Positions 1 through 46,029 of a stretch of 46,029 nt of DNA are shown in pieces. Made by a program: the position numbers and the translations under genes. Within the stretch, counting starts at the first letter, position 1. Each line of letters starts with the position of its first letter. Where the stretch lies: assembly GCA_011389855.1 (NCBI GenBank), contig JAABTM010000007.1, forward strand, positions 1 to 46,029, written 5' to 3'. The notes beneath the pieces were generated by a model, which saw only the letters and a program-made list of their open reading frames with translations, searched no databases and was not told where the DNA came from. The stretch is from Desulfobacteraceae bacterium (GTDB lineage Bacteria > Desulfobacterota > Desulfobacteria > Desulfobacterales > JAABSP01).

Positions 1-696
1 GACCTGTTCCCTAAACCGGTATCCCACCCCCCGAACGGTTTCGATGTACCCCCCCAGATCCCCCAGCTTTTTCCGCAATCCGGCGACCTGAACATCGACG
101 CTCCGGTCGGTCACCGGGTAGTTTTCGCCGTGGACCGCGTCCACGATCCGGGACCGGGTAAAGACCCAGCCGGGCCGGCGGGCCAGGAAGGCGAGGACTT
201 CGAATTCGGTGTGGGTCAGATCCACTGAATCCCCCTTGACGGTCGCCCGCCGGCGGTTGAGGTCGATGGCCAGATCCCCGAACCGGACGTGGGGGGCCTC
301 CTCCACCCCGGCGGCGGCCCGGCGGCGGATCACCGCCTTGACCCGGGCCGTCAGAATCCTGGGGCTGAAGGGCTTGGTGATGTAGTCGTCGGCGCCCAGG
401 TTGAGGCCGGCGACGATGTCCGCCTCTTCGCCCTTGGCGGTGAGCATGATGATGGGCAGGGACCGGGTTTCGGGCTTGTCCTTGAGCATCCGGGCCACCG
501 AAAGGCCGTCGATGCCCGGCAACATCAGGTCGAGCACCATCAGATCAAACGTCCGGGTCCCCGCCGTCCTGAGGGCGTCCTCGCCCGTGGCGGCGCAGAC
601 CACCTCGTAGCCGGCGGCTTCGAGATTGTAACGGACCAGTTCGAGGATGTCCTCCTCGTCGTCCACCACAAGGATCGTCTCCCCTTCCGCGGTCAT
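1..696 (-). CDS. PhoB/OmpR-family response regulator, C-terminus cut by window edge
   Basis: A two-component response regulator read right to left from ATG at 696 and open at base 1, so only the last few residues are missing. Residues 1-120 form a receiver domain: the acidic pair is in ILVVDDEED, the phospho-acceptor Asp in LMVLDLMLPG, and the conserved Lys in DDYITKPFSPR. The rest is an OmpR/PhoB winged helix, with DLTHTEFEVL and the wing signature VRGVGYRF near the end. It starts 10 bases after the stop of a DUF47/PhoU-like gene on the same strand. In this family that context usually means phosphate sensing, so PhoB is the most likely role, but no histidine kinase or pst gene is inside the window. 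The frame was translated by hand. Family certain, regulon inferred. Confidence 0.9.
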   Translation of the reverse strand, partial: MTAEGETILVVDDEEDILELVRYNLEAAGYEVVCAATGEDALRTAGTRTFDLMVLDLMLPGIDGLSVARMLKDKPETRSLPIIMLTAKGEEADIVAGLNLGADDYITKPFSPRILTARVKAVIRRRAAAGVEEAPHVRFGDLAIDLNRRRATVKGDSVDLTHTEFEVLAFLARRPGWVFTRSRIVDAVHGENYPVTDRSVDVQVAGLRKKLGDLGGYIETVRGVGYRFREQV

Positions 697-705
697 TCGT
701 CCCCC

Positions 706-1167
706 TTACCGGGCCATCATGGCCCGCATCATGTCCCCGGCGTTTTCCGCATGATCGGCGATGGAACCGACGTACTCCACCAGCCGAACCGTATGGAAGA
801 CGGTCACGCCGTCGGTTTCCATGTGGAAGATCTTCTCCTTGAGAAGGTCCTCCAGCCCGTCGGCCTCGTGCTCCTGTTTCCGGAGGTTCCGGATGATCTC
901 CTTCACCACCGACCGCTGTTTTTCCGAAAAGGTCTCGAAATACTTCCGGGCTTCGATCACCATGCGGTTCAGTTCCTCGATGGGGTCGATCACCGCATCC
1001 ACCAGGTTGACCAGGTCTTTTTGGATCGCTTCCGGAAACCGGGGCTCGGTCCGGTAGGAGATCCAGTCGAGGGTGTCCTCCACGGAGTCCAGCACCTGGT
1101 CCTGCTCCCGAAGATACCGGAAGAGTTGGAATTTATCCACCGGCAGCAGGGAGTTCTTGGGGGTTGG
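706..1167 (-). pseudogene. DUF47/PhoU-like phosphate-transport accessory protein, 5' truncated
   Basis: The C-terminal two thirds of a DUF47 (PhoU-like, TIGR00153-type) protein, normally about 210-225 residues and helical, that works with Pit or Pst phosphate transporters. Here only about 150 codons remain. A GTG at 1140 would give 144 residues (DKFQLFRYLREQDQVLDSVE to GDMMRAMMAR). However, family-like residues (PKNSLLPVDKF, resembling the usual LPKSLFLPV segment) continue upstream of that GTG until a TGA at 1168-1170, beyond which no matching N-terminal helix pair is found. The homology therefore stops at a break rather than at a start codon. The gene may be a deletion remnant or a functional short form begun at GTG. 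The response regulator gene follows at once, so transcription through this segment probably still matters. Confidence 0.6.
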
Positions 1168-1342
1168 TCACTAAAAGCCCAGAATATATCCAATGATCAG
1201 AATCGATGTTTCCGCAGCCATAAGGTAACAGTTACCGCTCCACTTGATATTGAGGTTCGCCTGTGCCAAACATTTTCGCCAGATATCATGCCTGATGGCG
1301 TTGATCAATGATTTAATCCCGAGCAGGAGCAGGAGGAATTCT

Positions 1343-2302
1343 ATGACAGCCCCGAAGTCGTGGGCGATCGTTTTCATGGCGTTGATCTGGATCGGCGGAG
1401 CGACGGGTTGCGCGCCGCAACGGCGGACCGATCCGCCCGGTCACTCCGTGATCGACAGACACGAACCCGAACCCTACAGCGAGGCGGAACGCCGGCTGGC
1501 GCGGGAAAAATGGGACACCGTATCGGTCTCCACGTCCATGCGCTGGGTCGATTATTACGGAAACGCGGAGAGCCGCGCCGAGGTCCTGTTCGACAAAGGG
1601 ACGGCGACCTTCGAGGCCATCGTCGCCATAGAGGAGGGAAGTCAACATTTTCCGGATGGCGAGGTCCGGAAAACAGTGGTGCTCCCCACCCTGACGATCC
1701 GGTCCCGGTACAAGGCAAAAGACGGAGTTCAGCGGGTGCGGATGGCCTCTTCCATCAAAATGACGCCGGAGCACGTCAGGGTCCGGGCCGCCCACTACCG
1801 GGAGACGGTCCGCCGGCAGGCGAACCGGTTCAGCATCGATCCGGCCCTGATCATGGCCATCATCCATACCGAATCCCATTTCAACCCTTTCGCCCGGTCC
1901 CCCGACGGGGCCCTCGGCCTTATGCAGTTGATTCCCCATTTCGCGGGCAAGGAGGCCTACGCCTGGATCTACAAAGAGCAGAAGACGCCCTCCGACGATT
2001 ATCTCTACAACCCGGAAAAGAACATCGAGTTGGGCGCCGCCTATTTTCACCTCCTGCTGAAGCGGTATTTCAACGACATCGAGGCGGCGGAAAACCGTCT
2101 CTATCTGGCCATCTGCGCCTACAACTGGGGGCCGACCATACTCCGGCGGGAGATCGCCGACCGCCACGGCGTCGATGGGCTATCGCTTTCCGACCTCCAC
2201 GCACTGCTGAAAGAAAAAACGCCCCTGGAAACCCGAATGTTTCTCGGGAATGTGCTCAGCCGTTTGGAGGGGTATCGGCGGCTCATGGATACCGCGGGTT
2301 GA
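1343..2302 (+). CDS. MltC-like membrane-bound lytic murein transglycosylase (lipoprotein)
   Basis: A 319-residue lytic transglycosylase that would cleave peptidoglycan glycan strands at the inner face of the outer membrane. I chose ATG 1343 because AGGAGG lies 7 bases upstream, and because the N-terminus is then a lipoprotein signal (MTAPKSWAIVFMALIWIGG, then Cys in ATGC). The middle region (SMRWVDYYGNAESRAEVLF) resembles the DUF3393 domain in front of MltC. The SLT domain occupies roughly residues 150-310, with the catalytic Glu in IIHTESHFNP, then DGALGLMQLIP and ICAYNWGP, the usual SLT family 1 order. Its length is close to E. coli MltC (about 360). It stands alone between a phosphate-type cluster on the other strand and the exopolysaccharide genes. 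A role in making room for an export machine is possible but only suggested by position. Confidence 0.88.
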   Translation: MTAPKSWAIVFMALIWIGGATGCAPQRRTDPPGHSVIDRHEPEPYSEAERRLAREKWDTVSVSTSMRWVDYYGNAESRAEVLFDKGTATFEAIVAIEEGSQHFPDGEVRKTVVLPTLTIRSRYKAKDGVQRVRMASSIKMTPEHVRVRAAHYRETVRRQANRFSIDPALIMAIIHTESHFNPFARSPDGALGLMQLIPHFAGKEAYAWIYKEQKTPSDDYLYNPEKNIELGAAYFHLLLKRYFNDIEAAENRLYLAICAYNWGPTILRREIADRHGVDGLSLSDLHALLKEKTPLETRMFLGNVLSRLEGYRRLMDTAG

Positions 2303-2676
2303 CCCTGTTTTTCCCCAAAAATCGTCCATCGGTATAGGTTGGGTCTTGTACCTACTCGATTATTGCCGCCCCCCCGTTCTTGACATAGACCATCCCGAAA
2401 TCGGCAGCCACGGATAAATCAAAAATAAAACGCCAAAAAAGGGCGATCACAAGGATCGCCCCTACGGCGCAACCCGGCGATTCCGGTAGGGGCGAAACGA
2501 TGATCAAGGCCAGAATTTGAATTGTGCTTGTGCGAAAATAAAAAAAATGTAACCAACGCCACTGAAATTCGTTAATCTATAAGTTAGTCATGTGTTCAAG
2601 CAAATTCGCATGATAAAAACGAATCCAGGCATGGACGAATTTCATTTTGATCATATCGTCGCAAGGGGGAAAATTA
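2303..2676. other. Intergenic region with dispersed repeat element, upstream of EPS locus
   Basis: There is no convincing gene in these 374 bases. The left half holds the palindromic repeat described at 2441-2495. The right half, from about 2500, is strikingly AT-rich for this genome (runs of A at 2537-2548) and should contain the promoter of the following secreted protein. I could not find a sigma-70 or sigma-54 site with good spacing. The ribosome binding site of the next gene (AAGGGGG, 2662-2668) is clear. Confidence 0.6.
2441..2495. repeat. Dispersed palindromic repeat (GTAGGGGCGA family), copy 1
   Basis: Two nested inverted repeats. GGGCGATC (2441-2448) pairs with GATCGCCC (2454-2461) around a 5-base loop. 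TCGCCCCTAC (2456-2465) is the perfect complement of GTAGGGGCGA (2486-2495), with 20 bases between. The same termini recur at 25556-25610 and 37917-37943, so this is a REP-like dispersed family. The two hairpins share bases and are mutually exclusive in RNA. Confidence 0.8.
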
Positions 2677-4143
2677 ATGAAACATTATAAAATTTTATGT
2701 TTTTTATTCGTTTTGTTGCTCATGTTCGTTTTTGGCCTTAAAATGGATATAATCGCCAATGCTCAGGAATATGGTCAGGAGATCTGGCAGGTCGATCTTC
2801 TGGACACCATCCGATCCATGGCCGTCATACCCGATCTCAGCGGCGACGGTTTTCCCGATCTTATCGTCGGCGCCGATTCCGGAATCTACTGCATCGAAAC
2901 CCGGGAGGGCGTCTCGTGGTGGAGCGCTAAGGTTCCCTCCGGCGCAACCGTATCCGATACGGTCTGGTCCGCGGCCGCCATCGGCGACGTGGATGCCGAC
3001 GGTCAGCCGGACGTGGCGGTGGGGACATCGGGCAACGAGGTCCGCTGTTTTTCCGGCGGCGCGGCAACGGGCGCCGGAGTGGAAATCTGGTCGCGACCGC
3101 CCAATCTGGGCGGCGATGTCTGGTCCCTGTCCGCCTTTCCCGACATGGATAACGACACGTTTCCGGAAGTGCTCGCCGGGACGGCCGCCAACGCCGTCCA
3201 TCTTTTGAACGGGGAAGACGGGGCCGTTGTTTGGACGCATTCCGTCGGCGGCGATGTCCGGGTCGTATCCCCCATTCCGGATGTCAGCGGCGACGGTAAA
3301 CCGGATGTTTTGGCCGGGGCCGACGACGGCGCCGTTTATTGCATAAACGGCGCAACCGGTCTATTATTATGGCAATACGACGGTCTGGCGTCTGTCTGGT
3401 CCCTCGAAACATTTTACGATTTGGACGGGGACGGCCGTCCCGAGGTGTTGGTCGGCACGGGCGACAACCGCGTGGTCTGTTTGAGCGGCGCCCCCTCGTT
3501 GTCGGGGCCGGACCGGATCATCTGGTCGTTTTACACAGGCAGCGACGTTCGCGGCCTGGTCGCAATGCCCGACATGACCGGCGACGGCCGACCCGATGCG
3601 GCGGCCGGAAGCGCCGACAACCAGCTCTATCTGCTCGATGGCCGCGACGGGAAAGCGGTATGGAACCGAAACCTGAAAGGGGAAGTTTTTTCCCTGGCGC
3701 CCGTCCGGGATTTCACCCGTGACGGCCGGCCGGAGATCGCCGCCGGAACCGCCTTCAGCGCTGTTTTTTGTCAGTCCGGCGAGGACGGGACCGATTTGTG
3801 GTATTATCCGTTCGCCGACGTCGGTGAAATAAAGCACATCGCATCGATCCCCGACATGGGCGCCGACGGGGTGGAGGAAATCGCCGCCGCATCGGCCAAC
3901 GGGACGCTTCGTTTGCTGAGCGGTTCCGCCGGCCTGGGCAGGGCCCATTTCGAGGGGGACGCCGACTGCAATCATGATGTGGATCTGGCGGATGTGGTCA
4001 CGGTTTTGAAGATCATGGCGGGATTGCCTGCCGGGCCGTCCCCCATCCCGGAGGGTTGCGTTCCGGGAGACAGCGACGGCGACGGCCGGGCGGAATTGTC
4101 CGACGCCGTTTTGTCCATGACAATCGCGGCAGGCATCCAATAA
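2677..4143 (+). CDS. Secreted FG-GAP/PQQ-like beta-propeller protein with C-terminal dockerin
   Basis: A 488-residue exported protein of unknown function. Start ATG 2677 has AAGGGGG 8 bases upstream and gives a signal peptide (about residues 1-30, cleavage likely after ANA). Residues about 40-420 are repeats of roughly 45 residues, each with an acidic loop such as DLSGDGFPDLIVG, DVDADGQPDVAVG, DMDNDTFPEVLAG, DVSGDGKPDVLAG or DLDGDGRPEVLVG. This is the calcium-loop pattern of FG-GAP and VCBS-like propellers, mixed with PQQ-type strands. Residues 427-488 are a type I dockerin-like domain with two EF-hand-like loops (DADCNHDVDLAD and DSDGDGRAELSD) about 45 residues apart. Outside cellulosomes such modules are common in secreted multidomain proteins. 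It lies 17 bases before the giant polysaccharide-processing gene and probably shares its transcript, so it may act as a surface or matrix protein. The ligand is unknown. Confidence 0.82.
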   Translation: MKHYKILCFLFVLLLMFVFGLKMDIIANAQEYGQEIWQVDLLDTIRSMAVIPDLSGDGFPDLIVGADSGIYCIETREGVSWWSAKVPSGATVSDTVWSAAAIGDVDADGQPDVAVGTSGNEVRCFSGGAATGAGVEIWSRPPNLGGDVWSLSAFPDMDNDTFPEVLAGTAANAVHLLNGEDGAVVWTHSVGGDVRVVSPIPDVSGDGKPDVLAGADDGAVYCINGATGLLLWQYDGLASVWSLETFYDLDGDGRPEVLVGTGDNRVVCLSGAPSLSGPDRIIWSFYTGSDVRGLVAMPDMTGDGRPDAAAGSADNQLYLLDGRDGKAVWNRNLKGEVFSLAPVRDFTRDGRPEIAAGTAFSAVFCQSGEDGTDLWYYPFADVGEIKHIASIPDMGADGVEEIAAASANGTLRLLSGSAGLGRAHFEGDADCNHDVDLADVVTVLKIMAGLPAGPSPIPEGCVPGDSDGDGRAELSDAVLSMTIAAGIQ

Positions 4144-4160
4144 CGCGACGGAGCATCCTT

Positions 4161-7100
4161 ATGCATTATCCTTCAAAAATCGGCCGCGCCCAAATCTTGA
4201 TTCTGATTCTGGCGGGCGTGGCCGCGGTGTATTTTTTTACCACGGGCCCGAAACGAATCGACTTTACCGACTACCCTTCCCTGCGGCCGACCCCGGACCA
4301 CACGGTCGCCATCCGATTCGATCCTTCCTTTTACTACGAGGGAAGGCCGCGGCCCAAAAAACTGGCGCGGCGATTGGCGGAAAAATGGCGGAAAGCCGGC
4401 GTCAACACGGTTTTCTACCGGGCCTACGACCCTCGACACGGGGCGTTCTACAAAACCGATTACCGCTACAACAAGGAAGGCGATTTCGGTCGACACGGTC
4501 TCATGGAGGCCCTGCTGGCCGCTTGCCGTGACCACGACATCCGGGTGTTTGCCTGGTTTCCGGTGATGAACCACGCCGGCGCATGGGAGGCTCATCCCCA
4601 ATGGCGGACCCGGACCCCGGATGGTTCCGATTATCGGGCAACCGGTCTGGAATACCCGTTGTGCGCCCGCAACCCGGACGCGCGAAGGTGGTGGACGGGT
4701 TTCTTGACCGATTTCCTGGAAACCTACCCCGGCATCGACGGCGTCGACTTGGGAGAACCGGTCGTGGCATGGACAAAGAGAGCGGGTTGTGCCTGCGACT
4801 TGTGCCGGAAAGCGATGGACCTGTCTTCGGAACCGGCGGTTCAGGTACGGGCCCATTCTCTGACGACGCTCATCGGCGACTCCGTCGCCGGAATCCGCCG
4901 ATTCGACAAACCGGTCTCCGTGACCACGGTCCAGCCGGCCCATGCCGACGGCCGGCTGCTGTCTTCCGCGGAGCTTTCGGCCATCACCGGATTCGATTTG
5001 ACCCATGTGCTCCACGCGCCTGAAAACCGACGCCCCGACATCATCTGCCCGGAATTTATCTGGCAGGAACTCAAAAGCCGCCACGGCCCGGAGACGGATT
5101 CCCCCTTCGATCCGGCCTGGACCGAAACGGCCGTCCGACAGTTCATCCGTCAACTGGATGCGCCGGTGGACCTGCTGGTCCATGTGGAAATCACGGACTT
5201 CCCCGGCGCGACCGTCGATCACGGGGATCTGGAAAAGACTCTGGCCGCGGCCCGGCGGGGCGGCGCACGGGGCATCGACGTCTACAACGCCGCCATTATG
5301 GATGAAAAAGCGGCCTGGCCCGCGCTTTTGGATTACAATCGGACGGTCCCCGTGAAACGCTGCCTGGTGCTCCACGACCCCGGAAGCGACAGGAACGACG
5401 CCATCCAGATCGGTGAATTGCTGCGTCATTTCAACACCACCATCGACCTGCTGCCCACGACCGATTACACGCCGTCTTTATCGGACCGATTCGACGCCGT
5501 TTTTTATGTGGGCACCCATGACGGGGCATCGATTCCCTCCGACCTGGTTCATGATCTGTCCCAGGGCGGTCAACCGGTCTGCTGGATGGGATTCAACATC
5601 CAGGCGGTCCTGGATACCCCCGGGATTGCCGAATCCCTGGGGATGACCTTTGTCGGAAACGATAATGGGCATTACCCAGCGACCCGCTACAAAAATCGGG
5701 TTCTCCCCAAAAAAGCGCCCTGGACCACCCTCGTCGACATCACCGAACCGGCTCGATGCCGGGTGTTTGCTACGGCCCATCAGGGCGAGGCCCCCGACCC
5801 CGACATCCCTGAATCGATCCCCTATGCGGTCAGGAGCGGCCGGCATTTCTGGTACTTCGCCGACGTGCCCACCTCCCACGCCGTGGAGGGCGACCGGTTT
5901 CTGATCTTCGCGGATTTGCTCCACGACATCCTGGACGAACCCCACGAACCCCGGCGAACGGCGCTGGTCCGCATCGAAGACGTCCATCCCCTGAGCGACC
6001 CCCGGCCGTTGTCGGCCATCGCCCAATTTCTCTATGACCATGACGTTCCCTTTCACATCGCCCTGGTGCCGTTTTACGTCTATCCCGAACAGAATCGCTA
6101 TGTGGGCCTGTCGGAACGGCCGGAGCTGGCGAAAACCATCCGCCACATGGTGAAAAAAGGGGGCGCGGTGGTCATGCATGGAACGACCCACCAGCGATTC
6201 GCCGAAACCACGGCGGATTATGAATTCTGGGACCCGGTGGCCAACCGGCCGCCGGAAGGAGAAAACGCCGAAACCATCCGGTCCCGGATCGAGATGGGGT
6301 TGCAGGAATTGATGAAGGTCGATATTTATCCCCTGATGTGGGAAACCCCCCATTACGCCGGATCCCGACGGCTCTACGACGCGGCCTCGGACCATTTCTC
6401 CCTGGCCATGGAACGCCGGCAATCCCTGGACCGGCTGGGCACGGACCAATACTTTCCTTATCTCATCGAGCCGGATCGGTTCGGCCAGATCATCGTCCCC
6501 GAAAACCTGGGATACATCCCCCTGTCCAATCCAGATCCGGAAGTCATCCTGGCGCCGGCCCGGAACATGGCCGTGGTCCGGGACGGAACCGCGTCCTTTT
6601 TTTTCCATCCCTTCGTGGATATGGACGTCCTGAAAACCATCGTCAGGACCCTCCAAAAGGAGGGCTGGACCTTCACCACCGCGGCGGACCTGCCGATTCT
6701 CACCCGATCGGAAAAAGGGGTCTGGACCACCCGGTCAGGAAAGATCATGCCGCCGGCCGGCGAGGTCGTGGAGCGGCGGATGGCCTATCCGGGGGTCCCC
6801 AAAGCCGCCCGGCCCCTGCCTCGGTCCAAAACGGATGAACCGCGGGAAATCACTTTATCCGTGGCCCCCAACGAGATCGTCGCCCTGCAACAGGTTCCCC
6901 CATCGGAGGACGCCGGGGCGGCGGCCGAAACATCGACCGCCGCCGCCGTCCAGGACCTCCAGACCGTGGCCAATTTCTTTGGTGAAGCCTGTCAGGTTCC
7001 CCGGCCCCTGATCATCGACGGCGACGGCGACGGGGCCGACGCCATGGCCCGGCTCCTGGAACTGGTCGGCGTCTCCGCCGCCCGGGTCGATGTGCATCGG

Positions 7101-9104
7101 TTCAGAGCCGTCCCGCAAGACATCAACCTTGTGCTGTCGCCGTCCGGTTCAACGGCGGTCATGACGGATCATCAGGTTCGGGAAATCACGGATCGACTGG
7201 CCAGGGGCGATATTTCCCTGATCGTCGAGGGATTCGGCCCCCTTTCGGACGCCGTGGGAATCGAAAAAAGAGCCGACCTGCCCATGACCGTGGAAGAGGT
7301 CGAGGACGCCCGCTATCCCCTGGTTCAGATAGAACCGCCCTCCCCCCTTGCCGCCTGGGCCTTCGAAGCCCCGGCCGACGCCGCGTTTCTCTATGAAGAC
7401 CGGGCGTCGGGCCGTCCCCTGGCGGCGACGGCCCGGCATGGGCAAGGGCGATATCTATTCATGTCCGCCGCGGCCGGCGATCCCTTTGGCGGCGAAACCT
7501 ATCCGTACCTGCTGTCCCACATTTTCCGGTCGCTTCGGATGTTTCCCCTCATGCGGGCGGCGGGGGCGACGGTCTATTTCAACCCCGCCGAGCGGCCCGA
7601 CATCGCCATCGAAAACCTGACGCGGCATTGGCGGAGAAGCGGCGTTCGCACGATATACGCCGCCGCCTGGCAGGCTTTTCCCGAATGGACCTACGATTAC
7701 GCCCGACTTATCCGGCTGGCCCATGCAAAGGGCATGCGGGTCTATGCCTGGATCGAACCGCCCCATGTCCACGACCGGTTCTGGCTCGCCCACCCCGAAT
7801 GCCGGGAAAAGACCGCGACGGGAAGAGACGCCGTGATGGGATGGCGCAAACCCATGGCGATGGGGACGCCCGATTGTTTCGACGCGGCCGCGGCGGAATT
7901 TCGGTCCTTTTTGACGCATTACGACTGGGACGGGGTTCTGGTCAACCGGGCCGGGTGGGAATCGAAAAACGGCCCCGATGATCCTGAACATCACACGCCG
8001 TTTCATCCCTGGGTCCGGTCGGCTTTCAAAACGGAATCAGGCGTTGATCCGGTGGATTTATTCCCGCCGTCGGACCATGAACCCCAAGCGGACTCGCGGT
8101 CGGCGTTTAGAACCTTCCGGGAAACCCTGGCCCGGGAATGGCTCGACAAGTTGATGAACGATTTGGTGGAACTGGCCTCGGCCCCGGAACGCGACTGGGA
8201 AATCGTGGTCGGCCATTCCCCGGACCGGCCCCACAACGGCCTGTCATCCGAAGATATCGCCGCTTTGAAAACCCGGTTCGGAGAGCAGGTGTCCTTGCAA
8301 TATCTGCAAAACATCGACGGCGGGGACGCGATGTGGCGGACCGCCGGACCGCCCTTCGACATCACGGGTTTTGAAATGGGGCCGACGCCGGACGACGCGC
8401 CTTTCGTCGCCCGGGCGCCCACGGCCTACCCAACGGGAACCGCGTTCTATGAGCAGCTCCACGCCTTCATCCACGACAACGACCGGTTCACGCTGCGTTC
8501 GGAAATCGCCGTTTACGACGTCGACAAGGAAATCCTGCCCTTTCTGTACGCCTCGGTGAACAAGAGCGAATGGTCGTCTGAAGGCCTGACCGTCACGGCC
8601 GGCGCCACGGCTGAAATCGTTCTGGCCGACAGCGACGCCGAAGAATGGCTCATTGACGGCGAAGCGGCCGGATCGTTTTCAGGCAACACCCTGGTCCTGC
8701 CCACGGGGCGGCACCGCATCCATCCGGACGCCGGCATACGCCCGCCCACGCCCAACCGGTCCGAAACCCGTCTGATCGATCTCTCCGACGATCTGGTGAC
8801 ATCCGTCGTCACCAGCAAGGGAATCGACATTGAATACGACGCGCCCCGGCGGGCTTTCCTGGTCGTCAACGAGCGGCCGCTGTCCGCCCGGATCGACGGA
8901 CAACCGGTGGAAAGCCTGCCGGACCGGGGCCTTCCCGGCTGGGCGGTGACAGGCCCGCCGGGACGGCACACCCTTTCGGTTCAAGCCCGAACCGGAACGG
9001 ATCTGATCCTGTCGGTTCTGAGCCTCTCGGTTTCCGGCGGCATCGTGATCATCAGCTTTTTCGCTATATTGGGGCTGATTATTATCGGCATATTGAGGAG
9101 ATAA
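4161..9104 (+). CDS. Giant membrane-anchored polysaccharide hydrolase/deacetylase-like protein (DUF2334, two TIM-barrel-like domains)
   Basis: A 1647-residue protein with no single familiar counterpart. ATG 4161 was chosen because a membrane segment (about residues 10-28, ILILILAGVAAVYFF) follows it. Apparent order: residues 47-390, a glycoside-hydrolase-like barrel (IRFDPSFYYEG, GVNTVFYRAY, IRVFAWFPVMN, DGVDLGEPV); 395-590, a Rossmann/flavodoxin-like segment (CLVLHDPGSD); 600-890, a DUF2334/polysaccharide-deacetylase-like domain with RIEDVHP (D607) and MHGTTHQRF (H673, H677) as likely metal ligands; 940-1120, a second alpha/beta segment; 1136-1480, a second barrel-like domain (GVRTIYAAAW, MRVYAWIEPPH, WDGVLVNRAGW); then beta-rich sequence and a last membrane helix (1610-1640). 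Hydrolase, Rossmann-like and deacetylase modules in one chain recall PelA, and deacetylase plus hydrolase recalls PgaB. It sits 6 bases before the GT2 synthase. I infer trimming and N-deacetylation of the nascent polymer at the periplasmic face; this is not proven. Confidence 0.75.
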   Translation: MHYPSKIGRAQILILILAGVAAVYFFTTGPKRIDFTDYPSLRPTPDHTVAIRFDPSFYYEGRPRPKKLARRLAEKWRKAGVNTVFYRAYDPRHGAFYKTDYRYNKEGDFGRHGLMEALLAACRDHDIRVFAWFPVMNHAGAWEAHPQWRTRTPDGSDYRATGLEYPLCARNPDARRWWTGFLTDFLETYPGIDGVDLGEPVVAWTKRAGCACDLCRKAMDLSSEPAVQVRAHSLTTLIGDSVAGIRRFDKPVSVTTVQPAHADGRLLSSAELSAITGFDLTHVLHAPENRRPDIICPEFIWQELKSRHGPETDSPFDPAWTETAVRQFIRQLDAPVDLLVHVEITDFPGATVDHGDLEKTLAAARRGGARGIDVYNAAIMDEKAAWPALLDYNRTVPVKRCLVLHDPGSDRNDAIQIGELLRHFNTTIDLLPTTDYTPSLSDRFDAVFYVGTHDGASIPSDLVHDLSQGGQPVCWMGFNIQAVLDTPGIAESLGMTFVGNDNGHYPATRYKNRVLPKKAPWTTLVDITEPARCRVFATAHQGEAPDPDIPESIPYAVRSGRHFWYFADVPTSHAVEGDRFLIFADLLHDILDEPHEPRRTALVRIEDVHPLSDPRPLSAIAQFLYDHDVPFHIALVPFYVYPEQNRYVGLSERPELAKTIRHMVKKGGAVVMHGTTHQRFAETTADYEFWDPVANRPPEGENAETIRSRIEMGLQELMKVDIYPLMWETPHYAGSRRLYDAASDHFSLAMERRQSLDRLGTDQYFPYLIEPDRFGQIIVPENLGYIPLSNPDPEVILAPARNMAVVRDGTASFFFHPFVDMDVLKTIVRTLQKEGWTFTTAADLPILTRSEKGVWTTRSGKIMPPAGEVVERRMAYPGVPKAARPLPRSKTDEPREITLSVAPNEIVALQQVPPSEDAGAAAETSTAAAVQDLQTVANFFGEACQVPRPLIIDGDGDGADAMARLLELVGVSAARVDVHRFRAVPQDINLVLSPSGSTAVMTDHQVREITDRLARGDISLIVEGFGPLSDAVGIEKRADLPMTVEEVEDARYPLVQIEPPSPLAAWAFEAPADAAFLYEDRASGRPLAATARHGQGRYLFMSAAAGDPFGGETYPYLLSHIFRSLRMFPLMRAAGATVYFNPAERPDIAIENLTRHWRRSGVRTIYAAAWQAFPEWTYDYARLIRLAHAKGMRVYAWIEPPHVHDRFWLAHPECREKTATGRDAVMGWRKPMAMGTPDCFDAAAAEFRSFLTHYDWDGVLVNRAGWESKNGPDDPEHHTPFHPWVRSAFKTESGVDPVDLFPPSDHEPQADSRSAFRTFRETLAREWLDKLMNDLVELASAPERDWEIVVGHSPDRPHNGLSSEDIAALKTRFGEQVSLQYLQNIDGGDAMWRTAGPPFDITGFEMGPTPDDAPFVARAPTAYPTGTAFYEQLHAFIHDNDRFTLRSEIAVYDVDKEILPFLYASVNKSEWSSEGLTVTAGATAEIVLADSDAEEWLIDGEAAGSFSGNTLVLPTGRHRIHPDAGIRPPTPNRSETRLIDLSDDLVTSVVTSKGIDIEYDAPRRAFLVVNERPLSARIDGQPVESLPDRGLPGWAVTGPPGRHTLSVQARTGTDLILSVLSLSVSGGIVIISFFAILGLIIIGILRR

Positions 9105-9110
9105 AAAGAA

Positions 9111-10373
9111 ATGGCCTACGCCCACCCGTTCATCGACATCCTTTTCCTGATCGCGGTTCTCGTCCTGTGGGTCATGATCTTTTACCAGTTGTTTTTCACA
9201 TACGCCGGCTATATTTACCGGCGACGTACGCTGATGGAGAAAAAGCGATTCGCCGGAAAGGGCATGGACGATCTGCCCCCCGTGTCGATTCTCATACCGG
9301 CCCACAACGAGGCCCTGGTGATCGAAAAAACCCTGGAGGCCATGCGGGCCCTGATCTATCCTCCGGAGCGGCTGGAAATCATCGTCATTGACGACGGATC
9401 AACCGACGATACGGCGCGCATCGTTCAACGCATTTCCAAAATCGATGCACGGGTGCGCCTTTTCAGCGTGCCGCCGGAGGAAGCGACCCAGGGAAAATCA
9501 CACGCCCTCAACCTGGGACTTAAAACCGCCGCCCATGACCTCATCGCGGTCTATGACGCCGACAACCGGCCCGAACCCGAGGCCCTGAAATTTTTGGCGA
9601 CCGCTTTGGTGGACAAACCGGAACTGGTTTCCGTTTTCGGCAAATTCCGCACCCTGAACAAACAGCGGAACCTGTTGACCCGCTTCATCAACATTGAAAC
9701 CCTGTCGTTCCAGTACATGGTCCAGGCCGGGCGCTACCTGGTTTCCGGCATCGCCATCCTTCCCGGCACCAATTTCATCATCCGGCGGGAGGCGGTGACA
9801 AAAAGCGGCGGATGGGACGAAGCCGCACTCACGGAGGACACGGAACTGAGCATCCGGCTCTACGAACAAGGCTATGAGATCAAATTCCTTCCCTACGCCG
9901 TTACCTGGGAAGAAGAACCAGAGAGATGGGGAACCTGGCTCCGTCAGCGCACCCGATGGGTGCGCGGAAATTTTTATGTGCTGCGAAAATACCTCCTGCC
10001 CTCGTTTCGATTCCGGAAGCGAAGCCTCACAATGGAGCTGATCTATCTGTTTTTGCTTTATTATCTGTTTCTTGTCTCCATCCTGCTGTCGCACCTGTTT
10101 TTCATCGCCTCGAGCCTGGGGTGGATCGCGGTCCTTTCGCCCGGCCCCTATTTCGCGGTCTGGGCGTGCGCCTTCGCCCTTTTCGTGGTGGAACTGAGCC
10201 TGACCGCGGCATATGACGACGAACTCACCCTCGCCAACATCGGCGTCATCCTGCTGATGTATTTCACCTACTGTCAGGCCTGGATAATTCTTGTATTCCG
10301 CGCCATCTACCAGGAATTTCGCCGGAAAGGAAAGGCTGAATGGGAAAAGACCCGACGATTCGGAACCGAATAA
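9111..10373 (+). CDS. Processive family 2 glycosyltransferase (PgaC/IcaA/cellulose-synthase-like)
   Basis: A 420-residue inner-membrane polymerase that would link nucleotide sugars into a chain and pass it across the membrane. An N-terminal membrane helix (residues 7-32) precedes the GT-A domain with all processive GT2 signatures: VIDDGSTDD (D94, D95), DAD (D149-D151), TED (T241-D243, catalytic base D243) and QRTRW (Q279-W283). Three or four membrane segments follow after residue 310. No PilZ domain or c-di-GMP site is visible, unlike bacterial cellulose synthase. The gene is 6 bases after the giant hydrolase/deacetylase gene, and the next gene starts inside its 3' end, so it is the core of the operon. 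Polymers from close relatives are beta-linked GlcNAc or hyaluronan-like. The epimerase downstream raises the possibility of a ManNAc-containing product. Confidence 0.9.
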   Translation: MAYAHPFIDILFLIAVLVLWVMIFYQLFFTYAGYIYRRRTLMEKKRFAGKGMDDLPPVSILIPAHNEALVIEKTLEAMRALIYPPERLEIIVIDDGSTDDTARIVQRISKIDARVRLFSVPPEEATQGKSHALNLGLKTAAHDLIAVYDADNRPEPEALKFLATALVDKPELVSVFGKFRTLNKQRNLLTRFINIETLSFQYMVQAGRYLVSGIAILPGTNFIIRREAVTKSGGWDEAALTEDTELSIRLYEQGYEIKFLPYAVTWEEEPERWGTWLRQRTRWVRGNFYVLRKYLLPSFRFRKRSLTMELIYLFLLYYLFLVSILLSHLFFIASSLGWIAVLSPGPYFAVWACAFALFVVELSLTAAYDDELTLANIGVILLMYFTYCQAWIILVFRAIYQEFRRKGKAEWEKTRRFGTE

Positions 10374-11206
10374 ACCGGGCGGCGCCGGCCGCACTGGTCG
10401 CGATATGTCTGATCTTGTGGTCGGTGAACGGACGCGCGGCCGATGAGGCCCAGGCCCCTGAATCCCCTTTTTGGGGCGAGATCTACGGCGCCACCGTGGC
10501 GACGGACGCGGAAGACGGCAATGTGACCAGCGATCCTTTCCTTCGCTTTGGCGTCCATTTGTTCGACCTCGGGGGACGGCCGGTCGACCTGTACGCCAAG
10601 GCCCGGTTCTACCACGACACCGAAGCCAATTTCTGGAACAACAAATGGCAATTGGGCGGAGGCGTCCGCTGTTTTCCCCTGGCGGACCATGGATTGGTCT
10701 TGTTCCTGGAGTATCTGTACGCCGAATACACCGGACGGGAACGAGCCCGGGAACCGGGCCCGGATGAGTCCGGTCAATTCGACGCCGAAGGGGGCGCGGC
10801 CTATTGGGGGTGGTTCGGCCCGGCGCCCTGGTCAATCAGCGGCGCGGAATTCTACATGCCGTTTACCGGCTGGCGGGAGGTCTATGCGGACGCCATCTAT
10901 TACGAGCGGGACCACGACAACTTCATCGGAACATTGGACCATAAAGAAGGGGTGTATTTATCCAAAATGGGAGAGGCGACCTTAGACGCCTATCTTGCAA
11001 TCGAAGCCGGACTAGATGCCAACGACGACCCTTGGAATCATTACATTAAAGGCGGACCGGGATTTCGAATCACGCCGTTTTCCGGTCTCGATTTGAAGGT
11101 GAGTTTCGAATATTTTATAGGGCGTTACACGCAAGGAGGATACGGCGACGTGGATCGCGACATCGCCGATTTGAAGGTGACGGCCTCTTTTTGGAGGGGA
11201 TGGTAG
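10340..11206 (+). CDS. Outer-membrane beta-barrel protein of the EPS locus
   Basis: A 288-residue protein that begins inside the end of the GT2 gene, which indicates translational coupling. Residues 1-34 are a Sec signal peptide, with cleavage likely after GRA before ADEAQ. The mature part is rich in aromatic and glycine residues in short alternating strands (KARFYHD, LFLEYLYAEY, ADAIYYERDHDNF, LKVSFEYFIGRYTQGGYG) and ends in an aromatic residue (SFWRGW), as outer-membrane barrels do. No TPR domain is present, so it is much smaller than PgaA or BcsC. Its position suggests it is the export pore or a barrel that supports export. I do not recognise the family; YaiO-like or unassigned barrels are alternatives. 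Confidence 0.75.
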   Translation: MGKDPTIRNRINRAAPAALVAICLILWSVNGRAADEAQAPESPFWGEIYGATVATDAEDGNVTSDPFLRFGVHLFDLGGRPVDLYAKARFYHDTEANFWNNKWQLGGGVRCFPLADHGLVLFLEYLYAEYTGRERAREPGPDESGQFDAEGGAAYWGWFGPAPWSISGAEFYMPFTGWREVYADAIYYERDHDNFIGTLDHKEGVYLSKMGEATLDAYLAIEAGLDANDDPWNHYIKGGPGFRITPFSGLDLKVSFEYFIGRYTQGGYGDVDRDIADLKVTASFWRGW

Positions 11207-11208
11207 TC

Positions 11209-12345
11209 ATGAACCGACCTCGACGATTGCTGTTTGTGTTCGGCACCCGGCCCGAAGCCATCAAGCTGGCGCCGGTCATCGATATGGCAAAAAGAGAAAA
11301 AGACCGGTTTGAAACCCAAGTGGCGGTCACGGCCCAGCACCGGGGCATGCTGGACGATGTGCTGGACGTTTTCGGCATCCGGCCGGACGCGGATTTGGAT
11401 CTCATGCGACCCGGCCAGTCGCTGTTTTATCTGACGTCGGCCATCGTCCGGGAAATGGAGGGTGTGTTGGAGCGATTCAGCCCGGACGTCGTTATCGTCC
11501 AGGGGGACACAACCACAGCATTCGCCGCGGCTTTGGCCGGTTTTTACTCCCATAAAAAAGTGGCGCATGTGGAGGCCGGTCTCCGGACCGACGATAAAGC
11601 CATGCCCTTTCCCGAAGAAATCAATCGGCGATTGGTCTCCTCCGTGGCGGATTATCATTTCGCCCCCACCGATTCGGCCCGTCGGAACCTGCTCGAGGAA
11701 GGCGTTCCGGACGGCAACGTCCATGTGACCGGCAATACAGTCATCGACGCCTTGCTGGGGGTTCTCGAACGGCATCCGGCCGACGGCCCTTGCCCGATAG
11801 ACGAACCCGCGTCCATCTTCGCCGCCTATGAGCGGGTCATCCTGATCACCGGACATCGCCGGGAGAATTTCGGACCGCCGTTCCAGGCAATCTGGACGGC
11901 GCTCGCGGCATCCGCGCGGAAAAACCCGGGGGTCGCGTTTGTCTACCCGGTCCATCCCAACCCCAGCGTAACCGACCGGGTGCGGCGAGTGCTCAAAGAC
12001 TTGCCCAACTGCTTTCTCCTGCCCCCCCTCCCCTATCCGGCCTTTTGCTGGTGCATGGCCCGATGCCGTCTGATTGTCACCGATTCAGGGGGCATCCAGG
12101 AAGAGGCGCCGGCTCTCGGGAAGCCGGTCTTGGTGACCCGACGGGTAACGGAACGGCCGGAAGCGGCAGCGGCGGGAATGGTCAAGCTGGTGGGCGACGA
12201 TGGCGGGGCCATCCAAAGCTGGATTCAGCGGTTGCTGGACGACCCGGATTGTTATGCGGAGATGGCGAAAGGCGGCAGTCCTTACGGCGATGGCCGCGCG
12301 GCGGAAAGAATTCTGAACATCTTAAAAAATGAGGAGACCCCATGA
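11209..12345 (+). CDS. wecB: UDP-N-acetylglucosamine 2-epimerase (non-hydrolysing)
   Basis: A 378-residue enzyme that converts UDP-GlcNAc to UDP-ManNAc in the cytoplasm. Three start codons lie close together (TTG 11191, ATG 11200, ATG 11209). ATG 11209 is best placed, 8 bases after GGAGGGGA, and begins the family N-terminus (NRPRRLLFVFGTRPEAIKL). Other WecB marks are VQGDTTTAFAAALA, KKVAHVEAGLRT, the GHRREN motif and SGGIQEEAPALGKPVLV. The gene follows the barrel gene directly and overlaps the next start by ATGA. In this operon it most likely feeds a ManNAc or ManNAc-derived residue to the polymer. No UDP-ManNAc dehydrogenase is in the window, so conversion to ManNAcA is not supported here. 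Confidence 0.93.
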   Translation: MNRPRRLLFVFGTRPEAIKLAPVIDMAKREKDRFETQVAVTAQHRGMLDDVLDVFGIRPDADLDLMRPGQSLFYLTSAIVREMEGVLERFSPDVVIVQGDTTTAFAAALAGFYSHKKVAHVEAGLRTDDKAMPFPEEINRRLVSSVADYHFAPTDSARRNLLEEGVPDGNVHVTGNTVIDALLGVLERHPADGPCPIDEPASIFAAYERVILITGHRRENFGPPFQAIWTALAASARKNPGVAFVYPVHPNPSVTDRVRRVLKDLPNCFLLPPLPYPAFCWCMARCRLIVTDSGGIQEEAPALGKPVLVTRRVTERPEAAAAGMVKLVGDDGGAIQSWIQRLLDDPDCYAEMAKGGSPYGDGRAAERILNILKNEETP

Positions 12346-13472
12346 ACTGGACATCGATACACGATCAATTTGAAATCAACCGGGAAAAAATCTGGCTGAA
12401 CAACTGCGGGACCGTGCCGGCCGGCAACCATGCCGTAAAGGCGGTGACCGACTTCATGGAAGGCTATGCAGAACTGGGGACGTTGAACCCGTCGGGCAAT
12501 CCGAACCGCATTCGGGCCGATATCAAGACCCTTCTGGCGGGCCTCTTGAACTGCCACATCGACGAACTGGGCCTCATCCATCATACCGCCGAGGGAATGA
12601 ACTTCATCTCCCACGGCCTGCCCTTCTCGCCGGGGGACGAGGTCATTCTCCTGGAAAACGAATACCCGAGCAACGTCTACCCCTGGCGTCATCTCCGGGA
12701 AAAAGGCGTCACCCTTAGCACGACGCCCATGGAAACCACGCCGGAGGACTTTTTAGAATCACTGAAAAAGCGGATCACCCAACGGACCAGGGTGATCGCT
12801 ATTTCCGCCGTCCACTGGTGTACGGGCATGCCGCTGCCGGTTCATGATGTTGGGCGATTGTGCCGGGAGCGGGGGATCTATTTCGTGCTGGACGGGGCCC
12901 AGGGGGTGGGGATGCAGCCCATCGACGTCAAGCGGGACTGCATCGATTTCATGGCCTTTTCCGCATGGAAATGGCTCACGGGCCCAATTGGATTAGGCGG
13001 GCTCTATATCGCCCGGGAGCGGCTGGATTCCATCAAACCGATTTTTGTCGGCACGGACTCGGTGGTGGACGACGAAGCCTATCTCCCCTACAAGGACGAC
13101 CTCAAGCCCTCGGTGGACCGGTTCACGATTTCGACTCCCAACATCTGCGACTGGGTCTATTTCCTGGCATCGCTCCGGTTTCTGGACGAGATCGGTTTCG
13201 ACGCGGTCCGGGAGCGGATCTTCGATTTGAGCCGGCGTCTGTCCGACGGGCTCACCGGCCTCGGATACCGGGTGCTGGCGTCGGATTTTCCACGCCATCC
13301 CACGGGGATCGTGGTATTTGAAAAGGATGGAATTTCAACGGATGCGATTTTTCAGCGCTTGAAGGAAAACGGCGTCGTAGCGGCCCGGCGGCTGGACCGG
13401 GTCCGTCTTTCGCCTCATGTCTACCTGCTGCCGGAGCAGATTGACGAGGCGCTGTCCGTGCTGGAGGCTTAG
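12342..13472 (+). CDS. Class V PLP-dependent aminotransferase / cysteine-desulfurase-like enzyme
   Basis: A 376-residue fold-type I PLP enzyme that starts in the ATGA overlap with wecB and has GAGGAG 5 bases before its ATG. Residues typical of class V are visible: NNCGTVPAG near the N-terminus, an Asp/Gln pair in FVLDGAQGVGMQP that contacts the cofactor, and the Schiff-base Lys in AFSAWKWLTGP. The C-terminal small domain is complete. The conserved Cys loop of true NifS/IscS enzymes is not evident, so an aminotransferase, lyase or isopenicillin-N-epimerase-like role fits better. It is the last gene of the exopolysaccharide block on this strand. It may make an amino sugar or amino acid decoration, but the substrate cannot be read from sequence. 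Confidence 0.82.
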   Translation: MNWTSIHDQFEINREKIWLNNCGTVPAGNHAVKAVTDFMEGYAELGTLNPSGNPNRIRADIKTLLAGLLNCHIDELGLIHHTAEGMNFISHGLPFSPGDEVILLENEYPSNVYPWRHLREKGVTLSTTPMETTPEDFLESLKKRITQRTRVIAISAVHWCTGMPLPVHDVGRLCRERGIYFVLDGAQGVGMQPIDVKRDCIDFMAFSAWKWLTGPIGLGGLYIARERLDSIKPIFVGTDSVVDDEAYLPYKDDLKPSVDRFTISTPNICDWVYFLASLRFLDEIGFDAVRERIFDLSRRLSDGLTGLGYRVLASDFPRHPTGIVVFEKDGISTDAIFQRLKENGVVAARRLDRVRLSPHVYLLPEQIDEALSVLEA

Positions 13473-13561
13473 AGTGTTATTCGGTTAACTGCTAACAGCT
13501 CTTTCACCGTTTTCAACTCTCCGAAGCGAGTTGCGCCACTACCGCCTCGGCAGGCTTGAAT

Positions 13562-13969
13562 TCATATAAACACGGCCGGCGACACATGAAAACGATCGGC
13601 CAAGGCGCGAACTTGTCTGACGGAAAGTTCTGTTCTACCGCTGATGACGTCCGAAACCGCCTCTTCAGAGCCGATTTCCGGCAGATCGGACGCTTCAAGT
13701 CCGTGCTCTTCCATAAAATGACAAAGCATTTCGATGGCGTCGCAGTCCGGCATCGAGAGGTGTCGTTCCTCATAAGAATGGATAACCGTACCGAGCGCGT
13801 CAAGCAATCCGTAAAGCGGGTGCCGATCATCCGTTCCGACTTCGTCAATCAGACGGTTAAGGAATTTGATCGCCCTGTCATATTCTTCTTCACCGCTAAT
13901 TGAGAAAAGGTAGCTGATTGGCCCCCAATATTCTCTGATGCTTTCAGTTGTAATGTTCATTTTTTCCAT
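13562..13969 (-). CDS. higA: HigA-type antitoxin (YgjM-like, HTH)
   Basis: A 135-residue antitoxin and autorepressor of the E. coli YgjM/HigA type. It would neutralise the HigB ribonuclease encoded just before it and bind its own promoter. The C-terminal half carries an XRE-like helix-turn-helix ending in LEASDLPEIGSEEAVSDVIS and ADRFHVSPAVFI, the signature ending of this subfamily. The N-terminal half is acidic and helical (EEEYDRAIKFLNRLIDEV). Two starts are possible: ATG 13969, or ATG 13960, which overlaps the toxin stop as ATGA. The upstream GGGGA fits 13969 better by spacing. It is the downstream gene of the pair, as in higBA. It lies convergent with the end of the exopolysaccharide genes, a plausible acquired insertion at an operon edge. 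Confidence 0.88.
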   Translation of the reverse strand: MEKMNITTESIREYWGPISYLFSISGEEEYDRAIKFLNRLIDEVGTDDRHPLYGLLDALGTVIHSYEERHLSMPDCDAIEMLCHFMEEHGLEASDLPEIGSEEAVSDVISGRTELSVRQVRALADRFHVSPAVFI

Positions 13970-14244
13970 GTTCCCCTGTCATACTCCGAATGTGTAAGGA
14001 CATGGCGAATGTACACCTTGCCTCTGTTAAAATGAACCGATGCAATCAGACGGTATTTGTTCCCGCCGATGTCGAAAACAATCAAATCGCCAACCTTATC
14101 GGCCGTCGGAAACGTCGAACGGAGATCGCTAAAACTTGAGAACGCACTGTTTTTCACAGCTTTGAACCAACGGGAAAGTGGTCCCTCGCTGTCAGGATGT
14201 TTTTCCCAGAACATCTGCAACGCTCTCCGGCTGATAATATGCAT
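13957..14244 (-). CDS. higB: HigB-type toxin (RelE-like mRNA interferase, YgjN-like)
   Basis: A 95-residue RelE-superfamily toxin that would cut mRNA on the ribosome. I prefer ATG 14244 (MHIISRRALQMFWEKHPDSE) to the GTG at 14268, because family members begin with this short strand-helix. Diagnostic segments are ALQMFWEKHPDSEGPL, the middle FPTADKVGDLIVFDIGGNKY and the C-terminal RHVLTHSEYDRG, all in the order of YgjN. The frame is intact with no stop or shift, so the toxin should be active if expressed. It overlaps the antitoxin gene by a few bases. The GC content looks lower than in the citrate synthase next door, consistent with horizontal acquisition. Confidence 0.9.
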   Translation of the reverse strand: MHIISRRALQMFWEKHPDSEGPLSRWFKAVKNSAFSSFSDLRSTFPTADKVGDLIVFDIGGNKYRLIASVHFNRGKVYIRHVLTHSEYDRGTWKK

Positions 14245-14274
14245 GCGGATTTCCGCCTTGATCCTCACTCGCTC

Positions 14275-14312
14275 AAAAAAAACCGGATCATCCCTTGAAG
14301 CGGATGATCCGG
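14275..14312 (-). terminator. Rho-independent terminator after the Fur-family gene
   Basis: Read on the minus strand, CCGGATCATCC (14312-14302) pairs perfectly with GGATGATCCGG (14293-14283) around an 8-base loop, followed by eight T residues (14282-14275). It lies 28 bases after the fur-like stop codon and immediately before the toxin gene, separating the two transcripts. Confidence 0.93.
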
Positions 14313-14340
14313 AGGTTATGCTTTATCCGCGCACATGCCG

Positions 14341-14802
14341 CTACCAGCGGGACGCCGCCTTCTCCAGGCAGTCCGGACATAATCCCATGAATTCAAGGCG
14401 GTGGCCCATGACCTTGTATTCGGTGGCGCCCAGAAGCTTTTCCTCGATGTTGTCGAGCGATTTCAGGGGCGCGTCGTCCAGCCGGTCGCAGTTGATGCAC
14501 CGGATGTGGTAGTGCTTTTCTGGCACGCCGTCGAACCGCATGAGGCTGCCGCTCAGCTCCAGCTTCTGGATCTCGCCCACTTCCGAGAGGATCTCCAGGT
14601 TCCGGTAGACCGTCCCCAGGCTGACGCGCGGCAGTTTCCGGCGGACCATCTCGTAGACCTCGTCGGCGCTGGGATGCGTGTTGTTCTCCCGCAAGGTCTC
14701 CAGGATGACCCGCCGCTGCCGGGTCATGCGAAGTTTCCGATCCTTGGCGCCCGACGCGCCGCCATTTGAAGCCAGGGCGCCGGCATCTTCGGGTCTTTCC
14801 AT
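14341..14802 (-). CDS. Fur-family metalloregulator, PerR-like
   Basis: A 153-residue Fur-superfamily repressor that starts at ATG 14802, only 2 bases after the citrate synthase stop. A longer frame to 14850 exists but would overlap citrate synthase. The winged helix includes MTRQRRVILETL and HPSADEVYEMVRRKLPRVSL, with GTVYRNLEIL as the recognition helix. The regulatory metal-site residues are visible in LMRFDGVPEKHYHIRC: an Asp at the position that is Asp in PerR and usually Glu in Fur, then HxH. Structural zinc Cys pairs are CINC and CPDC. On these grounds it is more PerR-like (peroxide sensing) than Fur-like. Coupling to gltA is unusual: it suggests a link between central carbon flux and oxidative or iron stress. 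Confidence 0.88.
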   Translation of the reverse strand: MERPEDAGALASNGGASGAKDRKLRMTRQRRVILETLRENNTHPSADEVYEMVRRKLPRVSLGTVYRNLEILSEVGEIQKLELSGSLMRFDGVPEKHYHIRCINCDRLDDAPLKSLDNIEEKLLGATEYKVMGHRLEFMGLCPDCLEKAASRW

Positions 14803-14804
14803 GA

Positions 14805-15992
14805 CTAACGCTTCTCGATCGGCGCCCACGAACACTCCTCCGGGCCGCAATAATCACCCACATAGTCCGACTTCGGCCGGTAAAGCGTGGGTTTGGCCTC
14901 GGCCCCGCCGAACTGTTCCTCCAGCACATGGGCCACCCACCCCGCCACCCGGGAGATGGCGAAGATCGGGGTGAACATCTCCGTGGGAAATCCCATGGTA
15001 TGATATAAGGAAGCGCTGTAGAAATCGACGTTGGCGAAGATGTCCTTGCCCTTCCGCTCCTTGAAGGCGGCCTTGGCCTTGATCTCCAGCTCCCTGGAGA
15101 TTTCGTACCATTGGGTTTCGCCCGTTTTTTCCCCCATCTGCCGGGACATGGGGGCCAGGATCAGCGCCCGGGGATCGTCCGTATCGTAGACCGCATGACC
15201 CAGCCCCATGATCTTCCCGCCCGAATCGAGCTGACGGGTCACGTAGGATTCCACGTTGCCGATGTCGCCGATCTCCTTGAGCATCTTCATTACCCGGGTA
15301 TTGGCCCCGCCGTGGAGGGCGCCGGAAAGCGATCCGACGGCGCCGGCCACCGCCGCATGGATATGGGCCAGAGTGGAGGCCACTCCCCGGGCCGCGAAGG
15401 TGGAGGCGTTGAAGGAGTGCTCGGCGTGCATCACCAGGCAGGCGTCGAAAAACCGGGTCGCCTCGTCGCTGGGCCGCTCGCCGAAAAACATGTAGAGGAA
15501 ATTGGCGGCGTGATCCAGATCGTCCAGGGGATCGAGCACCGGTTTGCCCTCCTTTATCCGCCGCCAGGCGGCCAGGACGGTGGGCAGTTTGGCGATGAGG
15601 CGCAGCCCCATCCTTTCGGCCGCGTCCCGTGATCCGTCCTCCACATCCGGGTCATGGTTGGCCAGCATGGGAACCGCGCCCTGGAGAATGTCCATGGGCA
15701 GGGACGACGCCGGACGGGTCTTCAGGGCGTCGACCACTTCCGGGGGAATCGCCCGCTCCCCCACCAGTCGGGCTTTGAAATCGGTCAGCGCCGTTTTCGA
15801 CGGAAGGCTTTCGAACAACAGCAGGTGGATCACCTCTTCAAAGGCGGCGAATTCCGCCAGATCCCCGATGCTGTAGCCGCGGTAGATAAGTTTTCCCTGA
15901 TCGCCGATCACGTTGCTGATTTTGGTGCTGGCGATCACCACATTCCGGAGGCCGGTGTCTCTAATCGACGGCGCGGGGGCGCATTCTTCCAT
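14805..15992 (-). CDS. gltA: Citrate synthase (type I, Si-type)
   Basis: A 395-residue citrate synthase that condenses acetyl-CoA and oxaloacetate. ATG 15992 was chosen because GGAGGAG lies a few bases upstream; an in-frame start at 16055 has no binding site and adds unmatched sequence. The active-site regions are present: GALHGGANTRVMKM (first His), LGHAVYDTDDPRA (second His), the catalytic Asp in NVDFYSASLYHTMGF, and the late Arg in AISRVAGWVAHVLEE. The second His motif reads GHAVY, where most homologues have GHRVY. The length matches short bacterial citrate or 2-methylcitrate synthases, and I cannot separate those two by eye. The fur-like gene follows within 2 bases. Confidence 0.93.
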   Translation of the reverse strand: MEECAPAPSIRDTGLRNVVIASTKISNVIGDQGKLIYRGYSIGDLAEFAAFEEVIHLLLFESLPSKTALTDFKARLVGERAIPPEVVDALKTRPASSLPMDILQGAVPMLANHDPDVEDGSRDAAERMGLRLIAKLPTVLAAWRRIKEGKPVLDPLDDLDHAANFLYMFFGERPSDEATRFFDACLVMHAEHSFNASTFAARGVASTLAHIHAAVAGAVGSLSGALHGGANTRVMKMLKEIGDIGNVESYVTRQLDSGGKIMGLGHAVYDTDDPRALILAPMSRQMGEKTGETQWYEISRELEIKAKAAFKERKGKDIFANVDFYSASLYHTMGFPTEMFTPIFAISRVAGWVAHVLEEQFGGAEAKPTLYRPKSDYVGDYCGPEECSWAPIEKR

Positions 15993-16088
15993 GGTTTTTT
16001 CTCCTCCCTCGGTCCCCTGGATTATCGGGGATGCCGAATCAATGGGCGTGTGCATCGGTTCCGGGCAATGACGGTTGGATCGTCGGAA

Positions 16089-16313
16089 TCAAATGTCGAT
16101 CCACATATCGGCTTCATTTCCGCAGGTGGAGCAGGTGGCGGCGCCCTTTACCTTTTTCTTCTCCCCCTGTTCTTCGACCCGATCCGCCTCCGGGGGCGTC
16201 GGCGCTTCTTTTTCAGGTTCCACCTCGGGCAGGGAACAGGTGACGACCATCTCCGCTTCGTTTCCACAGTTTTCGCATTTACACACCTGTTTTTTCTGAA
16301 TTGTCTCGGCCAT
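16089..16313 (-). CDS. Small double zinc-ribbon-like protein
   Basis: A 74-residue protein with strong start evidence: ATG 16313 preceded by AAGGAG. Two similar Cys modules flank an acidic, proline-rich linker: CKCENCGNEAEM near the N-terminus and CSTCGNEADMWIDI at the C-terminus. The repeated CGNEA.M motif suggests internal duplication, each half giving a CxxC half-knuckle, so one zinc or iron site could be shared by the two ends. I do not recognise a named family. It lies 96 bases upstream of citrate synthase on the same strand and could be the first gene of that operon. It resembles small rubredoxin or zinc-ribbon proteins of anaerobes, but function is unknown. Confidence 0.75.
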   Translation of the reverse strand: MAETIQKKQVCKCENCGNEAEMVVTCSLPEVEPEKEAPTPPEADRVEEQGEKKKVKGAATCSTCGNEADMWIDI

Positions 16314-16397
16314 TTTTTTCTCCTTAATGTATGGGTGTTGAAATGATGGGTGTTGAAATGTTTTGTTTCGTTTGGCTCGAAGGCCATAGGGTCTAAT

Positions 16398-16427
16398 GTC
16401 ATAGTGTCTATGGCTGTCGATTGTCAA
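16398..16427 (-). promoter_or_regulatory. Sigma-70-type promoter for the zinc-ribbon gene
   Basis: On the minus strand TTGACA (16427-16422) and TATGAC (16403-16398) are separated by 18 bases, about 85 bases upstream of the zinc-ribbon ATG. The -35 is perfect, the -10 moderate. Confidence 0.55.
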
Positions 16428-16520
16428 GCAATAACGATTATAGACAAAACCGGCCCGGTTTTCAACCCCAAGTTGATCCCGGGTTGATCATCGAGGATCG
16501 GTTCCCAATCCTCATCGTTC

Positions 16521-16549
16521 TTGACACACCTTTGTTTTTGGACTAATTT
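16521..16549 (+). promoter_or_regulatory. Sigma-70-type promoter upstream of the Pfa-like genes
   Basis: TTGACA (16521-16526), a 17-base spacer and TAATTT (16544-16549), about 145 bases before the PfaD ATG. A second TTGACA at 16621 lacks a well-spaced -10. Confidence 0.5.
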
Positions 16550-16693
16550 AAGTGATTTTAACGGCATCCTTTATCGGGGCGTTGAGCAGCTTCGCCCCCA
16601 AATCGCAATATATTGGGACCTTGACATAAGATTGCAATATATTTAGGCGTCATAATCGATGACGCACCTCGCCCGCCGCGCAGCGTACGATAC

Positions 16694-18427
16694 ATGACAG
16701 CGACATTCGGGGATGCCCATGTAAAGGCATATGGACTCGATTTGGACGGACACACATTGGAGCAATCGAAAAGTACAACAGGGCAACGGGGATGGTGGCG
16801 GGGCGACGACGCATCCCTCCAACAGGGAGAAAGCGCCTTCAGAGACGCCCTTTACCGCCTGGGCAAGCCCATCTCCATCGTCGAAATGGACGGGGCGGCC
16901 GCCGTGTCCAATGACGGGACGGCGATCCTTGGAAACGGGGCCGGCGGCGGCCATCCCCTCCTGGCCCATGCGCCACCGCTGAGGCCGGAAGACCTGGGCG
17001 ACCCCGTCTTCAAACAGGCCCATTCCCTGCGGTACGCATATGTGGCCGGGGCCATGGCCAACGGCATCACGTCGGTGCGGATGGTCGAGGAGATGGGCCG
17101 GGCCGGCATGATGGGGATTTTCGGCGCCGGCGGATTGCCGCCCGAAAAGATCGAAGCGGCCATCCTGGTCCTCCAGGAGCGGCTGGGCGATCATCATCCC
17201 TTCGGCTTCAACCTCATCCACAGCCCCAATGATCCGGAACTGGAATGGGCCACCGTCGACCTCTACCTGAAACACGGCGTGGACCGCATCAGCGCCTCCG
17301 CCTACCTCAACCTCACCCTCCCCCTCGTCCTCTACCGGGTCAAGGGGATCCATCAGGACCCCCAAGGCCGCGTGATCCCCCCCAACAGGGTCATCGCCAA
17401 AGTCTCCCGGACGGAGGTGGCGCGCCGGTTCCTGTCGCCGCCCCCCGAAAAGCTGCTCATGGAACTGGTCCGGACCGGGAAGATCACCCAAACCGAAGCC
17501 GACCTGTCCCGACAGATCCCCATGGCCGAAGACCTGACGGCCGAAGCCGACTCCGGCGGCCACACGGACAACCAGCCGGCTCTCTCCCTGCTGCCCTCCA
17601 TGATCGCCCTGCGGAACCGGCTCCAGGAGGAACACCGCTTCCAGCGATTCCCCAGAATCGGCCTGGCCGGCGGCATCGCCACGCCGGAGTCCACCGCCGC
17701 CGCGTTCGCCATGGGCGCGGCCTATGTGCTGACCGGGTCCGTCAACCAGTCCTGCATCGAAGCCGGCACGTCGGACAAGGTCCGGTGCATGCTGACGGAG
17801 GCCTGCCAGGCGGACATCACCATGGCCCCGGCCGCCGACATGTTTGAAATGGGCGTCAAGGTCCAGGTGCTCAAACGGGGAACCATGTTCCCCCTGCGGG
17901 CCGCCAAACTCTACGACCTCTACCGGGCCCATGATCGGTACGAAGCGATCCCCCGGGAGCAGCGAACCGCCCTGGAGCGGGACTTTTTCCAGCGAGGTTT
18001 TGACGCGGAATGGGCCGCCACCCGGGAGTTCTTCTCCCGCCGCGATCCGGCCCAGATCGAGCGGGCCGAAAAGGACCCCAAACACAAGATGGCCCTGGTG
18101 TTCCGCTCCTATTTGGGGCGGTCTTCGGTATGGGCCGTGTCGGGCGATCCGGGGCGGGTCATCGATTACCAGATCTGGTGCGGGCCGTCCCTGGGCGCCT
18201 TCAACGAATGGGTTCGGGGGTCGTTTCTGGAACCCCCGGAAAACCGCCGGACCGTCACGGTGGCCCTGAACCTGCTTTTCGGCGCCGCCGCGGCGACCCG
18301 ATCCGCCGGACTGCGGAACCAGGGGGCGGCCCTGCCGCCGGCGGTGGATCAGTACCGGCCCTTGACCCTGGACGAGATGGCCCGTTGTCTGGACGGCGCG
18401 CCGCGGGCCGCGGCCATAGAAGCGTAA
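16694..18427 (+). CDS. pfaD: PfaD-family enoyl reductase of a PUFA/polyketide-type synthase
   Basis: A 577-residue FMN-dependent enoyl reductase that works in trans with iterative type I synthases (PfaD/FabK-like family). Visible marks are RGWWRGDD near the N-terminus, GIFGAGGLPPEKIEAAI and FGFNLIHSPNDP (nitronate-monooxygenase-like TIM-barrel strands), RIGLAGGIATPESTAAAFAMG with AAYVLTGSVNQSC for the flavin phosphate, and the family-typical ADMFEMGVKVQVLKRGTMFP and RSYLGRSSVWAVSGDP. Length agrees with PfaD (about 540-580). No Shine-Dalgarno precedes ATG 16694, so the start is uncertain by up to a few tens of residues. The multidomain synthase begins 24 bases downstream. Together they form the whole visible system; no separate PfaB, PfaC or phosphopantetheinyl transferase is nearby. 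Confidence 0.92.
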   Translation: MTATFGDAHVKAYGLDLDGHTLEQSKSTTGQRGWWRGDDASLQQGESAFRDALYRLGKPISIVEMDGAAAVSNDGTAILGNGAGGGHPLLAHAPPLRPEDLGDPVFKQAHSLRYAYVAGAMANGITSVRMVEEMGRAGMMGIFGAGGLPPEKIEAAILVLQERLGDHHPFGFNLIHSPNDPELEWATVDLYLKHGVDRISASAYLNLTLPLVLYRVKGIHQDPQGRVIPPNRVIAKVSRTEVARRFLSPPPEKLLMELVRTGKITQTEADLSRQIPMAEDLTAEADSGGHTDNQPALSLLPSMIALRNRLQEEHRFQRFPRIGLAGGIATPESTAAAFAMGAAYVLTGSVNQSCIEAGTSDKVRCMLTEACQADITMAPAADMFEMGVKVQVLKRGTMFPLRAAKLYDLYRAHDRYEAIPREQRTALERDFFQRGFDAEWAATREFFSRRDPAQIERAEKDPKHKMALVFRSYLGRSSVWAVSGDPGRVIDYQIWCGPSLGAFNEWVRGSFLEPPENRRTVTVALNLLFGAAAATRSAGLRNQGAALPPAVDQYRPLTLDEMARCLDGAPRAAAIEA

Positions 18428-18451
18428 ACCCAACACACCCCGAATAACTCC

Positions 18452-21400
18452 ATGGATTATTGCCAAAAGAAAATGACAGACGATCGATCTTCCGTTCCCC
18501 ACACGGTCCCCGCGGCCATCATCGGCATCGGGTGCATCTTCCCCCGGTCGCCGGACCTGAAAGGCTACTGGCGGCTCCTCCTCCAGGGCGTGGACGCCAT
18601 CGCCGAGGCGCCGGACACCCACTGGTCCGCGTCCGATTATTACGACGACGACCCCAAGAAGCCGGACCATGTCTACTGCAAGCGGGGCGGGTTCATCCCG
18701 CCGATCTCCTTCGACCCATCGGAATTCGGCATCCCGCCGTCTTCCCTGGAGGCCACGGACACCGCCCAGCTCCTGGGGCTGGCCACGGCCAAAGCCGCAT
18801 TGAAGGACGCCGGGTACGACGTGAACGCCGACTTCGACCGCGACCGGGTCAGCGTGGTGCTGGGCGTCACCGGCACCCAGGAACTGGTCATCCCCCTGGG
18901 CGCCCGGCTGGGCCATCCCCGGTGGCGGAAAGCCCTGGCGGACGCCGGCGTCGATCCGGACACGGCCGAGGACGTGGTCCGGCGGATCGCCGATTCCTAC
19001 GTCCCCTGGCAGGAGAACTCCTTTCCGGGACTCCTGGGAAACGTGGTGGCCGGCCGGATCTGCAACCGGCTCAACCTGGGCGGCACCAACTGCGTGGTGG
19101 ACGCGGCCTGCGCCTCCTCCATGAGCGCCATCCACATGGCGCTCATGGAACTCTTCACCGGACGGTCCGACATGGTGGTGACCGGCGGCGTCGATTTGCT
19201 CAACGACATCTTCATGCACATGTGCTTTTCCCGGACCCAGATTCTGTCCCCCACCGGCGACGCCCGCCCCTTTTCCGCCGGCGCCGACGGAACCGTCCTG
19301 GGGGAGGGCGTCGGCCTCCTGGTGCTCAAGACCCTGGCCGCGGCCGAGGCGGCCGGGGACAAAATCTACGCCGTTATCCGGGGCATCGGCTCCTCCAGCG
19401 ACGGCAAATCCCAGTCCATTTACGCGCCCCGGGCCGAGGGCCAGGCAAGAGCTTTGCAGACCGCCTACCGGAGCGCGGGGATCGATCCGTCCACGATCTC
19501 GCTGGTGGAAGCCCACGGGACCGGCACCCGGGTGGGAGACGCCGTGGAACTCAAGGCCCTGACGTCCGTTTACGGCCCCGGAAACGGCGACAAGCGGTGC
19601 GCCGTGGGATCGGTCAAGTCGATGATCGGCCATACCAAGGCCGCGGCCGGATCCGCCGGACTCATCAAGGCGGCCCTGGCACTCCACCACAAGGTGATCC
19701 CCCCCACCCTCAAAGTAGACCGGACCGACCCCAAACTCGGCCTGGACGACAGCCCCTTCTACATCGCCACCCGGCGCCGGCCCTGGATCAACGGAACCGA
19801 CGCCCCCCGACGGGCCGGGGTGAGCGCCTTCGGGTTCGGCGGCAGCAACTTCCACCTGGTGCTGGAAGAATACGAGCGCCGGAAAACGGCCCCTTCCTGG
19901 GACGGCTCGGTGGAGATCGTGGCCCTGTCGGGGGCCAGCCGCGAGGAGATCGGAAAAAGCGTGGAAGCCCTGAAGGCCCTGCTTTCGGACGACGCCGCCT
20001 CGGATCTCCACATCGCCCGGGAAGCCCATGCCTCCCGCGGGCGGTTCGACGCCGGCCATCCCCACCGGCTTCTGATGATCCTCTATCGATCCCAGGCGGC
20101 GGACGGCGGTCTCAAAACGGCCCTGGCCGACACCCTCCGGTCCATCCGGCCCGACGCCCCGGAGACCCAAAACCTGCCGGCCAACGCGTTTTACGGCGGC
20201 CCCGACCGGCCCGGAAAACTGGCCTTCGCCTTTCCCGGCCAGGGAAGCCAGTACGTGGACATGGGGCGGGACCTGGTCTGCCTGTTCCCGGAGGCCCTGG
20301 ACGCCGTGGACCGCTTCGCCGCCGGTTTCGAAACCGACGGCCGCCTGAGCGACCGGATATTTCCGCCGCCGACGCTGGACGAGGCCGAAAAGAAAACCCG
20401 GGAAGCCGCTTTGCGGCGAACGGACATCGCCCAGCCCGCCATCGGCGCGATCAGCCTGGGAATGCTCCGAATCCTGTCCGGTTTCGGCATAGCCCCCGAC
20501 GCCGTCTGCGGGCACAGCTACGGCGAACTCCCGGCCCTCCACGCCGCCGGCCGGATCGACGCCGACGCCCTGGCCCGCCTGTCCGGTCTCCGGGGCCGCC
20601 TCATGGCGGCCGCCGCCGGAGAGGGAACGGGCGCCATGGCCGCGGTAAAGGCGCCGCTGGAGACCCTCCAAGAGATCCTCGACACATCGGACCTCGACCT
20701 GGTGCTGGCCAACCGGAACAGCCCGGAACAGGGCGTGGTCTCCGGCGCCGCCGCCGACGTCGAACGGTTTGAAACCCTTTGCGGGGAAAAAGGGGTGAAA
20801 TGCGTCCGGCTGCCGGTCTCCGCCGCCTTTCACAGCCCCCTGATGCGGGGCGTCCGGGACCCCTTTGAAGCGGCCCTGGCGGACATCCCGTTCACCGCCG
20901 CCGGCATTCCGGTTTACGCCAACGCAACGGGCGGGCCCTACCCCGACGATGCGGCCGCCGCCCGGCGACTCCTGGCCGACGCGATCATCCGTCCCGTGGA
21001 TTTCATCGGACAGATCCGGGCCATGTACGACGCCGGCGTCCGGACCTTCGTGGAGGTCGGCCCCCGGACCGTCCTCACGGGCCTGATCTCGGCCATCCTC
21101 GCCGACACCAACGCCAAGGCCATCGCTCTGGACGGTTCCGCCGGCCGCCGGTTCGGCGGGGCCGATCTCGCCGGGACCCTGTGCCGGCTGGCGGCCATGG
21201 GCCATCCGGTCCGCCTCGACAAATGGGAATCCGAGCCCGAGGCCCCGCCCCGGCAGCGGATGAGCATCCCCCTTTCCGGGGCCAACTATCGCTCGGAAAG
21301 GCCCCAAAAGCCGCCCAGGCCTCCCGCCGAAAAGACCCGGGAGGCCGAACCGGAACCCATCCGCATGCGGCCGGAACCCGCGCCAAAACACGCTGAAACG

Positions 21401-24400
21401 CTTTCGTCCGCGCCCCAAACGAACCCTAACCCCTTACCGCCGAATCAGGCCGCCGCCCCTTCGGCTGTTTCCGAAAAAAGTACTGCTATGAAAACCGATC
21501 CAACCCCGTCCACCGCGCCCCCACACGCCCAACGCCGCCCGGATTCGGTGAGCGACGCCCTTCGGGTCGTCCAGGAAGGGCTTCAGTCGATGCAGGCCCT
21601 CCAGACCCAGACGGCCCGGACTCACGAAAAATTCCTGGAATCCCAGACCCAGGCCAGCCGAACCCTCCAGGAGATGATGCAGAGCACCCGCCGGCTGGCC
21701 GAGGCCGCCATGGGGGTTCCGTCGGCCGCGTCGGCGACAAGCACGGTTGAAAAACCGGCCGACCCTCCGGTTGCACCACCGCCACCGGCCCCGGCGCCTG
21801 AACCGGAAGCGGCGACCCCAACGGATGCGGCCCTGGAAGCCGCCCTCCTGGACGTGGTGAGCGAACTGACCGGCTATCCCGCCGAAATGCTCAACATGGA
21901 GATGGACATCGAAGCCGACCTGGGCATCGACTCCATTAAAAGGGTGGAGATCCTGTCCACCATGGAGGAGCGGATCCCCGATCTGCCCCAGGTCTCCCCC
22001 GAGATCATGGGGACCCTGCGCACCCTGGGCGAAGTGGCGGCCCACCTCGTGGGCGCGCCCGCCGCCGGCGGGCCTTCTTCCGCCGGACCGGCGCCAACCG
22101 CCCCCAAAGCCGACCACGGGACGGCGCCGCCGTCGTCCCCTGCCCGGGACGACGACCTCCGGGAGGCCCTGCTGGACGTGGTGAGCGAACTGACCGGCTA
22201 TCCCGCCGAGATGCTCACGATGGAGATGGACATCGAGGCCGATCTGGGCATCGACTCCATCAAGCGGGTGGAGATCCTCTCCACCATGGAGGAGCGGCTC
22301 CCGGACCTGCCCCAGGTCTCCCCCGAGATCATGGGGACCCTGCGCACCCTGGGCGAAGTGGCGTCTCATCTGATCGGCGCCGGCGGCGAAGCCGCAGGTT
22401 CGGCCGCCCCGACGCCCACGCCCGCCGCAACGGTCGACATCGAGACGACGCCGTCTTCCGCGCCGCCGGACGACGACCTCCAAAAGACCCTGCTGGACGT
22501 GGTGAGCGAGCTGACCGGCTATCCCACCGAAATGCTCTCCATGGACATGGACATCGAATCCGACCTGGGCATCGACTCCATCAAGCGGGTGGAGATCCTC
22601 TCCGCCATGGAGGAGCGGTTGCCCGATTTTCCCGCCGTCTCCCCTGAAATCATGGGGTCGTTGCGGACCCTCGGCGAGATCGTCGCCCACCTTTCCGGCG
22701 CCGCCCCGGAGGCCCCGAAACCGACGGCGACGCCCTCGCTGGAAAAGGAGACGCCCCGCGAACCGGCCCCGCCGCCGACGCAGGCGGCGAAGCCCGCCAT
22801 CGGCGATGTCCAGCGCCGGACCGTGGCGGTTCGGGAAGTTCCCCGGCCCGACGGGCCGGCCCTTGCGCTTCCGGAGGGAAGGACCGTGCTCATCACCCGG
22901 GACAGCGCGGGTCTGGCCGACGCCCTGGCACGGGTTCTGACCGCCGATTACGGTCTGACGACCCGCCTGATCCCGCCGGCATACGATGATATGCCCGGGG
23001 ACCTGCCGGCGGCCGGGGGCCTCATCCTGCTGGCCGACGCCTGGGATACGGACAACGACGGGTTCTTAAAGGATGCCTTCCTGCTGGCCCGACGCTTCGG
23101 AACCGAGCTGACGGCCTCGGCCGAAGCGGGCGGGGGCCTATTCGCCGCCGTCTCCCGCCTGGATGGGGGATTCGGGTTCCGGGGCGGGGCGATCGCCGCC
23201 CCCCGCCAGGGCGGTCTGGCCGGACTGGTCAAAACCGCGGCCCGGGAATGGGCCGGGGTCCGGTGCCGGGCCATCGACCTCGCGCCGGACTGGACCGACG
23301 TCGAGGCCGTCGCCGGGGCCCTTGCCGCCGAAGCGGTGATCGACGGCCCCCTGGAAGTGGGGCTCGACCGGGACCGCCGCGTGGAACTCGTCCTGGAACC
23401 GACCCCCTATCCCCGGGGCGACATCGACCTCCAGCCGAAAGACGTGGTGGTGATGACCGGCGGCGGCCGGGGCGTCACCGCCTGGACGGCCCATGTGCTG
23501 GCCACCCACGTTCAGCCGACCCTGGCGCTCATCGGCCGGTCGCCGGCGCCGACCTCCGAACCGGCGTGGCTGACTCCCCTGGACGACCCGGCGGTCATCA
23601 AAAAGGCCATCCTGACCCACGAATTCGGCGGCAATCCGCCCACGCCGGCCCAACTGGAAGACGCCTTCCGCCGCCGCATGGCCAACCGGGAGATCTCCAA
23701 CACCCTCTACCGGCTGGAAGCGGCCGGGGCGACCGTCCGGTATTTCCAGGCGGACGTCCGGGACGAGGCGGCGGTGACGGCGGTGCTCGATGGGGTTCGC
23801 ATGGATCACGGCCCCATCAAGGCCGTCGTCCACGGCGCCGGCATGCTCAAGGACAAACGGATCGTGGACAAATCCCCCGAGGATTTCTCGGCCGTCTACG
23901 ACACCAAGGTCAAGGGACTGACCTCCCTTCTGGCCGCCGTGCGGACCGATCCGCTCCGGTATCTCGTCCTGTTCTCGTCGGTAAGCGCCCGCTTTGGCAA
24001 CCAGGGGCAGGCCGATTACGCCATGGCCAACGAGGTGCTCAACAAAATGGCGCGGCATGAAGCAGCCCGGCGGCCCGACTGCCGGGTCCTCTCCATCAAC
24101 TGGGGCCCGTGGGACGGCGGCATGGTCACGGACGCGGTCAAACGGGAATTCCGGCGCAACGGCATCGCCCTCATCCCGGCCGAGGCCGGGGCCATGTGCA
24201 TGCTCCAGGAGATGATGGGCGACGATGACCATCCCGTGGAGGTGCTCATCGGGGCGGGGTTCGACGATCCCCTCTCCCTTACCTTCAAGCGGGAAATCGA
24301 CCTGAAGCGGTATCCCGTCCTCGGCGATCACATGCTGGACGGCAAGCCGGTGGTTCCCTTCGCCCTTATAACCGAATGGCTGAGCCACGGCGCCCTCCAC

Positions 24401-25135
24401 GAGAATCCTGGCCTGGTCCTCTACGGCCTGGACGACATCCGCCTCCTGAGCGGCATCAAGCTCAACGACGCCCCCAAACTCATCCGCCTCATGGCCGGCA
24501 AGCCCCGGAAAAAGAACGGCCGGTTCGAAGTGGCGGTGGAGATCCGGGACGGGGTCCGGGACGGCGCGGACGTCATCCATTCCCGGGCCCGGGCCATTCT
24601 TTCCAGCCAACCGGCCCCGCCCCCCGGGGATGCGCCGGACCTGAACCGCTTTTCGTCCAAAAATCCGCCGGACGTAGACGACATCTACGAGAAAATCCTC
24701 TTCCATGGCGCGTCCCTGCGGGGAATCAAGCGAATCCGTGGAATTTCCGACGCCGGCATGGCGGCCGACCTGGCGTCGGCGCCCGCCCCCGGAAAATGGA
24801 TGGAAAATCCCCACCGGAGCCGGTGGGTCGCCGATCCCCTGGTGCTGGACGCGGCATTCCAGATGGCCATTGTCTGGTGCCATGCCCGGAAAGGGATGCT
24901 GTCCCTGCCCTCCTACAGCGCCGCCTACCGGCAGTATTGCCGGCGATTCCCCCGGGAAGGGGTGGCCGCGGTGCTGGAGGTTCGGGAGGCCGCGGACCGG
25001 AAAATGGTCGGCGACATCACCTTCCTGGACGGCGGCGGGACGGTCATCGCCCGGCTCACCGGCTATGAGGCCATTATGGACCCCCTGCTTTTCCGGGCCT
25101 TCAAACCCCAGCCGGAGGCTGTAAAAAACAATTGA
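18452..25135 (+). CDS. PfaA-like multidomain lipid/polyketide synthase: KS-AT-ACP-ACP-ACP-KR-DH
   Basis: A 2227-residue iterative synthase. Domains in order: ketosynthase at residues 20-470, with active Cys in DAACASS (C220) and His in EAHGTGT and IGHTKAAAG; acyltransferase at 590-890, with FPGQGSQYVDMG and GHSYGE (S689); a low-complexity linker; three acyl carrier domains, each with DLGIDSIKRVEIL and phosphopantetheine Ser at S1161, S1269 and S1376; ketoreductase from about 1664, with TGGGRGV for NADPH, the SSVSARFGN Ser and ADYAMAN Tyr (Y1856); and a C-terminal polyketide-type dehydratase with H1960 in HMLDGKPVVP (HxxxGxxxxP) and D2133 in VLDAAFQ. A PfaA normally ends at the KR; here the dehydratase is fused and no PfaC is visible, so this may be a minimal single-chain synthase. 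Product and chain length are unknown. ATG 18452 has weak SD support; M8 is an alternative. Confidence 0.9.
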   Translation: MDYCQKKMTDDRSSVPHTVPAAIIGIGCIFPRSPDLKGYWRLLLQGVDAIAEAPDTHWSASDYYDDDPKKPDHVYCKRGGFIPPISFDPSEFGIPPSSLEATDTAQLLGLATAKAALKDAGYDVNADFDRDRVSVVLGVTGTQELVIPLGARLGHPRWRKALADAGVDPDTAEDVVRRIADSYVPWQENSFPGLLGNVVAGRICNRLNLGGTNCVVDAACASSMSAIHMALMELFTGRSDMVVTGGVDLLNDIFMHMCFSRTQILSPTGDARPFSAGADGTVLGEGVGLLVLKTLAAAEAAGDKIYAVIRGIGSSSDGKSQSIYAPRAEGQARALQTAYRSAGIDPSTISLVEAHGTGTRVGDAVELKALTSVYGPGNGDKRCAVGSVKSMIGHTKAAAGSAGLIKAALALHHKVIPPTLKVDRTDPKLGLDDSPFYIATRRRPWINGTDAPRRAGVSAFGFGGSNFHLVLEEYERRKTAPSWDGSVEIVALSGASREEIGKSVEALKALLSDDAASDLHIAREAHASRGRFDAGHPHRLLMILYRSQAADGGLKTALADTLRSIRPDAPETQNLPANAFYGGPDRPGKLAFAFPGQGSQYVDMGRDLVCLFPEALDAVDRFAAGFETDGRLSDRIFPPPTLDEAEKKTREAALRRTDIAQPAIGAISLGMLRILSGFGIAPDAVCGHSYGELPALHAAGRIDADALARLSGLRGRLMAAAAGEGTGAMAAVKAPLETLQEILDTSDLDLVLANRNSPEQGVVSGAAADVERFETLCGEKGVKCVRLPVSAAFHSPLMRGVRDPFEAALADIPFTAAGIPVYANATGGPYPDDAAAARRLLADAIIRPVDFIGQIRAMYDAGVRTFVEVGPRTVLTGLISAILADTNAKAIALDGSAGRRFGGADLAGTLCRLAAMGHPVRLDKWESEPEAPPRQRMSIPLSGANYRSERPQKPPRPPAEKTREAEPEPIRMRPEPAPKHAETLSSAPQTNPNPLPPNQAAAPSAVSEKSTAMKTDPTPSTAPPHAQRRPDSVSDALRVVQEGLQSMQALQTQTARTHEKFLESQTQASRTLQEMMQSTRRLAEAAMGVPSAASATSTVEKPADPPVAPPPPAPAPEPEAATPTDAALEAALLDVVSELTGYPAEMLNMEMDIEADLGIDSIKRVEILSTMEERIPDLPQVSPEIMGTLRTLGEVAAHLVGAPAAGGPSSAGPAPTAPKADHGTAPPSSPARDDDLREALLDVVSELTGYPAEMLTMEMDIEADLGIDSIKRVEILSTMEERLPDLPQVSPEIMGTLRTLGEVASHLIGAGGEAAGSAAPTPTPAATVDIETTPSSAPPDDDLQKTLLDVVSELTGYPTEMLSMDMDIESDLGIDSIKRVEILSAMEERLPDFPAVSPEIMGSLRTLGEIVAHLSGAAPEAPKPTATPSLEKETPREPAPPPTQAAKPAIGDVQRRTVAVREVPRPDGPALALPEGRTVLITRDSAGLADALARVLTADYGLTTRLIPPAYDDMPGDLPAAGGLILLADAWDTDNDGFLKDAFLLARRFGTELTASAEAGGGLFAAVSRLDGGFGFRGGAIAAPRQGGLAGLVKTAAREWAGVRCRAIDLAPDWTDVEAVAGALAAEAVIDGPLEVGLDRDRRVELVLEPTPYPRGDIDLQPKDVVVMTGGGRGVTAWTAHVLATHVQPTLALIGRSPAPTSEPAWLTPLDDPAVIKKAILTHEFGGNPPTPAQLEDAFRRRMANREISNTLYRLEAAGATVRYFQADVRDEAAVTAVLDGVRMDHGPIKAVVHGAGMLKDKRIVDKSPEDFSAVYDTKVKGLTSLLAAVRTDPLRYLVLFSSVSARFGNQGQADYAMANEVLNKMARHEAARRPDCRVLSINWGPWDGGMVTDAVKREFRRNGIALIPAEAGAMCMLQEMMGDDDHPVEVLIGAGFDDPLSLTFKREIDLKRYPVLGDHMLDGKPVVPFALITEWLSHGALHENPGLVLYGLDDIRLLSGIKLNDAPKLIRLMAGKPRKKNGRFEVAVEIRDGVRDGADVIHSRARAILSSQPAPPPGDAPDLNRFSSKNPPDVDDIYEKILFHGASLRGIKRIRGISDAGMAADLASAPAPGKWMENPHRSRWVADPLVLDAAFQMAIVWCHARKGMLSLPSYSAAYRQYCRRFPREGVAAVLEVREAADRKMVGDITFLDGGGTVIARLTGYEAIMDPLLFRAFKPQPEAVKNN
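21842..22700 (+). repeat. Three tandem near-identical acyl-carrier coding repeats
   Basis: Three segments of about 210 bases start near 21842, 22166 and 22487, with a period of about 320 bases. They are nearly identical over the stretch encoding VVSELTGYP to EIMG and differ mainly in the Ala/Pro-rich linkers between them. The third copy has diverged most (SMDMDIESDLG, FPAVSPE). Gene conversion among the copies is likely. Confidence 0.85.
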
Positions 25136-25143
25136 TTTTTATC

Positions 25144-25172
25144 TTGACAGCAGGAAAATCGACCGCTATATT
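25144..25172 (+). promoter_or_regulatory. Sigma-70-type promoter before the PxxKW-type gene
   Basis: TTGACA (25144-25149), a 17-base spacer and TATATT (25167-25172), one of the best matches in the window. The start of transcription would be near 25179, only about 20 bases before the intrinsic terminator at 25200. Confidence 0.75.
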
Positions 25173-25199
25173 TTCAGGTTAATAAAACGCCAAAGGAAG

Positions 25200-25233
25200 A
25201 AGGCCGGGATCCCACTGTTCCCTGGCCTTTTTT
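25200..25233 (+). terminator. Rho-independent terminator, possibly an attenuator
   Basis: AAGGCCGGGA (25200-25209) pairs with TCCC-T-GGCCTT (25219-25229, one bulge), then six T (25228-25233). It closes the Pfa-like operon. It also lies in the leader of the transcript expected from the promoter at 25144, so it may attenuate the next gene. Confidence 0.82.
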
Positions 25234-25274
25234 CATGACCGTCTTTTTTTAAAAACCCTGGGAGGTGGAACCAA

Positions 25275-25559
25275 ATGAAATGCACAACCGTTAGAGCAGG
25301 CAAGGAATGTCCGTTCATGACCGTCAGCGGATGCAGCTATAATGAGGGCGTGTGTCACGAAATCGTCGAGCATTGCAACGGCTGCGGCCGGACCGTCGAA
25401 TTCAATTCCGGCTGGTATTGCAGCGCCAGCCCCGAACCGGCCATGCGCTGGAAGGTCGGCAACTGCAACATGGCGACCCATGTGAAATCCGCGACCTCGA
25501 CCCCGCAGGCCAAGGTCAACCCGCTGAAGGCCTCCAAGCGCGCCAAAAAGAACAAGTAG
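25275..25559 (+). CDS. PxxKW-type small cysteine-rich protein
   Basis: A 94-residue cytoplasmic protein with eight Cys (CTTVRAGKECPF, SGCSYNEGVC, EHCNGCGRTVEF, WYCSASP, VGNCNMATH). The pattern and the PAMRWKVGNC segment match what I recall as the PxxKW family of Desulfobacterota, with Arg replacing Lys. The Cys spacing suggests one or two metal sites, probably zinc or an iron-sulfur cluster. The tail is basic (KASKRAKKNK), which may allow nucleic-acid binding. GGAGGTGG 5 bases before ATG 25275 fixes the start. Its stop TAG lies within the terminus of a dispersed repeat. Function is unknown. Confidence 0.78.
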   Translation: MKCTTVRAGKECPFMTVSGCSYNEGVCHEIVEHCNGCGRTVEFNSGWYCSASPEPAMRWKVGNCNMATHVKSATSTPQAKVNPLKASKRAKKNK

Positions 25560-25610
25560 GGGCGAAAAATCTTTCGCCCCCGCTATGGGCGAAAAATCTT
25601 TCGCCCCTAC
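25556..25610. repeat. Dispersed palindromic repeat (GTAGGGGCGA family), copy 2
   Basis: GTAGGGGCGAAA (from 25556) and TTTCGCCCCTAC (to 25610) are outer arms enclosing two GGGCGAAAAATCTTTCGCCC hairpins in tandem (25560-25579 and 25587-25606). The left end overlaps the preceding gene's stop codon (25557-25559). Confidence 0.85.
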
Positions 25611-25617
25611 CCCCAAA

Positions 25618-25648
25618 AACCCCGCTTTACGCAAAGCGGGGTTTTTTT
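25618..25648 (+). terminator. Rho-independent terminator
   Basis: AACCCCGCTTT (25618-25628) and AAAGCGGGGTT (25633-25643) form an 11-bp stem with loop ACGC, followed by a run of T to 25648. An A-run on the left may let it work on the other strand too. Confidence 0.93.
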
Positions 25649-25673
25649 ATGCCCCGACCCCGGGAATTTTTAC

Positions 25674-25702
25674 TTGATTTTTATCCTCCATCCCACTATT
25701 AT
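25674..25702 (+). promoter_or_regulatory. Sigma-70-type promoter for the aspartokinase operon
   Basis: TTGATT (25674-25679), 17 bases, TATTAT (25697-25702), about 46 bases before the aspartokinase ATG. Confidence 0.65.
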
Positions 25703-25748
25703 CATCGGTTTTATACTGTTCAACGGACAGCTTGGCCGAGGAGACGAG

Positions 25749-26990
25749 ATGGGACTCATTGTTCAAAAATTCGGCGGCACATCGGTGGCGGATGTCGAAC
25801 GGATCCGCAACGTCGCCAGACGGGTGGCGAAAAATTACGATCAAGGGAACGGGATGGTGGTGATTCTGTCGGCCATGGCGGGCGTGACCGACACCCTCAT
25901 CGACCTGGCGAACCAAATGACCGCCGGCGCTCAATCTCCCGACAAGCGCGAACTGGACGTCCTGCTGGCCACCGGGGAACAGACCACCGCCGCCCTCCTG
26001 GCCATGTACCTCAAGACCATGGGGTATCCGGCCCGGTCCCTGCTGGGGTTCCAGGCCGAGGTGGTGACCGACTGTTCCTACGGCAACGCCCGGATCATCG
26101 ACGTCAGGGCCGGCCAGGTCCGGAAACTCATACAGGATCGCTACATCGTGGTGGTCGCCGGCTTCCAGGGATGCGACAGCGAAGGCAACATCACCACCCT
26201 GGGCCGGGGCGGCTCCGACACCTCGGCCGTGGCCATGGCCGCCGCCCTCAAAGCCGACCGGTGCGAAATCTATACGGACGTGGACGGCATCTACACCGCC
26301 GATCCCAACGTCTGCGGCAAGGCCCGCAAGCTGGATCGGATCTCCTGTGAAGAGATGCTGGAGATGGCCAGCCTGGGCGCCAAGGTGCTCCACATCCGAT
26401 CCGTGGAGTTCGCCCTGAAACACAACGTGCCCGTCTATGTGCGGTCATCTTTCAACGAGGAGGAAGGAACCATGCTCGTCAACGGAGAACAGGACATGGA
26501 GCGGCCGGTGGTGTCCGGCATCACCTACAGCAAAAACGAGGCGCGCATCACCCTCAAAAAGGTGCCGGATCAGCCCGGCATCGCCGCCAAGATCTTCGCC
26601 CCCGTGGCCGATGCCGGCATCAACGTGGACATGATCATCCAGAACACCCGGGCCGGGGGCCAGACGGACCTCACCTTCACCGTTCCCAAATCCGAATACC
26701 AGCGAACCCTGGAGATCGAGCGGGACGTGGCCGCCCGCATCGGCGCCGAGAGCGTCCGCGGCGATGAAAACATCGCCAAGGTGTCGGTGATCGGGGTGGG
26801 CATGAAGAGCCATTCCGGCGTCGCCTCCAAGATGTTCACCTCCCTGGCCGACGAGAACATCAACATCATGATGATCAGCACCTCCGAGATCCGCATCTCC
26901 TGCGTCGTAGAGGAAAAACAGGCGGAGCTGGCGGTGCGGACCCTCCACACCGCCTTCGGACTCGACGCCGACGCTGACGCTAAAAAATAA
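25749..26990 (+). CDS. lysC: Aspartate kinase, beta/monofunctional type with two ACT domains
   Basis: A 413-residue enzyme that phosphorylates aspartate, the first step to Lys, Thr, Met and diaminopimelate. ATG 25749 has GAGGAGA upstream; a longer frame from 25674 adds non-matching residues. The kinase domain opens with VQKFGGTSVADVERIRNVA and holds GRGGSDTSAVAMAAAL and YTDVDGIYTADPN. Two ACT domains follow from about residue 265 (ITLKKVPDQPGIAAKIF and VSVIGVGMKSHSGVASKMF), which bind feedback effectors such as Lys or Thr. The length is typical of monofunctional aspartokinases. It is first in a likely operon with the aminotransferase 15 bases downstream. Confidence 0.95.
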   Translation: MGLIVQKFGGTSVADVERIRNVARRVAKNYDQGNGMVVILSAMAGVTDTLIDLANQMTAGAQSPDKRELDVLLATGEQTTAALLAMYLKTMGYPARSLLGFQAEVVTDCSYGNARIIDVRAGQVRKLIQDRYIVVVAGFQGCDSEGNITTLGRGGSDTSAVAMAAALKADRCEIYTDVDGIYTADPNVCGKARKLDRISCEEMLEMASLGAKVLHIRSVEFALKHNVPVYVRSSFNEEEGTMLVNGEQDMERPVVSGITYSKNEARITLKKVPDQPGIAAKIFAPVADAGINVDMIIQNTRAGGQTDLTFTVPKSEYQRTLEIERDVAARIGAESVRGDENIAKVSVIGVGMKSHSGVASKMFTSLADENINIMMISTSEIRISCVVEEKQAELAVRTLHTAFGLDADADAKK

Positions 26991-27005
26991 AAAGGAGACC
27001 CCGCC

Positions 27006-28334
27006 ATGATGCACAATCCCATCGCCCAGGAACTCAACGCCGTCATCAAAAAGGGCAACCCCCATGTCCTGGAGATGATGTCCAAGATCGGACGGCGCCT
27101 CTATTTTCCCAAGGGGATCCTGAGTCAGAGCGCCGAAGCCCGCCAGAAGGCCTACGACAAGTTCAACGCCACCATCGGCATCGCCACCGAAGACCTCCGG
27201 ACCATGTGCCTGCCCACGGTGATGTCCTTTCTCAACGAAAAAAAGCTGCGGCCCAGCGACGGCCTCACCTACGCCTCCTCCTTCGGGATTCCCGGATTGC
27301 GGCAGCTTTGGCGGGAACAGCTTTTCGAGAAAAACCCGTCCCTGGAAGGCAAGACCGTGAGCTTGCCGGTGGTCGCCAACGGTATCACACACGGCATCAG
27401 CGTCTTCGCCGACATATTCATGGACCCGGACGACGTGGCGATCTTTCCGGACAAAATGTGGGGGAACACCATCCTGGCCCTGTCGGTGCGCGGCGACGTC
27501 CATATCGTCCAGTTTCCGATGTTCACGCCCGAAGGCGGGTTCAACCTGGCGGCCTTCGAGGAGACGGTGCGCCGTCAGGCGGAAACCAACTACAAGGTGA
27601 CGGTCTTTCTCAACTTTCCCAACAATCCCACGGGCTACACCATCACCGACTCCGAAGGGCAACGGATCACGGAGATTCTAACCCAGGTCGCCGAAGAGGG
27701 AACCAACGTGCTGGCCGTCACGGACGACGCCTATTTCGGGCTCCGGTATGAAGACAGCGCCATAGCGGAATCCCTTTTCGCCCGGCTCGCCGACCGCCAT
27801 CCCCGGCTCCTGGCGGTCAAGCTGGACGGCGCCACCAAGGAGCTGTTCGTCTGGGGACTCCGGGTGGGGTTCATCACCTACGGCGCCAAGGTGGACGGGG
27901 AACCGGTCGCTTTCTACGACGCCCTGGAGCGGAAAACCGCCGGGAACATCCGGGGGACCATCTCCAACGCCAGCCATCTGAGCCAGTCCATCGTCCGGAA
28001 GGCCCTCCAGACGCCGGAGATCTACGACGAGCGGGAGGAGAAAGTCGCCATCCTCAAACGGCGGGCGCTGAAGGTCAAGGAGACCGTCTACGATCCGAAA
28101 TACGCCGACGCCTGGTCGGTCTACCCCTTCAACTCAGGGTACTTCATGTGTCTGGGCCTCAAGACCGTGGAAGCCGAACCCCTCCGGGTCCACCTGCTGG
28201 ACACCTGCCGGGTGGGCATCATCGCCGCGGGAACCCACGACATCCGGGTGGCCTTTTCCTCGGTGGACGAGGAGAACATTCCTGATCTGTTCGACGCCGT
28301 CTACGAGGGGATCAAGGAGCTGGAAAATGGATAA
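27006..28334 (+). CDS. Class I/II PLP aminotransferase (aspartate-aminotransferase-like)
   Basis: A 442-residue fold-type I aminotransferase. AAAGGAG lies 9 bases before ATG 27006. Cofactor-site residues visible are NFPNNPTGY, the Asp in VLAVTDDAYFGLRYED, the Schiff-base Lys in LDGATKELFVWGLRVGF, and the C-terminal Arg in HDIRVAFSSV that binds the substrate carboxylate. The PLP lysine loop (GATKELFVWG) differs from the usual SxSKxxxxxG, and the N-terminal 50 residues are unusual, so the substrate may not be aspartate. Context after aspartokinase suggests amino-acid metabolism. The ClC channel gene begins 3 bases after its stop. Confidence 0.85.
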   Translation: MMHNPIAQELNAVIKKGNPHVLEMMSKIGRRLYFPKGILSQSAEARQKAYDKFNATIGIATEDLRTMCLPTVMSFLNEKKLRPSDGLTYASSFGIPGLRQLWREQLFEKNPSLEGKTVSLPVVANGITHGISVFADIFMDPDDVAIFPDKMWGNTILALSVRGDVHIVQFPMFTPEGGFNLAAFEETVRRQAETNYKVTVFLNFPNNPTGYTITDSEGQRITEILTQVAEEGTNVLAVTDDAYFGLRYEDSAIAESLFARLADRHPRLLAVKLDGATKELFVWGLRVGFITYGAKVDGEPVAFYDALERKTAGNIRGTISNASHLSQSIVRKALQTPEIYDEREEKVAILKRRALKVKETVYDPKYADAWSVYPFNSGYFMCLGLKTVEAEPLRVHLLDTCRVGIIAAGTHDIRVAFSSVDEENIPDLFDAVYEGIKELENG

Positions 28335-28337
28335 CGC

Positions 28338-30146
28338 ATGCCGCCACTGCTGAAAAACGCGCTCGCCAGTATCCATTTTCAAAAAGAGTCCTATGCCTAC
28401 GCCGGGAAATGGTTTTTTTATTTCGTCCTGATCGGCGTCATCGCGGGAACCGGATCCATCGTTTTTCATTACATGTGCCAGCTCGGCATCCATTTCTTCA
28501 TGGACATGATCGCCGGGTACCGGCCCCCGGCCCCGGCGGGCGAGCACCATCTCCTGCATCCCACGAACACCCCCCTGAGCCGGTGGCTCCTGTTGATACT
28601 GCCCGCCGCCGGCGGCCTGTTCAGCGGCTGGCTGGTTTACACCTTCGCCCCGGAGGCGGAGGGCCACGGCACCGACGCCGCCATCGACGCCTATCACAAT
28701 CGGGGCGGCTTCATCCGGAATCGGGTTCCCGTCATCAAGACCATCGCCTCGGCCGTCACCCTCACCACGGGCGGTTCCGGGGGCCGGGAGGGGCCCATCG
28801 CCCAGATCGGCGCCGGGTTCGGCTCGTTTTTGGCCACCCGCCTGGGACTCTCGGACCGGGAGCGCCGAATAATGATGGCGGCCGGCATCGGCGCCGGCGT
28901 CGGTTCCATCTTCCGGGCCCCGCTGGCCGGGGCGCTTTTTTCCGCCGAGGTTCTCTACCGGGATCCGGAGTTCGAATCCGAGGTCATCATCCCCGCAGGG
29001 ATCTCGTCGGTGGTGGCCTACTGCATCTTCTGCCTTGTCTTCGGCTGGGGATCGCTCTTCGACGCCCCCTATTTCAAGTTCCGCAATCCCCTGGAACTGG
29101 GGCCCTACCTGGTCCTCGCCTTCGTGTTGGTGGCCCTCGGAATCGTCTACATCAAGGCTTTTTACGGCATCACCGCGTTGTTCAAGCGGATCCCCATCCC
29201 CAACCACGTCAAACCGGCCATCGGCGGCCTTTGCACCGGCATCATCGGGTTCTTTCTGCCCCACACCCTCGCCTTCGGTTACGGTTTCGCCCAGAAGGCC
29301 ATTTTCAACGAACTGACCATCCCGTTCCTGCTGACCCTGGCTTTCGGCAAGATCATGACCACGTCCTTTTCCATCGGATCGGGGGGATCGGGCGGCGTCT
29401 TCGGCCCGTCCGTGGTCATCGGCGGCGCCATGGGAGGGGTCGTCGGCCGGGTCTTCGACGGCATCATGCCGGGCGTTATCGACGATCCGGGCACCTTCGT
29501 CATCGTCGGCATGGCCGGGTTTTTCACCGCCGTCTCCAACACGCCCATTTCCACCATCATCTTCGTCAGCGAAATGACCAACTCCTACCACCTGCTCCTG
29601 CCCAGCCTGCTGGTCTGTTCCGTGGCCTATCTGGCCTCCCAGCGCTGGACCATCTACGTCAAGCAGGTGAAGAACAAGGTCGCCTCGCCGGCCCACACCG
29701 GCGAATTCTTCGTGGACATCCTCCAGACCTTCCGGGTTTCCGACCTGATGCACCTGGTCCGGAAGGTGAACCTCATCCCCCAGGGCATGACCTTCGAGGA
29801 ATTCAAGCACTTCTTTTCCGAGACCAAACAGCACTACTTCCCGGTCATGGACGCCCAGGGCCGGATGGTAGGCATCTTCTCCAGCACGGACATCCGGGGG
29901 GTTCTCTTTTCCGACGGCATCGAACATCTTGTGCGGATGAAAGACATCTGCACCTCCGACATCATCGTCAGTACGCCGGCGGACGACCTCAATTCGGTGT
30001 TGCAGAAGTTCACTGAAAAGAACATCGACAGCCTGCCGGTGGTCCGGGACGACGACCGCGCCGTTTTGATCGGCATGCTCAACCGCCGGGAAGTGATCGC
30101 CTTCTACAACGAAAAGATCGCCGAAATGAAAAAAGGGAAGGAATAG
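28338..30146 (+). CDS. ClC-family chloride channel/transporter with C-terminal CBS pair
   Basis: A 602-residue membrane protein. The transport core spans about residues 20-460, with GSGGREGPIAQIG (gating Glu E151) and GSGGSGGVFGPSVVIGGAMGG, the two classic ion-selectivity loops, and about ten hydrophobic helices. After residue 470 come two CBS domains (VSDLMHLVRKVNLIP and CTSDIIVSTPADDLNSVLQ), which sense adenine nucleotides in many homologues. The core GSGIP motif of E. coli ClC (central Ser) is not obvious, so ion selectivity could differ. It starts 3 bases after the aminotransferase, so it looks co-transcribed, although no functional link is obvious. A high-quality intact frame. Confidence 0.92.
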   Translation: MPPLLKNALASIHFQKESYAYAGKWFFYFVLIGVIAGTGSIVFHYMCQLGIHFFMDMIAGYRPPAPAGEHHLLHPTNTPLSRWLLLILPAAGGLFSGWLVYTFAPEAEGHGTDAAIDAYHNRGGFIRNRVPVIKTIASAVTLTTGGSGGREGPIAQIGAGFGSFLATRLGLSDRERRIMMAAGIGAGVGSIFRAPLAGALFSAEVLYRDPEFESEVIIPAGISSVVAYCIFCLVFGWGSLFDAPYFKFRNPLELGPYLVLAFVLVALGIVYIKAFYGITALFKRIPIPNHVKPAIGGLCTGIIGFFLPHTLAFGYGFAQKAIFNELTIPFLLTLAFGKIMTTSFSIGSGGSGGVFGPSVVIGGAMGGVVGRVFDGIMPGVIDDPGTFVIVGMAGFFTAVSNTPISTIIFVSEMTNSYHLLLPSLLVCSVAYLASQRWTIYVKQVKNKVASPAHTGEFFVDILQTFRVSDLMHLVRKVNLIPQGMTFEEFKHFFSETKQHYFPVMDAQGRMVGIFSSTDIRGVLFSDGIEHLVRMKDICTSDIIVSTPADDLNSVLQKFTEKNIDSLPVVRDDDRAVLIGMLNRREVIAFYNEKIAEMKKGKE

Positions 30147-30176
30147 GACAATCCCTCGGATTCCGAAAAAAATTCT

Positions 30177-30205
30177 TTGATTTTCCATCGTTCCGTTCTT
30201 ATGTT
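30177..30205 (+). promoter_or_regulatory. Sigma-70-type promoter for the parvulin gene
   Basis: TTGATT (30177-30182), 17 bases, TATGTT (30200-30205). A GNRA-loop hairpin (CCCCC-GCAA-GGGGG, about 30216-30229) with a T run follows at once. It could be the end of the ClC transcript or a 5' stabilising hairpin. Confidence 0.55.
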
Positions 30206-30256
30206 CAATCCGCCCCCCGCAAGGGGGAATTTTTTTTCTACGAAAGGAGACAATCG

Positions 30257-31237
30257 ATGCAGAAACCCACGAGAACATGGCTGACGACGGCGGCGGTCGC
30301 CATCTGTCTGGCGCTTTCCCCGTCGGCATGGGCCGCGGACAAAACGTCCGGTTCGGAGAAACTGGCGGTGGTCAACGGATCCGTCATCACCCGGAAGGCC
30401 TTCCAGGAAGAGCTGGAACCCTTCATCCAGCGGATGGCCATGAGCGGCCAGAAACCCGAAGGGGAACAGCTGGCGGAGGTCAAGAAGAACATCCTGGAGA
30501 ACCTCATCAACCGCGAACTGCTCTTCCAGGTGGCCAAAGAGAAGGGCATCGAAGCCGACCCCAAGGCGATCGAGGAACAATTCAGCGACCTGAAAAAGCG
30601 GTTCCCGGACGAAACCCAGTTCCAGGCCATGCTGGATCAACTTGGGATCACCGCCGACTCCCTGCGGCAACAGATCGCCCAGCGGTTGATGATCCAGAAG
30701 GTGATCGAACAGGAAGTCGGAAAAGATGTCGAAGTCACCGACGCCGAAGCCAAAGCCTTTTACGAGAAAAACCCCGACATGTTCAAGCAGCCGGAAAAAG
30801 TGCGGGCCAGCCACATCCTCATCAAGGCCGATCCGGATGCCGAAGAAGCGGAAAAAAAGGCCGCCCGGAAAAAGCTGGAAGGCATCCAGGAAAAGGTTGA
30901 AGCGGGAGAGGATTTCGCGGAACTGGCCAAGGCCCATTCCGAAGGCCCCAGCTCCGCCAAGGGCGGCGATCTGGGCTATTTCGGCCGCGGTCAGATGGTC
31001 AAGCCCTTCGATGACGTCGTCTTCGCCATGGAGACCGGGGATGTCAGCGACATCGTAGAAACCCGCTTCGGATATCACCTCATCAAAGAAACCGGTAAAC
31101 AACCGGCCGGGACAGTGCCCTACGAAGAGGTCGAAGACCGCCTGAAAGAGTACATCAAGGAGCAGAAGGTCCAGCAACAGGTCGCCGCGTACATCGAAAC
31201 GTTGAAAGAAGACGCCGAGATCGAGCGGTTTTTGTAA
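30257..31237 (+). CDS. Secreted parvulin-type peptidyl-prolyl isomerase (SurA/PrsA-like)
   Basis: A 326-residue periplasmic folding helper. Signal peptide: residues 1-27, with cleavage after AWA (SPSAWAADK). A SurA-N-like helical domain (VVNGSVITRKAFQEELEPF to QRLMIQKVIEQEV) covers about 35-165. The parvulin domain covers about 180-280, with VRASHILIKADPDAEEAEKK, AKAHSEGPSSAKGGDLGYFGRG and VETRFGYHLIK. The C-terminus is a charged helix (YEEVEDRLKEYIKEQKVQQQ). There is one rotamase domain, not two as in SurA, so it is closer to single-domain deltaproteobacterial or PrsA-type foldases. The start is fixed by AAAGGAG before ATG 30257. It stands alone with its own promoter. Confidence 0.93.
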   Translation: MQKPTRTWLTTAAVAICLALSPSAWAADKTSGSEKLAVVNGSVITRKAFQEELEPFIQRMAMSGQKPEGEQLAEVKKNILENLINRELLFQVAKEKGIEADPKAIEEQFSDLKKRFPDETQFQAMLDQLGITADSLRQQIAQRLMIQKVIEQEVGKDVEVTDAEAKAFYEKNPDMFKQPEKVRASHILIKADPDAEEAEKKAARKKLEGIQEKVEAGEDFAELAKAHSEGPSSAKGGDLGYFGRGQMVKPFDDVVFAMETGDVSDIVETRFGYHLIKETGKQPAGTVPYEEVEDRLKEYIKEQKVQQQVAAYIETLKEDAEIERFL

Positions 31238-31262
31238 GCCGGCCGTTCCTCCCTCACCATCC

Positions 31263-31300
31263 CCATGCAACCGGCGCATGCAACGCAGCCGGTTGCATGG
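31263..31300. repeat. Perfect 12-bp inverted repeat
   Basis: CCATGCAACCGG (31263-31274) and CCGGTTGCATGG (31289-31300), separated by 14 bases that hold a third GCATGCAAC motif. It is not followed by a T run, so it is more likely a protein-binding site than a terminator. A terminator of the parvulin gene cannot be excluded. Confidence 0.7.
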
Positions 31301-31404
31301 AAAACCCGCCACATTTCCGCCTCCGACCTCCTCGCTTTTGCCGCCTTCAGCCCGACCTTTTCAATTTCCCCATCTTCATTATTATCATTTCCCAGCACGT
31401 CGAA

Positions 31405-31448
31405 TACAAAAATGTATCGCATTTTTCCAAGGTGCTACAAAAATGTAT
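31405..31448 (+). promoter_or_regulatory. Paired dyad sites, likely enhancer-binding-protein sites
   Basis: TACAAAAATGTAT occurs identically at 31405-31417 and 31436-31448. Each copy is itself a dyad (TACA/TGTA). Centres are 31 bp apart, almost three helical turns, and lie about 130 and 100 bp upstream of the sigma-54 -12 element. This is the same geometry as the NtrC sites at glnAp2, but the sequence is not the NtrC consensus. Confidence 0.65.
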
Positions 31449-31527
31449 AAGGATGATTCTTATCGACATGTTTTTGTGAAAGCATTTCTTCCTTTAAAAT
31501 CGAATAATTAAATCAAATATTTCGCCT

Positions 31528-31542
31528 TGGCACACAACTTGC
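31528..31542 (+). promoter_or_regulatory. Sigma-54 promoter of amtB-glnK-glnA
   Basis: TGGCACACAACTTGC matches the -24/-12 consensus TGGCAC-N5-TTGC at every conserved base. It lies 97 bases before the amtB ATG. Confidence 0.92.
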
Positions 31543-31638
31543 TTTAGATATTGGCGGAAAACGCAGTGCATCCCGGGATCTACGGAATCGAAAGTATTGA
31601 CAACATCAACCCACGCCAACAGGAGGTAGAGTATCAAA

Positions 31639-33331
<1,693 letters not shown>

Positions 33332-33376
33332 CTTCAATCTTAAGCAATACATTTTATTTAGAGGAGGACGCGCACC

Positions 33377-34789
33377 ATGACCCCCAAAAAAGTTTTGGAA
33401 ATGGCCAAGGAAAACGGGATCAAGATGATCGACATGCGATTCATGGACTTTCCCGGCATCTGGCAGCATTTTTCAGTGCCGGTGAAAGAACTGGAAGAAT
33501 CCCATTTCGAAGACGGGTACGGATTCGACGGATCGTCCATCCGGGGCTGGCAGCCCATCAACGCCAGCGACATGCTGGTGGTGCCGGACCCGGCCACTGC
33601 CAAGGTTGACCCGTTTTTCGCCGAGCCCACCCTGGTTCTCATCGGCAACATCGTCGATCCCATCACCCGCGAGCCCTATTCCCGCGATCCGCGCTATATC
33701 GCCCAGAAGGCGGAAGCCTTCCTTAAGAGCAGCGGCATCGGCGACACCGCCTATTTCGGTCCGGAAGCGGAGTTCTTCATTTTCGACGACATCCGGTTCG
33801 AATCGACCCGCAACGGCGCTTTTTACATGATCGACTCCGAAGAAGCCACCTGGAACACCGGCCGGGAGGAATGTCCCAACCTCGGCTACAAGCCGCGCCA
33901 CAAGGAAGGTTATTTCCCGGTGCCGCCCATGGACAAATTCCAGGATCTCCGGACCGAGATGGTGCTGGTCCTTGAAAAGCTGGGCATCGACGTGGAGTGT
34001 CAGCACCACGAGGTGGCCACCGCCGGTCAGGCCGAGATCGACATGCGGTTCAAGCCCCTCCTGGAGATGGGCGATCAGCTTGTGTGGTTCAAGTACGTCC
34101 TCAAGAACGTGGCCTACAAGCACGGCCACACCGTGACCTTCATGCCCAAACCGATTTTCGAGGACAACGGCACCGGCATGCACACCCATCTGAGCATCTG
34201 GAAAGAGAACAAGCCGATGTTCGCCGGCGACAAATACGCCGGGGTTTCCCAGGAAGCCCTCTACGCCATCGGCGGCATCCTGAAGCACTGCAAGGCCCTG
34301 TGCGCCTTCACCAACCCCACCACCAACTCCTACAAGCGGCTGGTGCCGGGGTTCGAGGCGCCGGTCAACCTGGCCTATTCCAGCCGGAACCGGAGCGCGG
34401 CCGTCCGGATACCCATGTACTCGGCGTCGCCCAAGGCCAAGCGGATCGAGTTCAGAACCCCCGATCCTTCCTGCAACGGCTACATGGCCTTTTCCGCCCT
34501 GCTCATGGCGGCCATCGACGGCATCGAAAACAAGATCGATCCCGGCGAACCGCTGGACAAGGACATCTACGGCCTGCCGCCCGAGGAACTGGCCGAGATC
34601 CCGTCGGCGCCGGGTTCCCTGGAAGAAGCCCTTGCGGCCCTGGACGACGACAAGGAATTCCTCCTCAAGGGCGATGTGTTCACCCCCGACGTCATCGAAA
34701 AATGGGTGGAGTACAAGACCGAAAACGAGGTCAACGCCGTGAAGCTGCGGCCCCATCCCCACGAGTTCTATCTCTATTACGACATTTAA
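33377..34789 (+). CDS. glnA: Glutamine synthetase type I
   Basis: A 470-residue GSI subunit that makes glutamine from glutamate, ammonia and ATP, normally as a dodecamer. Signatures: [14 protein letters not shown], the beta-grasp [10 protein letters not shown], metal-binding [10 protein letters not shown], the [12 protein letters not shown] loop, [13 protein letters not shown] and the [20 protein letters not shown] loop. The adenylylation site Tyr398 is present in [10 protein letters not shown], so GlnE control is possible (GSI-beta type). GAGGAGG lies about 9 bases before ATG 33377. It follows glnK by 45 bases and ends just before a strong terminator, closing the nitrogen operon. Confidence 0.97.
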
Positions 34790-34846
34790 ACCTGTTCCCC
34801 CTGCCCGCGGACCCCGAAGGGACCGCGGGGCCTCCTCGCCCATAAA

Positions 34847-34881
34847 AACCGGGAGGCGACTTTCGCCTCCCGGTTTTTTCA
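34847..34881 (+). terminator. Rho-independent terminator after glnA
   Basis: AACCGGGAGGCGA (34847-34859) and TCGCCTCCCGGTT (34863-34875) form a perfect 13-bp stem with a 3-base loop and a T run. A second hairpin (CCCGCGG/CCGCGGG, about 34804-34829) precedes it. Confidence 0.95.
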
Positions 34882-35004
34882 TCTCCGGCATCATCGCCCA
34901 AAGCATCTTCAGGTGAATTACGGAAATGAATATCCCAACAAGGCGAATTCAAGGGATCGCTCACCGCAGATATAAAATGCAAGCCGGACATTCGGTTTCC
35001 GGAC

Positions 35005-35033
35005 TTGACACAATTCCATTCTATGCCTATTAT
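35005..35033 (+). promoter_or_regulatory. Sigma-70-type promoter of hipBA
   Basis: TTGACA (35005-35010), 17 bases, TATTAT (35028-35033). The leader to ATG 35078 would be about 40 bases. The downstream AT-rich stretch could hold the HipB operator. Confidence 0.75.
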
Positions 35034-35077
35034 TATTGTCATTAATAGATTTTAAGACTTTAATTTTTGGCATAATC

Positions 35078-35386
35078 ATGAAAATGACACCCCCTATTTC
35101 AGTTCGCAGCGGTCTGAAGCGGCTGGGCGCCGACCTCAAAAAAGCCCGGCTTCGACGTCGCCTTAAAATGGTCACGATAGCCGAACGGGCCGGTATCAGT
35201 CGTGAAACGCTGTCAAAGATACAAAAAGGGAACCCGGGCGTCAGCATGGGGGCGTATGCGGCGGTCATTTTCGCTTTGGGTCTTGGCGTGGAGTGGATGG
35301 AATTGGCCGATATCTCGAATGACAGGACGGGAATGATGCTTGATGAAGAACGAATTCCCCAAAGAGCCAGGGAAATCAAAGCGTGA
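35078..35386 (+). CDS. hipB: HipB-type XRE-family antitoxin
   Basis: A 102-residue antitoxin with an XRE helix-turn-helix over about residues 10-65 (LGADLKKARLRRRLKMVTIA, then GISRETLSKIQKGNPGVSMG). I start it at ATG 35078; the frame upstream to a TTG at 35036 would begin inside the promoter region, and no clear ribosome site marks either. HipB proteins bind HipA and repress the operon. The gene ends 9 bases before hipA, in the usual hipB-hipA order. Codon use and GC are lower than in the flanking glutamine synthetase, which suggests acquisition. Confidence 0.85.
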   Translation: MKMTPPISVRSGLKRLGADLKKARLRRRLKMVTIAERAGISRETLSKIQKGNPGVSMGAYAAVIFALGLGVEWMELADISNDRTGMMLDEERIPQRAREIKA

Positions 35387-35395
35387 GGCGCATCG

Positions 35396-36652
35396 ATGCA
35401 CAGAGAAATATTCGTTCATATGGAATTTCAGGGCAAGCCCCATTTTGTCGGTCATTTATGGGTCTATGTAAACAAGGGAAGACAAAGCGCCGCCTTTGAA
35501 TATTCACGCGAATGGAAATCTTCCGATGTTCGGTTCTCTCTTGAACCGGCTTTGAAGATAGGGGAAGGGAAATATTATACTGAAAAAACCCTTTTCGGTT
35601 CAATCGGCGATTCGGCGCCCGACAGGTGGGGCAGGGTCCTGATGGAACGCAGAGAGGCCCGAAGAGCCGAATCGGAAAAACGGAATGCGCGCCGGCTTTA
35701 CGAATCCGATTATCTGCTTATGGTTAATGACACGGCAAGGCAAGGGGCATTGCGTTTTTCAGCGGATTTAAAAGGACCGTTCCTGGAAACGGATGCGGAC
35801 GCTCCCATCCCACCTCTTGTACAGCTCGGACGACTGCTGGCGGCGTCGGATCGAATATTGGCTCATAAAGAGCGTGATGATGATATTCGCACCCTTGTGG
35901 CGCCTGGTTCCTCTCTCGGAGGCGCCAGACCGAAAGCTTCGATTGTGGACAATGACGGGCGGTTGTTGATCGCAAAATTTCCGTCGGAAAAAGATGAATG
36001 GGATGCGGCGCTTTGGGAGTGTCTGTGCTTGAAAATTGCCGGACGAATCGGAATCTCGGTACCCGGATTTCGTCTGGAAAAAGTTGCCGGCAAAAATATA
36101 TTGCTTCTTGAACGTTTTGATCGGATCGGCGCAACGAGAGTTCCTTTTTTATCCGCCATGAGTATGCTCGGAGCCTCTGACGGGGACAAGGGGAGCTATC
36201 TCGAGATAGTTGAAGCACTCCGTGAACATGGCTCCAAACCTCGAGAAGACATGAAGAATTTATGGCGCCGCATGGTTTTTAACATCCTGATTTCGAATGT
36301 CGACGACCATCTGCGCAATCATGCTTTCCTGTACGAAGGAACGGATGGGTGGCGGTTATCGCCCGTGTATGACCTTGAACCTACTCCCGAACATAAAAAG
36401 CCACGGATTTTACACACCAATATCGATCTCTACAATGGAACAGCCTCCTTGGAATTGGCTTACGAGGTGGCTGAAGAATTCGGGTTGTCATTCAAAGAGG
36501 CGAAATCCATTGCCGGCGCCATGGGGCGGGTCGTCAATGCCTGGGATAAAGAAGCGGCCGGACTTGGGGCCGGCAGGCATGAGATCGAATATATGAGATC
36601 CGCTTTTGACCATGATGATTTACATCTATCCTTAAAAGGAAAGGGGGGATGA
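35396..36652 (+). CDS. hipA: HipA-family Ser/Thr kinase toxin
   Basis: A 418-residue HipA toxin. In the best-known member this kinase phosphorylates glutamyl-tRNA synthetase and causes persistence. The HipA N-terminal domain is present (VGHLWVYVNKGRQSAAFEY, FSLEPALKIGEGKYYTEKTL). The kinase core has the phosphate-binding loop in APGSSLGGARPKASI, a Lys in GRLLIAKFPS, the catalytic Asp/Asn in SNVDDHLRNHAFLYE, and YDLEPTPE in place of the DFG-like motif. The frame is full length. The catalytic loop reads DDHLRN rather than the common DRHxKN, a variation found in distant HipA homologues. GAGG of the preceding stop region serves as a ribosome site. The first part is lower in GC than the window average. 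Confidence 0.92.
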   Translation: MHREIFVHMEFQGKPHFVGHLWVYVNKGRQSAAFEYSREWKSSDVRFSLEPALKIGEGKYYTEKTLFGSIGDSAPDRWGRVLMERREARRAESEKRNARRLYESDYLLMVNDTARQGALRFSADLKGPFLETDADAPIPPLVQLGRLLAASDRILAHKERDDDIRTLVAPGSSLGGARPKASIVDNDGRLLIAKFPSEKDEWDAALWECLCLKIAGRIGISVPGFRLEKVAGKNILLLERFDRIGATRVPFLSAMSMLGASDGDKGSYLEIVEALREHGSKPREDMKNLWRRMVFNILISNVDDHLRNHAFLYEGTDGWRLSPVYDLEPTPEHKKPRILHTNIDLYNGTASLELAYEVAEEFGLSFKEAKSIAGAMGRVVNAWDKEAAGLGAGRHEIEYMRSAFDHDDLHLSLKGKGG

Positions 36653-36716
36653 AACGAGATCAAAAAACAGATGTTGACATCCTCGCGCATTTGAATTAAG
36701 AGTTGACTCCAAAATT
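36653..36716 (+). promoter_or_regulatory. Promoter region of the riboswitch-cbiK transcript
   Basis: TTGACA at 36674-36679 is perfect. The best -10 candidates (TTAAGA at 36696 or TAAGAG at 36697) give spacers of 16-17 bases but are weak. It is about 40 bases before the riboswitch fold. Confidence 0.45.
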
Positions 36717-36890
36717 TGTCCGGGCGCCCCGCCATAAGCGGGGCTGAAAAGGGAATCCCGTGAAAAACGGGAACGGGCCCGCCGCTGTGATCGGGGACGA
36801 ACGCCGCAATCGGCCACTTTAACGGAAATCACGTTATGGGAAGGCGCGGTCAGTAGGATGATCCGAAAGTCAGAAGACCTGTCGGGACAA
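36717..36890 (+). ncRNA. Cobalamin riboswitch
   Basis: Conserved blocks of the cobalamin aptamer occur in order: a GC stem CCCCGCC/GGCGGGG-like (36726-36745), GGGAATCCCGTGAAAAACGGGAACGGGCCCGCC-type core around 36756-36788 with CTGTGATCGGGGA, GGCCACT (36816-36822), GGGAAGGCGCGG (36839-36850), and the B12-box variant AGTCAGAAGACCTG (36868-36881; usual form AGCCAGGAGACCTG). Adenosylcobalamin binding would favour the terminator just downstream, lowering expression of the cobaltochelatase gene when B12 is sufficient. Confidence 0.93.
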
Positions 36891-36955
36891 ACATAAGGCG
36901 CTGCGTTCCGCGGATCAGAACGCCTGCCGGCGGTTTCAGGGATAAAACAGGGACT

Positions 36956-36992
36956 TCCCCGAATCGATGCATTCGATTCGGGGATTTTTTTT
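36956..36992 (+). terminator. Riboswitch expression-platform terminator
   Basis: TCCCCGAATCGA (36956-36967) and TCGATTCGGGGA (36973-36984) make a 12-bp stem with a 5-base loop, then eight T (36985-36992). It lies between the aptamer and the cbiK ribosome site, which indicates control by transcription termination. Confidence 0.93.
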
Positions 36993-37020
36993 GGGACAAA
37001 CAGCGGAAAGGAGGTTTAGC

Positions 37021-37920
37021 ATGTTGAAAAGAATGATCGCGTGTTGGATCGTGTTGGGGTGTGTTCTGTTTTATGGGTCAATGGCCCTGGCGGGCGCGCA
37101 TGGCGACATGGATCGCCAGCGGGCTTCGGGAAAAGGCCCCGCCATTCTCCTGGTGACCTTCGGCACGAGCATTCCGTCGGCCCAGGCGGCGTTCGCCAAC
37201 ATCGAAGAACAGGTCAAGGCGGCGTTTCCGGACGCGCCGGTGAAGTGGGCTTATACGTCCTACATCATCCGGGAGAAACTGGCCAAATCGGGCCAACACC
37301 TCGATTCGCCCGAGGTGGCCCTGGCCAAACTGATGGACGAGGGACACAAACGGGTAGCGATCCAGTCCCTCCACATGATCCCCGGCGCTGAATTTCATGA
37401 CCTGAAGGTGAACGCCGACGCGTTCAAGGGAATGGTCGATGGCTTCGAGCGGTTGCTCGTCGGGTATCCGGCGCTTTCCACCAGCGAAGATCTGACCAAG
37501 GCGGCGGACGCGGTCATGACCATCATCCCAAAGGAGCGCAAAAAGGATGAGGCCGTAGTGCTCATGGGCCACGGCACCCATCATCCGTCCAACGCCGTTT
37601 ACGAGGCCATGATGTACCGGCTCCAGCGCCGGGATCCCAACGTGTTCATGGGAACCGTGGAAGGCGGCCCGACTCTGGACGATATAAAGGAGATGCTGCT
37701 GGAACGGGGCGTGAAAAAGGCCTGGCTGATGCCCTTTATGTCCGTGGCCGGGGACCACGCCGTCAACGACCTGGCCGGCGATGAAAACGATTCCTGGAAG
37801 AGCGTCCTGACGGAAGCCGGCATCGAATGCGCGCCGGTGATCAAGGGGTTGGCGGAATATGACGCATTCACCGATCTATGGCTGGATCATTTGAAGGTGG
37901 TGATGGGGCACATGCGGTAG
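37021..37920 (+). CDS. cbiK: Periplasmic sirohydrochlorin cobaltochelatase CbiK
   Basis: A 299-residue CbiK-type chelatase with an N-terminal signal peptide (residues 1-24, cleavage near MALA). Class II chelatases insert Co(II) (or Fe(II)) into sirohydrochlorin in the anaerobic B12 pathway. Visible residues: AILLVTFGTSIPSA at the start of the mature enzyme, H184 in MGHGTHHPSN and H246 in SVAGDHAVND, the two metal-site histidines of the family. A periplasmic CbiK is known from Desulfovibrio vulgaris, where a second cytoplasmic copy performs B12 synthesis, so this one may store or handle metal or haem. GGAGG lies 6 bases before ATG 37021. An in-frame ATG at 36967 lies within the terminator stem and is not the start. 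No transporter genes are nearby. Its stop lies in the dispersed repeat. Confidence 0.94.
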   Translation: MLKRMIACWIVLGCVLFYGSMALAGAHGDMDRQRASGKGPAILLVTFGTSIPSAQAAFANIEEQVKAAFPDAPVKWAYTSYIIREKLAKSGQHLDSPEVALAKLMDEGHKRVAIQSLHMIPGAEFHDLKVNADAFKGMVDGFERLLVGYPALSTSEDLTKAADAVMTIIPKERKKDEAVVLMGHGTHHPSNAVYEAMMYRLQRRDPNVFMGTVEGGPTLDDIKEMLLERGVKKAWLMPFMSVAGDHAVNDLAGDENDSWKSVLTEAGIECAPVIKGLAEYDAFTDLWLDHLKVVMGHMR

Positions 37921-37943
37921 GGGCGAACCTTGTGTTCGCCCCC
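37917..37943. repeat. Dispersed palindromic repeat (GTAGGGGCGA family), copy 3
   Basis: GTAGGGGCGAA (37917-37927) and TTCGCCCCC (about 37935-37943) form one hairpin with a short loop. As in copy 2, the TAG of GTAGGGG is the stop codon of the gene before it. Confidence 0.8.
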
Positions 37944-38013
37944 AGTCATTGCCGCGCCCTGCCTGGAACCATAAATTCGCGGTTTTTCGGATCGGCGCCC
38001 AACAGGTTTCTTT

Positions 38014-38040
38014 TTGACACTCCTCTTCTAATCATATAAG
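38014..38040 (+). promoter_or_regulatory. Sigma-70-type promoter before the SPFH gene
   Basis: TTGACA (38014-38019) and TATAAG (38035-38040) with a spacer of 15 bases, shorter than ideal, about 69 bases before the ATG at 38109. Confidence 0.5.
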
Positions 38041-38108
38041 AAGGAAATAAAGGCGATAGGTCAGGAATCCGTCGCACCGGCTTAAAAACCGAACAACAGG
38101 AGTGTGCC

Positions 38109-39248
38109 ATGTTTCTGGAAATCATCGAATGGTTCGATGAGACGGGAAAGGAACTCGTCCATCGCATCCCCGAAGAGGGGTCAGGCGATATCAAGTACGG
38201 GGCCCAGCTCATCGTGCGGGAGAGCCAGGCCGGCATCTTTTTCTACCGCGGCAAGGCGGTGGGCGCCTTCGGTCCCGGCTCCCACACTCTGAAAACCGGC
38301 AACATCCCGCTGCTGACGAAAATCGTCAGCCTCCCCTGGGGCGCCAAGAGCCCGCTCCGGGCCGAGGTCTATTTCGTCAACCTCAAGACCTTCACCAACC
38401 TCAAATGGGGGACCCGGGACCCGGTCGCCTTCAAGGACTCGGAACTGGGGCTCATCCGGCTGCGGGCCTTCGGCGTTTTCAACCTCCGCGTCTATCAGCC
38501 CGTGCTGTTCATCAACAATCTCGTCGGCACCCAGGGGATCTTTTCCACCGAAGAGATCGAAGACTATCTCAACCAGGTCATCGTCTCGCGGTTCAACGAC
38601 TACATGGGCGAAACCATCGATTCGATTCTGAACCTGCCGGCCAAGTACGACGAGCTTTCGGACGGTCTTTCCGAGCGGCTGACCCAGGATTTCCAGCGAT
38701 TCGGCCTTGACTTGCAAGGCCTCTACATCAACGCCGTCACTCCGCCCCCGGAGGTTCAGAAGGCTATCGACGACCGGAGCCGCATGGGCGTTTTCGACGA
38801 CATGAACAAGCTGATGCAGATGAAGGCGGCCATGGCCATGGAGAAAGCCTCGGAATCGGAGGGGGAATCGGCCATGGGCACGGGCATGGGGGTGATGATG
38901 CCGGCCATGTTCGCCCAGTATTTTTCAGGAAAAGAACAAGGACAAGGACAAGGACCCCCGGCCGCGGACAGGCCGGCGCCGACCGGCGAAACGGGCCCGG
39001 CCTGTCAGGAGTGCGGGAATTCAATTCCGGGCGACGCCAAGTTCTGCCACCAGTGCGGCCACCAGCAGGTGGTGTTCAACAAATGCGGCAACTGCGGCAA
39101 GAATCTGACCCCCACCGCGAAATTCTGCCCCCGGTGCGGCCAGTCGGCAACGGAAAAGCCCGCTCCCCGATTGTGTCCGGGGTGCGGCGCGGAAAACCTG
39201 ACCGACTCCAAGTTCTGCAACCAGTGCGGTGAAAAGATCGGCGCGTGA
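38109..39248 (+). CDS. SPFH-domain protein with C-terminal zinc ribbons (YdjI/virion-core-protein-like)
   Basis: A 379-residue cytosolic or membrane-associated SPFH protein. Residues about 1-235 form an SPFH/band-7-like fold (LIVRESQAGIFFYRGKAVGAFGPG, IEDYLNQVIVSRFNDYMGETI, GLYINAVTPPPEVQKAIDDRS). A flexible Met/Gly-rich segment follows (KLMQMKAAMAMEKA to MPAMFAQYFSG). The C-terminal 90 residues carry three CxxC-x(10-13)-CxxCG zinc ribbons (CQECGNSIPGDAKFCHQCG, CGNCGKNLTPTAKFCPRCG, CPGCGAENLTDSKFCNQCG). Bacillus YdjI has the same SPFH-then-ribbon plan and is linked to membrane stress. The adjacent gene overlaps by 4 bases and is another zinc-ribbon protein, so the two are likely partners. Confidence 0.83.
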   Translation: MFLEIIEWFDETGKELVHRIPEEGSGDIKYGAQLIVRESQAGIFFYRGKAVGAFGPGSHTLKTGNIPLLTKIVSLPWGAKSPLRAEVYFVNLKTFTNLKWGTRDPVAFKDSELGLIRLRAFGVFNLRVYQPVLFINNLVGTQGIFSTEEIEDYLNQVIVSRFNDYMGETIDSILNLPAKYDELSDGLSERLTQDFQRFGLDLQGLYINAVTPPPEVQKAIDDRSRMGVFDDMNKLMQMKAAMAMEKASESEGESAMGTGMGVMMPAMFAQYFSGKEQGQGQGPPAADRPAPTGETGPACQECGNSIPGDAKFCHQCGHQQVVFNKCGNCGKNLTPTAKFCPRCGQSATEKPAPRLCPGCGAENLTDSKFCNQCGEKIGA

Positions 39249-40462
39249 CCGGGTTTTCCGTCGAACTGCAATGCCCCCAGTGCGGGGCGCCCGCCGAGCT
39301 GGTGGAGACGGAGCGGTTGTTCGACTGTCCCTTCTGCCGGGTCAAATCGTTTCTGGTGGGGAAATCGTTTTTCCGTTACGCCCTGCCGACCAGGGCGCCC
39401 GAGGATGCCGACCTGTTCTGGGTTCCCTACTGGCATTTCCGGGGCATGGCCTTCAGCTTCATCAACGACGATGTTCAGCACCGGGTCGCCGACGCCAGCA
39501 TCGCCGCGGTAACGGCCTCCGGCCTCCCGGAATCCCTCGGCCTTCGCAGCCAGGCCCTCAAACTGCGGTTTATGACGGACAAGGAGCCGGGCCGGCGCAT
39601 CAAACCCCGTCTTTCGCTCAAAAACGTCACCGAAATTTTCGAGGAGCGACAGGGCGCGTCAGCCGCCAGGGCCGCCTTCACCTGCCACATCGGCGAGCAG
39701 GTGAGCCTCATCTACGCTCCTTTTTATATCGATGACCATCTCTATGACGGCGTCCTCAACAAATACCTGCCGGGGGATGCCGGGGAAATCGCGGAATTGC
39801 CGGAGGACGCCCCGGCGCCGGCGATCCGCTTCGTGCCCACCATCTGCCCCGGATGCGGATGGAACCTGAACGGCGAGCCCGGAACCCTCGCGCTGAGCTG
39901 CGCCAACTGCGACAGCATGTGGCAAGCCGGCGGACGCGAGCTGGAGCGACTCCCCGCGGCCCACATCCCGACAGAGGAGGAAGCGGTCGTCTATCTGCCT
40001 TTCTGGCGGATCCAGGCGGACGTTTCCGGGGTGACCCTCGACTCCTACGCCGACCTGGTTCGGGTGGCGAACCTGCCCAGGGCGCCGCGGCCGGAATGGG
40101 AGGATGTCCCGTTCCATTTCTGGTCCCCGGCCTTCAAAAGCGCGCCCCAGAGCTTTCTCCGGCTGGGGCGCAACCTGACCCTCTCCCAACCCCGGGAATC
40201 CCTTTCCAGGGAACTGCCCAGGGGACGGACCCATCCGGTCACCCTGCCGGTCGCCGAGGCGGTGGAGAGCCTGAAGATCACGCTGGCCGCCTTTATTCGT
40301 CCCCGGAAAAACCTGGCTTCGCGCCTGCCCCATATCCACATCCGGCCCAAGCGCGCCCTGCTCGTTCACATCCCCTTCAGGGAGGGACCCCATGAGCTGA
40401 TCCATTCCGAGTACAAGCTGACGGTCAACCGGAACATGCTGAAAATGAGCAGCGCGATTTGA
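39245..40462 (+). CDS. Zinc-ribbon protein of unknown function, partner of the SPFH gene
   Basis: A 405-residue protein that starts at GTG 39245, overlapping the SPFH stop (GTGA). Two zinc ribbons are visible: CPQCGAPAELV with CPFCRVKSFLV at residues 10-36, and CPGCGWNLNGE with CANCDSMWQ at about residues 202-224. Between and after them is beta-rich sequence with aromatic repeats (LFWVPYWHFRGMAF, VVYLPFWRIQADVSG), two similar Trp/Phe-rich segments each following a ribbon. This suggests an internal duplication (ribbon plus beta domain, twice). No enzyme motif is visible and no membrane segment. I do not recognise a named family. Confidence 0.72.
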   Translation: MTGFSVELQCPQCGAPAELVETERLFDCPFCRVKSFLVGKSFFRYALPTRAPEDADLFWVPYWHFRGMAFSFINDDVQHRVADASIAAVTASGLPESLGLRSQALKLRFMTDKEPGRRIKPRLSLKNVTEIFEERQGASAARAAFTCHIGEQVSLIYAPFYIDDHLYDGVLNKYLPGDAGEIAELPEDAPAPAIRFVPTICPGCGWNLNGEPGTLALSCANCDSMWQAGGRELERLPAAHIPTEEEAVVYLPFWRIQADVSGVTLDSYADLVRVANLPRAPRPEWEDVPFHFWSPAFKSAPQSFLRLGRNLTLSQPRESLSRELPRGRTHPVTLPVAEAVESLKITLAAFIRPRKNLASRLPHIHIRPKRALLVHIPFREGPHELIHSEYKLTVNRNMLKMSSAI

Positions 40463-40480
40463 GGGCGGCGGTTCCGATCC

Positions 40481-42052
40481 ATGGGGTCTGAGACCAAACG
40501 CGTCACCAGGGCCGCCGGCGTCGTAGGCGCGGCCACCCTCCTGAGCCGGATCTTCGGGTTTCTGCGGGATATGGCCATCGCCGGGTTCTTCGGCGCCGGC
40601 ATGGGGGCCGATGCCTTTTTCGTGGCCTTTCGCATTCCCAACCTGCTGCGGCGCCTTTTTGCCGAAGGCTCCCTGAGCATCGCCTTTATCCCTGTTTTCA
40701 CCGATTATCTGGAGAACAAAAGCAGGGAGGAGGCATTTGACCTGGCCCGGAGCGCGCTTCGCCTGCTGTCGGCCATCCTGGCCATAATCACCCTGCTGGG
40801 GATTCTCCTTTCGCCGGTCCTCGTCCGGCTCATCGCCCCCGGATTCGCCGATTCCCCCGACAAGATAGCCCTTACCGTCATCCTGACACGGATCACGTTT
40901 CCCTACATTTTTTTCATCTGCCTGGTGGCCCTCTGCATGGGCATATTAAACGTCCTGGGCCATTTCGCCGCCCCGGCCCTGGCGCCGGTTTTTCTCAATC
41001 TGGCCATCATTTTGTCGGTCTTTTTCATCTCGCCCCATTTGACGGAGCCGGCGGTGGGGCTGGCCATCGGCGTTCTCATCGGGGGACTGCTCCAACTCCT
41101 CCTCCAGGCGCCGTTTCTCATGGCCAGGGGGTTTCGATTCTGGGAACGGGCCGCCCTTTTTCATCCGGGCCTCGTCCGGGTCGGGAAACTGATGCTGCCG
41201 GCGGTCTTCGGGGCCGCCGTTTACCAGATCAACATTCTCGTGGGCACCCTGCTGGCCTCCATGCTGCCCGAAGGCAGCGTCTCTTATCTCTATTACGCGG
41301 ACCGGCTGGTCCAGTTTCCCCTGGGGATCTTCGCCATCGCCCTGGCCACGGCCGTGCTCCCCAGCCTCTCCCGTCAGGCCGCCGCCCGGAACATGGCGGG
41401 GCTCCACCGCACCTTCGGCCAGGCCATCAACCTCATCCTCTTCATCACCCTCCCCTCCATGGTCGGGTTGATCGTTCTGCGGGAGCCCATCGTGGCCCTC
41501 CTGTTCAAACGGGGCGCCTTCGACATGCAGACCACGGCCCTGACGGCGGAAGCGCTCCTTTATTACAGCATCGGATTATGGGCCTTTTCAGCCGTCCGGA
41601 TCGTGGTCGCCACCTTCTACGCCCTGGAGGACACCCGCACTCCGGTCCAGATGGCCACCCTCTCCATCATCGCCAATATTCTTTTGAGCATGCTCCTCAT
41701 GGGCCCCATGAAACACGCCGGCCTGGCCCTGGCCACCTCCCTGGCCTCCATGATCAACTTCCTTCTGCTGATCCGCCGGTTGCGGGAACGGCTCAACGGC
41801 GCCGGGTGGTCGCAAAGCGCCAAATCCGCTTGCAAATCCCTGATATGTTCTGCCATAATGGGGGTCATAGTCTGGGGCGTCGCCTTTCGGTTGCCGCCGG
41901 TGAACGGGGACGGGTTTTTAGCCCAGGGAATTCAGATCGGCGGGGCCATCGCCGCGGGGTGCCTGAGTTATGCGCTGACGGCGAAGATACTGAAATCGCC
42001 GGAACTCGAAACGGTGGCCGCCATCATCCGCAAAAGAACAGGAACGGACTGA
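40481..42052 (+). CDS. murJ: Lipid II flippase MurJ (MviN family)
   Basis: A 523-residue MOP-superfamily flippase that moves lipid II across the inner membrane. About 14 hydrophobic helices are visible. The N-terminus carries the family signature (ATLLSRIFGFLRDMAIAGFF, ADAFFVAFRIPNLLRRLFAEG), including the Arg residues needed in the cavity, and a later YYADRLVQFPLGIFAIALAT segment. Start ATG 40481; no strong SD is visible. The stop overlaps the start of the FtsB-like gene. Its place beside an ftsB-type gene fits cell-envelope growth and division. The nearby DegT-type and Sat-CysC genes may relate to surface polysaccharide. Confidence 0.94.
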   Translation: MGSETKRVTRAAGVVGAATLLSRIFGFLRDMAIAGFFGAGMGADAFFVAFRIPNLLRRLFAEGSLSIAFIPVFTDYLENKSREEAFDLARSALRLLSAILAIITLLGILLSPVLVRLIAPGFADSPDKIALTVILTRITFPYIFFICLVALCMGILNVLGHFAAPALAPVFLNLAIILSVFFISPHLTEPAVGLAIGVLIGGLLQLLLQAPFLMARGFRFWERAALFHPGLVRVGKLMLPAVFGAAVYQINILVGTLLASMLPEGSVSYLYYADRLVQFPLGIFAIALATAVLPSLSRQAAARNMAGLHRTFGQAINLILFITLPSMVGLIVLREPIVALLFKRGAFDMQTTALTAEALLYYSIGLWAFSAVRIVVATFYALEDTRTPVQMATLSIIANILLSMLLMGPMKHAGLALATSLASMINFLLLIRRLRERLNGAGWSQSAKSACKSLICSAIMGVIVWGVAFRLPPVNGDGFLAQGIQIGGAIAAGCLSYALTAKILKSPELETVAAIIRKRTGTD

Positions 42053-42336
42053 TGCCGAAACAAAATCTGTTGCTTACGTTCGCCATCATCACGCTGTTCG
42101 TATTGCTGTTGCTGATTCTCTTCGGCGACAAGGGGCTGGCCGATCTGAGCATGCTTGAGAAAAACCGGGACCGGCTCGTGGAAAAAAACGACCGGCTGAT
42201 GCGGGAAAACCTCACCCTTTACCGGTCCATCGAACGGCTCAAAACCGACCCGGCCTACATTGAAAACATCGCCAGACAGGAACTGGGGGTGGTGGGAAAA
42301 AACGAACTGATCATCAAACTGAGTGGACGCCGTTAG
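42052..42336 (+). CDS. FtsB/DivIC-family septum-formation protein
   Basis: A 94-residue bitopic membrane protein that starts in the TGATG overlap with murJ. One N-terminal membrane helix (residues 6-24, LLLTFAIITLFVLLLLI) is followed by a coiled coil (MLEKNRDRLVEKNDRLMREN) and a short C-terminal segment (DPAYIENIARQELGVVGKNE) typical of FtsB/DivIC. These proteins join FtsL and FtsQ in the divisome. A longer in-frame reading into murJ is a shadow. Its stop is followed directly by a triple hairpin repeat. Confidence 0.85.
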   Translation: MPKQNLLLTFAIITLFVLLLLILFGDKGLADLSMLEKNRDRLVEKNDRLMRENLTLYRSIERLKTDPAYIENIARQELGVVGKNELIIKLSGRR

Positions 42337-42378
42337 CCCCGAAGGGGCGGCCCCGAAGGGGCGGCCCCGAAGGGGCGA
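42337..42378 (+). repeat. Three tandem 14-bp hairpin units after ftsB
   Basis: CCCCGAAGGGGCGG at 42337-42350 and 42351-42364, and CCCCGAAGGGGCGA at 42365-42378. Each unit is a CCCC-GAA-GGGG hairpin. The block begins directly after the stop codon (42334-42336). No T run follows, so it is not a classic terminator. Confidence 0.9.
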
Positions 42379-42427
42379 TCCGGCCGCGATACGTTATAGC
42401 GAAAAGGAACACGGAAAAGGAGACTGA

Positions 42428-43555
42428 ATGCAGTTTATCGATCTTGCCGCCCAACAGGCGCGCATTCGCGACACCATCGAATCCCGCATCCGGACGGTGC
42501 TGGATCACGGAAAATATATCATGGGACCGGAAGTGGCCGAACTGGAGGCCCAACTGGCCGGGTTTTCGGGGGTCCGGGAGGCCATCGCCTGCGCATCCGG
42601 AACGGACGCCCTGCTCATGTCGCTCATGGCCTACGACATCGGCCCGGGGGACGCCGTCGTCACCACCCCCTTCACCTTCATCGCCACGGCGGAGGTCATC
42701 GGATTTTTGGGCGCGACGCCGGTATTCGCCGACATCGACCCGGTCACCTACAACATCGATCCCCGGAAAATCGACGAGGCGGTGGGCGCCCTTAAAAAAG
42801 AGCGGCCGGAGCTGACGCCCAGAGCGATCATCGCCGTCGATCTGTTCGGACTGCCGGCCGACTACGACGCCATCGACGAGGTCGCCCGAAAGCACGGCCT
42901 GTGCGTCATCGAGGATGCGGCCCAGTCCTTCGGCGCCGACTACAAAGGCCGCCGGGCCGGATCCCTGGCGGAGGTCGCCTGCACGTCGTTTTTCCCCGCC
43001 AAGCCGCTGGGATGTTACGGCGACGGCGGGGCCGTTCTGACCGCCAACGCCGAACTGGCGGACAAAATGCGCTCCATCCGGATCCACGGCCAGGGGTCCG
43101 ACAAATACGACAACATCCGGATCGGCATCAACGGCCGCCTCGACACCCTCCAGGCCTCGATCCTCCTGGCGAAACTCGAGGTCTTCGCCGATGAAATCCA
43201 ACGCCGCCAGGCGGCGGCCGGGCGATACGCCCAAGGCATTGCGGACATCCCGAACCTGATCGCTCCCTCCGTGCCGGACGAATACGCCTCCGTCTGGGCC
43301 CAGTACTCCATCCTTGCCGAGGATTCCGACCACCGGACGGCGCTCCAAGCCGCCCTCAAAAAAGCATCCATCCCCACGGCCATCTACTACCCGAAACCCC
43401 TCCATCTCCAGACAGCCTTCGCGGATCTCCCTTACAAACGTGGGGATTTTCCCCTCAGCGAGGAAACCGCCGACCGGATCTTCAGCATCCCCATGCACCC
43501 GTATCTGGAGGCCGATCAGCAGGAACAGGTCATCTCGGCACTGAAAACCGCATAG
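42428..43555 (+). CDS. DegT/DnrJ/EryC1-family PLP sugar aminotransferase
   Basis: A 375-residue sugar aminotransferase (WbpE-like group) that would add an amino group to a UDP-keto-sugar for a surface glycan. Marks: QFIDLAAQQARIRDTIE at the N-terminus, ACASGTDALLMSLMAYDIGPGD, TTPFTFIATAEVI, the PLP Asp in CVIEDAAQSFGADYKG, the Schiff-base Lys in TSFFPAKPLGCYGDGGA, and GINGRLDTLQASIL. The ribosome site GGAGA precedes ATG 42428. It lies between the ftsB-like gene and the Sat-CysC fusion with gaps of 91 and 38 bases. The substrate could be a UDP-3-keto-GlcNAcA, but no oxidoreductase or acetyltransferase partner is in the window. Confidence 0.9.
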   Translation: MQFIDLAAQQARIRDTIESRIRTVLDHGKYIMGPEVAELEAQLAGFSGVREAIACASGTDALLMSLMAYDIGPGDAVVTTPFTFIATAEVIGFLGATPVFADIDPVTYNIDPRKIDEAVGALKKERPELTPRAIIAVDLFGLPADYDAIDEVARKHGLCVIEDAAQSFGADYKGRRAGSLAEVACTSFFPAKPLGCYGDGGAVLTANAELADKMRSIRIHGQGSDKYDNIRIGINGRLDTLQASILLAKLEVFADEIQRRQAAAGRYAQGIADIPNLIAPSVPDEYASVWAQYSILAEDSDHRTALQAALKKASIPTAIYYPKPLHLQTAFADLPYKRGDFPLSEETADRIFSIPMHPYLEADQQEQVISALKTA

Positions 43556-43593
43556 ACCGTTTTCCAACCGTATACAGATCAAGGAATGACGAC

Positions 43594-45312
43594 ATGAGCG
43601 ACGCATATCGCGTCGCCCCCCACGGGGGCGACCTGGTGGAACTTCTTGCCGATCCGGACCGGGTCGGGGAATTTCAGGAACTGGCCATGGACATGCCGAG
43701 CATCAGCCTGTCCAGCCGCCAGCTTTCCGATCTGGAACTCCTGATGAACGGGGCGTATTCGCCCCTTCGGGGGTTCATGAACCGGAAGACCTACGACTCG
43801 GTTCTGGATGGGATGCGGCTCCCCGACGGGGTCCTGTGGCCGCTCCCCATCTGCCTTGACATAACCCAATCCGAGGCGGAAAGGCTAAAGCCGGGAGAGC
43901 AGACGGCCCTTCGGGATTCCGAAGGGTTCATGGTGGCCGTTCTGACCGTGGACGATGTCTGGGAAATCGACAAAAACCGGGAGGCGGACGCCGTCTACGG
44001 CGTCCGGGACAACGCCCACCCCGGCGTGGACCGTCTGTTCAAGTCGGAATCCACCCATTACGTCGGCGGCGCGGTGGAAGGGGTCCAGTATCCGCTCCAT
44101 TTCGCTTTCCGGCGCCTCCGGCACACCCCCCGGGAACTCCGCCGCCTTTACGCCAAACTGGGGTGGCGGCGGGTGGTCGGCTTCCATACCCGAAACCCCA
44201 TTCACCGGGCCCAGTTCGAGATGACCCTCCGGGCCATGGCCGAGGCCAAAGCCAACCTGCTGCTCCATCCGGTGGTGGGCCGGGTCAAGACCGGCGACAT
44301 CGACGCCTACACCCGGACCCGGAGCTACCTGGCCATCAGCCACAAATATCCGCCCAATATGATGCTCCTGAGCCTTTTGCCGTTCACCATGCGGCTGGCC
44401 GGCCCCCGGGAAGCGCTGCTCCACGCCATCATCCGGAAAAACTACGGATGCACCCATTTCATCATCGGCCGCCACCACGCCAGCCCGGGCACCTCTCCGG
44501 ATGAGCGGGTCTTCTACGACCAAAACGGCGCCAAAGAGGCGCTGACGGCCCACAGCTACGAACTGGGCATCGGCATCGTCTCCTTCGACGAGATGGTCTA
44601 CGTCAAAGAGGCGGACGAATACATGCCGGCGGGCGAGGTGGCCCCGGAGGACACGGTCCACGCCATCTCCAACGATGAATTTCACCAGCGGATCCGAACC
44701 GGCAAGCGGGTTCCGGACTGGTTCACCTTCCCGGAGGTGATCGACGTGCTCCAGCGGGCCTATCCGCCGCGTCACCGACAGGGGCTCACGGTCTTCTGCA
44801 CCGGCCTGTCCGGCGCCGGGAAATCGACCATCGCGCGGATCCTCTACGCCCGGCTCCTGGAGATGGGCGGGCGGCCGGTCACCCTCCTGGACGGCGACAT
44901 CGTCCGGCGCAATCTGTCCAGCGAACTGGGATTTTCCAAGGAACACCGGAACATCAATGTCCAGCGCATCGGGTTCGTGGCCAGTGAAATCACCAAAAAC
45001 CGGGGCATCGCCATCTGCGCGCCCATCGCGCCCTATGGCCGGACCCGGGATGAGATCCGGAATCTGATCGAGACCTACGGGGGGTTCGTGGAGGTCCATG
45101 TGGCCACCCCGTTGACGGTATGCGAAGGCAGGGATCGGAAAGGACTGTATGCCAAGGCCCGGGCCGGCCTCATCCAGGGGTTTACCGGGATCAACGACCC
45201 CTACGAACCGCCGCCCAGGCCCGAGGTCTTCATCGACACCACCGACATGACCCCGGACGAGTCGGCCCAGGAGGTGCTCCTCCATCTGGAGCGGACGGGC
45301 TACATCAAATGA
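43594..45312 (+). CDS. Sulfate adenylyltransferase - adenylylsulfate kinase fusion (Sat-CysC)
   Basis: A 572-residue fusion. Residues 1-390 are ATP-sulfurylase-like (LSDLELLMNGAYSPLRGFM, WRRVVGFHTRNPIHRAQFEM, THFIIGRHHASPG) and 395-572 are an APS kinase with P-loop TGLSGAGKSTIA (404-412), DGDIVRRNLSSELGF, and APYGRTRDEIR. Two signature residues of the sulfurylase half differ from the usual pattern: the second His of RNPxHRAH is Gln (Q207), and the Asp of GRDHAG is His (H294). The kinase half looks intact. PAPS made by the kinase would feed sulfotransferases. Dissimilatory sulfate reducers use a separate Sat, so this is probably an assimilatory or decoration enzyme. Start ATG 43594 follows AAGGAATG. 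The next gene on the other strand ends only 10 bases away. Confidence 0.9.
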   Translation: MSDAYRVAPHGGDLVELLADPDRVGEFQELAMDMPSISLSSRQLSDLELLMNGAYSPLRGFMNRKTYDSVLDGMRLPDGVLWPLPICLDITQSEAERLKPGEQTALRDSEGFMVAVLTVDDVWEIDKNREADAVYGVRDNAHPGVDRLFKSESTHYVGGAVEGVQYPLHFAFRRLRHTPRELRRLYAKLGWRRVVGFHTRNPIHRAQFEMTLRAMAEAKANLLLHPVVGRVKTGDIDAYTRTRSYLAISHKYPPNMMLLSLLPFTMRLAGPREALLHAIIRKNYGCTHFIIGRHHASPGTSPDERVFYDQNGAKEALTAHSYELGIGIVSFDEMVYVKEADEYMPAGEVAPEDTVHAISNDEFHQRIRTGKRVPDWFTFPEVIDVLQRAYPPRHRQGLTVFCTGLSGAGKSTIARILYARLLEMGGRPVTLLDGDIVRRNLSSELGFSKEHRNINVQRIGFVASEITKNRGIAICAPIAPYGRTRDEIRNLIETYGGFVEVHVATPLTVCEGRDRKGLYAKARAGLIQGFTGINDPYEPPPRPEVFIDTTDMTPDESAQEVLLHLERTGYIK

Positions 45313-45322
45313 CCGGCGGCGG

Positions 45323-45778
45323 TCAGGACGCCGGTTTCTCTCCGGCCCGCACGATCATCACGGAGCAGGGGGCCTTGTGGGAGATCCGCTTGGCCACGCT
45401 GCCGAACACCACGAGCCCCATCCCGGTCAGGCCGTAGGCCCCCACCACCACCAGGTCGATCTCATTTTCCGACAAATACTGGAGAATTTCGGTGGACACG
45501 TGGCCGTCCAGGACCACAAGGTCATAATCCATGTTTTCCCCCATCCGAACACCGTATTCTTCCTGCATCCGGGTTTCGATCTTCAGAATCAGCGATGCCT
45601 GATCTTCTGACTGGGACTTGAGCAGGGAATCCGCCATGATGGGATTCACCTCCGGCGGCACCACGTGGAGAATGCAGAGGCGGGCGCTGAAATTATCGGC
45701 CATCTCCACGGCCGCGTCAAAGGCGATGTTGGCGTTTTCCGAGAAGTCGACGCAACAGGCAATTTTGTCGATTGGCAT
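45323..45778 (-). CDS. Universal stress protein (UspA family)
   Basis: A 151-residue single-domain Usp. The alpha/beta Rossmann-like fold begins IACCVDFSENANIAFDAAVE, continues with ARLCILHVVPPE, and ends with the ATP-binding loop VGAYGLTGMGLVVFGSVAKR (G-2x-G-9x-G-S pattern) and CSVMIVRAGE. It probably binds ATP and acts as a dimer in stress tolerance. ATG 45778 is preceded by AAAGGACC. It is convergent with the Sat-CysC fusion, with 10 bases between the stops, so the two transcripts probably overlap. Confidence 0.92.
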   Translation of the reverse strand: MPIDKIACCVDFSENANIAFDAAVEMADNFSARLCILHVVPPEVNPIMADSLLKSQSEDQASLILKIETRMQEEYGVRMGENMDYDLVVLDGHVSTEILQYLSENEIDLVVVGAYGLTGMGLVVFGSVAKRISHKAPCSVMIVRAGEKPAS

Positions 45779-45810
45779 GGTGGGTCCTTTCTTGGCATGT
45801 TGCTGAAATG

Positions 45811-45999
45811 TTATGCGACCAGTGATCGCGCTTCATGACCTCTGGCTTCGGAAGGGATAATTTCCGAACGTATGCTGGATTTCGGAATCCCCATTTCCGC
45901 CAGTTCTTCGTCGAGTAGATCCTCCGTGTCGTTCCACTGGATGATCACCTCTTCGTCGCGAATATCGATATGGGCGGCGCACTGATGGAAAAAGTTCTT
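45811..45999 (-). CDS. Fragmentary reading frame at the right window edge
   Basis: On the minus strand a 62-codon frame ends at TAA 45811 and reads KNFFHQCAAHIDIRDEEVII, then an acidic stretch with DLLDEELAEMGIP and the tail SLVA. It has no ATG near its N-terminus, and a TGA at 46002-46000 interrupts the same frame. Upstream of that TGA the frame continues to the window edge. It is therefore the 3' end of a longer gene with a stop or frameshift, or a short gene starting at the GTG of DEEVII. I do not recognise the family. Confidence 0.35.
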   Translation of the reverse strand, partial: KNFFHQCAAHIDIRDEEVIIQWNDTEDLLDEELAEMGIPKSSIRSEIIPSEARGHEARSLVA

Positions 46000-46029
46000 T
46001 CACGCATTTTTTGTAAAATTCTTTGGATG

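Follow-up and report, generated by a model that had tools for sequence, protein, structure and literature searches.

The window, a 46,029-nucleotide stretch of a Desulfobacteraceae contig, probably encodes a synthase-dependent exopolysaccharide machine that has a synthase family of its own, a single fused processing protein and a route to a ManNAc polymer. The genes of the machine are those at 4161-12345 together with an upstream propeller gene at 2677-4143, while the PLP gene that follows lies outside it. By analogy, the machine would work like the PNAG and Pel systems combined with Nfr, and yet be separate from all of these. It is apparently undescribed but widespread: a search of open papers, with subscription journals outside its scope, found no publication describing the giant processing protein and, likewise among open papers, none on DUF2334 and exopolysaccharide.

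Gene set of the locus

An ORF check recovered the five tightly packed plus-strand genes that a sequence-only reading of this DNA had reported, both in position and in spacing. They encode the giant (4161-9104, 1647 aa), a GT2 (9111-10373, 420 aa), an outer-membrane barrel (10340-11206, 288 aa), WecB (11209-12345, 378 aa) and a class V PLP enzyme of the aminotransferase family (12342-13472, 376 aa), with successive spacings of +6, -34, +2 and -4 bases. Searches of Pfam and NCBIfam bore out the claimed GT2, WecB and hydrolase/deacetylase giant, and structural modelling bore out the barrel. Neither a TPR scaffold nor a c-di-GMP receptor is seen among the genes of the set. The G+C content across 4.5-13.5 kb is 56-63%, in the same range as the rest of the window, and base composition gives no signal of a recent import of the operon.

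A giant chain with hydrolase-like and deacetylase-like domains

The product of 4161-9104 is a predicted giant periplasmic polymer-modifying protein. An N-terminal hydrophobic anchor is followed by a glycoside-hydrolase-like barrel (GHL1, 4236-5345; Pfam GHL6, E 1e-10), an α/β domain, a predicted metal-dependent deacetylase domain (DUF2334, 5961-6647; Pfam E 1e-43), a DUF4350-like domain resting on a weak Pfam match, a second hydrolase-like barrel with the fold of the PgaB C-terminal domain according to VIA (GHL2, 7548-8615), a β-rich region and a C-terminal membrane helix (8994-9101; hydropathy maximum 3.0). The order of α/β domain, DUF2334, GHL2, β region and C-terminal transmembrane helix is common to nearly all full-length relatives, and the helix itself is found in 67 of 70. 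One chain does join deacetylase and hydrolase-like domains, as had been proposed, with DUF2334 lying between two related barrels. GHL1 is homologous to GHL2 by profile comparison (hhalign E 4e-17); its profile matches the PgaB hydrolase domain faintly (E 1e-4), and that of the deacetylase domain gives E 0.2 against PgaB.

The structural model covers residues 396-1590 (56-row alignment, pLDDT 85), with GHL1 outside it. Foldseek ranks PelA (9cgy) first for this model (E 4e-11, TM 0.33 by target). The PgaB C-terminal hydrolase domain takes VIA ranks 1-4 for GHL2 (4p7l, Z 22.4 over 293 residues, rmsd 3.8), and the fold matches of the DUF2334 domain are polysaccharide deacetylases (3rxz, Z 20.1; 3qbu, Z 18.6), the comparison speaking to families among the matches listed. 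The resemblance to PelA and PgaB is one of fold, at about 10-12% identity; the giant matches no NCBIfam model, and a sequence search of the PDB returned no useful match to a solved structure. The description of the protein as PelA-like plus PgaB-like thus stands at fold level and falls short of a full-length sequence match, and a search for a characterised enzyme that matches over its full length and has the same neighbouring genes found none.

In the alignment of relatives, the candidate catalytic residues E606, D607, H673, H677, H731, R807, D808 and H816 of the DUF2334 domain are invariant in all 56 sequences, and the Asp and Glu of the GHL1 motif DGxDxxEP are unchanged in all 7 sequences compared. 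For GHL2, 53 of 56 sequences keep a conserved Glu, which is replaced by Arg1263 in the window giant and likewise by Arg in that of a related locus, L028. Because of this replacement, GHL2 of the window giant is probably non-catalytic, judging from its sequence, and since GHL1 retains both acidic residues, cleavage, if any, has probably moved to the first barrel. Two suggested kinships within the giant were rejected, namely that its two α/β domains are mutual duplicates (hhalign E 0.15, not significant) and that the GHL barrels are relatives of YbcH/DUF4434 (hhalign probabilities of 9.6% and 2.2%).

Synthase, barrel and epimerase

The gene at 9111-10373 encodes a predicted processive GT2 polymer synthase (Pfam PF13641/PF13632), in which the motifs DDGSTDD, DADN, TED and QRxRW are conserved across 53 sequences. 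Its best NCBIfam match, PgaC/IcaA (TIGR03937), scores 164.1 bits against a cut-off of 422.3, which is not reached. An assignment as BcsA was rejected on a score of 104 bits, far under the TIGR03030 cut-off of 699, and the position of BcsA in the GT2 tree, on a very long branch, is not settled. The giant-associated GT2s form their own family in this tree with the NfrB clade apart (100/100 support), and Pfam detects no MshEN domain in the GT2; identity with NfrB was rejected on both counts.

The barrel protein (10340-11206) is modelled as a 12-stranded outer-membrane β-barrel (pLDDT 80), matching outer-membrane barrels at VIA Z of about 16, and resembles the C terminus of NfrA. Its family aligns to that region with an hhalign E of 3.5e-6 over 161 columns, as against values of 0.03 or more for controls with reversed profiles and other outer-membrane barrels, most of which are single sequences and so a weaker comparison. 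The NfrA_C model (PF13283) reaches 21.2 bits (E 2.4e-4) on the L028 homologue, under the 25-bit cut-off, and does not match the window protein, to which no Pfam or NCBIfam family is assigned. Pfam finds no TPR within its 288 residues, and hhalign gives no significant similarity between the barrel family and PgaA.

WecB (11209-12345; TIGR00236, 436 bits, cut-off 210) is a non-hydrolysing UDP-GlcNAc 2-epimerase that would supply UDP-ManNAc. No other full-length copy of the gene was found in the genome, and the protein is strongly conserved among 38 relatives. In 27 loci wecB lies immediately upstream of the giant gene, and 10 more have it on the giant's strand at most 6 kb downstream. An adjacent copy is missing in 20 of 40 fully testable loci, and of 20 tested genomes in which the giant has no wecB neighbour, 19 encode the enzyme elsewhere. 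For comparison, WecB occurs in 54 of 118 sampled Desulfobacterota genomes, the control mixing phyla. The presence of ManNAc in the product is plausible, and we infer that this is probably a partly de-N-acetylated ManNAc polymer. The sugar is nevertheless a guess, since half of these loci have no adjacent wecB and WecB also serves other glycans.

Distribution and gene order

An alignment-based scan of GTDB genomes found 437 relatives of the deacetylase module. The 80 that were kept are labelled as belonging to Desulfobacterota/Deltaproteobacteria, KSB1, Elusimicrobia, Bacteroidota/Ignavibacteria, Acidobacteria/Aminicenantes, Spirochaetes, Fibrobacteres, Verrucomicrobia and Actinomycetota, and relatives of the module are spread over about ten phyla. 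Within the phylum of the window the giant occurs in few genomes (the window genome and two strong full-architecture matches among 395), and no relatives were found in viral contigs.

In other bacteria, 57 of 63 testable loci have the GT2 gene directly downstream of the giant gene and on its strand, an arrangement far beyond chance, and three more have it within about 4 kb. In two Actinomycetota, DUF2334 and the GT2 form a single chain, beside wecB. A conserved gene order and a distinct synthase family, which the sequence-only reading had named as marks of a separate system, are thus both observed, in the giant-GT2 pair and in the GT2 tree.

Relation to known systems

Gene content and family cut-offs place the locus outside Pel, PNAG and cellulose, as had been claimed. 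With the PNAG systems (pgaABCD, icaADBC) it has in common a PgaC-like processive GT2 and the presence of a deacetylase and a GH-like domain in one chain, and the fold of GHL2 is closest to the hydrolase domain of PgaB. Unlike in PNAG, the GT2 scores far under the PgaC cut-off, neither the TPR porin PgaA nor PgaD is seen in the set, the deacetylase is a DUF2334 domain, the domain set is doubled and wecB is included. The order of PelA in Pel (hydrolase, α/β domain, deacetylase, β-rich region) matches the N-terminal half of the giant. However, in contrast to pelABCDEFG, a GT2 replaces the GT4 PelF and PelB, PelC, PelD, PelE and PelG are absent from the set, while the giant carries an extra second barrel and a C-terminal transmembrane helix and has about 12% identity to PelA. 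Agd3/CE18 and PelA/CE21 share with DUF2334 the character of a metal-type exopolysaccharide deacetylase, in which an Asp and the two His of an HxxxH motif are the candidate metal ligands and a catalytic His comes late, although the DUF2334 motifs RxED, HGxTHQ, PHY and RDG...FFHP are distinct from both and there is no sequence match.

The closest parallel in function comes from E. coli, in the Nfr/NGR system (NfrB, NfrA, YbcH and WecB; N4 glycan receptor), which requires WecB and for which a ManNAc polymer has been proposed as the product (PMC8669472, PMC8669469). The two have in common a GT2 synthase, a precursor route in which ManNAc would depend on WecB here as well, an outer-membrane barrel, which here has profile similarity to NfrA_C, and a periplasmic partner anchored in the inner membrane. 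The association with wecB, an Nfr/NGR feature, is present in the window operon and, as adjacency, in many relatives. On the other hand, Nfr/NGR has an NfrB-family synthase, an MshEN c-di-GMP domain and a TPR domain, which the set here is without, and YbcH, a DUF4434 protein, is replaced by the giant with its two hydrolase-like barrels and deacetylase. The relation is one of parallel and not of membership, because the GT2 is not NfrB and TPR, MshEN and DUF4434 are missing.

Alternative interpretations

It is very unlikely that the locus instead represents the Nfr/NGR family in degenerate form. WecB and the NfrA_C-like barrel would fit such an origin, as would the occurrence of DUF2334 in some Nfr clusters: a Comamonadaceae cluster comprises wecB, an NfrB-like GT, DUF2334, NfrA and DUF4434, and on a Desulfobacterota contig (L144) nfrA and DUF4434 adjoin a convergent DUF2334 gene. 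The distance of the GT2 from NfrB in the tree, its lack of MshEN, the missing TPR domain and the non-significant comparison of the hydrolase barrels with YbcH/DUF4434 all argue against it. The main rival is kinship with Gram-positive systems, in which case the locus would be a diderm branch of the Yda/Pss type (B. subtilis ydaJKLMN, Listeria pssA-E, the Listeria product being a ManNAc-Gal polymer); we consider this unlikely. YdaL is a DUF2334/COG5298 protein, DUF2334 was matched in B. subtilis in a control search, and the DUF2334-GT2 fusion beside wecB in two Actinomycetota is compatible with such a descent. Both kinds of system have a DUF2334 protein and a PgaC-like GT2, which in Listeria is PssC (PMC4125290), and the Listeria polymer is ManNAc-based, being a β-1,4-ManNAc chain with galactose (PMC5422440). 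Yet Yda/Pss systems, compared here through their descriptions, have monoderm hosts, a degenerate GGDEF receptor and a BcsB-like protein, neither of the latter two being found among the genes of the set, and a giant fusion with hydrolase barrels is without described counterpart there.

Two further alternatives concern the polymer and its exit. A PNAG-like or other HexNAc polymer, with WecB acting for another glycan or a side branch, is a rather doubtful but not negligible reading: among NCBIfam models the GT2 scores best against PgaC/IcaA, GHL2 comes closest to PgaB in the structure comparison and an adjacent wecB is missing in half of the testable loci, whereas wecB directly adjoins the giant gene in 27 loci from several phyla, sits next to the fused Actinomycetota version and has its sole full-length copy in this genome within the operon. 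As for the barrel, PgaA, BcsC and AlgE have 16-18 strands, and one of 12 strands is small for a polymer exporter. The VIA matches also include the uptake porins KdgM (Z 14.4), NanC (Z 13.7) and VhGalP (Z 15.1), and most relatives outside the GHL1 subclade are without the barrel gene, an unrelated OMP-like gene occupying its place in some other loci. These observations would suit an oligosaccharide-specific channel for the uptake or release of cut fragments, with the main export elsewhere, but such a role appears improbable given that the barrel profile resembles the NfrA exporter barrel and that the gene directly follows the GT2 gene in 7 of 7 testable loci with GHL1-bearing giants. We regard the barrel as the probable exit pore for the polymer.

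Proposed mechanism and significance

Starting from the gene set, the domain folds, the intact catalytic motifs and the synteny, from which we infer the identity of the sugar, each enzymatic step and the function of the pore, we propose the following model of a separate ManNAc-polymer machine. WecB would make UDP-ManNAc, which the inner-membrane GT2 would polymerise while pushing the product across into the periplasm. There the chain would be received by the giant, which is held at the inner membrane by its C terminus and probably also by its N terminus. Its DUF2334 domain may take off some of the N-acetyl groups, and its hydrolase-like barrels may clip or hold the chain, GHL1 probably being active and GHL2 probably serving here as a binding platform. 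The 12-stranded barrel would then let the polymer out, and the propeller may act outside the cell. In this model the product depends on a synthase, as the sequence-only reading had it, and the 'new type' of polymer claimed there is better described as a variant of the synthase-dependent kind.

Whether the giant hydrolase-deacetylase-hydrolase and its own GT2 family amount to a previously unrecognised type of system, spanning about ten phyla and producing a cationic, partly de-N-acetylated poly-mannosamine, we put forward as a real possibility that falls somewhat short of an even chance. To our knowledge, such a poly-mannosamine is not known as a component of biofilm matrices. If the proposal is true, a biofilm-polymer system of hundreds of mostly uncultured lineages would go unseen in surveys aimed at Pel, PNAG, cellulose and alginate, and the DUF2334 and GHL6 domains would gain a function. 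PelA-type and PgaB-type processing would be combined in a single chain, whereas other slime systems carry their deacetylating and cutting enzymes in smaller proteins, and it could be tested whether deacetylated ManNAc polymers serve generally as matrix material and as phage receptors.

Genes flanking the core set

The gene at 2677-4143 on the plus strand, upstream of the giant, encodes a secreted β-propeller of the FG-GAP/PQQ type with a dockerin-like tail (Pfam FG-GAP_3, E 3e-25), which appears to be a recurrent accessory. Giants bearing GHL1 are those of the window and of loci L028-L032, L085, L091 and L102, and an FG-GAP propeller accompanies them in at least 6 of 7 testable loci. Propeller homologues stand beside the giant-GT2-barrel set in L028 (56% identity), L029 (two copies), L030, L031, L032 and L091. 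The propeller, the likely catalytic loss of GHL2 and the ManNAc links to Nfr/NGR are points absent from the sequence-only reading.

That reading had counted the PLP enzyme as part of the set, a claim we do not uphold: the gene at 12342-13472 belongs to the genus and not to the system, and none of the 85 related loci has it. In a genome of the same genus, G002, in which no match to the giant was found, the PLP gene is resident and 91% identical, and a role in the pathway was rejected on these grounds. The DNA similarity to G002 starts at window position 12318, within the final codons of wecB. The PLP gene is thus the resident gene, and the operon was either gained next to it or lost from there in G002.

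Downstream of the GT2 synthase, loci without the NfrA_C-like outer-membrane barrel often carry, directly 3' of the synthase gene, a distinct OMP-like protein of about 430-460 residues (15170-16561 in L046, a locus of another bacterium, with homologues in 12 further loci). This protein has no Pfam match and is possibly an alternative exporter. Secreted propellers of the YCF48/BNR type (7215-9299 in locus L080, homologues in 17 further loci) lie near the giant protein in many loci, where they perhaps stand in for the FG-GAP propeller. Some loci whose giant protein is without the hydrolase-like barrel GHL1 have a separate, weakly GH42-like protein of 520-570 residues near it and wecB (5498-7108 in locus L010, with homologues in further loci).

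The DUF2334 deacetylase also occurs in other settings. Its gene lies inside the Nfr-type clusters of two loci (L007, 4821-13767; L144, 638-7188), whereas the E. coli Nfr operon has none, and in Actinomycetota DUF2334 and GT2 are joined in a single chain adjoining wecB (L086, 5818-9444; L105, 9773-12673).

Elsewhere the window holds a cluster of the polyunsaturated-fatty-acid or polyketide type, in which a PfaD-family protein (TIGR02814, 624 bits against a cut-off of 449) and a PfaA-like polyketide/PUFA synthase of 2227 residues (TIGR02813, 1567 bits against 1010) together span 16694-25135. These are followed by an aspartate kinase (25674-26990). A separate gene, at 28338-30146, codes for a voltage-gated chloride channel of the CLC type that carries CBS domains.
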